This document shows, piece by piece, positions 1-64,000 of a stretch of 64,000 nt of DNA. The stretch's first letter is position 1. Each line of letters begins with the position of its first letter. The notes beneath the pieces are model-generated. The model was not told the DNA's origin and searched no databases. It saw only the letters and a program-made list of their open reading frames with translations. This DNA is from an uncultured Sphingorhabdus sp. (GTDB lineage: Bacteria > Pseudomonadota > Alphaproteobacteria > Sphingomonadales > Sphingomonadaceae): positions 558,001 to 622,000 of the forward strand of contig CANMXN010000001.1 of the NCBI GenBank assembly GCA_947501885.1, written 5' to 3'. The position numbers and the translations under genes are program-made.

Positions 1-1066
1 GATACACGCCAAACTCGCCTTTGGGGCTTTCGGTCGCGACATAGACTTCGCCCGCAGGAACGTGAAAACCTTCGGTATAAAGCTTAAAGTGATGAATAAG
101 CGATTCCATCGAGCTTTTCATTTCGCCCCGCTTTGGCGGAACAATCTTGCGATCATCGCTTGCAATCGGCCCATCGGGAATATCGCGGATACATTGCTGA
201 ATGATTTTAGCGCTTTGATAGACTTCCTCAACGCGGACCATAAAGCGGTCATAACAATCGCCCTTTGTTCCCACAGGGATTTCAAAATCCATCTCGGCAT
301 AAACATCATAAGGTTGTGACTTGCGCAAATCCCATTCAATACCCGCAGCACGGATCATCGGTCCGCTAAACCCCCATGCAACGGCGTCATCCTTATTCAC
401 AGTAGCTATATCAACATTGCGCTGCTTGAAAATACGGTTATCAACGACCAAGCTCATCGCATCGCCAAATAATTTAGGAAGCCGCGTCTCGCACCATTCG
501 CTAATGTCAGTAAGTAGTTTCAATGGCACATCTTGGTGGACACCGCCTGGACGGAAATAAGCACTGTGCATGCGCGCGCCCGATGCCCGCTCAAAGAAAT
601 TTAAACAATCTTCACGCAGCTCAAATACCCAGAGATTGGGAGACATTGCACCAACATCCATAACATGCGCACCAATGTTGAGCATGTGATTACAAATGCG
701 GGTTAATTCGGCGAACATGACGCGTAAATATTGCGCCCGTTTTGGCACATCTAAATCGAGTAATTTTTCAATCGCTAGCACATAGCTATGTTCCATACCG
801 AGCGGCGAGCAATAGTCGAGACGATCAAAATAAGGCAAAGCTTGCAGATAAGTTTTATACTCTATCAGCTTTTCAGTGCCGCGATGTAGCAATCCAACAT
901 GCGGGTCGATACGCTCTACAATCTCGCCATCTAATTCCATCACCATGCGCAAAACGCCGTGCGCTGCGGGATGTTGCGGGCCAAAATTCAGCGTGTAATT
1001 TTGAATTTCAATATCGCCGACAGTTTCTTCGCTCTTGGAAGTTATCATTTCAGGAAGCTCGTTCAT
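1..1066 (-). CDS. nuoD: NADH-quinone oxidoreductase subunit D, C-terminus truncated by window edge
   Basis: Minus-strand reading frame open to the edge, starting ATGAACGAGCTTCC at 1066; its ATG overlaps the nuoC stop (ATGA); lies directly downstream of nuoC in nuoABCD order. Confidence 0.88.
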
Positions 1067-1773
1067 TTCTTAGCTCCTTTTTTCGGAGCAGCTTTCTTAG
1101 CTGGTTTTTTGGCAGCCTTTTTAGCAGGCGCTTTTTTGGGCTTTTCTTCTGCTTTTGGAGCATCAGGAGCTTTTTCATCGCCAGGAAGAATATAATCCGC
1201 CCCTTCCCAAGGCGACATAAAGTCAAAACTGCGAAAATCTTGCGCCAATTTCACAGGCTCATAGACAACGCGCTTTGCTTCTTCGCTATAGCGCATCTCC
1301 ACATATCCCGTAAGCGGGAAGTCTTTGCGGAATGGATGCCCTTTAAAACCATAATCGGTCAATATGCGGCGTAAATCAGGGTGGCCTGAAAATAACACAC
1401 CATAAAGGTCAAACACTTCACGCTCTAACCAATCAGCCACAGGCCAAACGCCCGTTACCGTCGGAACAGGCGTGTCTTCATCGGTGGAAGTTTTTACTCT
1501 AATACGGTGATTTTTGGTCAAACTCAGCAGATGGTAACAAATCTCAAATCGTAATGCGCGCTCGGGATAATCGACGCCAGCAATTTCTACCAATTGTTGA
1601 TATTCATGCTCATCACGAAGCATCTTCAAAGCATTGGCAATGGACTCGCGCTTAACCATGAATGAAATCTCGTCATTGGCCTCGACAGCATCCAGACAAT
1701 CTTTGCCCAGCGCCTTTTTGAGCGTATTTATCGCGCCTTTAGGATTATCAACTTTTGGTGCATTATGGGTCAT
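1063..1773 (-). CDS. nuoC: NADH-quinone oxidoreductase subunit C with Lys/Ala/Pro-rich C-terminal tail
   Basis: ORF 236 aa; 30-kDa subunit signature ([53 protein letters not shown]); nuo synteny. Confidence 0.96.
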
Positions 1774-1782
1774 TATGGCTCC

Positions 1783-2346
1783 TTAACGCTCTATTGTACC
1801 AATGCGGCGGATTTTGCGCTGCAATTGCATCACGCCATATAACAACGCCTCAGCAGTCGGCGGACATCCTGGCACATATATATCAACAGGAACGATACGA
1901 TCACAACCGCGCACAACGCTATAGCTATAATGGTAATAACCACCGCCATTGGCGCAGCTCCCCATTGATATAACATATTTAGGTTCTGACATTTGGTCAT
2001 AGACTTTACGCAGAGCAGGCGCCATTTTATTACACAATGTTCCTGCCACAATCATGACATCGCTCTGACGCGGGGATGCGCGCGGAACAACACCAAAGCG
2101 CTCCATATCATAGCGCGGCATATTCACGTGGATCATCTCCACTGCGCAGCATGCCAAACCAAAGGTCATCCACCATAATGAGCCTGTACGGGCCCATTGA
2201 AACAGGTCTTCGGTTGAAGTGACCAAAAAACCTTTATCATTCACTTCATTGGATAGATCATTGAAAAAATTTTGTTCGGGCGGTGTATCGCCAGATGCCA
2301 GAAGGGCCTCAGGTGTTTTCGGCAAATTAGAGGTATCTATTCCCAT
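1783..2346 (-). CDS. nuoB: NADH-quinone oxidoreductase subunit B
   Basis: [18 protein letters not shown] and [43 protein letters not shown] 4Fe-4S signature; start moved to internal Met (MGIDTSN) to reduce overlap with nuoA. Confidence 0.96.
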
Positions 2347-2711
2347 TCTAACGCTCCTACCTTCCACGCATAAATGAAACCAACAATCAATTCGAACAAA
2401 AATAACATCATAGTGCCCCAGCCCACCCAGCCAATTTCGCTAAGGCTAACCGCCCATGGAAATAGAAAGGCCGCTTCCAAATCAAAAATGATAAAGAGAA
2501 TGGCAACAAGATAAAAACGAATATCAAACTGACTACGCGAATCTTCAAAAGCAGGAAATCCACATTCATATTCTGATAATTTGCTCTCAGTCGGGTTTTC
2601 AGCGCCTGTCAATTTTGCAACGCCCATAGGCAGAAAAACGAAGGCCGATGATAATATCACTGCAATAATTAAGAACAGCAGTATCGGTAGATATTGTGAT
2701 AGGTCGGTCAA
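2337..2711 (-). CDS. nuoA: NADH-quinone oxidoreductase subunit A
   Basis: Three-TM protein with [42 protein letters not shown] motif. Confidence 0.95.
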
Positions 2712-2861
2712 AATATAGACTCATTTTTGCTAAAGTTAGCGCGCTTTTAGGCGCAAGAACAGATCGCTGCAAGGGTGAACCTGTATTTTTCAACAAAATA
2801 ATGACAGCTTTATTGCCCAATAGAAAGCTATGATTTTACGAATAAATTTCTCTCGCTGTTG

Positions 2862-3680
2862 CTAACGCAACGCATTAACAAGCATCTTATGCAAGCGGCT
2901 ATGCAGCATATCGCTAGAAGCTAATAGCTGCGCATCACATATCGCTGGTGATCGTCCCTTAAAATCCGTTACGAAACCGCCAGCCTCGCGCACGAGAAGG
3001 CAACCAGCTGCTATGTCCCAAGGCTGAAGCCCGGCTTCCCAAAACCCATCATAGCGCCCTGCCGCTAGCCAAGCAAGATCCAAAGATGCCGCGCCATAAC
3101 GTCTAATACCCGCAACTTGTGGACCAAGCGCATCAAAAATCTTATTCCATTCCGCAAAATCACCATGCCCTTTATATGGCGTACCTGTTGCAAGCAGTGC
3201 TTCGTTTAAATTTTTGCGCCCCGATACGCGAAGGCGGCGTTCCCCTAGCCAAGCACCGCGTGATTTTTCAGCCCAGAAACTCTCATCGGTAAGCGGTTGA
3301 TACACCAATGCTGTTATAATATCGCCCCAGCCCTTACCATCAAGACGTCTTTCTTGCACTGCAATAGATACGGCAAAATGCGGAATACCATGCAAAAAAT
3401 TGCTCGTCCCATCAAGCGGGTCAATTATGAAGCGCGGTTTATCCTTATCGTTAATAATCTCGCCGCCTTCTTCCATCAGGAAGTTCCAATCGGGCCGCGC
3501 ATGCAAAAGCTCATCATAAATGGTACGTTCGGCTTTCTGATCCGCCTTAGATACAAAGTCCGCTGGCCCTTTTTTCGACACTTGCAGATGCTCAACCTCG
3601 CTAAAATCACGGCGCAACCTAATGGCAGCTTTACGAGCAGCACGTTCCATGACAGAAATTAAACCAGTTTTTGCAGGCAT
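2862..3680 (-). CDS. inositol monophosphatase family protein (SuhB-like)
   Basis: IMPase motifs FIIDPLDGTSNFLHGIPHFAVSIA and WDIAAGCLLVREAGG. Confidence 0.92.
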   Translation of the reverse strand: MPAKTGLISVMERAARKAAIRLRRDFSEVEHLQVSKKGPADFVSKADQKAERTIYDELLHARPDWNFLMEEGGEIINDKDKPRFIIDPLDGTSNFLHGIPHFAVSIAVQERRLDGKGWGDIITALVYQPLTDESFWAEKSRGAWLGERRLRVSGRKNLNEALLATGTPYKGHGDFAEWNKIFDALGPQVAGIRRYGAASLDLAWLAAGRYDGFWEAGLQPWDIAAGCLLVREAGGFVTDFKGRSPAICDAQLLASSDMLHSRLHKMLVNALR

Positions 3681-3722
3681 TTTAATCTCCGCCTTTGAGG
3701 ATATTATACCCTCGGTCCATTA

Positions 3723-4286
3723 TTAATCGGCTTTTCGCACATATTCACGCGCATAAACATCAACGACTATACGCGTACCAGCAGCAATAAAAGGTGGCAC
3801 CATGACGCGCACGCCATTGTCAAGTACAGCAGGCTTATAACTTGAAGAAGCCGTTTGCCCCTTTACCACAGCATCGGCCTCAACAATTTCGGCTTCAATC
3901 TGATCTGGGAGCTGAACAGAGATTGGTTTTTCATCATATAGCTCAAGCGTGACATCCATACCATCGGTCAAAAAGGCGACTTCATCACCAAGCATGTCTG
4001 CATTGAGATTAATCTGTTCATAATTTTCAGTGTCCATGAACACCAAAAAAGAGTCATCTTGGTACAGATATTGAAATTCTTTCGTATCAAGGCGTACTTT
4101 TTCGACCGTATCAGCGCTGCGAAAACGCACATTGGTTTTGCGGCCATCGACAAGGTTTTTCATCTCAACTTGCATATAAGCGCCGCCTTTACCAGGCTGC
4201 GTATGCTGAATCTTGGCTACTTTCCAGAGACCCTTTTCATATTCCAAAATATTGCCTGGACGGATATCGACACCGCTGATTTTCAT
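3723..4286 (-). CDS. efp: elongation factor P
   Basis: 187 aa; [47 protein letters not shown]. Confidence 0.97.
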
Positions 4287-4367
4287 AATCTGTCTCGCTT
4301 ATAGAATGTCATTATTTTTGCTGTTAATGCGCCGTGTAACGCCAAGCCTATTATGAAGCAAGCCTAT

Positions 4368-4997
4368 CTATGCAGATAAGAGCGTATCAAACGCCTTTAC
4401 AGCATGATCTGGGCCTATTGGATCATTCCAAACGCCTCCGCTTACGGCGATAAAGTCTGCACCCGCATCAATAACCAGCTTTGCATTATTAGGATTAATA
4501 CCGCCAATAGCAACGCATGGCACTTCCATCACCGTAGACCATTTTTCTAATATCTCTATTTCTGCTTTATGCGATACTGTTTTGGTTTGCGTTGGGAAAA
4601 ACGCACCAAAAGCGACATAATCTGCGCCATCTTCACCTGCTTCCATTGCCAAATGGCGGCTATCATGACAGGTAATGCCGATTTGCATAGCATCACCCAA
4701 TATTGCTCGCGCTTCGGATAAGGACATATCTCCTTGCCCCAAATGCACGCCATCGGCCTTAAGACGTTTGGCAAGAGCAACATCATCATTGACGATAAAA
4801 GCCGTATCATATTGCGCGCAAATTTCTTGGAGTGGCTTTGCTAGCTCTGCCGCTTTATGCTGGTCAATTCCTTTCACACGAAATTGAAAGGCCGCGACAT
4901 AAGCTGCATCAAGCGCCTTTTCCAAGTGACTTGGGAAATCTCCGCTAGTCTCCAACGGAGATATCAGATATAATTCGCATGGCCTTAATTCACTCAT
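4368..4997 (-). CDS. thiE: thiamine phosphate synthase
   Basis: LYLISP..., DGVHLGQGDMS, IGITCHDSRH, DYVAFGAFFPTQTK, CVAIGGINPNN motifs; start placed at internal Met (MSELRPCELYLISP). Confidence 0.9.
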   Translation of the reverse strand: MSELRPCELYLISPLETSGDFPSHLEKALDAAYVAAFQFRVKGIDQHKAAELAKPLQEICAQYDTAFIVNDDVALAKRLKADGVHLGQGDMSLSEARAILGDAMQIGITCHDSRHLAMEAGEDGADYVAFGAFFPTQTKTVSHKAEIEILEKWSTVMEVPCVAIGGINPNNAKLVIDAGADFIAVSGGVWNDPIGPDHAVKAFDTLLSA

Positions 4998-5016
4998 GCG
5001 ATGCGCATTAGAGACT

Positions 5017-5904
5017 TTATGTGCAAGATGCACTATAAATTTGACTGATAGCACTATCTAAAGCGCTATCAAATTGACCATCATCCATATGATTACGCAA
5101 ATCCTGCAACAATGCGCGGGAAAAGCTTGCGATCATACCTTCATTCTTGGTCAATTCTTCGCTGGCCTCATCACGCGAATAACCCCCAGATAAGGCCACA
5201 ACGCGGGCCACTTTGGGATGCGCGATTAACGGCGCATAAAGCCCTGACTTTTCTGGGATAGAGAGCTTCAACATGACCTTACGGTCATCAGCTAAGGTAT
5301 CCAGAGACTTGCTAATCTCAGCCAATGCTATTTCATCGCATTGCGCCCGTTCATCGCTTTTTATGTTAATCTCAGGCTCTAACATCGGCATCAGTCCATG
5401 ATCCAAAATTTGATTACCAACCTCAAATTGCTGCTGCACAATAGCGGCAATACCGCTAGGCGATGCTTTATTGATGACGCTGCGCATCTTGGTACCAAAT
5501 ATACCTTTTGATTTGGCGCGGGCCAAAACAGTATCAAGCTCTGGCATGGCTTTCATCATTTGTACGCCATCTTGTTCATCCTCTAGGCCTTTATCAACCT
5601 TGAGGAAAGGTACAACGCCCCGTTCCCATAATAATGAAGGAACAGGCTTTCCTCCCGCTTCGCCATCCATAGTTTTTTCAAATAATATTGCTCCAATAAC
5701 GCGCTCACCATTAAAACAAGGTGATGTGATAATGCGGCTGCGCATAGCATGAATGAGCGCAAACATCTCATCATCGCCATTATAAGCATTTTCTTCAATA
5801 CCATAGCCTTTAAGGGCTTTTGGTGTCGAACCACCACTCTGATCGAGGGCTGCAATAAAACCTTTATCAGTTTCAATTTGTTCCATCATTTTTGGATCAT
5901 GCAT
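5017..5904 (-). CDS. fda: fructose-bisphosphate aldolase class I
   Basis: GFIAALDQSGGSTPKALKGYG and KLSIPEKSGLYAPL motifs; beside glycolytic pgk/gap/tkt cluster. Confidence 0.9.
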   Translation of the reverse strand: MHDPKMMEQIETDKGFIAALDQSGGSTPKALKGYGIEENAYNGDDEMFALIHAMRSRIITSPCFNGERVIGAILFEKTMDGEAGGKPVPSLLWERGVVPFLKVDKGLEDEQDGVQMMKAMPELDTVLARAKSKGIFGTKMRSVINKASPSGIAAIVQQQFEVGNQILDHGLMPMLEPEINIKSDERAQCDEIALAEISKSLDTLADDRKVMLKLSIPEKSGLYAPLIAHPKVARVVALSGGYSRDEASEELTKNEGMIASFSRALLQDLRNHMDDGQFDSALDSAISQIYSASCT

Positions 5905-6009
5905 GAAGAATATCCTATTTCATAAGCTTGAGTTTTAATCTATATTGAGAATGTCTCTAACGGTAAGATTAGAGCTTTTCAACATAAGCGAAAGATATAA
6001 ATTTACTGT

Positions 6010-6024
6010 TAAGACAATGTCTTA
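6010..6024. promoter_or_regulatory. perfect 15-bp inverted repeat TAAGACA-A-TGTCTTA upstream of fructose-bisphosphate aldolase (candidate operator)
   Basis: Seen directly; arms TAAGACA/TGTCTTA, about 105 bp upstream of the aldolase start in an AT-rich intergenic region. Confidence 0.45.
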
Positions 6025-6204
6025 CGTTGTCATTCAAACAATATCACACATATTCAAATGCAAAGCATCCGTTGTAATTTCTATACTTTCTACCAAAATT
6101 ATAACGGATAAGTTGCGGTATAATTAAATTATATTCTCTTCATATATTGATAATAGTTCAAAATATATAATTATGTGAATAAAAGCTATTGAGGAATACA
6201 CCCA

Positions 6205-6702
6205 TCAATTATCAATCAATATATTGATATCAGGCCAAATAATACGCTCATTCGGAATCATATTTCCATAAATATCTTTATCATCAATGCCATTTGGCAC
6301 ACCACCTAATGCCAAATAAAATTTACGCGCCCGTTCATTGCCAACAACTACATCCAAACATGCACTAATTCTGCCATTCGCTTTCGCCTGTTTAGCAGCC
6401 GCAATCAATAGTTTTCGTCCAATCCCTCTGGATTGATAATCACCACGCACATGCAGATTGTCAATATAGACAGTTTCATCATCCCAAATAGCGACAAACC
6501 CCACCAAAGATTCATCCTCAGCAACAAGAACAATATCTTTTGTTCTTATTTTTGCTGTTGCCCATCGTTTTAGCATTAGGTCGCAAATCTGCGTATCTAA
6601 AAATTCATCACTCAGAACATCACGGTAATTTTCCTGCCAACTGCGCGCATGGATGTCTGCAATAATTTGCCTATCTTTGTCCAAGATAGGTCTAATATTC
6701 AT
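6205..6702 (-). CDS. GNAT family N-acetyltransferase
   Basis: [20 protein letters not shown]..., [19 protein letters not shown] acetyl-CoA binding motif; 4-bp overlap with pgk. Confidence 0.9.
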
Positions 6703-7895
6703 AGCTCTAAAGCTTTAACGCCCGGTAGATCTTTGCCTTCCATCCACTCCAAAAATGCGCCGCCTGCTGTCGAAACAAAGGTGAAATCATCCTTCACACC
6801 CGCATGAGCAAGCGCTGCTACCGTGTCACCACCTCCAGCAACGGACAATAATGACCCTTCTTTGGTAAGAGCAGCGGCTGTGCGTGCCAATGATACAGTG
6901 GCCATATCAAATGGTTCCGTCTCAAACGCGCCCATTGGGCCATTCCAGACCAATGTTTTACAAACCTTCAGAACATCTGCGAGTGCTTCAACCGCCGCAG
7001 GGCCGACATCCAAAATCATTTCATCTGCATCAACCTCATGAACATTGACAGTTCTAACATGAGGATTGGCTTTAAATTCTTTTGAAACAACAACGTCATA
7101 GGGCAAATGAACCGTGCAATTGGCCGCATCAGCCGCATCTAATATCTCCTCGGCAGTTCCTGTTAAATCATGCTCGCATAGCGACTTACCAACATCAACG
7201 CCGCGCGCTGCCAAAAATGTATTGGCCATACCGCCGCCAATGATCAGATGGTCAACCTTCGTCACGAGATGCTGCAAAACATCAAGCTTTGATGAAACTT
7301 TTGCACCGCCAACAACGGCCGCCACAGGATGCTCTGGCGCACCCAACGCAATATTCAGCGCTTTTAATTCCGCTTCCATTGAACGGCCAGCATAGCTTGG
7401 CAACAAATGGGCCAATCCTTCGGTGGTGACATGTGCACGGTGCGCCGCCGAGAAAGCGTCATTAACGTAAAAATCGCCATTGGCCGCAACCGCCAGAGCA
7501 AGATCAGCATCATTACTCTCTTCACCAGCATTAAAGCGGCTATTTTCTAGCACGGCAACATCGCCATCCGCCAATATAGCAACCGATTGCTCCACCACTG
7601 GGCCAGCCATTTCAGCGACAAACATCACTTCTTTGTTCAAAACCTCAGAGAGTTTTTCCACAATCATTGATAAAGATAATTCGCTATGCTTGGAACCTTT
7701 GGGGCGGCCAAAATGCGCGAGCAATAGCACTTTTGCGCCTTTGCTCGTTAATTCGCTTACCGTCGGAATAATAGCTTTTAACCGCGTAGAATCGCTCACA
7801 CGGCCATCAGCCATAGGAACATTCAGATCAACACGCACCAAGGCACGTTTACCCTTTACATCGCCCAAATCATCTAATGTTTTGAAATTGGCCAT
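6699..7895 (-). CDS. pgk: phosphoglycerate kinase
   Basis: [64 protein letters not shown]. Confidence 0.98.
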
Positions 7896-7944
7896 GACAA
7901 TGTCCTAATATTTTAAAGGTAATAGAATGAATGTTTGATAGGGT

Positions 7945-8949
7945 TTACAGCAAAGACGCCATCACTTTGGCGGTATCAATCATGCGGTTTGAGAAACCCC
8001 ATTCATTATCATACCAGCTAACCACGCGGGCCAATTTGCCATCCATCACGCTGGTTTCAAGACTATCGATTGAAGAACTAGCGGCTTGATGATTAAAATC
8101 GCTAGAAACAAGCGGCTTATCTTCATAGACCATAACGCCTTTCATCGGACCTTCTGCTGCTGCTTTTAGTGCTGCATTAATTTCTTCAGCATTAGTATCG
8201 CGCGATGGCACGAAAGTAAGATCAACCAAGCTCACATTGGGCGTTGGTACACGAATTGAACTACCATCTAATTTGCCATTAAGCTCTGGCAGTACAAGAC
8301 CAACAGCACGCGCAGCACCCGTTGTGGTTGGAATCATATTGACCGCACCTGCGCGTGCACGGCGCATATCGCTGTGCATTTGATCAAGCATACGTTGATC
8401 ATTGGTATAGCTGTGGATAGTTGTCATGAAACCGCGCTCAATACCAACCAATTCATTACAGACTTTAGCAACGGGTGCTAAGCAATTGGTGGTGCAGCTT
8501 GCGTTGGATACGATCAAATCATCTGCTGTTAGCGTATCATGATTTACGCCATAAACGATAGTTTTCAAATCACCCTTTGCTGGTGCTGAGATTAAGACAC
8601 GTTTTGCTCCCGCATCAATATGCGGCTGTGATGCTTCGACAGATTGGAAAAACCCCGTACATTCCAAAACAATATCAATGCCCATTTCGCCATGTGGTAG
8701 ATTAGCAGGATCACGCTCAGAAGTGACCGCAATTTTCTTGCCGTTGACAACCATATCATTGCCATCAGTGCTAACATCACCGTCAAAACGCCCGTGCGTG
8801 CTGTCATATTTAAACAAAAGAGCATTGGCTGCTGTATCAGCAAGGTCATTAATAGCGACCAACTCGAAATCATCATCTTTACGCTCTAATATAGCGCGAG
8901 CTACTAAGCGGCCGATACGACCAAAACCATTAATTGCAACTTTTGTCAT
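7945..8949 (-). CDS. gap: type I glyceraldehyde-3-phosphate dehydrogenase
   Basis: KVAINGFGRIGRLVARA; SNASCTTNCLAPVAKV; WYDNEWGFSNRMIDT. Confidence 0.98.
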   Translation of the reverse strand: MTKVAINGFGRIGRLVARAILERKDDDFELVAINDLADTAANALLFKYDSTHGRFDGDVSTDGNDMVVNGKKIAVTSERDPANLPHGEMGIDIVLECTGFFQSVEASQPHIDAGAKRVLISAPAKGDLKTIVYGVNHDTLTADDLIVSNASCTTNCLAPVAKVCNELVGIERGFMTTIHSYTNDQRMLDQMHSDMRRARAGAVNMIPTTTGAARAVGLVLPELNGKLDGSSIRVPTPNVSLVDLTFVPSRDTNAEEINAALKAAAEGPMKGVMVYEDKPLVSSDFNHQAASSSIDSLETSVMDGKLARVVSWYDNEWGFSNRMIDTAKVMASLL

Positions 8950-9022
8950 GTGATATCTCCTTCACAGTCTATGACGACTCAATGATTGATAATTTTCATT
9001 CACCTATAATAGGAATTACCCA

Positions 9023-10987
9023 TTACGCTAGGGAATCAATTATTTTTGGTGTTATTTTATCAGCGGTTAGTCCAAAATGGTCGAATAAATCTGCTATTGG
9101 TGCTGATGCCCCAAAACTATCAATGCCAAAACGCAAACCTTTGCGTCCTGTATAACGTTCCCAGCCAATCGTTGTTCCTGCTTCGATGGATACAATCAAA
9201 GCATCATCAGCTAATATATCATTTTGATAATCATCGTCTTGCGCATCAAACAACTCGGTTGATGGCATAGAAATAACGTCAACACCAATATCTCTCTGCT
9301 CAAGCGCATTCGCAACATCAAGCGCGATAGAAACTTCACTACCTGTCGCAAGTATCACGACTTTGCGATCTGCTTTAGCAGCTTGGAAACGATAGGCCCC
9401 TCTTGCACAATGATTTTCTGATACATCGCTACGTAAAGTCGGCAAACCTTGTCTTGTAAGTGAAATCACCGATGGTGTATCTTCACTGGCCAAAGCAAGA
9501 GCCCAACATTCGGCCGTTTCAATAGCATCCGCAGGGCGGAACACATTAAGGTTGGGCATAACGCGAAGGCTTTGCAGATGCTCAATAGGTTGGTGCGTCG
9601 GGCCATCTTCACCCAGACCAATACTATCATGCGTCATCACATAGATAACGCGCTGACGCTGTAATGCTGACAGACGAATGGCAGCACGGCAATAATCCGC
9701 AAACACCAAAAATGTTCCTGAATAAGGAATGATACCGCCATGCAGGGCCATACCATTCATGGCTGCCGCCATACCAAATTCTCTAATACCATAATTGATA
9801 TAACGGCCATTATATGTTTCGCTAGTAAGCGGCTTTGTTGAAGGAGTTTTTGTATTGTTAGATCCTGTTAAATCTGCACTGCCGCCAATCATTTGTGGTA
9901 TTGCTTTAGTAAACACTTCCAGAGCCATTTCAGACGCTTTTCGTGTCGCTACTTTGGGTTTTTCTTGCGCTAATTTTTCAAGATAGGGCTGTAATGTTTC
10001 TGGTTCATTATACTGGGCTTCTAATGATTTCAAAATAGCATCTTTTTTGATATTACTGTTGAATAATGTTTTCCATTTCGCATGCAGTTTTTTACCGCTT
10101 TTACCAAAGTCAAGCCATGCTTGTTTAATGTCATTGGGAATAACGAAAGGCTCATGCTCCCAACCCAATTCTCTGCGGGTTGCTTTTACCTCATCATCAC
10201 CAAGTGCCGCTCCATGAACGCCAGAGGTCCCTTGTTTGTTAGGGGCGCCAAAACCAATGACCGTTTTACACGCTATTAAGCTAGGCCTAGGGTCATTATT
10301 GGCTTCTTCAAGTGCGCGGCGAATATCAGCAAAATCATGGCCATCACAGCTCACCACATGCCAGCCCGTTGCAACATAACGTGCCTTTACATCCTCACTC
10401 GTAGATAGGTCCGTTGGACCATCAATCGTAATGCGATTATCATCCCAAAGCACATTTAGACGGCCAAGCTTTAAATGACCAGCCAAACCAATGGCTTCGT
10501 GATTAATACCTTCCATGAGACACCCATCGCCAGCAACCACCCACGTTTTATGATTTATAACATCATTACCATGTACTTTGCTCAAATGACGTTCCGCAAT
10601 GGCCATACCAACAGCGGTTGCAAGACCCTGCCCTAGCGGGCCCGTTGTCGTTTCGATACCTTCAAGTTCAAAATTTTCTGGATGGCCTGCACAAGGGCTG
10701 TGCAATTTCCGAAAATTCTTAATATCCTCAATTGTAGGATGCGCATAACCCGTCAAATGCAGTAAAGCATAAGCTAGCATAGACCCATGACCAGCGGAAA
10801 GCACAAATCTATCACGATCCAGCCATTTGGGCGCGTCAGGGTCAAATTTCATGAAATCTTTAAATAATATGGTTGCAACATCGGCCATACCCATAGGCAT
10901 ACCTGGATGCCCTGAATTTGCGGCTTGCACCGCATCCATAGACAAAGCCCTAATAGCATTCGCCATTTGCCGTTCACTGACTTTCAT
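9023..10987 (-). CDS. tkt: transketolase
   Basis: 654 aa; NSGHPGMPMGMADVATILF; GPLGQGLATAVGMAIAE; GDGCLMEGINHEA; GEDGPTHQPIEHLQSLR. Confidence 0.98.
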   Translation of the reverse strand: MKVSERQMANAIRALSMDAVQAANSGHPGMPMGMADVATILFKDFMKFDPDAPKWLDRDRFVLSAGHGSMLAYALLHLTGYAHPTIEDIKNFRKLHSPCAGHPENFELEGIETTTGPLGQGLATAVGMAIAERHLSKVHGNDVINHKTWVVAGDGCLMEGINHEAIGLAGHLKLGRLNVLWDDNRITIDGPTDLSTSEDVKARYVATGWHVVSCDGHDFADIRRALEEANNDPRPSLIACKTVIGFGAPNKQGTSGVHGAALGDDEVKATRRELGWEHEPFVIPNDIKQAWLDFGKSGKKLHAKWKTLFNSNIKKDAILKSLEAQYNEPETLQPYLEKLAQEKPKVATRKASEMALEVFTKAIPQMIGGSADLTGSNNTKTPSTKPLTSETYNGRYINYGIREFGMAAAMNGMALHGGIIPYSGTFLVFADYCRAAIRLSALQRQRVIYVMTHDSIGLGEDGPTHQPIEHLQSLRVMPNLNVFRPADAIETAECWALALASEDTPSVISLTRQGLPTLRSDVSENHCARGAYRFQAAKADRKVVILATGSEVSIALDVANALEQRDIGVDVISMPSTELFDAQDDDYQNDILADDALIVSIEAGTTIGWERYTGRKGLRFGIDSFGASAPIADLFDHFGLTADKITPKIIDSLA

Positions 10988-11268
10988 GAAAAACCCCTAA
11001 TAATCTATATCTATGCAGCAATATAATGCTAATTTTTTAGCCCTTAAATACTGCGCAACTAAAACCGTATCTTACCATAAACTAACATATATTATCAGCA
11101 TTATGATTCGTAAATTCGCCTCTCCTTGCGGAGCTAATACCATAGCGTCAAGCCTCTGCTAAAGATTTTTATGGGATAAAACTATAATAAAACAGAGACA
11201 CTCCAATTTAATCCTTGTTTTACCTCTCAGTTTTTTTCTGATATGAGAAATCTAAAGGGAATAAAAAT

Positions 11269-11499
11269 ATGAGTGACGAACGATTAATAATGGCCATTGG
11301 AAGATTAGAGCGAGCTTTATCACGCGCTGAAACATCTGGTGATCAACTTATAACTAAGATTCAATCTACTAACAACAGCATGAATAGCGACACAGCTGCC
11401 TATCAAAAACTTAAGCAAGAGCATAAAGAACTCAAACAACAAGCAAGTGCATCATTAGCGGCAATCAACAATATATTAGAACAAAAGGTAGATTCATAA
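11269..11499 (+). CDS. short coiled-coil protein immediately upstream of zapA (ZauP-like position)
   Basis: 76 aa, predicted helical/coiled-coil; stop overlaps the zapA start. Confidence 0.7.
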   Translation: MSDERLIMAIGRLERALSRAETSGDQLITKIQSTNNSMNSDTAAYQKLKQEHKELKQQASASLAAINNILEQKVDS

Positions 11500-11846
11500 T
11501 GGCGGAAGTTAGGCTGAATATTGCCAATCGAGAGTATATAGTGACCTGCAGAGATGGAGAGGAACAACGTCTGTTACAGCTTGGCGAAATGGTTGATCAA
11601 AAAGCTCAAGAAGCAGGCGGAAACGCGGCTGGGTTAAACGAGAGCCGTTTGCTCTTATTCGCAGCCTTATTACTCGCCGATGAAGCAAGCTCTGCAACAG
11701 AGAAAACCAGCAAATCTGAGACATCAAAACAAGAAAGTTACACTGACAACAATGATATTGAGATAGATAAAGCTGCTACCACTATTGAAAAACTGGCTGA
11801 TCGCGTAGAAAGTTTTGCACAAAGCCTTGAGCAATATCAAAACTAA
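11499..11846 (+). CDS. zapA: cell division protein ZapA
   Basis: AEVRLNIANREYIVTCRDGEEQRLLQLGEMVDQKAQE...LLLFAALLLADE; zapA-6S-fau synteny. Confidence 0.92.
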   Translation: MAEVRLNIANREYIVTCRDGEEQRLLQLGEMVDQKAQEAGGNAAGLNESRLLLFAALLLADEASSATEKTSKSETSKQESYTDNNDIEIDKAATTIEKLADRVESFAQSLEQYQN

Positions 11847-11849
11847 CCC

Positions 11850-12038
11850 TACATAAGTTCTGCGTCGATACTGCATGGCACGAACTGCTACGAATATCCC
11901 TGAGGCGATGTAATCCAAAAGGGAGCTGTCCCTAGTTGGGCCCTGGCCTGGCATATATGGCACCCACCTGACGTATTTGGCGTCAGAGGATTTTCCGGAA
12001 ACCGACCTATTGTGGTTTCGGCGCACCCTATTTTTACA
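11850..12038 (+). ncRNA. ssrS: 6S RNA
   Basis: Structured, relatively GC-rich intergenic segment exactly between zapA and 5-FCL (conserved 6S location); 3' end GGTTTCGGCGCACCC; boundaries approximate. Confidence 0.8.
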
Positions 12039-12055
12039 ATTTCGAATGGAATAAT

Positions 12056-12616
12056 ATGCCTATAAAACAGAGCTTAAGGGCCGAATATAGAGCCAAGCGC
12101 TCTACGCTTGTTTCGCAAACCAATCCGGCCATATTATCGCTCTCTTTCTCAGCATTAACAACGCCATTTCGTTCCATCTTAGAAACTGCTTCATGCCTTG
12201 CCATATATGCTCCAATCGGCAGCGAAGCTAATCCTCTAAAATTAGCTGAAAAAGCACGTGAAATGGGTATTAAACTATGCCTGCCACATGTTCAGAATAA
12301 AATAAGCCCAATGCAATTTATTGAATGGAAGCAAGATGATATACTGGTTGAAGGACCATTAGGTATCAAACAAGCTTCGCTTGATAATGCGCCCTGCACA
12401 CCCGATGTTATATTAGCGCCTATGGTGGCTTTTGATCGTGATATGACACGCCTCGGCCAAGGTGCTGGCCATTATGATCGTGCGCTTAGCCTATTGGAAG
12501 ACGCAATTATCATTGGTATTGCTTGGTCCGTTCAAGAGGCTGATAGACTACCCAAAGACCCATGGGATATCCCAATGGATGCCATTTTAACCGAGAAAGA
12601 ATGGATTACATTATGA
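12056..12616 (+). CDS. 5-formyltetrahydrofolate cyclo-ligase
   Basis: LRAEYRAKRSTL...; APMVAFDRDMTRLGQGAGHYDRAL motif; downstream of 6S RNA. Confidence 0.93.
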   Translation: MPIKQSLRAEYRAKRSTLVSQTNPAILSLSFSALTTPFRSILETASCLAIYAPIGSEANPLKLAEKAREMGIKLCLPHVQNKISPMQFIEWKQDDILVEGPLGIKQASLDNAPCTPDVILAPMVAFDRDMTRLGQGAGHYDRALSLLEDAIIIGIAWSVQEADRLPKDPWDIPMDAILTEKEWITL

Positions 12617-12834
12617 CCCCTACATGGCGTAAACCAGTCGGTATATTATTGATGTTACTATATATTTTAATATGGGTTGTGATTATTGCTAGCCTATCTC
12701 CTTGGATAGAAGGACTGCATATTGTGGTGCAAACATTATTCTATGTTTTCTGCGGTATCATCTGGATATTCCCACTTAAACCAGCCTTATTCTGGATGGA
12801 GCATGGAAAATGGCCATCGAAACAAGGTAAATAA
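12613..12834 (+). CDS. DUF2842-type small membrane protein
   Basis: TWRKPVGILLMLLYILIWVVIIASLSPWIEGLHIVVQTLFYVFCGIIWIFPLKPALFWMEHG; 4-bp ATGA overlap with the preceding gene. Confidence 0.8.
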   Translation: MTPTWRKPVGILLMLLYILIWVVIIASLSPWIEGLHIVVQTLFYVFCGIIWIFPLKPALFWMEHGKWPSKQGK

Positions 12835-12877
12835 TATAAAATTCTGTCGCAAAAAAATGACATAATGTCGAAACAAA

Positions 12878-12913
12878 ATCATCTTTTGTCGCATTATCAT
12901 CTTTTGTCGCATT
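12878..12913. repeat. two perfect tandem copies of ATCATCTTTTGTCGCATT (18 bp)
   Basis: Direct reading: 12878-12895 and 12896-12913; further TGTCGCAAA/TGTCGAAA fragments just upstream. Confidence 0.9.
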
Positions 12914-12980
12914 TAAGCGCACTAACTCCAAATTATATATCTTTATACTATGTTGAATCGCATTCAATCAATTCATCATA

Positions 12981-13005
12981 AAAAAAGCCCGATAAATTAT
13001 CGAGC
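12981..13005 (-). terminator. intrinsic terminator downstream of tRNA-Asp
   Basis: On the minus strand GCTCGATAATTTATCGGGC followed by TTTTTTT. Confidence 0.75.
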
Positions 13006-13040
13006 TATCATTCACTATGAACCGCCATTTCAAGAGAAAA

Positions 13041-13117
<77 letters not shown>

Positions 13118-13427
13118 TTAATGCGGTGAGTGGGCAATTAATGAAGGTAATAGATTCTGTCAACCAACAGTTTCAAAAACAGTGAAATATATTCCATTAT
13201 TAATGCTACCCTGCACATTCAGTCTTTAATATTTCATAGTCATTTATGATTTATTAACCTCATATCCAACATTCTAAGAAACATGAGTTTACATCTATAG
13301 AGATATTATTTCCTTAACATTAACAATTCAATCTTCAAAAAACCACTATAAAACATTACGTTAAGGTAAACTTGTTTTAACAGCTAAATTAAGAATTTAT
13401 TGACCTTATTCTGTCATAAAACAGAGT

Positions 13428-14465
13428 ATGAAAAACTATGAAAACATTAACAATACCATAAACTATTCTCCATCACTGCACAAAACTATGCAAAAATTAT
13501 CTGCTGCTTTGCTATTTGGCAGTGCATGCACCGCTTTATCAGTAGCACAAGCACAAGCCGCAGGCACTGTTGCAGGAACTGATATTTCAAACACAGCAGA
13601 AGCCAGTTTTCAAGTCCCTGGTGGTTCGACTGTAACCATACCATCCAATACAGTCGTTATTACAGTTGATGAACTTCTTGATGTTACTGTTACGAGCAGC
13701 GATCCAGGTGATATTTCAACTTCTCCTGGTGCAACTGATCAAGTTTTGACATTTCAAATAACCAATACAGGTAACGGTCAAGAAGCATTTCGTTTAACTG
13801 CAGACACTGCTGTGGGTGGTGATGACTTTGATCCGACCTTACAACAGATAGTAATCGATAGTGATGGTAACGGTTTATATGATCCAGGTATTGATACCGT
13901 TTATGTAGCAGGAAGCAATGACCCAGACTTAGCTCCAGATGAAAGCATAAGCATATTTGTTATTACTACTATTCCAGCAGACCGTGTTGATACTGATCGC
14001 GCAGAAGTTTCTCTACTTGCAGAAGCCAATACTGGGACAGGCGCACCTGGCACATCATTCGATGGCTTAGGACAAGGCGGCGGTGATGCTGTTGTCGGCA
14101 CTACTGGAGCCGATGATGATGACAGTGGTTTCCTTGCCGTTCAACAAGCATTAGTAACATTGGTAAAATCAGCAACCGTGCTTGATCCTTTTGGCGGCGA
14201 CCAAGCTGTACCTGGTTCAACAATCACTTATAATTTGGTTGCAACTATTTCAGGTTCAGGCGTTTTAAACAATGTCATCATTTCCGATCCTATACCAACC
14301 TCCACGGTATATATTCCCGCCAGTATAACATTAGAAACAGCAGCATTAACCGATGCTACTGATGCCGATGCTGGCGAATTTGACGGTACAAATATCAACG
14401 TATCTTTAGGCAATGTTCCCGCTGGCGAAACCCGCACAGTAACTTTTGAGGTGACAATAGAATGA
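13428..14465 (+). CDS. secreted DUF11-like repeat protein (surface locus protein 1)
   Basis: Signal peptide after internal Met 13488 (MQKLSAALLFGSACTALSVAQAQA|AGT); DUF11-like VTLVKSATVLDPFGGDQAVPGSTITYNLVATISGSGVLNNVIISDPIP. Confidence 0.75.
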   Translation: MKNYENINNTINYSPSLHKTMQKLSAALLFGSACTALSVAQAQAAGTVAGTDISNTAEASFQVPGGSTVTIPSNTVVITVDELLDVTVTSSDPGDISTSPGATDQVLTFQITNTGNGQEAFRLTADTAVGGDDFDPTLQQIVIDSDGNGLYDPGIDTVYVAGSNDPDLAPDESISIFVITTIPADRVDTDRAEVSLLAEANTGTGAPGTSFDGLGQGGGDAVVGTTGADDDDSGFLAVQQALVTLVKSATVLDPFGGDQAVPGSTITYNLVATISGSGVLNNVIISDPIPTSTVYIPASITLETAALTDATDADAGEFDGTNINVSLGNVPAGETRTVTFEVTIE

Positions 14466-14938
14466 TCACATATATTCCAAAAGCCATCATTATGATGGCC
14501 GCAACTTGCATGACGGGAACGGCTTATGCGGCCACACCCTTACAATTATCAAGCGATGTTTATGTAGAACGCGCAGAAACATCAGCCGATGGGGCAACCA
14601 AATTAATTTTGGAAAAACCCACCACCGTATTACCAGGCGATAACCTAGTATTTGTAGTGAAATATACAAATGCAAGCAATGAGCCTGCATCAAATTTAAT
14701 GGTAACCAATCCCCTTCCCAAGCCCGTGCAATTCAACGGGACCGCTGATGGTAACGAACAAGTGTCCGTCGATGGAGGAAAGACTTGGGGATCATTAAAT
14801 ACATTGCTCGTACAAGAAGCAGACGGTACCAGCCGATCCGCTCAGATGAGCGATGTTACGCATATCCGTTGGGAATTAAGCCAAACATTGGCTGCTGGAT
14901 CTTCGGGTAAATTAATTTTTCGTGGCATCGTCAGATAA
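14462..14938 (+). CDS. secreted DUF11-like protein (surface locus protein 2)
   Basis: N-terminal signal peptide; TTVLPGDNLVFVVKYTNASNEPASNLMVTNPLPKPVQFNG; 4-bp overlap with the preceding gene. Confidence 0.78.
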   Translation: MITYIPKAIIMMAATCMTGTAYAATPLQLSSDVYVERAETSADGATKLILEKPTTVLPGDNLVFVVKYTNASNEPASNLMVTNPLPKPVQFNGTADGNEQVSVDGGKTWGSLNTLLVQEADGTSRSAQMSDVTHIRWELSQTLAAGSSGKLIFRGIVR

Positions 14939-14941
14939 CAC

Positions 14942-14976
14942 AACCGTGAATTTCGCCACGGTTTTTTCTGGCGAAA
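14942..14976 (+). terminator. terminator-like hairpin with an overlapping alternative hairpin (possible attenuator or pseudoknot)
   Basis: Hairpin A AACCGTG(14942-14948)/CACGGTT(14957-14963) followed by TTTT; hairpin B TTTCGCCA(14951-14958)/TGGCGAAA(14969-14976). Confidence 0.6.
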
Positions 14977-15001
14977 AAATTGGACTATAAGGAAGAAAGC
15001 A

Positions 15002-16102
15002 ATGACTAGTAAGCTAAAACTTCTTGTTGGGGCAAGCGCTTTAACTTGCAGCATTATTGGCGGTACCAGTGCCGCTCATGCTGCAGGGACTGATGCTGGC
15101 GTCGACATTAATAATACAGTAACCGTAGATTTCCAAGTTGGTGGCGTGGGGCAAACACAGCAATCAGCAAGTGATACATTCCAAGTTGACCGCGTGATAC
15201 GCTTTACTCTCGTTGAAGATACAACAGGGTCACGCGGAGGTGACTCATCTGCTTCACCAAATGAAGATGATGTTGTCACATTCTTCACACTAACAAATAC
15301 ATCAAATGAAGCCGCTGATTTCGATCTATCAGCAACTGAAACTGCAGATGCTAACAATATTCTTGATGGCACTGGCCTGTTGGTATTTGTTGAAAGCGGT
15401 GCAACACCAGGCTACCAAGCGGCTGAAGACACAGCAACTTTCGTTGATGAATTAGCAGCAGACGATAGCGTCACAATATATGTATTGGGTGACATCGCAG
15501 CAACAGCAGCCAACGGACAGAATGCTGATGTTACTCTAACAGCCACAGCCCATGTCGCAGGCGCTGCTGGTCTTGGTGATCAATATTCAACAAGCGGTAC
15601 GGGCGATGCATTAATATCAGATGATACAGATGTTAACACGGCTGGCGTTGAGACTATCTTTGGCGATACAGGCCGTGACGGCGTTGAATTAGCTGTCGAT
15701 GGTTATGTCATAGAATCTGCTGTATTATCTGTATTTAAAAGCAGCAGCGTAATCAGCGATCCTTTCAGTTCAGCTAATCCTAAAGCTGTTCCTGGCGCTA
15801 TTGTTGAATATTGTATCTCAGTTGCTAATGCTTCAGGAGCAGCTCTAGCCGAAAGCATTTCCCTAGCCGATAATATTGGCGGAATTGCTGGTATTACGTT
15901 TGAGCCAGGTACAATTTTCGTTGATGCAACAGTTGCTAATGCAGGCACGGCTACACAAACCTGTTCAGGTGGTACAGCTGTAACCGATGCAACGGGCGAT
16001 GATGCAGGCGAATTTGCGGGTGGCATCGTAAGTGGTGATCTCTCAAATATTGCTGGAGGCACAACCCTTGGTTTGCGTTTCCGTGTAGAAATTAACCCAT
16101 AA
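15002..16102 (+). CDS. secreted DUF11-like protein (surface locus protein 3)
   Basis: Signal peptide (TSKLKLLVGASALTCSIIGGTSAAHA|AGT); N-terminal module paralogous to protein 1; AVPGAIVEYCISVANASGAALAESISLADNI. Confidence 0.75.
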   Translation: MTSKLKLLVGASALTCSIIGGTSAAHAAGTDAGVDINNTVTVDFQVGGVGQTQQSASDTFQVDRVIRFTLVEDTTGSRGGDSSASPNEDDVVTFFTLTNTSNEAADFDLSATETADANNILDGTGLLVFVESGATPGYQAAEDTATFVDELAADDSVTIYVLGDIAATAANGQNADVTLTATAHVAGAAGLGDQYSTSGTGDALISDDTDVNTAGVETIFGDTGRDGVELAVDGYVIESAVLSVFKSSSVISDPFSSANPKAVPGAIVEYCISVANASGAALAESISLADNIGGIAGITFEPGTIFVDATVANAGTATQTCSGGTAVTDATGDDAGEFAGGIVSGDLSNIAGGTTLGLRFRVEINP

Positions 16103-16112
16103 AAAATAAATA

Positions 16113-16150
16113 GGCGGCGAATGAGGGGTTTCCTTATCGCCGCCATTTTA
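16113..16150 (+). terminator. GC-rich hairpin between surface locus genes 3 and 4
   Basis: GGCGGCGA(16113-16120)/TCGCCGCC(16137-16144), 8-bp perfect stem followed by ATTTTA. Confidence 0.6.
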
Positions 16151-16154
16151 CATT

Positions 16155-19100
16155 ATGAAACATTTAACCAAATTTATTATCAAATATGCAGCAATGCTTG
16201 CGGTAGGGATGTCAGTTCCTGTCGCAAGCAATGTTGCGTTTGCACAATCTGATAATGATATTATTAGCAATACTGCTACGGTTCAATGGAATGATGGTTC
16301 TACAGTTTTAGAAAGACCATCAAATGAAGTGCTTATTACTGTTGATCGCACGATCATTCCTCCAACATTATCCTTATTTCACATTGGTTCAGGCGCGGGA
16401 TCATTAAATACGGCTCTGCCATCTACTATCTGTATGGGCAATAACGGCCCTGTTACAACGCAGCTTAATGGCGCTTTTTCAGATATAGATAGCAATTCTA
16501 CTGAAATTACGCCCGCGACAGCCATAATTGCAGGCGAACCTCTAATTCTATCAGTAGAAGCGGTTGAAAAAAACACCGATTCTAATGCTATTGATAGCTT
16601 TGAATCGACCATAACCACATTGAATGATGACAGAGAGAGCGTTATTTTGCTCGAAACAGGCCCAAATACGGCAGTATTTCGCGCAATCATTAACACAGCA
16701 GCTATCCCGCCATCGCCAGTTCAAGGCGATTGCATATTATCGGTCGTTCCAGGTGACGAATTGTCTTTCACATTAGATGATATCTCCAATGGTGCACCCG
16801 TTGGGACTGCATCAGTTGAAGTTTTGATCGATCCTTTCGGTGTTTCTTTTGACAGTGGTGATGGCGCACCTGTTGATGGCACCATAGTTACCATTGTTGA
16901 TGCCGATACAGGCCTACCAGCGGATGTATTCGGCGATGATGGCGTATCATCCTTTCCAAATACCGTCGTTACAGGTGGAAGCGTTACCGATAGCGGTGGA
17001 ACGGTGTATAATTTCACACCAGGCTTCTATCGCTTCCCCTTTTTGCGGGCTGGACGTTATAGACTAATCGTAACGCCTCCTGATCCTTTTACTTTCGCAT
17101 CCGAGGCAACACCCGAACAATTGGCAAGTTTAACTCGTCCTGATGGTGGCCCATTTACTATTGCGGATGGTTCATTCGGCGGCATCATCATATTGGATGA
17201 CCCATCACCTGTGCGTATAGATATACCCCTTGATCGACCGGGTACACCATTATTGTTGCGCAAAACGGCAAGCCAAAATGTAGCAGAACGCGGCGACGTT
17301 ATTCAATATCGCGTCACAGTCACGAACCAAGATGCTATTCGATCGACCGGCGCCATTACGGCGAGCGATATCTTACCGAGACAGGTAAGGTTACGTGAAA
17401 ACTCAATACGTTATAACGGGAGCATTATAAATGCCAATGTCGCGCCTGATGGTGCGTCTTTTGACGTTTTACTGCCGCCATTGGCTGGTGGTGAAAGCGG
17501 GTTATTAACATATTTAGGTGAAATTCGCCAAGATGCCGACGAAGGTGATGCCATCAACCTTATTACCGCTAATGATAATCGCGGATCGACCAGTAACACT
17601 GCTGATGCCACCATTCGTATTGAAAGCGATGAAATTTCAGAACGTTTCACAATTATTGGTCGTATTACTGACCAAGGATGTAATATTCACCCCAACAAAG
17701 CCAATGGCATTGCTGGCGTTCGTGTCTTGTTACAAGATGGTCGTTTCGCTATTACAGATGAAGATGGCCGCTATCATTTTGAAGGTATTCGTCCAGGTAT
17801 TCAAGTTGTTCAAATCGATCCTTCTTCTTTACCAGCCGATCAACAAGCCATTGATTGTACACAAAATACACGCAGTGCAGGCAGCGCTATTTCACGTTTT
17901 GTGGAGGGCAATGGCGGCGCATTAAAACGGGCCGACTTCCGCACCATTAAAGTCGCACCCCGTGATGTCATTCAAGCCGTTACGAAACCGCTTCCGCAAG
18001 TCATAACCGATCAAGAAGCCGCTGGTGCCAATATTGATTGGCTTAAAGACTTAACCCCTGGTAGTGATTGGGTATTCCCCAATGAAGGCTATAATCCGCG
18101 TGTAAAAGCTATTCGTATTGCGGTAAAACATAGCACTCAACACCGTGTAGAATTAAGCGTGAATGGTAATATTGTTGATCCTCTTAATTTTGATGGTCTC
18201 AAGAAAAGTGCAAACCGTAAAATGGCGGTTAGCATATGGCGCGGCGTAGCTATCGAATCTGGTACCAACAAATTAGTGGCACATATTAAGAATAAAAAAG
18301 GGGAAATCCTTGAGACGTTAGAGCGCAACGTTCATTTCTCAACCTCACCTGTTCGCGCCGAATTTATCAGAGAAAAATCTATATTGGTTGCTGATGGTAT
18401 CACAAGGCCGCGTATTGTTGTGCGTTTAACCGATCGTAATGGCAGGCCAATACAGCATGGTAGTGTTGGCGATTTTGCCGTTCCTGCGCCTTATGAAGCT
18501 GCTGTGGACATTGATGCACAACAAGCCAACCAATTATCAGGCTTAGAGCGTGCAGACCCTGTATGGCGTGTTTATGGCGATACTGGACTTGCTGTGATTG
18601 AACTGGCCCCCACAACGGCTTCTGGAACATTAAGTGTGAACTTTAGTTTCCGTGACGGGGAAGTTATTACCGAACAACGTATTGAAACATGGTTAGATCC
18701 TGGCGAACGTCCATGGACGGTTGTTGGTTTTGCAGCTGGAACAATTGGTTTTAACAAGCTTGAAGAAGGTTTAGAAGAACTTATCGATGATAGTAATACA
18801 TTTAATGTTGATGGTCGTGTTGCCCTCTATGCCAAAGGTCGAGTAAGCGGTAAATGGTTACTGACGCTTGCTTATGATAGCGATAAAGAAGAGGAAGAAA
18901 CACGCTTTGGTGGTGTTATAGATCCACGCAGTTTCTATACAATTTACGCCGACCGTAGCGAACAACGTTTTGATGCTGCATCAGTGCGCAGATTATATCT
19001 CAAATTAGAGCGTCCACAGTTTTTTGCACTCTTTGGCGATTATGAGACGGGCATTAACGAACCAGCGTTGGCACGTTACCAACGTTCTTTCAATGGTGTG

Positions 19101-21254
19101 AAAGCAGAGTTTCGTAATGAGCAAGTTTCAGCCAATGCATTTGCAGCCGATACGCCATTTCGTTTTCGCAGAGATGAAATTCAAGGCAATGGTCTTAGCG
19201 GGCCTTATACTCTAAATGCGCGTGATATTATCGCCAATAGCGAACGGGTTATTATCGAAACACGTGACCGTATTCGGTCTAATGTAATTGTTGGAAGCCG
19301 CCAATTGGTCCGTAATATCGATTATGACATTGATTATTTAAATGGCACATTGATATTCCGTGAACCTATTTTATCACGCGATAGCAGCTTAAACCCGCAA
19401 TTCATCGTTGCTAATTACGAGGTCTTTGGTGTTGGTGAGCGCGTTACCAATGCTGGTGGACGTGTACGTTGGCAGGACAAAGAAGGTAAAATCAGAATTG
19501 CTGCAACCGCCATTCATGATGAAACTGATAGTGATACTACCAATTTAGGCGGTGTTGATATCATCTTTAGACCAGGCACAGGCACGGAAATTCGTGCAGA
19601 GGTCGCTATATCCGATGGTAATGCAAGAGCAGGAAGCAATCAAGAAGATGCAGGTACATCAACAGCGTGGTTGGTAGAGGCTGAACATCACGGTAAATCT
19701 ATTGACGTATTAGCTTATGTGCGAGAACAATCTGCACGCTTTGGCGTGGGCCAACAAAATAATGCAGAGGTCGGATCACGAAAAATTGGAGTCGAGGGGC
19801 GTTTGCGCATCAGTGATGACTTGCAATTGTCTTTGCTTACTTTCCAGGAAAATTTCTTTGAAACAAATGCACGCCGCCGCGCAGCTACTGGCGAGATTGA
19901 ATATCGCACCAACAATACGACCTTACGAGCGGGTATCACACATGCATCGGACCTTTTGTCCGATGGCAAGATCAATCGTTCCACATTGGCAAAAGTTGGC
20001 GCTTCACAATTATTGCTAAATGATAAACTCGAATTAAGCGCACAAAGCGAATTTGCTCTTGGTGGCCAAGATGAGAGCATCGACTTCCCATCGCGCCACC
20101 GCTTTGGTGCCCGTTATGCTATTAGACCAGACATACAAATAGTCGGCGGATATGAAATCATCGATGGTGAAAATATTGATGCGCGCACCGCTCGCATTGG
20201 TTTTGACATTGCGCCTTGGGCTGGCGCTCGGATAACGGCAAGCGGTAATCAGCAAGATATTGGCGAATTTGGGCCACGTACATTTGCGGCTTATGGCTTA
20301 TCACAATCTCTGCGTTTAACCGAGAAATGGTCTTTGGACTTCTCATTAGATGGCAACAGAACGTTAAATGGTTTTGATCAGGCAAATGTCATAAACCCAG
20401 CACAGCCCGTTGCATCGGGTGGTTTCTTGGCCAGTGATGGTGCTATAACAGAAGATTTTATCGCGCTTACAAGCGGCGCTACATATCGCGGTGATAAATG
20501 GAGCTGGGTCAGCCGCGCAGAGTATCGCAATGGCGATACCAATAACCGCTATGGCCTTACAACAGCCCTCTTACGTCAAATTAGCGAGGGCGTGGCACTT
20601 GGTGCAGCCGCACGTTACTTTAATGCCAATCAAGAAGGCGGTGCACAAAGCGAGATATTTGAAGGCGAAATTAGCTGGGCCTACCGTCCATCAAACAGCC
20701 GCTGGTCAATATTAGATAAATTAGAATTTCGTAGCGACTCTATTACGAATGCAATTGCTGGAAACTCTGGTCCCATCGGCGGTCCTGCCCTCACTATCAG
20801 CGGCGATGCCGTATCACGCCGTTTGATCAACAGCATTAGCATCAATTATAGCCCAATAGCTGATAATGATAATGCTGGTGTCGATGAATTTTTTGAACGC
20901 GGTGAATATAGCCTTTTCTGGGGTACGCGTTATGTATTTAATCGCTTCGGTGAAGATGATGTTGAAGGATGGAGCAACATCATTGGTGCTGATGCACGCT
21001 TTGATATCTCAAAAAATATTGATATTGGAGGGCAAGCCACAGTGCGTATTGGTACAGGTGGGCGTAATATTGCCTATTCAGGAGGCCCAGCCATAACGCT
21101 ATCGCCTTTCAAAAATAGCAATATTACATTAGGTTATAATATTATTGGATTCAAGGATCGTGACTTTGAAGAAGCGCGCTATACCCGCAGTGGTCCATTT
21201 TTGACCTTCAAGCTTAAATTTGATCAAAATAGCTTATCGGGTCTTGGCTTCTAA
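16155..21254 (+). CDS. giant multidomain outer-membrane protein: N-terminal module, DUF11, carboxypeptidase-regulatory-like fold, Ig-like region, C-terminal beta-barrel
   Basis: 1699 aa with signal peptide; [28 protein letters not shown] (DUF11); [30 protein letters not shown]; amphipathic strands to C-terminal Phe ([18 protein letters not shown]). Confidence 0.75.
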   Translation: [1699 protein letters not shown]

Positions 21255-21273
21255 TCAATCACAATAACTGCGA

Positions 21274-22593
21274 TCAATCAGCAAATAGCAAGACAGGTGT
21301 TTCAATATATTTTTTCAGCACCTGCATAAAGCTTGCTGCATCATATCCATCAACAACACGGTGATCACAGCTAATTGATATATTCATTAATTTGCGTGCT
21401 TCTATTTCCCCATTGATTATCACTGGACGTTCTACAATCTTGTTAGGGCCAATGATCGCAACTTCTGGTTTATTAATAACAGGCGTGGTTACTATACCGC
21501 CCAAAGGACCAAGCGAAGTGAGCGTTAATGTTGCACCTTGTAATTTGTTAATTTGTATAGAATTATCTCTAGAAGTCTCAGATAAAACTTTGATTTCATT
21601 TGATAATTGCCAAATATTCATTTGGTGGGCAGCATGGATAACAGGGACCTTAAGGCCGCTGTCAGTTTGCGTCGCCATACCCAAATTTATACCACCATGC
21701 CTTGTCACTACACCAGCTTCATCATCATAAGTGGCATTAATCATTGGAAAGTCAGGTATGGTTTTGGCTATTGCAACAATCAATAAGGGCAACATGGTAA
21801 TTTTGGGCCGCGATCCACGATTGTCATTCAGGTCACTGCGCATCAACTCTAAGTCAGTTACATCGACTTCTTCTACATAGGTAAAGTGCGGGATTGAACG
21901 CTTGCTAATGATCATATTCTCAGCAATTTTGCGGCGCATACCGATTACTTTAATAGTTTCATCGGGCCTTGTTGCTGCATTAGTGGCATTGCCATAACCT
22001 TGTGCGCTACCATAATTAAGATAAGCGTCTAAATCAGCATGCCTCACATGCTGCCCTGCTGTCTTAACAAGTGCAAGGTCGACACCCAATGATTTCGCGC
22101 GCGCACGCACAGCAGCAGATGCCGTTACTTTATTAATAGGGGTAGATATAGGAGCATTGGACTCAGCTAAAACCACGGCTTCACTAACTTCTGGGTTCTG
22201 CTGTGCTAAATCCGCCGCATCAGATATAGTCTTTTCTGATGTCTTGACGTCATTTTTCACCATATCTTCATCTACTAAGGTTTCTGACACTATGTCATCA
22301 TAGTCTTGATTTTCAATATTAATATCAGGAATATCTTGATTGCCCTCACCTTCAGCAACCTCTATCTCAACCAATGTCGAGCCAATAGCGATAATATCGC
22401 CTTCTTCACCTGCTACAGCAATAATTTTGCCAGAAACAGGGGCTTCCATTTCAACTGTCGCCTTATCAGTCATCATATCTGCGATAGGCTGATCTTCCAT
22501 CACCATATCACCCAGTGCAATATGCCATTGGACAATCTCTGCTTCTGCGATACCTTCGCCAATATCAGGCAATGTGAATATATATTTTGCCAT
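21274..22593 (-). CDS. bkdB: dihydrolipoamide acyltransferase, E2 of branched-chain 2-oxoacid dehydrogenase
   Basis: Lipoyl domain MTDKATVEMEAPVSG; catalytic SISCDHRVVDGYDAASFMQ; adjacent to E1 beta and alpha. Confidence 0.88.
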   Translation of the reverse strand: MAKYIFTLPDIGEGIAEAEIVQWHIALGDMVMEDQPIADMMTDKATVEMEAPVSGKIIAVAGEEGDIIAIGSTLVEIEVAEGEGNQDIPDINIENQDYDDIVSETLVDEDMVKNDVKTSEKTISDAADLAQQNPEVSEAVVLAESNAPISTPINKVTASAAVRARAKSLGVDLALVKTAGQHVRHADLDAYLNYGSAQGYGNATNAATRPDETIKVIGMRRKIAENMIISKRSIPHFTYVEEVDVTDLELMRSDLNDNRGSRPKITMLPLLIVAIAKTIPDFPMINATYDDEAGVVTRHGGINLGMATQTDSGLKVPVIHAAHQMNIWQLSNEIKVLSETSRDNSIQINKLQGATLTLTSLGPLGGIVTTPVINKPEVAIIGPNKIVERPVIINGEIEARKLMNISISCDHRVVDGYDAASFMQVLKKYIETPVLLFAD

Positions 22594-22597
22594 CAGA

Positions 22598-23635
22598 TCA
22601 ATCCTTCATGATTTTTTCTATTGCGGTCGTAATGCGCACGGGACCAGGGAAATATGCCCATTCAAGGCTATGCGGATAAGGTGTGTCAAAACCCGTCACA
22701 CGCTCTACGGGGGCTTCCAAATGATAAAAACAACGTTCTTGCACCAAAGCTGAGAGTTCTGCGCCAAAACCGCTTGTTCGCGTTGCTTCATGCACGATCA
22801 AACAGCGCCCCGTCTTTTGAACCGATGCCTCAATCGTTTCAATATCAAGTGGTAATAATGTGCGTAAATCAATGACATCAGCATCGATATTCTGTTCTTT
22901 GACAACGGCCTCTACCACATGCACCATCGTTCCATAGGCCAATATTGTCAGCCCCTCACCCTCACGTACTACATTGGCCTTACCAAGCGGTATTTTATAA
23001 TAACCCTCTGGCACTTGTGAGGCATCATGTTTGCTCCATGGCTCTACGGGACGGTCATAGTAACCCGTAAACGGGCCATTATATATACGTTTGGGTTCAA
23101 AAAATATAACGGGGTCATTATCTTCAATAGCGCTAATCAAAAGCCCTTTTGCATCATATGGCGTTGCTGGAATAATAGTTTTTACACCAGACATGTGCGT
23201 AAACAGACTTTCTGGCGATTGGCTGTGCGTTTGCCCACCAAAGATACCACCACCAAAGGGGGTGCGGATAGTCAAAGGCGATATAAAATCTGCCGCCGAG
23301 CGATAACGCATTCTTGCTGCTTCACTGACAATTTGATCAAGCCCTGGATAGATATAATCGGCAAATTGAATTTCTGGAACAGGGCGCATCCCATAGGCCC
23401 CCATACCAACAGCCACACCCATTATACCATTTTCGGAAATTGGTGTATCAAACACCCGTCTTTTTCCATATTTTTCTTGCAAATTGGCCGTAGCGCGAAA
23501 AACACCACCAAAATAACCAATATCTTCACCCAATATGACAACATTATCATCACGCTCTAACATATTATCTAGCGCGCTATTAATCGCCTCAATCATATTC
23601 ATAGTTTTAATTGAATCACTAGAAACTTCAAACAT
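22598..23635 (-). CDS. bkdA2: 2-oxoisovalerate dehydrogenase E1 beta subunit
   Basis: NMIEAINSALDNMLERDDNVVILGEDIGYFGGVFRAT; FDTPISENGIMGVAVG; RTPFGGGIFGGQTHSQSPE. Confidence 0.9.
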   Translation of the reverse strand: MFEVSSDSIKTMNMIEAINSALDNMLERDDNVVILGEDIGYFGGVFRATANLQEKYGKRRVFDTPISENGIMGVAVGMGAYGMRPVPEIQFADYIYPGLDQIVSEAARMRYRSAADFISPLTIRTPFGGGIFGGQTHSQSPESLFTHMSGVKTIIPATPYDAKGLLISAIEDNDPVIFFEPKRIYNGPFTGYYDRPVEPWSKHDASQVPEGYYKIPLGKANVVREGEGLTILAYGTMVHVVEAVVKEQNIDADVIDLRTLLPLDIETIEASVQKTGRCLIVHEATRTSGFGAELSALVQERCFYHLEAPVERVTGFDTPYPHSLEWAYFPGPVRITTAIEKIMKD

Positions 23636-24935
23636 TTGAGGTTCCTTTTTGTGATTTCTTCTTCGTAGAAAATTTAGACTCTTTTTCGGCTAAGGATAAT
23701 TCCATCTGCTCTTTTAAGTGCCAAGGCATCTCTTCAAATACATCTTCAAACATTGTTTCAAACTCTTGGTGCATTCCATGTCCCAAAATACCATTTTTTT
23801 CAGCTTCTTTTTGGGTTTTACGCACCTGCGCATCTAATTCTTGTTGCAGAGCTTCGTGGCGTTCTTCATCCCAATGTCCTTCGCCGATCAAATGCTGCTT
23901 TAATCGCTCTAATGGATCACCAAGCGGCCATTTGGCATATTCCTCTGCGGCTCTGTAAGACGAAGGGTCGTCCGATGTGCTATGTCCTTCTGCGCGATAG
24001 GTGAAATGCTCAATCAATGTAGGGCCATTATTGGTACGTGCACGATTAGCAGCCCACTCCGTTGCGGCATATACGGCCAGCGGGTCATTGCCATCCACTC
24101 TTAGGCTTGCAATACCATAACCAAGGCCGCGGGCTGCAAAAGTAGCTCGCTCTCCGCCTGCTATTCCGCTAAATGATGAAATCGCCCATTGGTTATTGAT
24201 TACATTAAAAATAACGGGTGCATTATAAACTGCTGCGAAAGTTAGAGCGCAGTGAAAATCACCTTCAGCAGTTGATCCCTCACCACACCAAACAGCGGCA
24301 ATGCGCGTATCTTGTTTCGCCGCAGAGGCCATAGCCCAACCCACTGCTTGTGGATATTGCGTTGCTAAATTTCCTGAAATACTAAAAAATGAATGTTCAG
24401 ACGATGAATACATAATCGGCAATTGCCGTCCTTTTAATGTATCCTCACGATTAGAATAAATTTGATTCATCATATCTAACATCGGATAGCCGCGCGATAA
24501 TAATATGCCTTGCTGACGATAGCTTGGAAATACCATATCATCATCAGCCAGAGCCAGAGCGGGTGCGATAGAGGTTGCTTCCTCACCCGTACATTTCATA
24601 TAAAAGCTTGTTTTTCCTTGCCGTTGCGCCCGGAACATCCGATCATCAAAAATACGAACTTGCACCATCTCACGGAGCATTCTCAACTTTATCTCGCTTG
24701 ATAATTTGGGATCCCAAGGTCCAGAAGCATGTCCATCAAAGTCCAAGACACGGATTAGCCCTGTAGCCATATGCTGAATATCAATCGGCGCAACATTTTC
24801 TTCAGGCCTTGTTGTTGTACCAACCTCTTCTATTTTAATATCAGAGAAATCTGCTTCATCACCAGGACGAAACTGCGGTTCGGGAATATGTAAATTTAGT
24901 CGCGGCAAATTTTGTTTGTTTAGGTCGCTCAACAT
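23628..24935 (-). CDS. bkdA1: 2-oxoisovalerate dehydrogenase E1 alpha subunit
   Basis: QRQGKTSFYMKCTGEEATSIAPALAL; WCGEGSTAEGDFHCALTFAAVYNAPVIFNVINNQWAIS TPP motif. Confidence 0.9.
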   Translation of the reverse strand: MLSDLNKQNLPRLNLHIPEPQFRPGDEADFSDIKIEEVGTTTRPEENVAPIDIQHMATGLIRVLDFDGHASGPWDPKLSSEIKLRMLREMVQVRIFDDRMFRAQRQGKTSFYMKCTGEEATSIAPALALADDDMVFPSYRQQGILLSRGYPMLDMMNQIYSNREDTLKGRQLPIMYSSSEHSFFSISGNLATQYPQAVGWAMASAAKQDTRIAAVWCGEGSTAEGDFHCALTFAAVYNAPVIFNVINNQWAISSFSGIAGGERATFAARGLGYGIASLRVDGNDPLAVYAATEWAANRARTNNGPTLIEHFTYRAEGHSTSDDPSSYRAAEEYAKWPLGDPLERLKQHLIGEGHWDEERHEALQQELDAQVRKTQKEAEKNGILGHGMHQEFETMFEDVFEEMPWHLKEQMELSLAEKESKFSTKKKSQKGTSNV

Positions 24936-25150
24936 ATCTCTCCAATGGCTTCAACAAAATAGATATGTTTCGCAAAGCCCGCTTTAACTATTAGACATTG
25001 ATTTCGACAAATAAATAGGAATCAATCATCTAAAGTTTCAATCTTTGGTTATATTATTACAAAATTAAATTTTGGTCAATACTACTTCCCTATACAATAG
25101 AGTTCTAATATTATATATAAGCTATCTTATTTAAGTATATGGTATATAGA

Positions 25151-26095
25151 TTAAACAGCTACAGGAGCGGTAATATGTTTTTGCGGTTCATAATTTTCTA
25201 CAACAAAATCATCGATAGAATAATCAAAAATCGAATCTGGTTTTCCTATAATTTTTAACTTTGGCGTGCCAAAAGGTTTTCTGCTGAGTTGCTGTTCAAC
25301 CAAGTCACTATGATTAAGGTATAAGTGAACATCTCCTCCATTCCAGATCAATTCACCTGCTTCCAAATCACATTGTTGTGCGATCATCTTAATTAGTAAT
25401 GAAGCTGAAAAAACGTTGAAAGCAAAGCCTAAACCCAAATCACAAGAGCGTTGAAATAATAATCCACTCAGTTTTCCGTCTGCCACGTAAAATTGATAGG
25501 TTTTATGACAGGGCGGCAAAGCCATTTGATCCAGCTCTGCTACATTCCAGCCTTCAATAATGTGACGTCGTGACGTCGGATTTTTTGTTAAACTCTCAAT
25601 TAATTCAGCGAGTTGATTCACTCCATTTTTTTGTTTCTTATAAATATCGATGGTTTCAGAATCATCGACAATAGTCTCTAACAATTCATATCGCGGCCAA
25701 TTAACCCATTGTGCTCCATAGACTGGCCCCAAATCACCCCATTTTTTCGCAAATGCCTCATTCTCAATGATTTTTTGTTCGAAATCTTTTTGAGAAATAT
25801 CAGAATTTGTTTCGTTACGATACCGTTCTAATGGCCAATCACTCCATATTCGAACATTTACTAAAAGAAGGTCCCTAATATTTGTTTTTCCAGTTAAAAA
25901 CCATAACATCTCTTTAGCTGCTGTTTTCCAGAAAACACGTTTCGTGGTCAATAAAGGTATCGCATCATCTGCAAGAGAGAAACGCATAGTAGCGCCAAAT
26001 ATCGATCTTGTACCTATACCTGTTCGATCTTTTTTTATAGATCCATTTTCCCAGATATATTTCATTAAATCAAGATATTGCTGTTCATAATGCAT
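25151..26095 (-). CDS. thyA: thymidylate synthase
   Basis: DRTGIGTRSIFGATMRFSL; SRRHIIEGWNVAELDQMALPPCHKTYQFYV; QRSCDLGLGFAFNV. Confidence 0.96.
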   Translation of the reverse strand: MHYEQQYLDLMKYIWENGSIKKDRTGIGTRSIFGATMRFSLADDAIPLLTTKRVFWKTAAKEMLWFLTGKTNIRDLLLVNVRIWSDWPLERYRNETNSDISQKDFEQKIIENEAFAKKWGDLGPVYGAQWVNWPRYELLETIVDDSETIDIYKKQKNGVNQLAELIESLTKNPTSRRHIIEGWNVAELDQMALPPCHKTYQFYVADGKLSGLLFQRSCDLGLGFAFNVFSASLLIKMIAQQCDLEAGELIWNGGDVHLYLNHSDLVEQQLSRKPFGTPKLKIIGKPDSIFDYSIDDFVVENYEPQKHITAPVAV

Positions 26096-26242
26096 AAATC
26101 TTTTTCTTTCTTTTAAGCAATATTGGTTGAAAATATTGATACATTTTTATCCGATATTTCAAATAAAAAAATTATTTTACAAAAAACAATAAATGAATCA
26201 AAAATTAACCATTCATTGACCTTGTATTCCTATAGAGTTGGT

Positions 26243-28399
26243 ATGCAAGCGCGCATTCTTATTGTTGACGACCGATCAACCAATTTACGGATTTATGAAC
26301 AATTCGTCAAAATGATGGGAGATGGTTATGTCGCTACATGCTTCGATAATCCATCGAATGCTTTGTTGTGGCTAGAGAGTAATGAAGCCGATTTGCTCAT
26401 CATTGACTATAGAATGCCGGGTATGAATGGCGCTGAGTTCATCAAAACAATCCGTTCCAAAGCTATTGGAAACGACATACCCGCCATTATGATAACGGCA
26501 CATCAAGACCGTGAATATCGTCTGGCTGCATTAGATGCTGGTGCCACAGACTTTTTACAAAGCCCTGTTTCTCATACAGAATTTAGCCAACGTACAAAAA
26601 CATTGCTCAACCAATATCGTAAAAAAGCTGACCTTGCAGAAAAAGTATCTCTCAACCAAAATGATGGAAAACGCCTTAATAATAATGGTAATGATCTATT
26701 ACAAGGCACCAGTATTTTTGAACAAGTTATTGATACTATACCAATTATTATTTGCGCAACTGGACGTGACGAAAAAATATTGTTCATAAATAATTATCAA
26801 GCAGCCATGCTGGGGAATAATCAAAATAATATTGTCGGTAAAAACATTAATGAGCTTTTAGAAAAAGATACAGCAATTCGTAATGCGCGTCGTGACAAGA
26901 TCATATTAAAAACATCCAAAGCCATCCCACACTATGAAGAGAGCTTTACCAGCGATGGTATCGAACTGATATTCCATTGTAATAAGGCCCCTCTTTTGAA
27001 CAAAGAAGGTGAAACCATAGGCGTTTTAACCACAGGTGTTGACATTACTGCGCGGAAATATGCCGAACAACATAGGGCTCATCTCGCATTACATGACATT
27101 TTAACAGGCCTTCCAAACAGAGCATTACTTGCAGAGCGCATCAGTAACACTATTGAAGATTGCTCAAATAGCGATGAAACCGCAGCCTTATTATTGCTTG
27201 ATCTCGATAGATTTAAAGTGATCAATGATACTAAGGGGCATCAAACGGGTGACATATTGCTACGTGAGGTAGCTGAGCGCATCAATAATATTTTACGCCC
27301 AGATGATTTTGCTGCGCGTATTGGCGGTGATGAATTTGCCATTATTCTGCGTAATCTTAATACAGCGAAGCAAGTGAATTCCATTTGTAAAAAACTGCTT
27401 AACAGCATTAACGAGCCTTATTCTATTCCTGGCATATCTCAATTGGTGGGTGCAAGTATTGGTATTGCTCTCATTCCAGATGATGCGAATGATCCCGATG
27501 AATTACTGCGCCTTTCCGATTTGGCTATGTATGATGCCAAGGCAAGCGGCCGAAATAGAACTTGTTTCTTCTCGCCAGAGCTAAACAATATCGCGCAAGC
27601 CAATGCAACGTTAGAAATTGAATTACGCAAGGCATTAGACAATAATGAATTTATCCTAGAGTATCAGCCGATCGTAAATGCTAGCAATGGCAAATATGAG
27701 GGTGGTGAAGCTCTGCTGCGGTGGCAACATCCAGAAAGAGGATATCTATTACCTGCAGAGTTTTTGGGCGTTGCCAATGATTGTGGTTTGATTGATGATA
27801 TCGGCCTCTATGTACTTGAAGCAGCCTGTAAACAAATTCAAAAAATGTCTGCTATGGACACAGAAGTTCCCAAAATTGCCGTCAATATTTCACCGCGCCA
27901 ATTTAGCAATTGTAATGTAAACGACATTATTCGTAATTTGATTGAAAAATATCAAATCAATCCGCAGAAGCTAACGATTGAGATTACAGAAGAATTACTC
28001 CTTGATCAACATGATGACATATTAGAAATATTAATTGATATTCGCAATCAAGGTATTGGAATAGCCATTGATGATTTCGGTACAGGATATTCATCTCTAC
28101 AATATTTACGTGATTTACCAGCTACTTGCTTAAAAATTGACCGTGCATTTATCTCTCGCATTGAGCAATCTGCTGAAGATCGCGCCATTATCGGTACAAT
28201 CACACATTTGGCTCATGCCTTATCTATGCAAGTGATTGCGGAAGGCGTTGAAACACAAAATCAATATGATTTACTGCGGGCTGCTGGTGTTAACTCCATT
28301 CAAGGTTATTTAATGGGGCAGCCCATGAATGCTGAAACATTTGAGGATATCTTTGTTTCTAAACAAAAATTCTCTAACAGGTCGATAAATGAAGATTGA
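26243..28399 (+). CDS. response regulator with REC-PAS-GGDEF-EAL architecture
   Basis: [17 protein letters not shown]...[49 protein letters not shown] with RxxD I-site; [11 protein letters not shown] and [15 protein letters not shown] (EAL). The track start at 26123 is TTG; ATG 26243 precedes the REC domain. Confidence 0.93.
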
Positions 28400-30950
28400 T
28401 ATGATCAAACATATAATATCGCAAAACTTCACTAGAAATGAACTTTCTGATGAATTGTCAATAAGTGAGAGGCAAACATTAATTAATCGTTTTGCTCTGG
28501 GTACGCTTGTCCCGCTAATCTGCTTTCTATTTTTCCCTAATCCCGAAATTGTCATGGGATTTGGCTATTATCTGCTAGTTAATATCATACTCTGGATTGC
28601 GTTATATTCGGATGCAATCCCGCGCAATATGCGCATATTAAGCAGTATTATTTTAGATGTTACTATGGGTGTTTTTATTTCCAGTATAAATGCTCAAGAT
28701 ATGGCGATGGTATATCCAATTTATCTATGGATGACCCTTGGCAATGGATTTCGTTTCGGAATCAAATGGCTCTATATTTCATCTTTTTTTTCCATGCTTT
28801 CATTTTCTATCATCATATATATGGAACCATATTGGCAGGACAATATAACTCTAGCAATCAGCCTATTAATCGCATTATTAATTATACCCGCATATTGCTC
28901 TATTCTTATTCACAAAATTTCAGCAGAAAAAGAAAAAGCAGAATCCGCAAATCGTGCAAAAAGCTATTTCTTAGCAAGTGTGAGCCATGAATTAAGAACA
29001 CCATTAAATGCAATTATTGGCTATGGTACGCATTTATTAAATATGGATTTAAGGCCTTCCCAATTGAAGATGGTCAACTCAAGCGTCGCCGCAGGACAAC
29101 ATTTATTACAATTAATAGAGCAGATATTGCAGCTTGGGAAATCAGACACACAAGCAGATAATATTGAAGTTATCGATTTTGAAGTAACGAAATTGATGGT
29201 TGAAGTCAGAGACATGTTGCAAATTCGCGCCAAAGAAAAAGGATTAGAATTACATATCCAATCGGAGCCTTCCAGGCAAAACATGTATAATGGTCCAGCA
29301 AAAGATATAAAGAATCTATTATTAAACATTGCTAGCAACGCCATAAAATTTACGGATTATGGTAAAGTTACTATCCGTGATAGCCTCAAAGAAAATGAAG
29401 ACGGTTTGATATTAGAATTATCAATTATTGATACCGGCATCGGTATTCATAAAGATGCATACAATAAAATCTTTGAACCATTTCAGCAAGCAGACCAAAC
29501 TATAATGGAGCGCTTTGGCGGCACTGGGCTTGGTTTGGCCATATGCAAACAAATTACTGATAAACTCGGCGGCGAGATTTCTGTCACCAGTGAGATTGGT
29601 CAAGGTAGCTGCTTTAGACTATCAATTCCATTGCAGAAAGTAACCGCTGAAGACCATCAAGAGTTGCTGGATACCAATACCAAAGAACTCACAAAGATAT
29701 TATCATTGGGATTACAAAAAGAAGATATGCTGCTCCAAGCGCAATGCTCAGGTGAATATTTTATTGCACACCATGATTGCCAGAGCGTTGATGAAATAGA
29801 GATATTCCTTCAAAAGAATGATATTCAAGATTTTGATATAGTTATTCTAGATCAGTCCATAGTCGGAACGATCGAATATAATGATATATTTTGGAAGCCA
29901 TTTCAATCAACCTCCATTGCAACAGTCATAATTGCTGAAGATGAAGAATTTGACATTCACAAGATGAACATTCAAGCTGCTTTTTCTTCTATTTTATCAC
30001 CAACAGCCAGTTTCGATCAATTTAGATCAGCCATAAAAATAGGGGCTTCATATTGTGAGACAATTACTGAAGGTCAAGATATAGATTGTGCAAGCTATAT
30101 AGAATATGCAGATGAAGATAATAATATTGCTAATATAGGGCATATATTAGTTGTTGATGATAATAGAACAAACCGCATGGTCCTAGAATCAATTTTACAA
30201 AGCGGCGGTTACAGCATAACCCTCGCAAATGATGGTGATGAAGCTCTTGAAATATTAGAACAAGAAAAGTTTGATATCATGTTAATTGATGTCAATATGC
30301 CCAAACTCAATGGCATCGAAGCCACAAAATTATGGCGTCATATGGAAGATCCAAATAACGAAATGCCCATATTGGGAGTTACAGCCGATGCCACAGATGA
30401 AACACGCGATAAATGTATAGCTGCTGGTATGAATGAACATATTACAAAACCAGTCGAAGCCGATAAATTATTATCAAAGGTAAGGCATTATTGTAATGTA
30501 GTTCAAACACAATCAAATCATAATAAAGACAGCTCTGAGAATGAACAGAGAGATACTAACCTCATCCTCACAAGTGATGAGATTCAACCAGAGCGTTTCT
30601 CTTATCTACAATCAATCGGTGGAGATGATTTCATATTATTAATTATCGAGAGTTATATTGATGAAACCAATAATATCATGCTCGACCTAAACCAATCAGT
30701 AAAAGAAAATGACATTAATAAATTTCGATTTGCTGCCCATGCTATAAAAAGCTCTGCTAATAATATTGGGGCTGTCAATCTCTCTGAGCTATGCAAAAAT
30801 ATGGAGCATATTAGTGAGGATGATTTTCAATTAAATGGTGCTAAATTAATAGCAGACATCACTATTTGTCATGAGAAGATCTTGAGTGAATTAATATCTA
30901 TACAAAAAAATAATATGGATAATAATGCTCTTCTTAAAAATGTAAGCTAA
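28389..30950 (+). CDS. rpfC: RpfC-like hybrid sensor histidine kinase (multi-TM sensor, HisKA, HATPase, degenerate REC, REC, HPt)
   Basis: TM region [24 protein letters not shown]...[23 protein letters not shown] resembles the RpfC input domain; [45 protein letters not shown]...[11 protein letters not shown]; HPt [15 protein letters not shown]. Confidence 0.85.
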
Positions 30951-30959
30951 AGTAACAAA

Positions 30960-31886
30960 TCAAGCGGTTTGACGAATTTTTCGGATCTGCGCTCTTACTA
31001 AACGTTGCATCTTTTTAAGATCTTCCTCCCTAAGTGTTCTCGCCGTATCGACCCATTGATCGGTAATAAACATTAATTCATCCAATGTAACGGGCGCCGA
31101 ATATTTACGCGCTTGATGGATAGCATATTCAACTGCAAACTTATGTTTATTATCTGAAACATATTGAATTACGGCGGCTTTACCTTCACCATCATCTGCC
31201 AATATATCTACGATACCCATTTCATGAAGTTCAGTGGCAGAATATAATCTGCCATCTAAAATCATCTTTTTGGTCAATTCATGACCAATACGCCTGGACA
31301 AAAAACTATAAGCTCCCATTCCAGGAAATAAGTTAAACAATATCTCTGGTAAGCCCATGCGCGCGCTTTTTTCAGCTATAATTACATCCGATGCCAGAGC
31401 ATGTTCAAAACCACCACCCAAAGCATCCCCTTGCACTAGCGCAATAGAAATTATTGGCGCCTTAAAATTTGTATAATTCGCATATTGCATGCGGACACAG
31501 GTTTCAGCATATGTCTTTAGAGCATCATAATCTTGGTTCTTGGTGCATTCGACAAAATGATTAAGATCACCGCCAAAATTAAATACACCTGATGACATAG
31601 ACCCAGTTACAAAATATTTTAAATTACTAGCGGCATATACAGGTTTATTGCCATAATATTTTTTGACCCAATCATGAACAATATCAACTTCTTCACCCAA
31701 TTTATGGGTGTAAGTAGGATGTGTTTTTTGATCCATAAAAAACCAAAATATTTCATCTTCTTTGTCATAGCGTATATATATCTCATCAAACTTTTTTTGC
31801 AAAATGTCTGATACGCCGTCGATAACTATATCATTATCAAATTGTTTAAAAATTGAATGGCTTGATGCAATTTCATCCATTTGCAA
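30960..31886 (-). CDS. rpfF: DSF (diffusible signal factor) synthase, RpfF-type crotonase-fold enzyme
   Basis: FNFGGDLNHFVECTKNQDYDALKTYAETCVRMQYA; SIALVQGDALGGGFEHALASDVIIAEKSARMGLPEILFNLFPGMGAYSFLSRRIG; WVDTARTLREEDLKKMQRLVRAQ; both catalytic Glu contexts (GGGFE, GLPE) present. Confidence 0.92.
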   Translation of the reverse strand: MQMDEIASSHSIFKQFDNDIVIDGVSDILQKKFDEIYIRYDKEDEIFWFFMDQKTHPTYTHKLGEEVDIVHDWVKKYYGNKPVYAASNLKYFVTGSMSSGVFNFGGDLNHFVECTKNQDYDALKTYAETCVRMQYANYTNFKAPIISIALVQGDALGGGFEHALASDVIIAEKSARMGLPEILFNLFPGMGAYSFLSRRIGHELTKKMILDGRLYSATELHEMGIVDILADDGEGKAAVIQYVSDNKHKFAVEYAIHQARKYSAPVTLDELMFITDQWVDTARTLREEDLKKMQRLVRAQIRKIRQTA

Positions 31887-32131
31887 TATCCCATATCCTT
31901 TGCAAAATCCGCTGTGACTATTAGTTATCCTATTCCATCACTATAACAGAAAATATTTTTGTACGTAAAAGTTTTTACGATTAACCATTAATTTAATATA
32001 TTCTATATTTTAAACTATTACTATCAGATACTTAGATATCTTACTATGGTTAATAAAAACGCGATTAAAAGATGTTTTTTATAATAAAATTATATAAGTT
32101 AAATATTTTATATGGATATATTATTATTTTA

Positions 32132-33529
32132 CTACGCTGTTTTCATTGTTTTTACGGCAAAATCAACGATAAGAATTAACAGCAATGATGCGCCAAATGC
32201 TGGCAGTAAAATAGCACATAATGTTAGAAAGGCGCCTATTAATTTTAAACTAGGCATTGTTTTAGGCATCGGCGGTACGCCAATCTTATCAGCTATATGA
32301 GCTTTACGGCCCAATATCTTATTGGACAAGGCATCGGAAGCCTTAGGCCTGCGGTGCCACCACATTCTTATGCCGCTATAACATAGTATAACTAGAGCCA
32401 AAGCTGTGAAAACACCGATTAATTGATTAAACCATCCAAGCAACTGCCCTTCATGCCATGCAATGCCATAACTAATTATTTGATCAATAATGTGCCTATC
32501 CGTAAATTCAGAACGAGCGATAATATCCCCGCTAACACCATCTACGGAGACCGAGCGTCTTAGAGGGCGATCTTGTGTTTGGCTAGATAACTTCCATTCT
32601 CTCGAAAATAGCTTTTGATCATTTTTAAAGACTTCTTTTGGGCGAATAATGATAGGGTAAGAAAATTGCTCTTGCCGCGCAATCCTATCCAGTCTCTGTA
32701 AAGTGATGCCACCACTGCGCACATTATCCTTATTCAACTTTGCATAGCGCAACATCTCTTGATGATCATGTTCAATATGCAGCGGTTCAACTTCCATCGA
32801 TTGTATTTCTGATGGTTGAACACTCCGCCAATCTTGTTTTTGTTGATTAACCCATCCCATTTCTGCACGCAGCATATTAAACCCACTGGCCCAACCTTGC
32901 GTCCATGGTAAAGCACTAAGCAGCAATATTAGAGCCAATCCAGATGCATAAAATCCAGTAACAGCGTGTATATCACGCCAAAAAATACGCTTACCTGTCA
33001 TTATTCTAGGCCATAAAATACCACCCATTTTTCTCTGACGCGGCCACCATAGATAAAGACCTGATATTATCATGATAATCGCCCAGCTAGCGGCTATTTC
33101 TACCAAATAACGTCCAAAACTTCCAATCAATAGGCTAGAATGGACTTTAGCTACAAAATTACTAATACGGCTTTCAGGATCAACTGCTGCCAATACCATA
33201 GCATCGGGTGCAACATAAATATCGCGCATCCCGCTATCATCGGCGAGACCAATATGAAATATAGCTGCATCATTATCATTTTTGGCCAATCTATAATGAT
33301 GAAAGATTGCATCAGGATAGGATGATTGCATCGCTCTGAATTGTTCATCTACCGTAACCATTTGTTCCGCATCAAGCCCTCTCCACTCGCGTTCTTGAAA
33401 TTGGTCAATTTGCGGTTTAAATAGATAGATTGAACCTGTAACCGACAATATAATAATAAAGGGTATTACAAAAAGCCCAGCATAAAAATGCCAGCGCCAG
33501 ATCACGCGATAAAGAGAGTCTTGTTGCAT
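32132..33529 (-). CDS. PepSY-associated TM helix protein (iron-uptake-associated membrane protein)
   Basis: YRVIWRWHFYAGLFVIPFIIILSVTGSIYLFKPQID; WRDIHAVTGFYASGLALILLLSALPW; VDGVSGDIIARSEF. Confidence 0.88.
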   Translation of the reverse strand: MQQDSLYRVIWRWHFYAGLFVIPFIIILSVTGSIYLFKPQIDQFQEREWRGLDAEQMVTVDEQFRAMQSSYPDAIFHHYRLAKNDNDAAIFHIGLADDSGMRDIYVAPDAMVLAAVDPESRISNFVAKVHSSLLIGSFGRYLVEIAASWAIIMIISGLYLWWPRQRKMGGILWPRIMTGKRIFWRDIHAVTGFYASGLALILLLSALPWTQGWASGFNMLRAEMGWVNQQKQDWRSVQPSEIQSMEVEPLHIEHDHQEMLRYAKLNKDNVRSGGITLQRLDRIARQEQFSYPIIIRPKEVFKNDQKLFSREWKLSSQTQDRPLRRSVSVDGVSGDIIARSEFTDRHIIDQIISYGIAWHEGQLLGWFNQLIGVFTALALVILCYSGIRMWWHRRPKASDALSNKILGRKAHIADKIGVPPMPKTMPSLKLIGAFLTLCAILLPAFGASLLLILIVDFAVKTMKTA

Positions 33530-33692
33530 TTTACAGATATAACTTTGGGAGACTTATAGAGAATATAGTATGGATAGATGCAGAATTGCTATCTTATAAT
33601 CTCGATATGGAATAAAGTCACCATGCATAGTCATAAATTTATTTCCAACTTTATATCATTGCAAAAATAGATTTAATGCCCATAATTAAGGT

Positions 33693-34070
33693 ATGAATGA
33701 TATAACCGAAACTCATACTCCTCATGATGAAAAATATCTGAAAGAAACCCCCATTGCTGATTTCACAGTTGGTCAGGTAGTAAAACACCGTATGTTTGAT
33801 TTTCGCGGGGTCATCTACGACGTAGATCCTACCTATAGTAATGATGATGAATGGTATGAATCAATACCGAAAGAATATCGACCACATAAAAATCAACCTT
33901 TTTATCATCTGTTCGCAGAAAATAATGAAAGCAGCTATATCGCCTATGTAAGCCAGCAAAATTTAATTGCCGACGGTATTTCTGGACCTATTAATCACCC
34001 GCAAATCCGTGAGATATTTGGTGAATGGAACGAAGACCATTATCAATTACGGTCTCAATTAAAAAATTAA
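33693..34070 (+). CDS. hspQ: heat shock protein HspQ (YccV-type hemimethylated-DNA-binding fold)
   Basis: FTVGQVVKHRMFDFRGVIYDVDPTYSNDDEWYE...QPFYHLFAENNESSYIAYVSQQNL. Confidence 0.9.
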   Translation: MNDITETHTPHDEKYLKETPIADFTVGQVVKHRMFDFRGVIYDVDPTYSNDDEWYESIPKEYRPHKNQPFYHLFAENNESSYIAYVSQQNLIADGISGPINHPQIREIFGEWNEDHYQLRSQLKN

Positions 34071-34128
34071 GTCATGACGCATTTTATAATGCCTTATAAT
34101 ATCCGAAAGGCGTTCAACTTAAATTCTG

Positions 34129-34941
34129 TTAATTCTTAAGCTTCCAACCTGAACGTAGCAGCGCATAACATACGGATGCTGCAAAAATATTGAGCAATAA
34201 TAATATCACAGCGCCATTGATAATATTGGTATCAGCACTTCCAATAAACCCATATCTAAAACCAGATATAATATAGAAAAAAGGATTGGCGTGGCTGATT
34301 GCTTGGAATATCGGTGATAATCTATCGATAGAATAAAATGTTCCAGACAATAGCGATAGAGGCGCAATAATAAAATTGGTAACAGCAGCTGCATGATCAA
34401 ACTTTTCTGCCCAAATAGATGTCATAACCCCTAACAAAGCGATAAACATCGATCCCATTACACCAAAATAAATTACGGCCAGTGGGTATTTGACACTCAC
34501 TTCAACATCGGGCCATAGGTACATCGCAAACCATACAGTTAAACCAACCAATATCGCCCGAGTAACAGCTGCTGAAACCATAGCAAATAATGTTTCTATG
34601 GTTGACAGTGGCGGCATCAAATAATCAACAATTGTTCCTTGAATCTTTCCAACCAAAAGAGCGAAGCTACTATTTGCAAATGCATTTTGTATCATCCCCA
34701 TCACGATCAAGCCTGGGGCCAGAAAGTTAGCAAAGGGTTGCCCCAAAACCATATAATCACCGCGGCCTAATGCTACGATAAAGATGATTAAAAATAACAA
34801 TGTTGTTATCGCTGGCCCCCAAATAGTTTGGAGTTGCACTTTCATAAAGCGCCGCACTTCTTTCATGTACAGCGTCTTAAATCCGATCCAATTCACGCGG
34901 TTAATTTTGGTCTCACCCAATTTTGGTTGAATATTGTCCAT
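34129..34941 (-). CDS. ABC-2 type transporter permease
   Basis: FKTLYMKEVRRFMKVQLQTIWGPAITTLLFLIIF; FIIAPLSLLSGTFYSIDRLSPIFQAISHANPFFYIISGFRYGFIG. Confidence 0.9.
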   Translation of the reverse strand: MDNIQPKLGETKINRVNWIGFKTLYMKEVRRFMKVQLQTIWGPAITTLLFLIIFIVALGRGDYMVLGQPFANFLAPGLIVMGMIQNAFANSSFALLVGKIQGTIVDYLMPPLSTIETLFAMVSAAVTRAILVGLTVWFAMYLWPDVEVSVKYPLAVIYFGVMGSMFIALLGVMTSIWAEKFDHAAAVTNFIIAPLSLLSGTFYSIDRLSPIFQAISHANPFFYIISGFRYGFIGSADTNIINGAVILLLLNIFAASVCYALLRSGWKLKN

Positions 34942-34970
34942 TTAATCCCTAAATAGCTCTCAATGATTAT

Positions 34971-35030
34971 GATTCATACGAATATTCATTAACGGCCCCT
35001 TCAACAAGCCGTCTATGTACACAGTGAATC
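34971..35030. promoter_or_regulatory. two GANTC (CcrM-type) sites upstream of gcrA
   Basis: GATTC at 34971-34975 and GAATC at 35026-35030, within about 90 bp of the gcrA start. Confidence 0.5.
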
Positions 35031-35060
35031 TATATTTACCAACGAATTTTTGGAGTTACC

Positions 35061-35708
35061 ATGGCTTGGACTGAAGAACGCATTGACCACCTAAAACAGC
35101 TTTGGGAAAAAGGGCTTACTGCAAGCCAAATTGCTGAACAACTTGGTGGTGTCAGCCGTAATGCTGTCATTGGTAAAGCTCATAGATTGGGCTTAAAATC
35201 GCGCCCCTCACCTGTTAAATCTGGTGGTAAAAAAGCCGCGGCTAAGAAAAGCGTGAAGCGAACTAAGGCAGCGCCAAGTACGAAAAAAGATACAACGGCC
35301 ACCCCCCCCAAACCACAAGCTGCACCTAAACAAAACTCTGCTCAAACACAGCAAGGCGTTGCTAGTGATGCACCCAAAATTGTTTCAATCGGTCCAGGTG
35401 GATTTTTACGGCAAGGCCCTGGTGATCAGCAAGCTCCGATTCCCCCCGCACCTCCACGCCGTTTGGTTCCCGCAAAACCAAGTCCTGAAATGGCAGATAA
35501 AACCAGCTTACTCGAACTCAATGATCGTGTATGCCGCTGGCCTATCAATCATCCCGGTGAAGCAGATTTTCACTTTTGCGGTGCACCTGTAAATGTAGGT
35601 TTCCCATATTGCGTAGAACATTGCGGTAGAGCTTATCAAGCGCAATTACCCCGCGGCGTTCGTAGACCTCCTCCACCAATGCCTTTTGGCGGCCCCAGAG
35701 TCAGGTGA
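35061..35708 (+). CDS. gcrA: GcrA cell cycle regulator
   Basis: AWTEERIDHLKQLWEKGLTASQIAEQLGGVSRNAVIGKAHRLGL N-terminus; CRWPINHPGEADFHFCGAPVNVGFPYCVEHCGRAYQ C-terminus. Confidence 0.96.
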   Translation: MAWTEERIDHLKQLWEKGLTASQIAEQLGGVSRNAVIGKAHRLGLKSRPSPVKSGGKKAAAKKSVKRTKAAPSTKKDTTATPPKPQAAPKQNSAQTQQGVASDAPKIVSIGPGGFLRQGPGDQQAPIPPAPPRRLVPAKPSPEMADKTSLLELNDRVCRWPINHPGEADFHFCGAPVNVGFPYCVEHCGRAYQAQLPRGVRRPPPPMPFGGPRVR

Positions 35709-35802
35709 TTTAGGCCAGCTCATTTAATTCATATAATCTAAATTATCTAATTTGCTCAAGAGAAGCCTATTTATGTGGCCATAAAAGCTATGAACAAAAT
35801 AG

Positions 35803-35811
35803 TTATCCACA
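35803..35811 (+). promoter_or_regulatory. perfect DnaA box TTATCCACA between gcrA and parE
   Basis: Exact consensus 9-mer, 51 bp upstream of the parE start. Confidence 0.5.
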
Positions 35812-35843
35812 ATTGGAATATAGTGTTGCAAGCAAGAGTTTAG

Positions 35844-37850
<2,007 letters not shown>

Positions 37851-37874
37851 ATTGCCATAAACCAAGGACGGCAT

Positions 37875-39203
37875 ATGCGCACTATCAATATTATTTCATA
37901 TATACGCACTATCATTGTTACTTCTGCGATTATTAGTGCTCCGCTCATTACAGCGTCTCAACCCGCTTTTGCGCAAAATGTTCCAATTTCGTCAGCCTTA
38001 AACGAACGTTCACAAGGTTTGATCGCTCTATTTAATAAAGAAACACCCTATGATGCTTATTTCACTGCAAATTTTTTAGAGGCTATTCCTCCTACACAAA
38101 TTGACACAATCATTAACGACGTTGTGAAACAATATGGCAAAGCGCTTAGAATAATTTCCATTACGCCTGACAGTGTAGAAGGCGGCATAGTAAAATTACA
38201 GTTTGAAAAAGCCGTTGCGAGTATACAAATATATACGGACGCTCGAGCCCCCCATAAAGTCTCAGGATTATTACTTCAAAGATTTGAGGTGCTTGGCGAT
38301 AATTTCCAATCTATCAAATCCGAAATATCTGCTCTACCTGGGACCACAACACTCGCTATTCATAAGCTAGATGACAATGGAAATAATAGGCTAATATCAT
38401 CCCATAATCCCAATAAACAATTAGCTATTGGTTCTGTCTTTAAACTTTATGTTTTAGCAGAATTAGCCGAACAAATTTCTAAGGGACAAAAAAACTGGTC
38501 AGATGTGGCCCCATTAGCACCAAAATCGACAACATCTGGCGGAACACAAAATTGGCCTGAAGGTAGCCCCATGACGCTACAAAGCATGGCTTCATTGATG
38601 ATTTCAATCAGCGATAATAATACTACAGATGCGCTTATTAACCACCTCGGCCGTACGAATATTGAACAGCAAGTTCGTAAAATAGGGCATGATGATATCA
38701 ACAAATTGCTGCCATTTCTCTCAACAGCAGAAGCCTTCTCGCTCAAAATGAAATCGAATAAAAATCTTCGTGAACAATTTATACAGGCAAATGAAGAAGA
38801 TCAGAAGAAATTAATAGTTCGTAACTCCAAAAATTTAACCAACCATGACTTTAATCCTTCAGAATTTGGAAGCGGACCACTATTTATTGATGATATTGAA
38901 TGGTTTGCAACACCAGCCGATATTGCGCGTGTCATGAACATATTGCGCCAGTCACACGACCCTATAATAAAAGAGATATTGTCACTCAACAGTGGTGTAA
39001 CAGCGGGCGATGCACAAAAGTGGGGCTATTTGGGTTATAAAGGAGGTTCTGAACCTGGGGTTATATCTATGAGTTTTGTCGTTCAATCTCGGCAAGGCGA
39101 ATGGTATAGCGTATCGGGAAGTTGGAATAATCCACAAACAGAAGTTGATCAGGGCAAATGGGCCTCAATCATGTCACGGGTATTGAATATATTAGCGCAA
39201 TGA
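37875..39203 (+). CDS. secreted serine hydrolase (class A beta-lactamase-like)
   Basis: Signal peptide; AIGSVFKLYVLAEL (SxxK), SISDNNTTDALI (SDN), YKGGSEPGVIS (KxG). Confidence 0.85.
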   Translation: MRTINIISYIRTIIVTSAIISAPLITASQPAFAQNVPISSALNERSQGLIALFNKETPYDAYFTANFLEAIPPTQIDTIINDVVKQYGKALRIISITPDSVEGGIVKLQFEKAVASIQIYTDARAPHKVSGLLLQRFEVLGDNFQSIKSEISALPGTTTLAIHKLDDNGNNRLISSHNPNKQLAIGSVFKLYVLAELAEQISKGQKNWSDVAPLAPKSTTSGGTQNWPEGSPMTLQSMASLMISISDNNTTDALINHLGRTNIEQQVRKIGHDDINKLLPFLSTAEAFSLKMKSNKNLREQFIQANEEDQKKLIVRNSKNLTNHDFNPSEFGSGPLFIDDIEWFATPADIARVMNILRQSHDPIIKEILSLNSGVTAGDAQKWGYLGYKGGSEPGVISMSFVVQSRQGEWYSVSGSWNNPQTEVDQGKWASIMSRVLNILAQ

Positions 39204-39215
39204 ATAGCGCTCATA

Positions 39216-39746
39216 TCACATGCCGCGATTATAATCATCCTTGAGCAATCCCCATAAGATACTATCGCGCACGCCCAAATGTGTTTCCCACTCTGCGCGT
39301 AAATACCCCTCTTTGTGAAAACCTAATTGCTTTAGCAGATTATTTGAAGCAACATTATCAGGGTCAGTGTCCGCAATGATTTTGCGCAAAGCTAGATCGT
39401 CAAAGCCATGCTCAATAACGCGCCTAATTGCTTCGCTTGCTATTCCTCTGCCCCAATGGCTGCGCCGCAAAATATACCCTATCTCTTTTACCTTTTCTCG
39501 GTGCGTAACAAAAACAACCCAACCAAGGGCCGCATCATCTTCATGCGTAATCGCCCATGTCATATAGCGATCTGCATTGGCATTAATTTTTACATAGTCT
39601 TCTGTCTCTTGTAATGTTTTATGCGGTGCGCTCGACCACCATGTCATCAAATCAACATCCGACATTGCGACATGCATAGCTTCTGCATCATCATCGCGCA
39701 AAGGGCGTAATATTAACCGTTTTGATTTTAGCGTTGCAAATGTCAA
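39216..39746 (-). CDS. GNAT N-acetyltransferase (RimJ/RimL type)
   Basis: LKSKRLILRPLRDDDAEAMH...GYILRRSHWGRGIASEAIRRVIEHGFDDLALRKIIADTDPDNVASNNLLKQLGF; TTG start overlapping the LysR TGA (TTGA) is preferred over the upstream Met. Confidence 0.85.
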   Translation of the reverse strand: MTFATLKSKRLILRPLRDDDAEAMHVAMSDVDLMTWWSSAPHKTLQETEDYVKINANADRYMTWAITHEDDAALGWVVFVTHREKVKEIGYILRRSHWGRGIASEAIRRVIEHGFDDLALRKIIADTDPDNVASNNLLKQLGFHKEGYLRAEWETHLGVRDSILWGLLKDDYNRGM

Positions 39747-40546
39747 TTCGTTAGAGCCGCCACAAGTTTTTTGACTTTGTCTTGCCGCCATTGCGGCAAA
39801 GGCGCAATAAGCCAATAATCATTATTACCAGGCATTTCATCATATTTGACAGCTACTACCCTACCCGCTTTTATGTCAGTATCTGCCAATGCCAGCGGAA
39901 CAAAAGCACGTCCTAAACCATTGGTAACTGCATCGATAGCAAGACCTGCGTCACCAACGCGTATATCCACTTTTTTATCTGCTTCACAACATCCGGGCCA
40001 ATATATCAAACGCTTATCATGTGCATCATTATCATCAGGATGCGCGATCAATGTTAATGCACCGCTGTCAAGCCTTACGCCCTTATGTTCACCCGCAGAT
40101 TGACAAAGCCGTATCGCAGCATCCAAATTGGCTTCGGTAAAGTCTAAATCTTCATCAGCATTAATGATATTAAAGCGTATATCAGGATTGTCTTTTGAGA
40201 ATTGCTTCAATTTTGCCGAGAGCCATTTTGCGATAAAATCTCGCGGGGCTGCAATAGTTAGGCTATTAGAGGATTGACCCGATTGCATAGCGCGGACCGA
40301 CTCTTCAAGTTCCAAAAAACCAGAACGCAGCGATTCTAAACCTGCCTCTGCTTCGCTGGTAAGCTCTAATCCTTTGGGCGTGCGGCGAAATAGGACAACA
40401 CCAAGCATATCCTCTAAGGCTCTGATCTGTTGACCAACGGCGGCAGGTGTAACCGCCAATTCATCAGCAGCATTGGTAAAGCTAAGATGACGCGCAGCCG
40501 CATCAAAGACGCGCATACCATTAAGCGGAAGATGCGTCCTTTTCAT
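39743..40546 (-). CDS. LysR family transcriptional regulator (GcvA-like)
   Basis: LPLNGMRVFDAAARHLSFTNAADELAVTPAAVGQQIRALEDMLGVVLFRRTPKGLELT. Confidence 0.93.
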   Translation of the reverse strand: MKRTHLPLNGMRVFDAAARHLSFTNAADELAVTPAAVGQQIRALEDMLGVVLFRRTPKGLELTSEAEAGLESLRSGFLELEESVRAMQSGQSSNSLTIAAPRDFIAKWLSAKLKQFSKDNPDIRFNIINADEDLDFTEANLDAAIRLCQSAGEHKGVRLDSGALTLIAHPDDNDAHDKRLIYWPGCCEADKKVDIRVGDAGLAIDAVTNGLGRAFVPLALADTDIKAGRVVAVKYDEMPGNNDYWLIAPLPQWRQDKVKKLVAALTN

Positions 40547-40947
40547 CGAGCGGTGGCCGGGGCGACTAATGAAAAGCGTGGAATCATGGCAACAAATGTC
40601 TTATCATCCCCATAAGACATAACATAATGCCCCTCCATGTGGCCATATGGCGTGGGTAATGGACAACCTGACACATAATCATGCGCAGCATTGGGTGCTA
40701 ATATAGGCTGCTCACCAACAACGCCATCTCCTTCAACATGATGAACATTGCCGCGCCCATCAGTAATTTGCCAACGACGCGAGATAAGTTGCACCGTTTT
40801 ATCCGATCCATTTTCAATTCTAATATGGTAAGACCAAAACCATCGCCCTTGATCAACTTGTGATTGTTCTGGCAGAAAATTAGGTGACACGCGTACCGTA
40901 ACACCATTCGTGGTCGCCTCATCCGCAAAAAATGCACCTATTTTCAT
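40543..40947 (-). CDS. apaG: Co2+/Mg2+ efflux protein ApaG
   Basis: VRVSPNFLPEQSQVDQGRWFWSYHIRIENGSDKTVQLISRRWQITDGRG...YVSGCPLPTPYGHMEGHYVM. Confidence 0.95.
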   Translation of the reverse strand: MKIGAFFADEATTNGVTVRVSPNFLPEQSQVDQGRWFWSYHIRIENGSDKTVQLISRRWQITDGRGNVHHVEGDGVVGEQPILAPNAAHDYVSGCPLPTPYGHMEGHYVMSYGDDKTFVAMIPRFSLVAPATAR

Positions 40948-42152
40948 AAACCCACCGCCTTTAATGCGCCATCTAGATCATCAATTATATCAAGCGGGTC
41001 TTCTAAGCCAACATTAATTCTAAGCATATCCTCGCTAATGCCAACTTCAAGGCGCGCTTCCTCACCCATACCATGGTGCGTTGTCGAAGATGGATGCGTC
41101 ATTAAGCTTTTGGAATCCCCTATATTATTGCAAATATCAACAATATTGAGCGCATTGAGCATAGCATGCGCCCGCTCGCGCCCTCCACCAAGATAAATTG
41201 AGAATATCGGTCCCGCAGCCTCCATTTGCTGCATTGCCAAATCATGCTGAGGGTGCGATTCCAACCCTGGATAGGCTACGCGTTCGATACGGTTTTCCAA
41301 AAATTGTGCGACCTGAAGCGCATTTTCGCTCTGCCGCCTTATTCGCAAATCCAATGTTTCTAAACCCTTGAGCACCACCCAAGCATTAAATGCCGACAGC
41401 GTAGGCCCTGTATTGCGATGGAAAGGGAGCAGCACATCATTGATAAAGGATTCAGTTCCGCAAATAGCACCCGCCAAAACCCGCCCTTGGCCATCCATCA
41501 TTTTTGTTGCGCTATAAGCAACAACATCGGCGCCCATCGCAATAGGTTTTTGCAGAGCCGAGGTAGCGAAAGCATTATCAACAACGCTGACTATACCTCG
41601 CCCTCTAGCCATGTCACATACAGCGCGCACATCAATAATATCCATTGTCGGATTGGCTGGTGTTTCAAAAAAATAAACTTTGGTATTGGGCTTGCTTGCC
41701 TTTGCCCATGCCTCTGTATCCCGCCCATCAATAACCGTGGTCTCTATACCAAATTTTGGCAGCAATGTATCGGTAAGCCAGCGGCAAGAACCAAATAAAG
41801 CGCGGCTTGCCGCCACATGATCTCCTGCACTCAATTGGCACAAAAGGGCCGCAGTCATCGCCGCCATACCGCTTGCAGTAGCACGGCAGGCCTCGGCACC
41901 ATCCAATAAAGCAATACGTTCTTCTAACATCTGCACCGTTGGATTTTGCAGACGGCTGTATGTCATACCATCTTGTTCGCCCATGAAACGCGCTGCAGCA
42001 TCTTCGGCACAATCATAGCTATAACCAGAGGTTAGAAATAAAGCTTCAGACGTCTCGCCAAATTCGGTTCTGCTCGTACCGCCGCGTATAGCCTGCGTAG
42101 CAGGTCGCCATTGAGCCGTAATATTCTTATCTTGACCGCTTTTCTTTTTCAT
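40944..42152 (-). CDS. metZ: O-succinylhomoserine sulfhydrylase
   Basis: Cys/Met PLP enzyme: ATQAIRGGTSRTEFGETSEALFLTSGYSYDCAEDAAARF; VVAYSATKMMDGQGRVLAGAICG; start placed at MKKKSGQ. Confidence 0.88.
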   Translation of the reverse strand: MKKKSGQDKNITAQWRPATQAIRGGTSRTEFGETSEALFLTSGYSYDCAEDAAARFMGEQDGMTYSRLQNPTVQMLEERIALLDGAEACRATASGMAAMTAALLCQLSAGDHVAASRALFGSCRWLTDTLLPKFGIETTVIDGRDTEAWAKASKPNTKVYFFETPANPTMDIIDVRAVCDMARGRGIVSVVDNAFATSALQKPIAMGADVVAYSATKMMDGQGRVLAGAICGTESFINDVLLPFHRNTGPTLSAFNAWVVLKGLETLDLRIRRQSENALQVAQFLENRIERVAYPGLESHPQHDLAMQQMEAAGPIFSIYLGGGRERAHAMLNALNIVDICNNIGDSKSLMTHPSSTTHHGMGEEARLEVGISEDMLRINVGLEDPLDIIDDLDGALKAVGL

Positions 42153-42159
42153 AATTTTC

Positions 42160-43122
42160 CTAAGGCATGTTTCCAGCCAATATAGACGCCGCCTCATCCA
42201 AATCCATATTACCGCCAGTTAAAATTAAACCAACCGATTTTCCTTGCATCATCTCTTTTTCTTGGATCAGAGCCGCCAGCGGAAGGGCCGCTGCGCCTTC
42301 TGTTAGATTATGCGTGCTTTGCCAATAAATTCGCACTGCTTCTGCAATAGATTCTTCTTCGATTTCAATGATGCGCTCTGCACCTTTGCTATAATATTCA
42401 AAAGCATCAGCATGGGGTATTCTCACGGCACAACCATCCGCAATCGTATCTGCTGTTTCGGTTTCTATTACCTCGCCATTATCAAAGGATAATTTCGCAG
42501 CATTTGCATTTTTTGCGACAACACCGATTATTTTCGTAGAGAGGCCAAGCGCATCACGCGCTGCAATGCAGCCGCAAATACCCGATCCCATCCCGATAGG
42601 AACGTATAAAACATCCAGATTTTTCACTTGATCGAATAATTCCAACGCATAAGTCGCTACGCCGCGAATTAATTCAGGGTGCCAAGATGGTACTAAATAT
42701 AAATTTTGCGCTTGCGCTAAATATTCAGCATGCGCCTTTGCCGCATCAAAATCTTTACCATATATAATAAGATCAGCACCTAATGCTCTAATCGCTGCAT
42801 TTTTTTCAACCGCATTGCCCTCTGGTACAACAATGACGACTTCAAGACCTGCTGCAATAGCTGCTCTTGTTTGTGATTGACCGTGGTTGCCTCGTGTAGC
42901 GGTAATAATACCGCGGCACATTGGCTGCTCTCTCAGCAACCAATCTATAAATGTAATACCGCCTCTAATCTTAAAAGCACCAAGCGGGGTATGGTTTTCA
43001 TGCTTCACCCAAATATTACATCCCAAGCGATTTGACAATAAAGGCCATTGGATTTGAGAGGTTGCAGGCATATCTCTGTAGATACGTGCGGCAGCAAATC
43101 TAATTTCTTTCTCAGAAAACAT
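42160..43122 (-). CDS. threonine/serine dehydratase-like PLP enzyme
   Basis: IWVKHENHTPLGAFKIRGGITFIDWLLRE; TRGNHGQSQTRAA; PIGMGSGICG; start placed at internal Met (MFSEKEIRF). Confidence 0.85.
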   Translation of the reverse strand: MFSEKEIRFAAARIYRDMPATSQIQWPLLSNRLGCNIWVKHENHTPLGAFKIRGGITFIDWLLREQPMCRGIITATRGNHGQSQTRAAIAAGLEVVIVVPEGNAVEKNAAIRALGADLIIYGKDFDAAKAHAEYLAQAQNLYLVPSWHPELIRGVATYALELFDQVKNLDVLYVPIGMGSGICGCIAARDALGLSTKIIGVVAKNANAAKLSFDNGEVIETETADTIADGCAVRIPHADAFEYYSKGAERIIEIEEESIAEAVRIYWQSTHNLTEGAAALPLAALIQEKEMMQGKSVGLILTGGNMDLDEAASILAGNMP

Positions 43123-43130
43123 AATTTTAT

Positions 43131-44177
43131 CTACACCATTTTGGCAAGGATAGCATCCCCTATTTGCTGACAATCATGGTGACCTCCTAAATCAGCAGCC
43201 AGAATATTATCATCCAAAATCGCAGCAACGGCCTGTTCAATTTTTAAGGCTTGCAACTCTAGTCCAAAGCTATGCCTCAGCATCATTACCGCCGATAATA
43301 TCATCGCGCAAGGGTTGGCACTGCCTTTTCCAGCAATATCGGGGGCGCTGCCGTGGATAGGTTCATATAAACCACATGTACCTTCGCCTAATGACGCTGA
43401 TGCTAATAACCCTATAGAGCCAACACACATGCTGGCTTGATCCGACAAAATATCGCCAAATAAATTACCCGTTACCACTACATCAAATTGCCCCGGTGAT
43501 CGTACTAATTGCATAGCGGCATTATCCACATACATATGATCTAGCGTCACATCTGGATATTGCGCCGATACTTCTATCACCACATCACGCCATAGCTGTG
43601 ATGTTTCCAAAACATTGGCTTTATCCACTGAGCATAATTTGCCCTTTCGTCTTTGCGCCGCCTTGAAAGCAACATGGGCAATACGGCGCACTTCGTCCTC
43701 ATCATAGGACATGATGTCATATCCTTCGCGCAAACCTTCGTCTGTTTTGCGCATGCCCTTCTCGCCAAAATAAACATCTCCGTTTAATTCACGCACGATT
43801 AACAAATCAATTTCTGCTGCAACCTCGGGCTTCAAAGCGCTCATATCAGAGAGCGCCGTCAACATTTTCGCAGGGCGTAAATTTGCGAAGAGACCCAATG
43901 CACTGCGCAAGCCCAATATTGCCTGCTCAGGGCGCAAATGTCGCTCTAAACTGTCGCAACTTGGATCGCCCACCGCGCCAAATAATATCGCATCCGCCTC
44001 TTGGCAAAGCTTCAAAGTTTCATCGGGCAGCGGATGTCCCACGGCATGATAAGCCGCCCCACCAACCAGCGCATCGCTTAACTTTAGATCGGTGAGATTA
44101 AGCGCATGCAAAATGCGAACCGCTTGTTCCATAATTTCTGGTCCGATACCGTCACCTGCCAATATAGCTATGTGCAT
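43131..44177 (-). CDS. leuB: 3-isopropylmalate dehydrogenase
   Basis: [79 protein letters not shown]. Confidence 0.93.
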
Positions 44178-44229
44178 CCTTAATCCTTTAATTTCTATTC
44201 ACATAAATCTAGTGGCTATTTTCTTACCT

Positions 44230-44967
44230 TCAAGCAACCACTCTTTTTAACCTATCGACCAATATATTGCGCGATGAATAGATCACATTGCGCTTATCAT
44301 TAAAAAAATTACGCTCTAAAAAATATCCTGTCAGCTCTAAACCCATAAAGATTTCATCCCAGCTAGGAGTATTATTTTTTTCCATAATGAATTGCGGCAA
44401 TGGAAGTAATTTTGCTTCATATCCAATAGCCGCATCATGCGACACTGCACATGCTGATTTTGGACTGACATAGCACAGATTCTCCATCTCTCCGCTCACT
44501 GCGCATTTCTCTAGGTCTAATCCAAAACCGAGTTCTGACAATGTCAACATTTCAAACTGCACCAATGCCTGTGCCCAACCTCGTGCAGAGGGCGCACCGC
44601 ATATCGCCGATAATAAGGCCTCCATCGCACTATAAAGCTGCGGATAAGCATTATCCTGCGGCAAACATGACGATATAAGTGCGCTCACCCATTCCAGTGC
44701 CGCCAAAGCCAATGGTTCCCCTAACCAAGGCCCACGGCTTTCTAACAATTCAACCGTCAGTCCGCCAAGTTGATCCTCATTACGGCTCCGAAACTCTGCC
44801 ATAACCTTGTTCGATGCAATTAAAATAGGACGCATCTTACGCGACCTACCGCCTCGTACATAACCTGACATTAGCCCATGTTCGGGTGTGAATAATCGTG
44901 CAATAACGCCATGCTCTCCATGATGCAATTGCGAGCAAATAATCGCTTCTGTGCGCAATATAGGCAT
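44230..44967 (-). CDS. recO: DNA repair protein RecO
   Basis: AIICSQLHHGEHGVIARLFTPEHGLMSGYVRGGRSRKMRPIL. Confidence 0.93.
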   Translation of the reverse strand: MPILRTEAIICSQLHHGEHGVIARLFTPEHGLMSGYVRGGRSRKMRPILIASNKVMAEFRSRNEDQLGGLTVELLESRGPWLGEPLALAALEWVSALISSCLPQDNAYPQLYSAMEALLSAICGAPSARGWAQALVQFEMLTLSELGFGLDLEKCAVSGEMENLCYVSPKSACAVSHDAAIGYEAKLLPLPQFIMEKNNTPSWDEIFMGLELTGYFLERNFFNDKRNVIYSSRNILVDRLKRVVA

Positions 44968-44984
44968 ATCAAAAGTTCATCATT

Positions 44985-46898
44985 TTAATGATAATGATCA
45001 TAAACCAATTGTGCGACCCTTTGTGAGACACCAGGCGTTCGCATCAAATCCTCTAAACTCGCATTGCGCACCGCTTGTGACGTTCCAAAGTGCATAAGCA
45101 GTGCTTTTTTGCGTGTCGGGCCAATACCTGCAATATCATCAAGCGGGCTAATCCCCATCGCCTTTGAACGTTTATTGCGGTGCGCACCAATGGCATAGCG
45201 GTGCGCCTCGTCACGCAAACGCTGCAAGTAAAATAATGTAGCGCTGTTGGTAGGCAGTGTCATTTCTCGGCCATTAGGGAAGTAAAATATCTCGCGCCCT
45301 GCATTACGCTCAGGTCCTTTGGCAACACCAATAATGTTCAAATCATCAATACCAAGTTCGCCCATTACATCCATGACCGCACTGACTTGTCCCTTGCCGC
45401 CATCGATCAACACCAAATCAGGCCAATCCCCTTTTGAGCGATCAGGGTCTTCTTTTTGCGCCCGAGAAAAACGGCGCTCCATAACCTCACGCATCATACC
45501 AAAATCATCGCCCGCAATAGTCTTTGGGTCCTTGATATTAAATTTACGATAAGCTTTTTTAATAAAACCCTCTGGCCCTGCCACCACCATCGCACCCACG
45601 GCATGAGCGCCCTGAATATGGCTATTATCATAAATTTCAATGCGCTGCGGCATTGCATCCAATTCAAAAATATCGATTAATTCTCCTAAAACTTGCGCTT
45701 GTGATGCGCTTTCCGCTAATTTTCTATCAAGGGCATTTTTCGCATTTTTTTGCGCTTGGACCAGCAATTTATGTTTCTCTCCGCGCTGTGGAGAAGAAAA
45801 TTTCACAAAAATATCATGGCGTTGCTCTAACGCCGTTACCAATGTTTCTTCATCATCAATTTTTCGGTCCATTATTATGAACTTTGCCGGAGGAATATCC
45901 TCATAAAATTGACTTAAGAAACTCGCCATCACTTCATCTTCGGGCACATCTTTCACGTGAGAGGGAAAGAAGCAGCGATGGCCCCAATTTTGCCCGCCGC
46001 GCATGAAGAAGGCCTGAATACAGACCTGTCCTGCTTTGCTCTCTAATGCAAATATATCAGCATTATTAACCCCTTGAGCGCTTATAGATTGTGATCCTTG
46101 GATGAAGGTTAGCGCTTTTAGCCTATCGCGGTAAACCGCCGCCATTTCAAAATCCATAGCATCGGATGCCGCTGTCATTTGCTTGCCGAGCTTTTCTTGC
46201 ACCATCACCGATTTGCCATCAAGAAAATCACGAGCATCGGCCACCAGTTCATCATAATCTTCTGATGATATACGGTCTACACAAGGCGCCGAGCAGCGTT
46301 TGATTTGATACAGCAAACAGGGACGTGAGCGATTGTTAAAAAAACTATCGGTGCAGCTTCTCAGTAGAAACATTTTTTGCAGAGCATTGAGCGTTTGATT
46401 TACCGCCCCGCCGCTGGCAAAGGGACCATAATATTTTCCTTTGTGGCGGCGCGCTCCACGATGCTTATGAATACGCGGATAATCATGCTCATCCCGCAAT
46501 AAGATATAAGGAAAGCTCTTATCATCGCGCAACAACACATTGTAAGCAGGCCGATAATGCTTGATCAATTGTACCTCTAGCAGCAAAGCCTCAGCCTCGC
46601 TGTCTACCGTTACAATTGTCATAGAACGCGTTTGCGCGATCATTCGCAATAACCGCTGGGGTAATTTATTGGTCAATGTATAATTGGTAACACGGTTTTT
46701 TAAACTGCGCGCTTTGCCAACATATAGCACCTGCCCCTTAACATCTTGCATCCGATAGACACCTGGTGTTTTGGGCAGGGTCTTAAGCACCGCCTTAATC
46801 GCATCGACGCCTTGTTCTAAATTGGGCTTCTCGCTCCCACGCAGTGCATAGGTTGCCTTTTCTTCATTAAACCGATCAGGAGATTGCGGGCCGTTCAT
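44985..46898 (-). CDS. uvrC: excinuclease ABC subunit C
   Basis: [53 protein letters not shown]-like; [33 protein letters not shown]. Confidence 0.97.
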   Translation of the reverse strand: [637 protein letters not shown]

Positions 46899-46967
46899 AC
46901 CCCAAAGATAAAGGGACCAACATGATTATGCCAGCCCCATATTATCAAAATTCAAAATTATCTCTAT

Positions 46968-47513
46968 TTAGTGAATATTCTCACCAATTTTACCAATAGC
47001 TTCGTCGATCAAGCTCTTATCTGCTTTGCCATCATGATTTGCATTAATCAACGCCGTTGCTGCCGCAACCGCTGCACTAGCCGCCTTACCGCGCACATCA
47101 GCGATAGCATTGCGTTCCGCTGCTGCAATCTTGTCTTTCGCCATTTTCTGACGGCTTGCAACCAATGACTTGGCTTGCGCCTCTGCATCGGAAATAATAT
47201 TCGCGGCTTCACTCTCAGCTTGCGTAACGATATTTTTGGCATCATCGGCGCTAGCCGCTAATTTGCTCTTTGCTTCCTTCAGCAAAGCCTCTGCTTCGGC
47301 ACGAATGGCCGCTGCTTCATCAAGAGCTTTGCGTTTTTCAGCAATTTGCGCATCAAGGCCTTGCGCAATTTTCACATGAACCTTGCCAACCACAAAGCAT
47401 AGAATGAAAAAGATGCTGACGCCCACATAGACCCAACCCGTTGCATCAAGACCCAACAATGTTGGTTCTGCTCCATTAGCGCCATCAGCCAATATAATAT
47501 TAAGATATGTCAT
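46968..47513 (-). CDS. atpF: F0F1 ATP synthase subunit b
   Basis: Single N-terminal TM, Ala/Lys-rich stalk helix; at the end of the atp F0 operon. Confidence 0.88.
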   Translation of the reverse strand: MTYLNIILADGANGAEPTLLGLDATGWVYVGVSIFFILCFVVGKVHVKIAQGLDAQIAEKRKALDEAAAIRAEAEALLKEAKSKLAASADDAKNIVTQAESEAANIISDAEAQAKSLVASRQKMAKDKIAAAERNAIADVRGKAASAAVAAATALINANHDGKADKSLIDEAIGKIGENIH

Positions 47514-47527
47514 ATTCGATCTCGCTA

Positions 47528-48013
47528 TTAATTAAAAGCCGACTTAACTGCTTTATTAGCAGCCGCTGCACTTGGTGTTTTGCCCGTTAAACGCTCAACA
47601 ATCGCGCTTGCGCCTTCTGCCGCTACACTCTCAATTTCGCTCATGGCAGATGCTTTCGCTTTTTCAATCTCTGCTTGCGCCGCTGCTATTGCATCGTCCG
47701 CTTTTTTCTGAGCCGCAGCCGATTTTTTTTCAATCGATGCTGTTGCCTTTGATTTGGCATCAGCCAAAATTACCCGCGCATCATTACGAGCAGATGTTAA
47801 ACCCGCTTGATAATCTTCATTCATCTTGTCTGAATCAAGTTTAGATTTTTCAGCTGCTGCAATGTCGCCCGTGACTTTATTTTCACGTTCCTCCATTACC
47901 GCGCCAAGCTTTGGTAAAGTGAGGCGCACAACGCCAAAATATAAAATTACAAATAGCACCGCCAGCCAAAATAGCTGCGGAACAAAAACATTTGCAAGAT
48001 CAAACTGCGGCAT
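47528..48013 (-). CDS. atpG: F0F1 ATP synthase subunit b'
   Basis: MPQFDLANVFVPQLFWLAVLFVILYFGVVRLTLPKLGAVMEERENKVTGDIAAAEK. Confidence 0.9.
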   Translation of the reverse strand: MPQFDLANVFVPQLFWLAVLFVILYFGVVRLTLPKLGAVMEERENKVTGDIAAAEKSKLDSDKMNEDYQAGLTSARNDARVILADAKSKATASIEKKSAAAQKKADDAIAAAQAEIEKAKASAMSEIESVAAEGASAIVERLTGKTPSAAAANKAVKSAFN

Positions 48014-48074
48014 CGCTGCACCTCTTTTTCATCGCTTAAAAATCATATTGGGCATAAAATTTGCCCAAATATTC

Positions 48075-48302
48075 TTACCCTGCAAAAGCAAGTGCTAGGG
48101 CAACAACGGCTGCGATAAGACCAAGAGCCTCTGTCACAGCGAAACCAAAAATTAGGCGACCGCCCATTTTTGCATCAGCTTCTGGGTTACGAAGGGCACC
48201 GTTCAAATATTGACCAAAAATTTGACCCACACCGATAGCGGCCAAACCTGCACCAATAGCTGCTAAACCTGCACCGATTACTCTTGCTGCTTCTACGTCC
48301 AT
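48075..48302 (-). CDS. atpE: F0F1 ATP synthase subunit c
   Basis: GAGLAAIGAGLAAIGVGQIFGQYLNGALRNPEADAKMGGRLIFGFAVTEALGLIAAVVALALAFA. Confidence 0.97.
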   Translation of the reverse strand: MDVEAARVIGAGLAAIGAGLAAIGVGQIFGQYLNGALRNPEADAKMGGRLIFGFAVTEALGLIAAVVALALAFAG

Positions 48303-48329
48303 GATAATTCCTTTTCTTCCGTAAATTTA

Positions 48330-49079
48330 TTAGTGTAAATTAATTGCATCATTAAGATAGATGGATGCCAATAGCGCAAACACATAAGCTTGTACAACGG
48401 CGATTAATACTTCGAGGCCCGTCAGTGCAATAGTCACTGAAAGTGGCAATAAGCCTAGAACAAATGGTAGATCGCTAAACAATCCAAGCGATACAACGAA
48501 GGTGCCAAATACTTTAAGAAGCACATGTCCTGCCGTCATATTAGCGAACAAACGAATGGCCAATGTAAAGGGGCGCGATAAGAAGCTCAGAAATTCAATA
48601 CAAGCAACAAAAACGGCCAACGGGAAAAATGTATCTTTAGGCCAAAATAAGCTAAAGAAATGAAAGCCATGCTTCCAAAAACCAACGACACAAACAATGA
48701 TAAATACTAACATTGCCAGACCAAGCGTTACCGAAATATGGCTGGTTGATGTGAAAGAACCGACCCAAGGGATCATCCCAAGCATATTACAGGCTAATAC
48801 GAATATAAAGAGTGAGAATATGAGCGGTGCAAATTTGCGGCCTTCTAGCCCAACATTATCATCGAGCATCTTGCGCACAAAGTCATAGAGATATTCAACA
48901 GATGCTTGCCAACGGCCAGGTACCAACTGGGGTTTAGCAGTGCCGATAAATAGAAATATTGAAACAGATAGCAGCGCCAATGTCATCCACAATGAGCTGT
49001 TGGTAAAAGAAAGATCATATTCCCCATATTGAATCGGGATAATATTCTTAATCTCAAATTGTTCCATTGGATTGGCCAT
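48330..49079 (-). CDS. atpB: F0F1 ATP synthase subunit a
   Basis: LSFLSRPFTLAIRLFANMTAGHVLLKVF; LTGLEVLIAVVQAYVFALLASIYLNDAI. Confidence 0.97.
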   Translation of the reverse strand: MANPMEQFEIKNIIPIQYGEYDLSFTNSSLWMTLALLSVSIFLFIGTAKPQLVPGRWQASVEYLYDFVRKMLDDNVGLEGRKFAPLIFSLFIFVLACNMLGMIPWVGSFTSTSHISVTLGLAMLVFIIVCVVGFWKHGFHFFSLFWPKDTFFPLAVFVACIEFLSFLSRPFTLAIRLFANMTAGHVLLKVFGTFVVSLGLFSDLPFVLGLLPLSVTIALTGLEVLIAVVQAYVFALLASIYLNDAINLH

Positions 49080-49088
49080 AGTCCAACC

Positions 49089-49403
49089 TTAATCCTTGTC
49101 ATTTGTCGGATCAGCATCAAACTGAACCGAAGTTTGCATTGCGCGCCGCACACCTGCGGCAAAACCCATAAGAAGCATGATTATCATGCCCCAAGGCGCT
49201 GAATCAAATCCTGCATATTGATCGAATGCCCAACCAATGAATGTCGAAATCAACACAGCACCAACAAATTCAATCGCAACGGCCCATCCCTGACTTTCTG
49301 CAAGCCTTTCGGCATTACCAGTCTTTCGCGCATAGCGTTTTTTGGCATCCGCTATGCGTTCGTTCAAATCGGACGAACCATTTTTGGGATCTTTAACAGC
49401 CAA
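49089..49403 (-). CDS. atpI: AtpZ/AtpI family protein
   Basis: GWAVAIEFVGAVLISTFIGWAFDQYAGFDSAPWGMIIMLLMGFAAGVRRAMQT. Confidence 0.88.
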   Translation of the reverse strand: MAVKDPKNGSSDLNERIADAKKRYARKTGNAERLAESQGWAVAIEFVGAVLISTFIGWAFDQYAGFDSAPWGMIIMLLMGFAAGVRRAMQTSVQFDADPTNDKD

Positions 49404-49529
49404 GAACTACCTCGCTAAAAATGTGCCGCCGATAATTGATTTTGAATCGGCTTTTCAACCCAGTGTTTTATCACCGAACCGCGGTCCATTTAGGAAAGGC
49501 TATAGCTTAAGTCAACAGCAATGCTGCAC

Positions 49530-49568
49530 CACAATAAAAGGGCAGGAAAACCGCGCTTCCTGCCCTTA
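49530..49568 (-). terminator. intrinsic terminator of the ydbH-ynbE-ydbL operon
   Basis: 11-bp stem AAGGGCAGGAA/TTCCTGCCCTT (49538-49548/49557-49567), followed on the minus strand by TTTATTG. Confidence 0.8.
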
Positions 49569-49640
49569 TCATTTGCTATATGTAGTTTTACTTATCTTAT
49601 GCTAGTGACGAAATCAGCATGGTGCAGCTCACAGCCAATC

Positions 49641-50048
49641 TCATGGACAAGCCGAATCAAGTGTAGGCTGCCCAGAACCTCTATTTTGCCAAGAACCATT
49701 GGGGGCTTGATATTTCTCACCCGTTACAGTGCGCACAATATTCTTACATCCACCAAGGAAAGCAGCTTTTTCAACTGAGATACCTTGAGATACAGCAGTT
49801 TTGGTATATACCTGCTTACGCAAAATGTTGATTTTTTTGGTCAGCGCCCGAATAGAATCTGTTTGCGTACCTATTACACCCAAATAACCATCTGTTTTTT
49901 CGCCTATTTGCCCATTAGTGCGCGCCGCTTGATAGGCTGGATCACGTCCTTGCGCATAAGCAGCACCTGCAATCATAGAGATTGCAACCATGCCAGCTAT
50001 CATTTTAGATTTTATCCCAAGACTCATTTTTTTATCCATCTGTTTCAT
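49641..50048 (-). CDS. ydbL: YdbL family protein (DUF1318)
   Basis: Signal peptide; AQGRDPAYQAARTNGQIGEKTDGYLGVIG; downstream of ynbE/ydbH. Confidence 0.82.
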   Translation of the reverse strand: MKQMDKKMSLGIKSKMIAGMVAISMIAGAAYAQGRDPAYQAARTNGQIGEKTDGYLGVIGTQTDSIRALTKKINILRKQVYTKTAVSQGISVEKAAFLGGCKNIVRTVTGEKYQAPNGSWQNRGSGQPTLDSACP

Positions 50049-50275
50049 TAAAATATCCCCGCATTATCTTCAATTGCTTCTTCTACTGCCTCCGCAGCTT
50101 TTAATGTAACCTCTTGATCAATCTTAATGTTCAGATTGATAACAATCGGTTGGTCTGGCGCCGCTACATTAACACAAGAACTTAGTAATATCAGGGTTAT
50201 GCTCGGCAAAGCCCATTTTAAACCTAAGCTACGAATCAATGCAGCATCGCTTTTTTTATTCTTGATATATGTCAT
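50048..50275 (-). CDS. ynbE: YnbE family lipoprotein
   Basis: Lipobox LLSSC; VNVAAPDQPIVINLNIKIDQEV. Confidence 0.85.
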   Translation of the reverse strand: MTYIKNKKSDAALIRSLGLKWALPSITLILLSSCVNVAAPDQPIVINLNIKIDQEVTLKAAEAVEEAIEDNAGIF

Positions 50276-53200
50276 GGACTATCCTTGCTTTCCACAGGCT
50301 GAACCACTTGTTCATTATTAACAATTGTATAGCCAGTCAGTAAATCTGGTCTAAAACGCCTTATCGTCGCTTCTGGGTCTCCAGCGCCTTCGACAAGATA
50401 TAAAAGGTTTAAAAATGAGGCCTCTATTTTCACATTAAACTCCAGCGGAATTTTTGCCAATTGCTTCGTGATAAAGTTTTTATTGGCGCCCGCTCCTTGC
50501 TTTAGGCCTGTCAAACGAACACCCGTGACAATCTCGCCTTCAATATTACCATCCATTTCGACCGTCATCGTTTCATAATCAATCGATTTGAGTGTATCAA
50601 AAGCATAATTACCAAAAGCACTCAAATCCTCAGTTGCCAATTCATCTATATAAGAAAAATTACCACCAGAGGTCGAAACCAAACTACCATCAACAATGCG
50701 CCCGCCTTCCGCATTAAACACCATAGGCAAACGGCCATCAAATATCCCTGTGGTCGAAAGGCTCGCAAACTCAAATTGTTCTAAAAATATCGCTGAGTCC
50801 ATCCCTGTGACTTCAAAAGCCATCTTCCGCTCAACATTTTCGGCAAAATCCCATATAGTTGGCTCTAATATCAATCGTCCCCCTGCAAAAGGCCAGCTTC
50901 CACCATGAACTTCAACCTTTTGTCCTGGCAATAATTGATAACTAATACGACCATCGAGCACTGCTACACCTGGATTAACAGATTCCAAATTGATAATTTG
51001 TCGATCTTCGCTCTCAAAATTAATCAAATCAGTAAATTGAATTTCTCCTGAGAGACCATTTACTGGTCCAAATGCAGCGGCCAAATCTAGGTCTTGCGTT
51101 CCAAATTTTCCAGTGGACGTTACTTCATCACCTTGCCATTTTATTTGACCATCACCATCAATGGCACCTTGCACATTGGCAACAACGCCTAACGCAATAT
51201 TTGTAATCATTTCGGGCTGTAGCTGGTCATTAAACATTAAATTATCAACCGAAAACAAAGCTCTACCCTTAGCATCATCAAGACGATGCTTAACATCAAT
51301 ATCCGCTAATTTTCGACCAGTTTGTGGTTCTTGCACTTGCCCCAAAGCTGCTATTTCCCCATTTTCAAGAGTTAGCAATAAATCAGGCATCTTCAGAGGG
51401 TTAAATCGATCCTCTTGTTCACGATCAAATATCATAAGATCGCCATTAACGGATAATATATTATCGGCAAATTCCCAGTTGAGCTGCGCATTTTCTGCTC
51501 CCAATGGCACAGTGCCAATTTTTCCTCTACCGTTGATTGCCTGCCCTGATATGCTTGGCCCAGCAAAATTAGCTGTAAGCTGATCCATCTCAAATAGCGT
51601 CGCCCCTTCATTCTCCCCTATAGTGATATTAACATTGGCCGCATCAAGACCATCTGCAAGGTTGAATTGTAATTCTGACGATTGCATATTAATCACGCTA
51701 TTTCCCAACAAACCAGCAAGTTTAACATTATCAGTACGCGCAGAGATTATGAGATCACCATCACGAGTCGATTGTACGACCGCTCGATCACCGCTAGGAC
51801 AAATTTGCAATGTTTGACCTTCTAGTCGTAATGTTGAGGCTTGTAATGCGCCGAAAGATATATTCTGACAGCTATCATAAAGCTTAACACCGCCCGATAA
51901 ACTCCAGCTTCCATCGATTGGCAAAGAAAGCGCATCAATACGCCCAGATGGAATAGGGCCACTGATAAGTGCATTGCCATTAAAATCCCAACCGCCTTGC
52001 CTATTATTGGCAAAACGCAACGCTTTCAGAGCGAGTAACGAATTATCGGTTTTATAGGCCGGCATTTCAACCTCACCCGACCATCTATTTCCAATATTCT
52101 GTTTTAGTTTTGCTGTTAACTTCGGAAGTTTTCCGCCACCAACTGATAGACCAATCGGTGAATTAAGCCGCCATGTGGATGAAGATGATGCAATATTTTT
52201 ACTGAAGCGTAGATTATTGCTAATCACCATTTTCCCACCTGAACGCGATGCAAAACGGATATTATCCAAGATGATGGTATTTTGATCATTCACCGTATCA
52301 CCAAATGCAATATCATATTGCATTTCACCTGAAAAATTGGCCAGCGTATTCGCAACCTCTGGCGCAAAAATCCGCAAAAGTGGTGATAATGGGCTATTAT
52401 CAGCAATTGAACCTAACGCACGCATATCAGACAAATTTGCATCATCTAAGCGCCCCCCAGTAAAAGAAACCTGTCCAAAGCTTCCATAATTATAAGCATT
52501 ATCACTTATGGAAATACGTCCTTCACCATCAGCTTTAATATTGGCTATATTAGCAACTTCGGTGAATAAAGCAGCTTCTTTGAGCGAATATTGCGCATCA
52601 GTACGTTCAATATTACCAACAAAATCAATATCGGCTTTGATATTATTGAGACGCGCTTCAGAATTTTGTGCTGAGGCAATGTTAATGTTAGTTTCGCCGC
52701 GCCAACGATCAAAATGTTGCGATAAATTGATATCGGTATTTATAGAGACTTGCTTAACCGTTCCAACCCCAGTGCATGCAGTGAATAAATTGTTTAATTG
52801 TCCTTTTATATTGGGCTGCTTATTCGATATTTTTACCATACCCTTAAAAACAATCATATCACTGCGGCAATTGGCAATATTAAGCGTGTTCATCTGTGCC
52901 GCCAAATGGCCATTAAAACTAGATTGTAAATGTCCTCTGCCCACCAAACCAACGCCTATGCGGCCCCAATCTGTATCAAGGCGCAACCTGCTGTCTGCTA
53001 TATCCAACGCTATATCAGGAAGCTCTGGCGCTTCATCACTTTCATTATCTGTGAATTTATCCAGAGCGCCAAAGCTTAATTTACCGCTTTTGTAGGTTCC
53101 ATTGAGCGATCCACCACGAACCCATATTGTTTTTAGGACTGCACCCGCAAAATTAATTTTAACATCTATATCAACTTCTTTCGCAGTAAAGTCAGGATTA

Positions 53201-53457
53201 TCAGGGTCCCCAATCACAACATTACGAAGTTTTTGAAACCTAGGACCAATCTCTATAATCTCATATTTTGCTTCTATACCATATTCATCGAGTTGATCCT
53301 CAATAGCGCGTTCAGCAATAATAATACGTTGTGACCAAGCATAAGCCAAAAATGCGACTATCAGAAACAAGGCAATAATGAGCAACCACCGCTTTTCAAA
53401 GCGTATTGCGCTCTTTTCATGCTTTACTTCGTTAGACATATTTGTGAAATGCAGCAA
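50272..53457 (-). CDS. ydbH: YdbH family protein (AsmA-like, intermembrane phospholipid transport)
   Basis: 1061 aa, N-terminal TM; C-terminal AFGNYAFDTLKSIDYETMTVEMDGNIEGEIVTGVRLTGL...IPLEFNVKIEASFLNLLYL; operon with ynbE/ydbL. Confidence 0.85.
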   Translation of the reverse strand: MLHFTNMSNEVKHEKSAIRFEKRWLLIIALFLIVAFLAYAWSQRIIIAERAIEDQLDEYGIEAKYEIIEIGPRFQKLRNVVIGDPDNPDFTAKEVDIDVKINFAGAVLKTIWVRGGSLNGTYKSGKLSFGALDKFTDNESDEAPELPDIALDIADSRLRLDTDWGRIGVGLVGRGHLQSSFNGHLAAQMNTLNIANCRSDMIVFKGMVKISNKQPNIKGQLNNLFTACTGVGTVKQVSINTDINLSQHFDRWRGETNINIASAQNSEARLNNIKADIDFVGNIERTDAQYSLKEAALFTEVANIANIKADGEGRISISDNAYNYGSFGQVSFTGGRLDDANLSDMRALGSIADNSPLSPLLRIFAPEVANTLANFSGEMQYDIAFGDTVNDQNTIILDNIRFASRSGGKMVISNNLRFSKNIASSSSTWRLNSPIGLSVGGGKLPKLTAKLKQNIGNRWSGEVEMPAYKTDNSLLALKALRFANNRQGGWDFNGNALISGPIPSGRIDALSLPIDGSWSLSGGVKLYDSCQNISFGALQASTLRLEGQTLQICPSGDRAVVQSTRDGDLIISARTDNVKLAGLLGNSVINMQSSELQFNLADGLDAANVNITIGENEGATLFEMDQLTANFAGPSISGQAINGRGKIGTVPLGAENAQLNWEFADNILSVNGDLMIFDREQEDRFNPLKMPDLLLTLENGEIAALGQVQEPQTGRKLADIDVKHRLDDAKGRALFSVDNLMFNDQLQPEMITNIALGVVANVQGAIDGDGQIKWQGDEVTSTGKFGTQDLDLAAAFGPVNGLSGEIQFTDLINFESEDRQIINLESVNPGVAVLDGRISYQLLPGQKVEVHGGSWPFAGGRLILEPTIWDFAENVERKMAFEVTGMDSAIFLEQFEFASLSTTGIFDGRLPMVFNAEGGRIVDGSLVSTSGGNFSYIDELATEDLSAFGNYAFDTLKSIDYETMTVEMDGNIEGEIVTGVRLTGLKQGAGANKNFITKQLAKIPLEFNVKIEASFLNLLYLVEGAGDPEATIRRFRPDLLTGYTIVNNEQVVQPVESKDSP

Positions 53458-53594
53458 TATAAGACGTCATGCAATGGGCTTCTAATAAAATAATGTTATA
53501 TAATGATATTCCTATCATCATGGTAAATCACTTGCCACTTGATTAAAAATAACAGATTATATGAAAAATTTCATAGCGATAAAGCGAGGATATT

Positions 53595-54314
53595 ATGAGT
53601 GGAGGGCTGTTTGAAGATGACAAAGCATCTCAAAAACCTACCAATCATCATGCCTCTGGTCATAGAGCAAGACTACGTGAACGGCTACTGAGTCAAGGCG
53701 GTGACGCATTATTGGACCATGAATTGATCGAATATCTTTTAGCATTAGCAATACCGCGCCGTGACACAAAGCCATTGGCCAAACAATTGCTAGCGCATTA
53801 TGGCGGCTTATCAGCGCTTTTAACTGCCGATCCTCAAAATCTATCGCGCCAAAAGGGGCTTGGTGATACCAGTGTTGCCGCCCTTAAAATTGTTCAAGCC
53901 GCAGCCCTTCGGTTGATTAGCGAACCAGTGCGCGAACAACCGATATTATCATCATGGCAAGCATTGCTTGATTATTTGCGCGCCGATATGGCTCATCTTA
54001 CCACCGAACGTATTCGCATATTATATCTCAACAGCAAAAATATGCTGATCCGCGATGAAGTGAGCAGCGAAGGTTCGATTGACGAAGCCGCACTTTACGT
54101 GCGTGAAATTATGCGCAGAGCAATAGATTTAGGGGCCGCTTCCATCATTATGGTGCATAATCACCCCAGCGGTGACAGCGCACCGAGCAAACAAGATATA
54201 TTATTAACACGTGAAGTGATCGATGCTGGCAAAAAAATGGGCATAGCAGTGCATGACCACATCATTATAGGTAAGGATGGACATAGCAGCATGCGCGGTG
54301 CGGGCCTTATATAA
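53595..54314 (+). CDS. radC: RadC family protein
   Basis: MVHNHPSGDSAPSKQD JAMM motif; HDHIIIGKDGHSSMRGAGLI. Confidence 0.95.
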   Translation: MSGGLFEDDKASQKPTNHHASGHRARLRERLLSQGGDALLDHELIEYLLALAIPRRDTKPLAKQLLAHYGGLSALLTADPQNLSRQKGLGDTSVAALKIVQAAALRLISEPVREQPILSSWQALLDYLRADMAHLTTERIRILYLNSKNMLIRDEVSSEGSIDEAALYVREIMRRAIDLGAASIIMVHNHPSGDSAPSKQDILLTREVIDAGKKMGIAVHDHIIIGKDGHSSMRGAGLI

Positions 54315-54449
54315 TATAATATCCACTGTTTATCATGATGGAATTACCCCTAGCTGTTGAAGCATAGCCCCCTAAATGCTAGCGCGGCCAAAATAATATC
54401 ACACCGATTCTTGATAGAATTTACGGTCACAATAAAGAAAGACAATATC

Positions 54450-55763
54450 ATGGTTCCTCGCTATTCTCGTCCCGATATGGTTGCTATTTGGGAACCTGAA
54501 AATAAATTTCGTATCTGGTTTGAAATAGAAGCCCATGCCACCGATAAATTAGCGCAATTGGGCGTTGTCCCGCAAAGCGCCGCTGACGCACTATGGGATT
54601 GGTGGAAAACAGAACCTAAAATTGATGTACCAGCCATTGATGCTATCGAAGCCGTCACCAAGCATGATGTTATCGCATTTCTAACATGGGTTGCTGAAAA
54701 TGTTGGTGATGAAGCCCGTTTCATGCACCAAGGCATGACATCTTCCGATGTGCTGGATACATGTCTTGCCGTACAACTAACGCAGGCTACCGATTTGCTA
54801 ATCGCTGATATGGATAAATTGCTTGAAGCCATTAAAAAACGCGCTTTTGAGCATAAATTAACTCCCACTATAGGGCGCAGCCACGGTATCCATGCCGAGC
54901 CAGTGACTTTCGGTATGAAGCTTGCGCAAGCCTATGCCGAATTAGAGCGCGGTCGTGAGCGTCTTATTGCTGGCCGCAAAGAAATTGCTACTTGTGCAAT
55001 ATCAGGAGCCGTTGGCACATTTGCCAATATTGATCCATCGGTAGAAGCCTATGTTGCAGAAAAACTAGGATTGGAAATAGAACCAGTCTCCACCCAAGTC
55101 ATACCGCGCGATCGCCATGCTATGTATTTTGCAGTGCTTGGCGTTATTGCCTCTTCAATCGAGCGCTTGGCCGTTGAAGTAAGACATTTACAGCGTACCG
55201 AGGTATTAGAGGCTGAGGAATATTTCTCACCTGGGCAAAAAGGTTCATCCGCCATGCCGCACAAACGCAATCCTATTTTAACGGAAAATCTCACAGGTCT
55301 TGCCCGTATGGTTCGTAGCGCCGTCACACCTGCAATGGAAAATGTTGCGCTCTGGCATGAACGCGATATTTCGCACAGCTCCGTTGAGCGCATGATTGGC
55401 CCTGATGCAACTATCACATTGGATTTTGCATTGGCCCGCATCACTGGCGTCATGGATAAATTGCTCATCTATCCAGAACGTATGCAAAAAAATCTCGATC
55501 GAATGGGCGGATTAGTCCATTCGCAGCGCGTATTATTGGCCCTCACCCAATCAGGTATCAGCCGCGAAGATAGCTATCGCATCGTTCAGCGTAACGCCAT
55601 GAAAGTATGGGAAAGCGATGGAACATTATCATTGTTAGAGTTATTGAAAGCTGACGATATGGTAAGCTCTAAGTTATCAGATGAAGAATTAGAAGAGCGG
55701 TTTAACCTTGATTATCATTTCAAAAATATTGATGTGATTTTTGAACGTGTTTTTGGCGCATAA
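54450..55763 (+). CDS. purB: adenylosuccinate lyase
   Basis: MVPRYSRPDMVAIWEPENKFRIWFEIEAHA; GSSAMPHKRNPILTENLTGLAR; start placed at internal Met. Confidence 0.97.
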   Translation: MVPRYSRPDMVAIWEPENKFRIWFEIEAHATDKLAQLGVVPQSAADALWDWWKTEPKIDVPAIDAIEAVTKHDVIAFLTWVAENVGDEARFMHQGMTSSDVLDTCLAVQLTQATDLLIADMDKLLEAIKKRAFEHKLTPTIGRSHGIHAEPVTFGMKLAQAYAELERGRERLIAGRKEIATCAISGAVGTFANIDPSVEAYVAEKLGLEIEPVSTQVIPRDRHAMYFAVLGVIASSIERLAVEVRHLQRTEVLEAEEYFSPGQKGSSAMPHKRNPILTENLTGLARMVRSAVTPAMENVALWHERDISHSSVERMIGPDATITLDFALARITGVMDKLLIYPERMQKNLDRMGGLVHSQRVLLALTQSGISREDSYRIVQRNAMKVWESDGTLSLLELLKADDMVSSKLSDEELEERFNLDYHFKNIDVIFERVFGA

Positions 55764-55829
55764 AATTTATTTTATAATAATGCGCCAATTTATCTCGAAG
55801 ATATGTTATGCTGCCATCAGGAATATATT

Positions 55830-56165
55830 ATGAGATTTTTGCAAATATTATTTTGGGTGGTTTTCATCGTTCTTGCGATTATTTTCTCTGTGAACAATTG
55901 GACCCTTGTTGAAATTCCTCTCGGTGACGATTCCATCTTAGAGACAAAATTACCTGTTCTTGTAATTGGTAGCTTTTTAATTGGTTTTTTGCCGCTCTAT
56001 TTTTGGCACCGGATCACCACATGGCGTTTAAAAAGAAAAATTAATGCAGCGCAAAACACCCCGCGTAACCCTCCGCTTAATATGAGTGAAATACCTAATA
56101 ACAAGCCCCATGCTGGTGCTGGTATCTCCCCTCTTGAACCCAAAAGTAATTTAGAGAGCGAATGA
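55830..56165 (+). CDS. LapA domain (DUF1049) membrane protein
   Basis: MRFLQILFWVVFIVLAIIFSVNNWTLVEIPL; between purB and pyrF. Confidence 0.82.
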   Translation: MRFLQILFWVVFIVLAIIFSVNNWTLVEIPLGDDSILETKLPVLVIGSFLIGFLPLYFWHRITTWRLKRKINAAQNTPRNPPLNMSEIPNNKPHAGAGISPLEPKSNLESE

Positions 56166-56839
56166 TGAGCAATCCTATTTTCGCCGCCCTCGATACACCC
56201 TATTTAGAAGATGCGAGCGCTTTGGTGCAGAAGATTAAAGGCCATGTTGGTGGCATCAAATTGGGTCTCGAATTTTTCTGTGCCAATGGCCATCATGGTG
56301 TGCATGAATTGGCCAAAATAGGCTTACCTATATTTCTTGACCTTAAATTACACGACATCCCCAATACCGTTGCGAAAGCAATGAATGCGATCAATATATT
56401 AGAACCCGCAATTGTTACTATTCATGCAAGCGGTGGCCGCGCAATGATGGAAGATGCGAAGGCTGCGGCAGGGCATAATACAAAAGTTGTTGGAGTCACG
56501 GTCTTAACCAGCCTGAATGATCATGATTTGGGTCGTATCGGGATGGAGAGCAATTCCCATGCTCAAGTCGAAAGATTAGCAGACTTGGCTGCTGAGGCTG
56601 GACTAGATGGTATCGTTTGTTCTGGTCAAGAAGTTAAGGCCGCCCATGCACGGTGGAATAATGGTTTTTTCGTAGTGCCTGGCATTCGTCCAACAGGAGG
56701 TACTGTTGGTGATCAAAAACGCGTGGTAACACCGCGTCAAGCTATGGATGATGGTGCATCGGTTCTGGTTATAGGCCGACCAATCACACAAAGCCCTAAC
56801 CCCGATCAAGCCGCACGCGATATTGATGCGACTTTATAA
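56162..56839 (+). CDS. pyrF: orotidine 5'-phosphate decarboxylase
   Basis: IFLDLKLHDIPNTVAKAM; VVPGIRPTGGTVGDQKRVVTP; VIGRPIT. Confidence 0.97.
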   Translation: MMSNPIFAALDTPYLEDASALVQKIKGHVGGIKLGLEFFCANGHHGVHELAKIGLPIFLDLKLHDIPNTVAKAMNAINILEPAIVTIHASGGRAMMEDAKAAAGHNTKVVGVTVLTSLNDHDLGRIGMESNSHAQVERLADLAAEAGLDGIVCSGQEVKAAHARWNNGFFVVPGIRPTGGTVGDQKRVVTPRQAMDDGASVLVIGRPITQSPNPDQAARDIDATL

Positions 56840-56842
56840 GCT

Positions 56843-57478
56843 ATGGATCAAACAAAAATAAAAATATGCGGAATAAGCACAGTTGAAACCATGCAGGCGG
56901 CGGCCGATGCTGGGGCGGATTATATCGGCCTTGTCCATTTTGAAAAAAGCCCGCGCCATGTTTCCCTCGAACAAGCCGCAAAATTGCGTATGCATGCGCC
57001 TGCATCGCTTAAAATTGTGCTGCTATTGGTCAATGCCCAACCCGAATTAACCGCACAAGCCGTAACCACGGTTAAGCCTGATGTCTTACAATTCCATGGT
57101 ACTGAGACTCCCGAATGGATCAAATTGGTCAAGGAAAAGCTCAACATTGAAGTGTGGAAAGCGCTTGGCGTGCGCGATCGCCATACATTAATGAACAGCG
57201 CCCGTTATAATGGCATTGCTGATCGCCTGTTATTTGATGCCCCTGCCAAAGCACTACCAGGCGGCACAGGTACTAGTTTTGACTGGGATTTACTGCGTAC
57301 GCATAAGCATGAAATTAATTGGGGTCTTGCCGGCGGGCTTGATCAGCACAATGTTAGCGAAGCTATTGCAGCAACAGGCGCTCCTCTCGTTGATACATCA
57401 TCGGGCGTAGAGAGCGCTGCTGGCATTAAGGATATAGACAAAATCATCCAATTCTGCGAAGCGGTGAGAAGTGCTTAA
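56843..57478 (+). CDS. trpF: phosphoribosylanthranilate isomerase
   Basis: IKICGISTVETMQAAADAGADYIGLVHFEKSPRHVS; LQFHGTETPEW; LAGGLDQHNV; VDTSSGVE. Confidence 0.97.
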   Translation: MDQTKIKICGISTVETMQAAADAGADYIGLVHFEKSPRHVSLEQAAKLRMHAPASLKIVLLLVNAQPELTAQAVTTVKPDVLQFHGTETPEWIKLVKEKLNIEVWKALGVRDRHTLMNSARYNGIADRLLFDAPAKALPGGTGTSFDWDLLRTHKHEINWGLAGGLDQHNVSEAIAATGAPLVDTSSGVESAAGIKDIDKIIQFCEAVRSA

Positions 57479-57526
57479 ATCCCTCAATCTTGCGATATAG
57501 CATTCCCTGAAAAGGCCCATGATAGA

Positions 57527-58762
57527 ATGAATAAACAAAGCAATAGTTTTATGAATCAACCCGATGAGCGTGGGCACTTTGGCCAATTTGGCGGACGCTA
57601 TGTGGCAGAAACCCTAATGCCGCTTATTCTTGATTTGGAAAAAGAATATCGCAAAGCACAAAAAGACCCTGAATTTTCTGCTCAATTTGATGATCTGCTC
57701 ACCAACTATGTGGGCCGTCCTTCGCCGCTCTATTATGCGCAAGGTTTAACCGAAGATATTCGCAAAAATGCACCTGCCGACAAAGGCGCGCAAATTTGGT
57801 TCAAGCGTGATGAATTAAACCATACGGGTGCGCATAAAATCAACAATTGCATTGGTCAAATTTTGCTCGCTATGCGCATGGGCAAAACGCGGATTATTGC
57901 CGAGACTGGTGCTGGCCAGCATGGCGTTGCCACCGCAACCGTCTGCGCCCGCTTTGGGTTGCCATGTTATATTTACATGGGCAGCAAAGATATAGAACGC
58001 CAAGCACCCAATATGTTTCGCATGAAATTATTGGGGGCTGAGGTCATCCCCGTTGAGAGCGGCACAGGCACTCTGAAAGATGCGATGAATGAAGCACTGA
58101 GGGATTGGGTCGCCAATGTTGACGATACATTTTATATCATTGGCACTGCGGCCGGACCACACCCCTACCCCGAGCTTGTCCGTGATTTTCAGAGCGTTAT
58201 TGGCCGTGAAGCACGTGCACAAATGCTAGAACGCAAGGGCCGCTTGCCCGATCTATTGGTAGCGGCAATTGGCGGCGGCAGTAATGCTATTGGTCTATTC
58301 CATCCCTTCTTAGACGATAAAGAAGTAGACATGTTAGGTATTGAAGCGGCAGGTCATGGCATTGATAAAGAACATGCTGCATCACTTGCAGGCGGCAAAC
58401 CTGGGATATTACATGGAAATAAGACTTATCTCTTGCAAGACGAAGATGGTCAAATTGATGAAGCGCATAGTATCTCAGCGGGCCTTGATTATCCAGGTAT
58501 TGGACCAGAGCATAGTTGGCTCAAAGAGAGTGGGCGCGTTCGTTATGATAGTGTAACCGACGTTGAGGCTTTGGATGCGTTTCAACTATTATGCCGTACT
58601 GAGGGTATTATTCCCGCATTGGAGCCATCACATGCAATTGCGGCCGTTGCACGCGAAGCTGTGAAAATGAACCAGGATCAGATCATTCTTGCGAACCTAT
58701 GTGGTCGCGGTGATAAAGATATATTTACCGTTGCGGAGGCATTGGGAACGGAGATTGGTTAA
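57527..58762 (+). CDS. trpB: tryptophan synthase beta chain
   Basis: [56 protein letters not shown]. Confidence 0.98.
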
Positions 58763-58789
58763 ACAAAGGCAATTTAATGGGATATAAGG

Positions 58790-58984
58790 ATGAATATCAG
58801 CAACTTCATTGCAATGCTCGCAGGCGGTATATTATTTGTAATGATTACAATCTTTTTAGACAAAATTATTACTTGGCCCTGGCTAGCACAAGAACTTATG
58901 AATAATCGTACGCAGACCCTTACTATCGCATTTTTTGCAGGTGTGATTTTATCTGGCATTGCTAGCATTATGAACAATCGCTAG
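58790..58984 (+). CDS. small membrane protein A in the trpB-trpA gap
   Basis: 64 aa, two hydrophobic segments; similarity to the adjacent 68-aa ORF supports this frame. Confidence 0.65.
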   Translation: MNISNFIAMLAGGILFVMITIFLDKIITWPWLAQELMNNRTQTLTIAFFAGVILSGIASIMNNR

Positions 58985-59013
58985 AACATAATCATTATCC
59001 TGAGAGGATTATA

Positions 59014-59220
59014 ATGAATCTATTGAATATAACTGCACCGCTAATCGGCGGCATATTAGCAATTTTGCTAATACAATATATTGGTAAAGAAGAATATTTT
59101 CCGTGGTTTGCGCAGCAATTACAAAATAATAGCACAGTAACACAAATTATTGCATTCATAATAGGCTCCATCACTTTTGGTGCATCGCGTTTCATCCAAC
59201 TCAGAAAACAAGAAAAATAA
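59014..59220 (+). CDS. small membrane protein B in the trpB-trpA gap, paralogous to A
   Basis: 68 aa; RBS GAGAGG upstream of ATG; stop abuts the trpA ATG. Confidence 0.75.
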   Translation: MNLLNITAPLIGGILAILLIQYIGKEEYFPWFAQQLQNNSTVTQIIAFIIGSITFGASRFIQLRKQEK

Positions 59221-60009
59221 ATGACCCGTTTATCCAATGCTTTCCGCGCAGATCGCGCAGCGCTTATCACCTTTGTTACAGCTGGCGATCCTAGCGTTAA
59301 AGATACACCTGCTATCCTTGATGCATTGGTTGAGGGAGGCGCCGATATTATCGAACTTGGCATGCCCTTTACCGACCCAATGGCCGATGGTCCAGCAATC
59401 CAAGCCGCCAATATCCGTAGCCTTACCGGTGGTACAAAAACAGCCGATATACTCAATATTGCCAAGAACTTTCGAGCTAAGCATCCTAATGTACCGCTTA
59501 TTTTAATGGGCTATGCCAACCCAATGACTATCCGCGGAGCTGATTGGTTTGCCGATGCTTGCGAACAAAATGGTGTTGATGGGGTAATATGCGTTGATAT
59601 TCCCGTTGAAGAAGATGATAGCCTCGGCGATTCATTACGTGAAAAAAATATCGCTGTTGTGCGCCTTGCAACGCCAACGACCGATGCTGAGCGATTACCA
59701 CAAATATTGAGCAATGCGACAGGCTTTCTCTACTATGTAAGCGTTGCAGGCATTACAGGCCTTCAGCAAGCAGCGCAAAACAGCATAGAAGAAGCCGTTA
59801 AGCGCTTAAAATCTGGCACAGATTTGCCTGTAGCTGTTGGTTTCGGGGTACGCACGCCAGAACAAGCCGCTGATATAGGCCGCGTTGCCGATGGCGTAGT
59901 TGTCGGTAGCGCCATTGTTGAGTTGGTTGAAAAATATGGAAATAATGCAACTCCCCATGTAAAGGACTATATTGCATCGCTGGCATCTGCTATTGCCGCA
60001 GCACGATAA
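59221..60009 (+). CDS. trpA: tryptophan synthase alpha chain
   Basis: [67 protein letters not shown]. Confidence 0.98.
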
Positions 60010-60026
60010 AAACTGGAGATCATAAA

Positions 60027-60881
60027 ATGAGCTGGGTCACACGCGTCAGAAACGCCATACCATTCATTGCAAAGCGAGAAACGACAGAAACATTGTGGCA
60101 TAAATGTAAAGGCTGCCATGCGATGATCTTTCTCAAAGAATATCAAGAAAATAAATCGATATGCCCCAAATGTAATCACCATGGGCGCATCGGCCCTCAA
60201 GAGCGTTTCACACAAATTTTTGATAATAGCCAATATAATGAATTGGCTGTTCCAATCGTTAATGAAGACCCGCTTAAGTTTAAAGATCAAAAGAAATATA
60301 CCGATCGTATTAAAGCAGCGCGCGCTGCTAATGGCCGTAATGATGCACTTATCACCGCATATGGTAAGATAGAAGGTCGCAAAGCTGTTGTAAGCGTGCA
60401 AGACTTTGCGTTCATGGGTGGTTCTATGGGCATGGCCGTGGGCGAAGGTTTTGTTGAAGCTATCAAAAAGGCAATCGAACTTAGTGCGCCTTACATCATA
60501 TTTACTGCTGCTGGCGGTGCTCGCATGCAAGAGGGTATATTATCTCTGATGCAAATGCCGCGCTCAACCGCCGCTATCTCTATGTTGCGAGATGCAGGGC
60601 TGCCCTATGTTGTAGTGTTGACCGATCCAACAACAGGTGGTGTGACGGCTAGCTATGCTATGCTAGGCGATATACAGATTGCCGAACCTGGTGCGCTCAT
60701 TGGTTTTGCGGGACAACGTGTTATCGAACAAACTATCCGCGAGAAATTACCCGATGGGTTTCAGCGCGCAGAATATTTGCTCGAACATGGCATGATCGAT
60801 ATGGTGGTGCATCGTCATGATATGCGCGAAACATTAGGAACATTAATAGATTTTGCCACCGCCAATCGTAAAGCAGCTTAG
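60027..60881 (+). CDS. accD: acetyl-CoA carboxylase carboxyltransferase subunit beta
   Basis: [33 protein letters not shown] zinc ribbon; [40 protein letters not shown]. Confidence 0.98.
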
Positions 60882-60902
60882 AAACAGAGTTTTGGCCTAA
60901 TT

Positions 60903-62249
60903 ATGGCTGATTTCGCTATATCATCCCATATATATGTTCAGGCACAGTTAAATCGCATTACTAGCTTATCTCCAGGTCGCGATATATTGGGCTTAGAGCG
61001 CATAAATGCGCTTCTGCAAGTGATGGGCAACCCGCATCACCACCTCCCGCCTATTTTTCATGTTGCTGGCACCAATGGCAAAGGGTCGACTTGTGCATTT
61101 TTACGCAGCGCAATCGAAGCATCTGGCAAAATATGTCATGTCTATACTAGCCCACATCTGGTACGTTTCAATGAACGTATTCGTATTGCAGGGCAGTTAA
61201 TCAGCGATGATGAACTCGCCGAGATACTGCGCGAAACATTAGACAGTGCCGAGATGCATGATCTCAACCCAAGTTTTTTTGAAATCACTACCGCCGCTGC
61301 TTTTTTGGCATTTTCACGTCATCCAGCCGATGCTTGCATAATAGAAGTTGGCCTTGGCGGTCGGCTCGATGCAACTAATATTATCAAAAATCCAACAATA
61401 TGCGCCATCGCCAATTTGGGAATTGATCACGAAGGTTTTTTGCTTTCTCCCGAAGACGGCGCACCCGATGATCCCATGACACGTATCGCTTGGGAGAAAG
61501 CAGGAATTGCAAAAACTAATACTCCATTGGTCGTTGGACATTATACACCTAGTATGAATAATATTATCGCGGAACACGCCCAACATATTGGCGCGCCCTT
61601 ATATACCCAAAATGTTGAATGGGAGTATGAAGTAAGAGAAGATAATCTTCACTATAAAGATCAAAAAGGCGCGATCACACTTCCTTTACCTTCACTAAAA
61701 GGTTCGCACCAACACAGCAATGCCGCGCTTGCTATTGCAATGTTGCGCCATCAGTCTGCTGTCGATGTATCAGAGCAAGCATTATGTAGAGCCATGACGG
61801 ATACACGTTGGCCTGCACGATTACAGCGCTTATCTGATGGCCCATTACATCGATTGCAAGCCAAGCATGAAATTTGGCTCGACGGAGGACATAATGCTAA
61901 TGCAGGCAAGGCCATTGCATCTCATTTTGACGTAAACGTCCAAGACAATCAATATATTCACCTAATTATCGGTATGCTTTCTAATAAAGATCCTGCGTCT
62001 ATTCTTGCACCTATGCTGGGCCAAATAAAGAGTATCACTGTCCTTCCCATTAGTGGCCATGACCATCATGATATAGAAGCCTTTAAGAGCATTATCATAA
62101 ATCATGACATAGCAATCAAAAGTGTCGATACCATCCAGAGCGCACTACAATCTATCGATAATATCGCGCCAAATGATATTATTTTTATCGCTGGTTCACT
62201 TTATCTCGCTGGCACTGTTCTGGCTGCGAATGAGCAATATCCAGATTAG
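60903..62249 (+). CDS. folC: bifunctional folylpolyglutamate synthase/dihydrofolate synthase
   Basis: IFHVAGTNGKGSTCAFLRSAIEASG; VYTSPHLVRFNERIRI; EVGLGGRLDATNII. Confidence 0.96.
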   Translation: MADFAISSHIYVQAQLNRITSLSPGRDILGLERINALLQVMGNPHHHLPPIFHVAGTNGKGSTCAFLRSAIEASGKICHVYTSPHLVRFNERIRIAGQLISDDELAEILRETLDSAEMHDLNPSFFEITTAAAFLAFSRHPADACIIEVGLGGRLDATNIIKNPTICAIANLGIDHEGFLLSPEDGAPDDPMTRIAWEKAGIAKTNTPLVVGHYTPSMNNIIAEHAQHIGAPLYTQNVEWEYEVREDNLHYKDQKGAITLPLPSLKGSHQHSNAALAIAMLRHQSAVDVSEQALCRAMTDTRWPARLQRLSDGPLHRLQAKHEIWLDGGHNANAGKAIASHFDVNVQDNQYIHLIIGMLSNKDPASILAPMLGQIKSITVLPISGHDHHDIEAFKSIIINHDIAIKSVDTIQSALQSIDNIAPNDIIFIAGSLYLAGTVLAANEQYPD

Positions 62250-63646
62250 GCTTTCTTTCCTTCTTCTAAATTTTGATTTTCATGCCCATCATCTTCTGTA
62301 CTGGCTTGCCTTACAGTATCTACTATAAAGCCTCTGTTCCAAAGTACCCATAAGAGCGCCATTCCAGGGACTGCTACTAAAATAGTAAAGCCCCAAAAAC
62401 CAATCCAACCCATACCATTAGCAATAATTCCTGCCGGAGCTGCTAACCAAGTACGACCAACAGCGGCAAAAGATGACAATAAAGCAAATTGTGTAGCAGT
62501 GTAAGCTAGGCTAGATAAGCCTGACAAATATGTAACAAACACTGTTAAACCGATACCACTAGTAAAGTTTTCAGTACCTACCGCTAGTCCAAGCATGAAT
62601 GTATTATGACCAATGGCGGCCAAGATCATAAACATTACATTACTGAACATCATCATTAGTCCAGAAAAGACCAATGCACGGCCCATACCTAACCATGCAA
62701 TAAAAGGAGCGCCCATCGCAGAACCTAATATCAACGCCCAGAATCCTACAAGTTTATTAGCTGCTATAAATTCGGTATCCGTAAAACCTAATTCTACAAT
62801 CATTGGGTTAAGCATTCCCTGCCCCATCGCATCACCCACTTTGTAAATTAATACGAATAATAATATTAAAAACGCGCCATCACGCCCCAGAAACTCACGA
62901 AATGGATTGACAACTGTTTCTCTAAGCCAAGCAAGAAAGCTCTGTCCAGCTATCCGAGCATGTCTCTCGACAAATGTTCCCGTACCAGCATATAATGCAC
63001 CTAGAGCCGCAGGTATTACGCAAAATCCGGTTAAACCATAGGCCAATGCCCAGCCATAATTCATGCCTTCATTAGACGCGAGCCATACAGTACCAACCCC
63101 TGCGATCAAATTACCTGTACGATAACCAAATTGATTCATGGCTGTACCATGAGCTATTTCTTCATCACTCAATATCTCAATACGATAAGCATCAATGACA
63201 ATATCTTGCGTTGCAGATAGAAAGGCAACTATAATGGCCCAAAATGCAAATAAGGCCAAACCATTTTCAGGTTGGCTATTGCCCAATTGCCATAGAGCGA
63301 AAAATAACAATCCTTGAATGAAAAATAACCATCCACGGCGCTGACCAAAAGCTTTTGTTAAAAATGGTATAGGTAATTTATCGACCAATGGAGCCCATAA
63401 AAATTTTAGTGTATAAGGTGTCGTTAAACCTATTGCAAAACCAATTGCAGATTTATCAATACCAACTTTAGATAACCAAAATGTCATGGTTGCCAATAAT
63501 AAAGTGAGCGGAAAGCCACTGGATATACCCAATAAAAATGCTACAAATGGCATTTTACGAAGATAGGGTTTGAAAGCCGCTACCTGTGTAGCCAACCCTC
63601 CTACAATTGTAATAGCCGCTATGGCAATAATCCAGTTAATGGACAT
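62246..63646 (-). CDS. MFS transporter, AmpG-like muropeptide permease
   Basis: MPFVAFLLGISSGFPLTLLLATMTFWLSKVGIDKSAIGFAIGLTTPYTLKFLWAPLVDKLPIPF; ATQDIVIDAYRIE. Confidence 0.88.
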   Translation of the reverse strand: MSINWIIAIAAITIVGGLATQVAAFKPYLRKMPFVAFLLGISSGFPLTLLLATMTFWLSKVGIDKSAIGFAIGLTTPYTLKFLWAPLVDKLPIPFLTKAFGQRRGWLFFIQGLLFFALWQLGNSQPENGLALFAFWAIIVAFLSATQDIVIDAYRIEILSDEEIAHGTAMNQFGYRTGNLIAGVGTVWLASNEGMNYGWALAYGLTGFCVIPAALGALYAGTGTFVERHARIAGQSFLAWLRETVVNPFREFLGRDGAFLILLFVLIYKVGDAMGQGMLNPMIVELGFTDTEFIAANKLVGFWALILGSAMGAPFIAWLGMGRALVFSGLMMMFSNVMFMILAAIGHNTFMLGLAVGTENFTSGIGLTVFVTYLSGLSSLAYTATQFALLSSFAAVGRTWLAAPAGIIANGMGWIGFWGFTILVAVPGMALLWVLWNRGFIVDTVRQASTEDDGHENQNLEEGKKA

Positions 63647-63738
63647 ATCGAACTCCCCTAAATTTTATATGATAGAATCTAGCGCTCTTTTCATGAATAG
63701 CTAGTGACTTTTTCACCTAATTACGCCAAAGGGGCGTT

Positions 63739-64000
63739 ATGGCTTATACGCGCACCCCCGATAGCAAGAAAAATGCTCTTAAACGCAAGACTCGAAAAGC
63801 CATTCCGCGCGATGGTAGCGAGCGCAAAGATCATGATGAAAATAGCAAAAAACAAGGCTCTAAACCATCTAAATCGCAATCAAAAAATTCAGGTGCAGGT
63901 TCGGACAAACATGGAGTAGCAAGCCGCAAAAATGCTCCAAAGAAACCGCGTTCGCGCCGTGAGAATTTTGCAAATTTTGACACTATCCCTAGCAAACCAC
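63739..64000 (+). CDS. 5' part of a CDS with a Lys/Arg/Ser-rich N-terminal extension, truncated at window edge
   Basis: ATG at 63739 then an uninterrupted frame to the edge: MAYTRTPDSKKNALKRKTRKAIPRDGSERKDHDENSKKQGSKPSKSQSKNSGAGSDKHGVASRKNAPKKPRSRREN...; identity not recoverable from this fragment. Confidence 0.55.
   Translation, partial: MAYTRTPDSKKNALKRKTRKAIPRDGSERKDHDENSKKQGSKPSKSQSKNSGAGSDKHGVASRKNAPKKPRSRRENFANFDTIPSKP

Follow-up and report, generated by a model that had tools for sequence, protein, structure and literature searches.

In the chaperone-usher pili (type 1/P and archaic), subunits form a head-to-tail chain in which an N-terminal strand completes the Ig-like domain of the neighbour; the tip is an acceptor only, and there is an outer-membrane barrel. 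The archaeal threads of Sulfolobus (Saci_0406) combine donor-strand complementation with an isopeptide bond between subunits, which runs from the N-terminal amine of Asp24 to Asn57 two subunits away, and a cap protein has been proposed for them (PMC9715654). In sortase-built pili the covalent linkage is made by an enzyme that joins a sorting motif to a pilin lysine. The solved DUF11 (CLIPPER) structure from a fibrillar adhesin of Acinetobacter silvestris (9IFR) contains a Lys715-Asn806 isopeptide bond with Asp748 that links the two halves of the domain within one chain; some DUF11 domains lack such a bond (PMC12617251). SpyTag/SpyCatcher and other engineered tag/catcher pairs, derived from CnaB domains, are split isopeptide domains that rejoin spontaneously, and type IX secretion uses a large barrel (SprA) for many cargoes with a common C-terminal Ig-like domain. 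Taken singly, none of these elements (strand complementation, isopeptide chemistry, the outer-membrane barrel) is new, but we found no description of their combination by splitting one domain across several gene products, and the open-access literature linking DUF11 to donor strands, to Sphingomonas or to SprA likewise contained none.

The locus considered here lies in a window of 64,000 nucleotides from an uncultured Sphingorhabdus sp. (assembly GCA_947501885.1, contig CANMXN010000001.1, positions 558,001 to 622,000 of the forward strand); all positions given below are those of the window. The preliminary description had reported four co-directional genes at 13428-21254, each encoding a product with a signal peptide, and both points held: forward-strand open reading frames for protein A (13428..14465, 345 aa), protein B (14462..14938, 158 aa), protein C (15002..16102, 366 aa) and protein G (16155..21254, 1699 aa) were found at these coordinates, and all four begin with a signal peptide-like leader. 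The start of the B reading frame overlaps the end of A by four bases. We consider it probable that the four genes encode a surface chain or fibre held together by strand complementation of split DUF11 domains, with subunits that are probably locked covalently and with G as the base.

The cassette is strongly conserved. The order A-B-C-G is kept in all 46 related loci examined, A and C being present in each, which is beyond chance, although A, C and G are kin to each other and the genomes share ancestry, so that this and the other counts reported here are not independent. B was found in 48 of 48 genomes with a full-length G, compared with 34 of 103 other genomes, and is therefore not exclusive to the cassette. 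Related cassettes with B, middle units and G occur in other alphaproteobacteria and also in gammaproteobacteria, where the pattern is the same: a tip, one to three middle units and a donor-plus-barrel protein. Some loci contain a fifth gene, D, whose acceptor-only products have varied N-terminal parts; relatives of D that are unlinked to the cassette are built alike. The small genes are thus co-conserved with the large one, and the earlier interpretation finds support in part: this strict synteny, together with the complementary DUF11 halves described below, supports a dedicated assembly of the small proteins with G. Among the possibilities raised at that time, namely that the small proteins are displayed by, exported through or bound to G, the evidence favours binding.

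The small proteins had been called DUF11-like, and so they are, at scores below threshold: the Pfam cut-off is 24.6 bits, and A reaches 19.4 and B 24.1, while the domain of C is detected only by TIGR01451, again under the cut-off. What the preliminary description passed over is the unusual feature of these domains: all are truncated at the same strand, and the residues of the isopeptide triad are distributed over different subunits. In A, C and many related proteins the C-terminal DUF11 domain ends at the same point. With a DUF11 model built from the large proteins, A to D being left out, all 104 of 104 protein-terminal domains break off between positions 90 and 94 of the 121 in the model; internal domains extend to position 106 or beyond in 213 of 236 cases. 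The acceptor domain of A (14154..14462, residues 243-345) ends at this fixed position with its last strand absent, and that of C occupies 15725..16099 (residues 242-366). A, B and C finish at a DUF11 strand with no tail, and neither an LPXTG-type sorting motif nor a C-terminal membrane anchor is present.

A, C and G each begin, once mature, with the strand that is missing from the terminal domains; B is without it. These donor segments lie at 13563..13670 in A (residues 46-81, GTVAGTDISNTAEASF..SNTVVITVD), at 15083..15193 in C (residues 28-64) and at 16245..16352 in G (residues 31-66). An HMM of the missing strand region alone, applied to N-termini with a threshold of at least 3 bits, identified donors in 41 of 46 A proteins, 42 of 43 C proteins and 42 of 46 G proteins, together with 8 of 15 middle units of other lineages. 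At the same threshold it found none in B (0/45), D (0/14), the tips of other lineages (0/13) or the unlinked relatives (0/10), and 3 of 475 decoys scored. Outgroup G donors were weak, 3 of 10 reaching 3 bits. When tip and middle, or middle and base, halves were joined, near-full Pfam DUF11 matches resulted (43.8 to 56.6 and 59.1 to 69.6 bits), the gains being modest across cassettes. For the window's own proteins the gain was small (A joined to G, 31.1 bits; A alone, 25.5; A joined to B as a control, 27.0), and its C gave no Pfam DUF11 match either alone or joined to G. The AlphaFold2 model of A (pLDDT 37) is uninformative about the donor.

The N-terminal donors changed our reading of the locus. 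At first the cut DUF11 of A, B, C and D was taken to be a C-terminal sorting signal resembling that of type IX secretion, an export tag read by the barrel of G for proteins that then act separately at the surface. It would explain why, elsewhere in this genome, many secreted proteins that are unlinked to the cassette end in the conserved domain, and why the class-I terminal domains (E<1e-30), present in 4 of 151 genomes, are accompanied by a split-type barrel in 4 of 4 (p 1.6e-5). G also has a weak match to SprA (TIGR04189; 84 residues, E 0.003), but at 14.7 bits against a cut-off of 200 this likeness is far below threshold. A sorting signal leaves unexplained why only A, C and G should have the missing strand at their N-termini, and why its asparagine should be retained in G in 38 of 38 rows. 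To our knowledge N-terminal donors have no counterpart in type IX secretion, and after they were found we demoted the sorting signal to a rival that we regard as distinctly unlikely.

The same distribution of ends bears on whether the halves meet within a chain or between chains. Both halves are present in A and in C, so the N-terminal strand of each might fold into its own C-terminal domain and give closed monomers rather than a chain. Such self-completion could serve neither G, which keeps an invariant donor and has no C-terminal acceptor, nor B, which like D and the unlinked tips is an acceptor without a donor; the three acceptors, in A, B and C, are matched by the three donors, in A, C and G, across chains only. 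We judge closed monomers to be very unlikely, and pairing between molecules would account for the complementary ends.

In such a pairing the residues of the isopeptide triad would be brought together from two proteins. Triad positions were mapped from 9IFR and placed through family alignments, the HMM alignment leaving a gap at the lysine in domains with long inserts. The acceptors carry a near-invariant lysine and aspartate: in A, Lys247 (codon 14166) and Asp287 (codon 14286) are each kept in 34 of 34 rows of the A3 alignment, and in C, Lys246 (codon 15737) and Asp290 (codon 15869) in 37 of 37 and 36 of 37. The asparagine that would form the bond is in the donors, as Asn55 of A (codon 13590; 33/34), Asn38 of C (codon 15113; 37/37) and Asn39 of G (codon 16269; all 38 rows of alignment A2). 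For A, C and G, then, one triad is made up from two chains. It is broken in B, where Asn83 replaces the aspartate in 27 of 31 rows and the lysine position is mixed K/R, so that attachment of B would be non-covalent. B belongs to the cassette all the same, and bond-free DUF11 domains exist (PMC12617251); complementation might accordingly be real throughout while the Lys-Asn bond does not form and its residues are kept for packing. We think this unlikely given the near-complete retention of the residues, split across chains, with all three in A and C and the asparagine in G, and their loss in B.

The fourth protein, G, is the predicted base of the chain and its predicted anchor in the outer membrane. 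Behind its donor G contains a complete internal DUF11 domain (17256..17612, residues 368-486; Pfam 25.3 bits) that is above the cut-off and has an intact triad, Lys370, Asp405 and Asn468 each being present in 38 of 38 rows. The carboxypeptidase-regulatory-like fold and Ig-like stretch attributed to G earlier correspond to sub-threshold matches: SdrD_B/CarboxypepD_reg at 17697..17822 (residues 515-556, below the curated cut-offs) and Big_1 at about residues 741-771. The proposed C-terminal barrel (18702..21215, residues 850-1687) is indicated by a strand meander, by Foldseek matches and by a conserved block, and the region includes a conserved 14-residue segment common to the split systems. AlphaFold2 modelled residues 840-1699 with low confidence (mean pLDDT 46), and the final 510 or so residues of the model meander regularly through about 26 strands; Foldseek relates it to outer-membrane barrels at TM 0.14-0.32 among the matches listed, which supports the class only. 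The final phenylalanine remarked on earlier is not conserved, and the conserved last strand stops some 10 residues short of the C-terminus. Since G has a signal peptide of its own, as well as Ig-type domains in its N-terminal part and a C-terminal barrel region, it might act by itself as an autotransporter-like adhesin, A to C being secreted proteins kept adjacent by co-regulation only. It has no PF03797 match at E up to 1 and its model shows about 26 regular strands or more, which does not point to a type V autotransporter. The conserved order in 46 of 46 loci, the complementary ends and the recurrence in gammaproteobacteria make a stand-alone adhesin highly improbable.

We propose that, in the chain, A and C would be middle units, each offering a donor at its mature N-terminus and a strand-deficient acceptor at its C-terminus; B, an acceptor only, would be the cap; and G, a donor followed by DUF11, SdrD_B and Ig domains and the barrel, would be the base, through whose barrel the subunits may pass to the surface. 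D and the unlinked relatives resemble alternative tips. What the sequences show directly is the conserved cassette, the fixed cut, the matching ends and the division of the triad; pairing between molecules, growth of a chain, formation of the bond, the order of subunits, their place at the surface and their passage through the barrel are inferred. As each acceptor took the donor of the next subunit, its lysine and aspartate would meet the donor asparagine, so that a spontaneous Lys-Asn isopeptide bond locking A, C and G together, as in SpyTag/SpyCatcher, is expected. Assembly would be chaperone-free: the genome has no match to the PapD-like chaperone (PF00345) or the usher (PF00577), both of which were detected in the E. 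coli control, and the cassette proteins match no pilin family.

The predicted chain would be like the chaperone-usher pili in its head-to-tail arrangement, its acceptor-only tip and its predicted barrel, and the split DUF11 is, as far as sequence can tell, an analogue of their incomplete Ig-like domain and separate donor strand. It differs in the domain family, in the fusion of the base subunit to the barrel and in the covalent lock that is predicted. It would share complementation, an intersubunit bond and a cap with the archaeal threads, which have neither outer membrane nor barrel; here the predicted bond is Lys-Asn within one split domain. The domain and its Lys-Asp-Asn triad are the same as in the DUF11 adhesins, but the halves are on different proteins. 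The split would be a natural one in a CnaA-like domain, unlike the engineered CnaB pairs, and the predicted covalent linkage, unlike that of sortase-built pili, belongs to a cassette that itself has no sortase gene. Like type IX secretion, the system has a large, here predicted, barrel and many proteins that end in a common domain. More tentatively, and with less than even confidence, we suggest a natural tag/catcher organelle, whose fibres polymerise and seal themselves covalently with no sortase or chaperone through an isopeptide-forming DUF11 split between neighbours, with a base fused to its own barrel and interchangeable acceptor-only tips encoded elsewhere. If the split-domain chain is confirmed, it would be an undescribed way to build surface fibres; it would add a class of them in alpha- and gammaproteobacteria, give DUF11, a widespread domain without an assigned function, a role, account for the many secreted proteins whose C-terminus is a truncated DUF11 and offer a source of naturally evolved tag/catcher pairs.

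A scan for sigma-70 promoters gave sites no more frequent than in shuffled sequences. The region between B and C has a feature of its own. A terminator-like stem at 14942-14963 proved instead to be half of an H-type RNA pseudoknot on the forward strand (14942..14976), formed by AACCG/CGGTT and TTTCGCCA/TGGCGAAA, which no Rfam family fits. The pseudoknot is present in 30 of 46 cassettes, compared with 6 of 460 shuffles and 29 of 395 other ORF ends.

The four open reading frames of the cassette, which encode the small proteins A, B and C and the large protein G, lie where the preliminary description placed them (13428-21254), all on the plus strand, and A and B share four bases. The DUF11-like character proposed for the small proteins held only as a weak match in A and B and a still weaker one in C, while the DUF11 and carboxypeptidase-regulatory-like matches of G were recovered together with an SdrD_B match (Pfam, NCBIfam). 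The assembly that contains the window is 2.65 Mb in size. Immediately upstream (11499-13117) are a ZapA-like gene, a 5-formyltetrahydrofolate cyclo-ligase-like gene and a tRNA-Asp gene, and several related cassettes are likewise preceded by genes similar to the first two.

In a search of 151 genomes from the window's own family, the C-terminal half of G was matched in 54, of which 48 have the full-length type as judged by reading the match list. Among 46 loci (43 from these genomes and three, L009-L011, from GTDB contigs; L011 and L043 are apparently one place, giving 45 distinct loci), a script found the order A-B-C-G and the strand conserved in 44, and C was seen by eye in the two apparent exceptions, L069 and L080. 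The small genes are thus co-conserved with G in 46/46 loci, which supports the proposed dedicated assembly of the small proteins with G. B is tied to the cassette yet is not confined to it, because it is present in 48/48 genomes with full-length G and in 34 of the 103 others. The cassette is accessory, since a genome of the same genus (G139) has neither G nor B. A fifth gene, D, lies 3' of G in many genomes and is usually coupled to it through an ATGA-type overlap; in the genome of the window a D-like protein of 711 amino acids is unlinked to the cassette (L097). A second, unlinked B-like protein of 211 amino acids was seen at L129 (7682-8317), and genomes that lack G also carry B-like proteins, so the B family has some other role.

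A, C and D each end in a DUF11-type strand with nothing beyond it, and at least six unlinked secreted proteins in the genome of the window end at the same strand and have no tail (L096 3670-6732 and 14384-15910, L097 4459-6594, L098 4699-6123, L099 5370-6827 and L100 1538-2734); the N-terminal parts of these proteins vary (DUF6923, GEVED, Big_9). On a model of 118 positions grown from internal DUF11 domains in the loci, protein-terminal domains ended at positions 83-90 in 84/84 cases and most of the 136 internal domains at 99-118. A second model (121 positions), built only from large proteins of at least 1500 amino acids with A-D and the family G set excluded, placed the terminal ends at 90-94 in 104/104 cases; internal domains extended to at least 106 in 213 of 236. 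The missing region alone served as a donor model (consensus AGVAAGSITNTATATGGDGTPVSNVAT). At a threshold of 3 bits it recognised the N-terminus of the mature protein in A (41/46), C (42/43) and G (42/46), but in none of 45 B, 14 D or 10 unlinked proteins and in 3 of 475 decoys with signal peptides. Joining the window's own A and G raised the Pfam DUF11 score by 5.6 bits and joining A and B by 1.5; the window's own C had no Pfam DUF11 match, alone or joined to G.

The structure of a DUF11 domain solved in 2025 (9IFR), with which the domain was renamed CLIPPER, contains an isopeptide bond between Lys715 and Asn806, with Asp748 the presumed catalyst (PMC12617251). By alignment the Lys falls in 'tKta', the Asp in 'ltDtlP' and the Asn in 'tNtA', and the cut lies between the Asp and the Asn. 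The divided triad is retained in A (Lys247 34/34, Asp287 34/34, donor Asn55 33/34) and C (Lys246 37/37, Asp290 36/37, donor Asn38 37/37); G keeps donor Asn39 (38/38) and, in its own complete DUF11 domain, each residue of a full triad (38/38). B has K or R at the Lys position and Asn in place of the triad Asp in 27/31, and the Lys and Asp are kept in unlinked proteins of class I and in the majority of D proteins. Such conservation is not by itself proof of a bond, because the triad residues also belong to the core of the fold.

The signal peptides suggest that Sec would carry the subunits across the inner membrane, after which the donor half of one chain would pair with the acceptor half of another. 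From the ends that each possesses, B would be the cap, A and C the middle units and G the base; an isopeptide bond is predicted to secure the junctions that A, C and G form with one another, and B would be held in the chain without one. The working principle resembles that of donor-strand pili and of engineered tag/catcher pairs. Tests of membership placed the cassette outside the chaperone-usher pili, T9SS, type V autotransporters and sortase pili, and the genome of the window has no chaperone-usher genes. Among natural systems the archaeal thread comes closest as a precedent; the bond between its subunits differs in chemistry from the one predicted here (PMC9715654). Polymerisation and the bond are both predictions.

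The proposed C-terminal barrel of G was modelled with AlphaFold2 from residues 840-1699 and an alignment of six rows, giving a mean pLDDT of 46 and about 26 regular strands at fragment residues 344-848 (G 1183-1687). The Foldseek matches listed were all outer-membrane barrels or barrel-containing complexes, including Deinococcus SlpA, BtuB, LptD, the FimD usher and SprA, with low TM-scores; they support the outer-membrane barrel class and no particular family within it.

Across the phylum, 55 of 349 genomes contained G-related proteins and 39 contained B. In loci of another class, which we take to be gammaproteobacterial (L156-L161), B is followed by two or three middle proteins and then G (L156, L157, L160, L161), or A, B, C and G are joined by D (L158, L159). 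Of 15 middle proteins from other lineages, the donor model detected 8 at 3 bits, and 13 when the threshold was lowered to 0 bits; it was weaker in their G proteins (3/10 and 8/10). In a second arrangement a DUF11 protein and a barrel of about 1200-1400 amino acids are encoded separately, with tip, middle and base genes in a row. Joining its halves raised the Pfam DUF11 score by 12.8 bits (tip and middle) and 10.5 bits (middle and base); the match, which had reached 84-85 of the 114 positions, then reached 110-112. The genome of the window has such a split system too, with DUF11 cargo and a long DUF11-repeat protein, at the ends of contigs C3 (L083 2-6147) and C2 (L100 3-2734); the repeat protein is interrupted by the contig ends and the barrel is a separate gene of 1239 amino acids. 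Strong class-I terminal domains occurred in four of 151 genomes, all among the 11 with a split-type barrel (hypergeometric p 1.6e-5, an optimistic value because the genomes share ancestry). At L085 a DUF11-repeat protein with an OmpA domain at its end (2-6493) lies directly upstream of a barrel gene (6499-10209), which suggests a peptidoglycan-anchored form.

The gap between B and C contains an H-type RNA pseudoknot (14942-14976) that is present in related B-C gaps: it was found in 30 of 46 cassettes versus 6 of 460 shuffled sequences and 29 of 395 other ORF ends, and after A in 0/45. It had no match in Rfam. Both stems vary together between lineages through compensatory changes, and the element may control how much A-B is made relative to C-G, and with it the proportions of the subunits.
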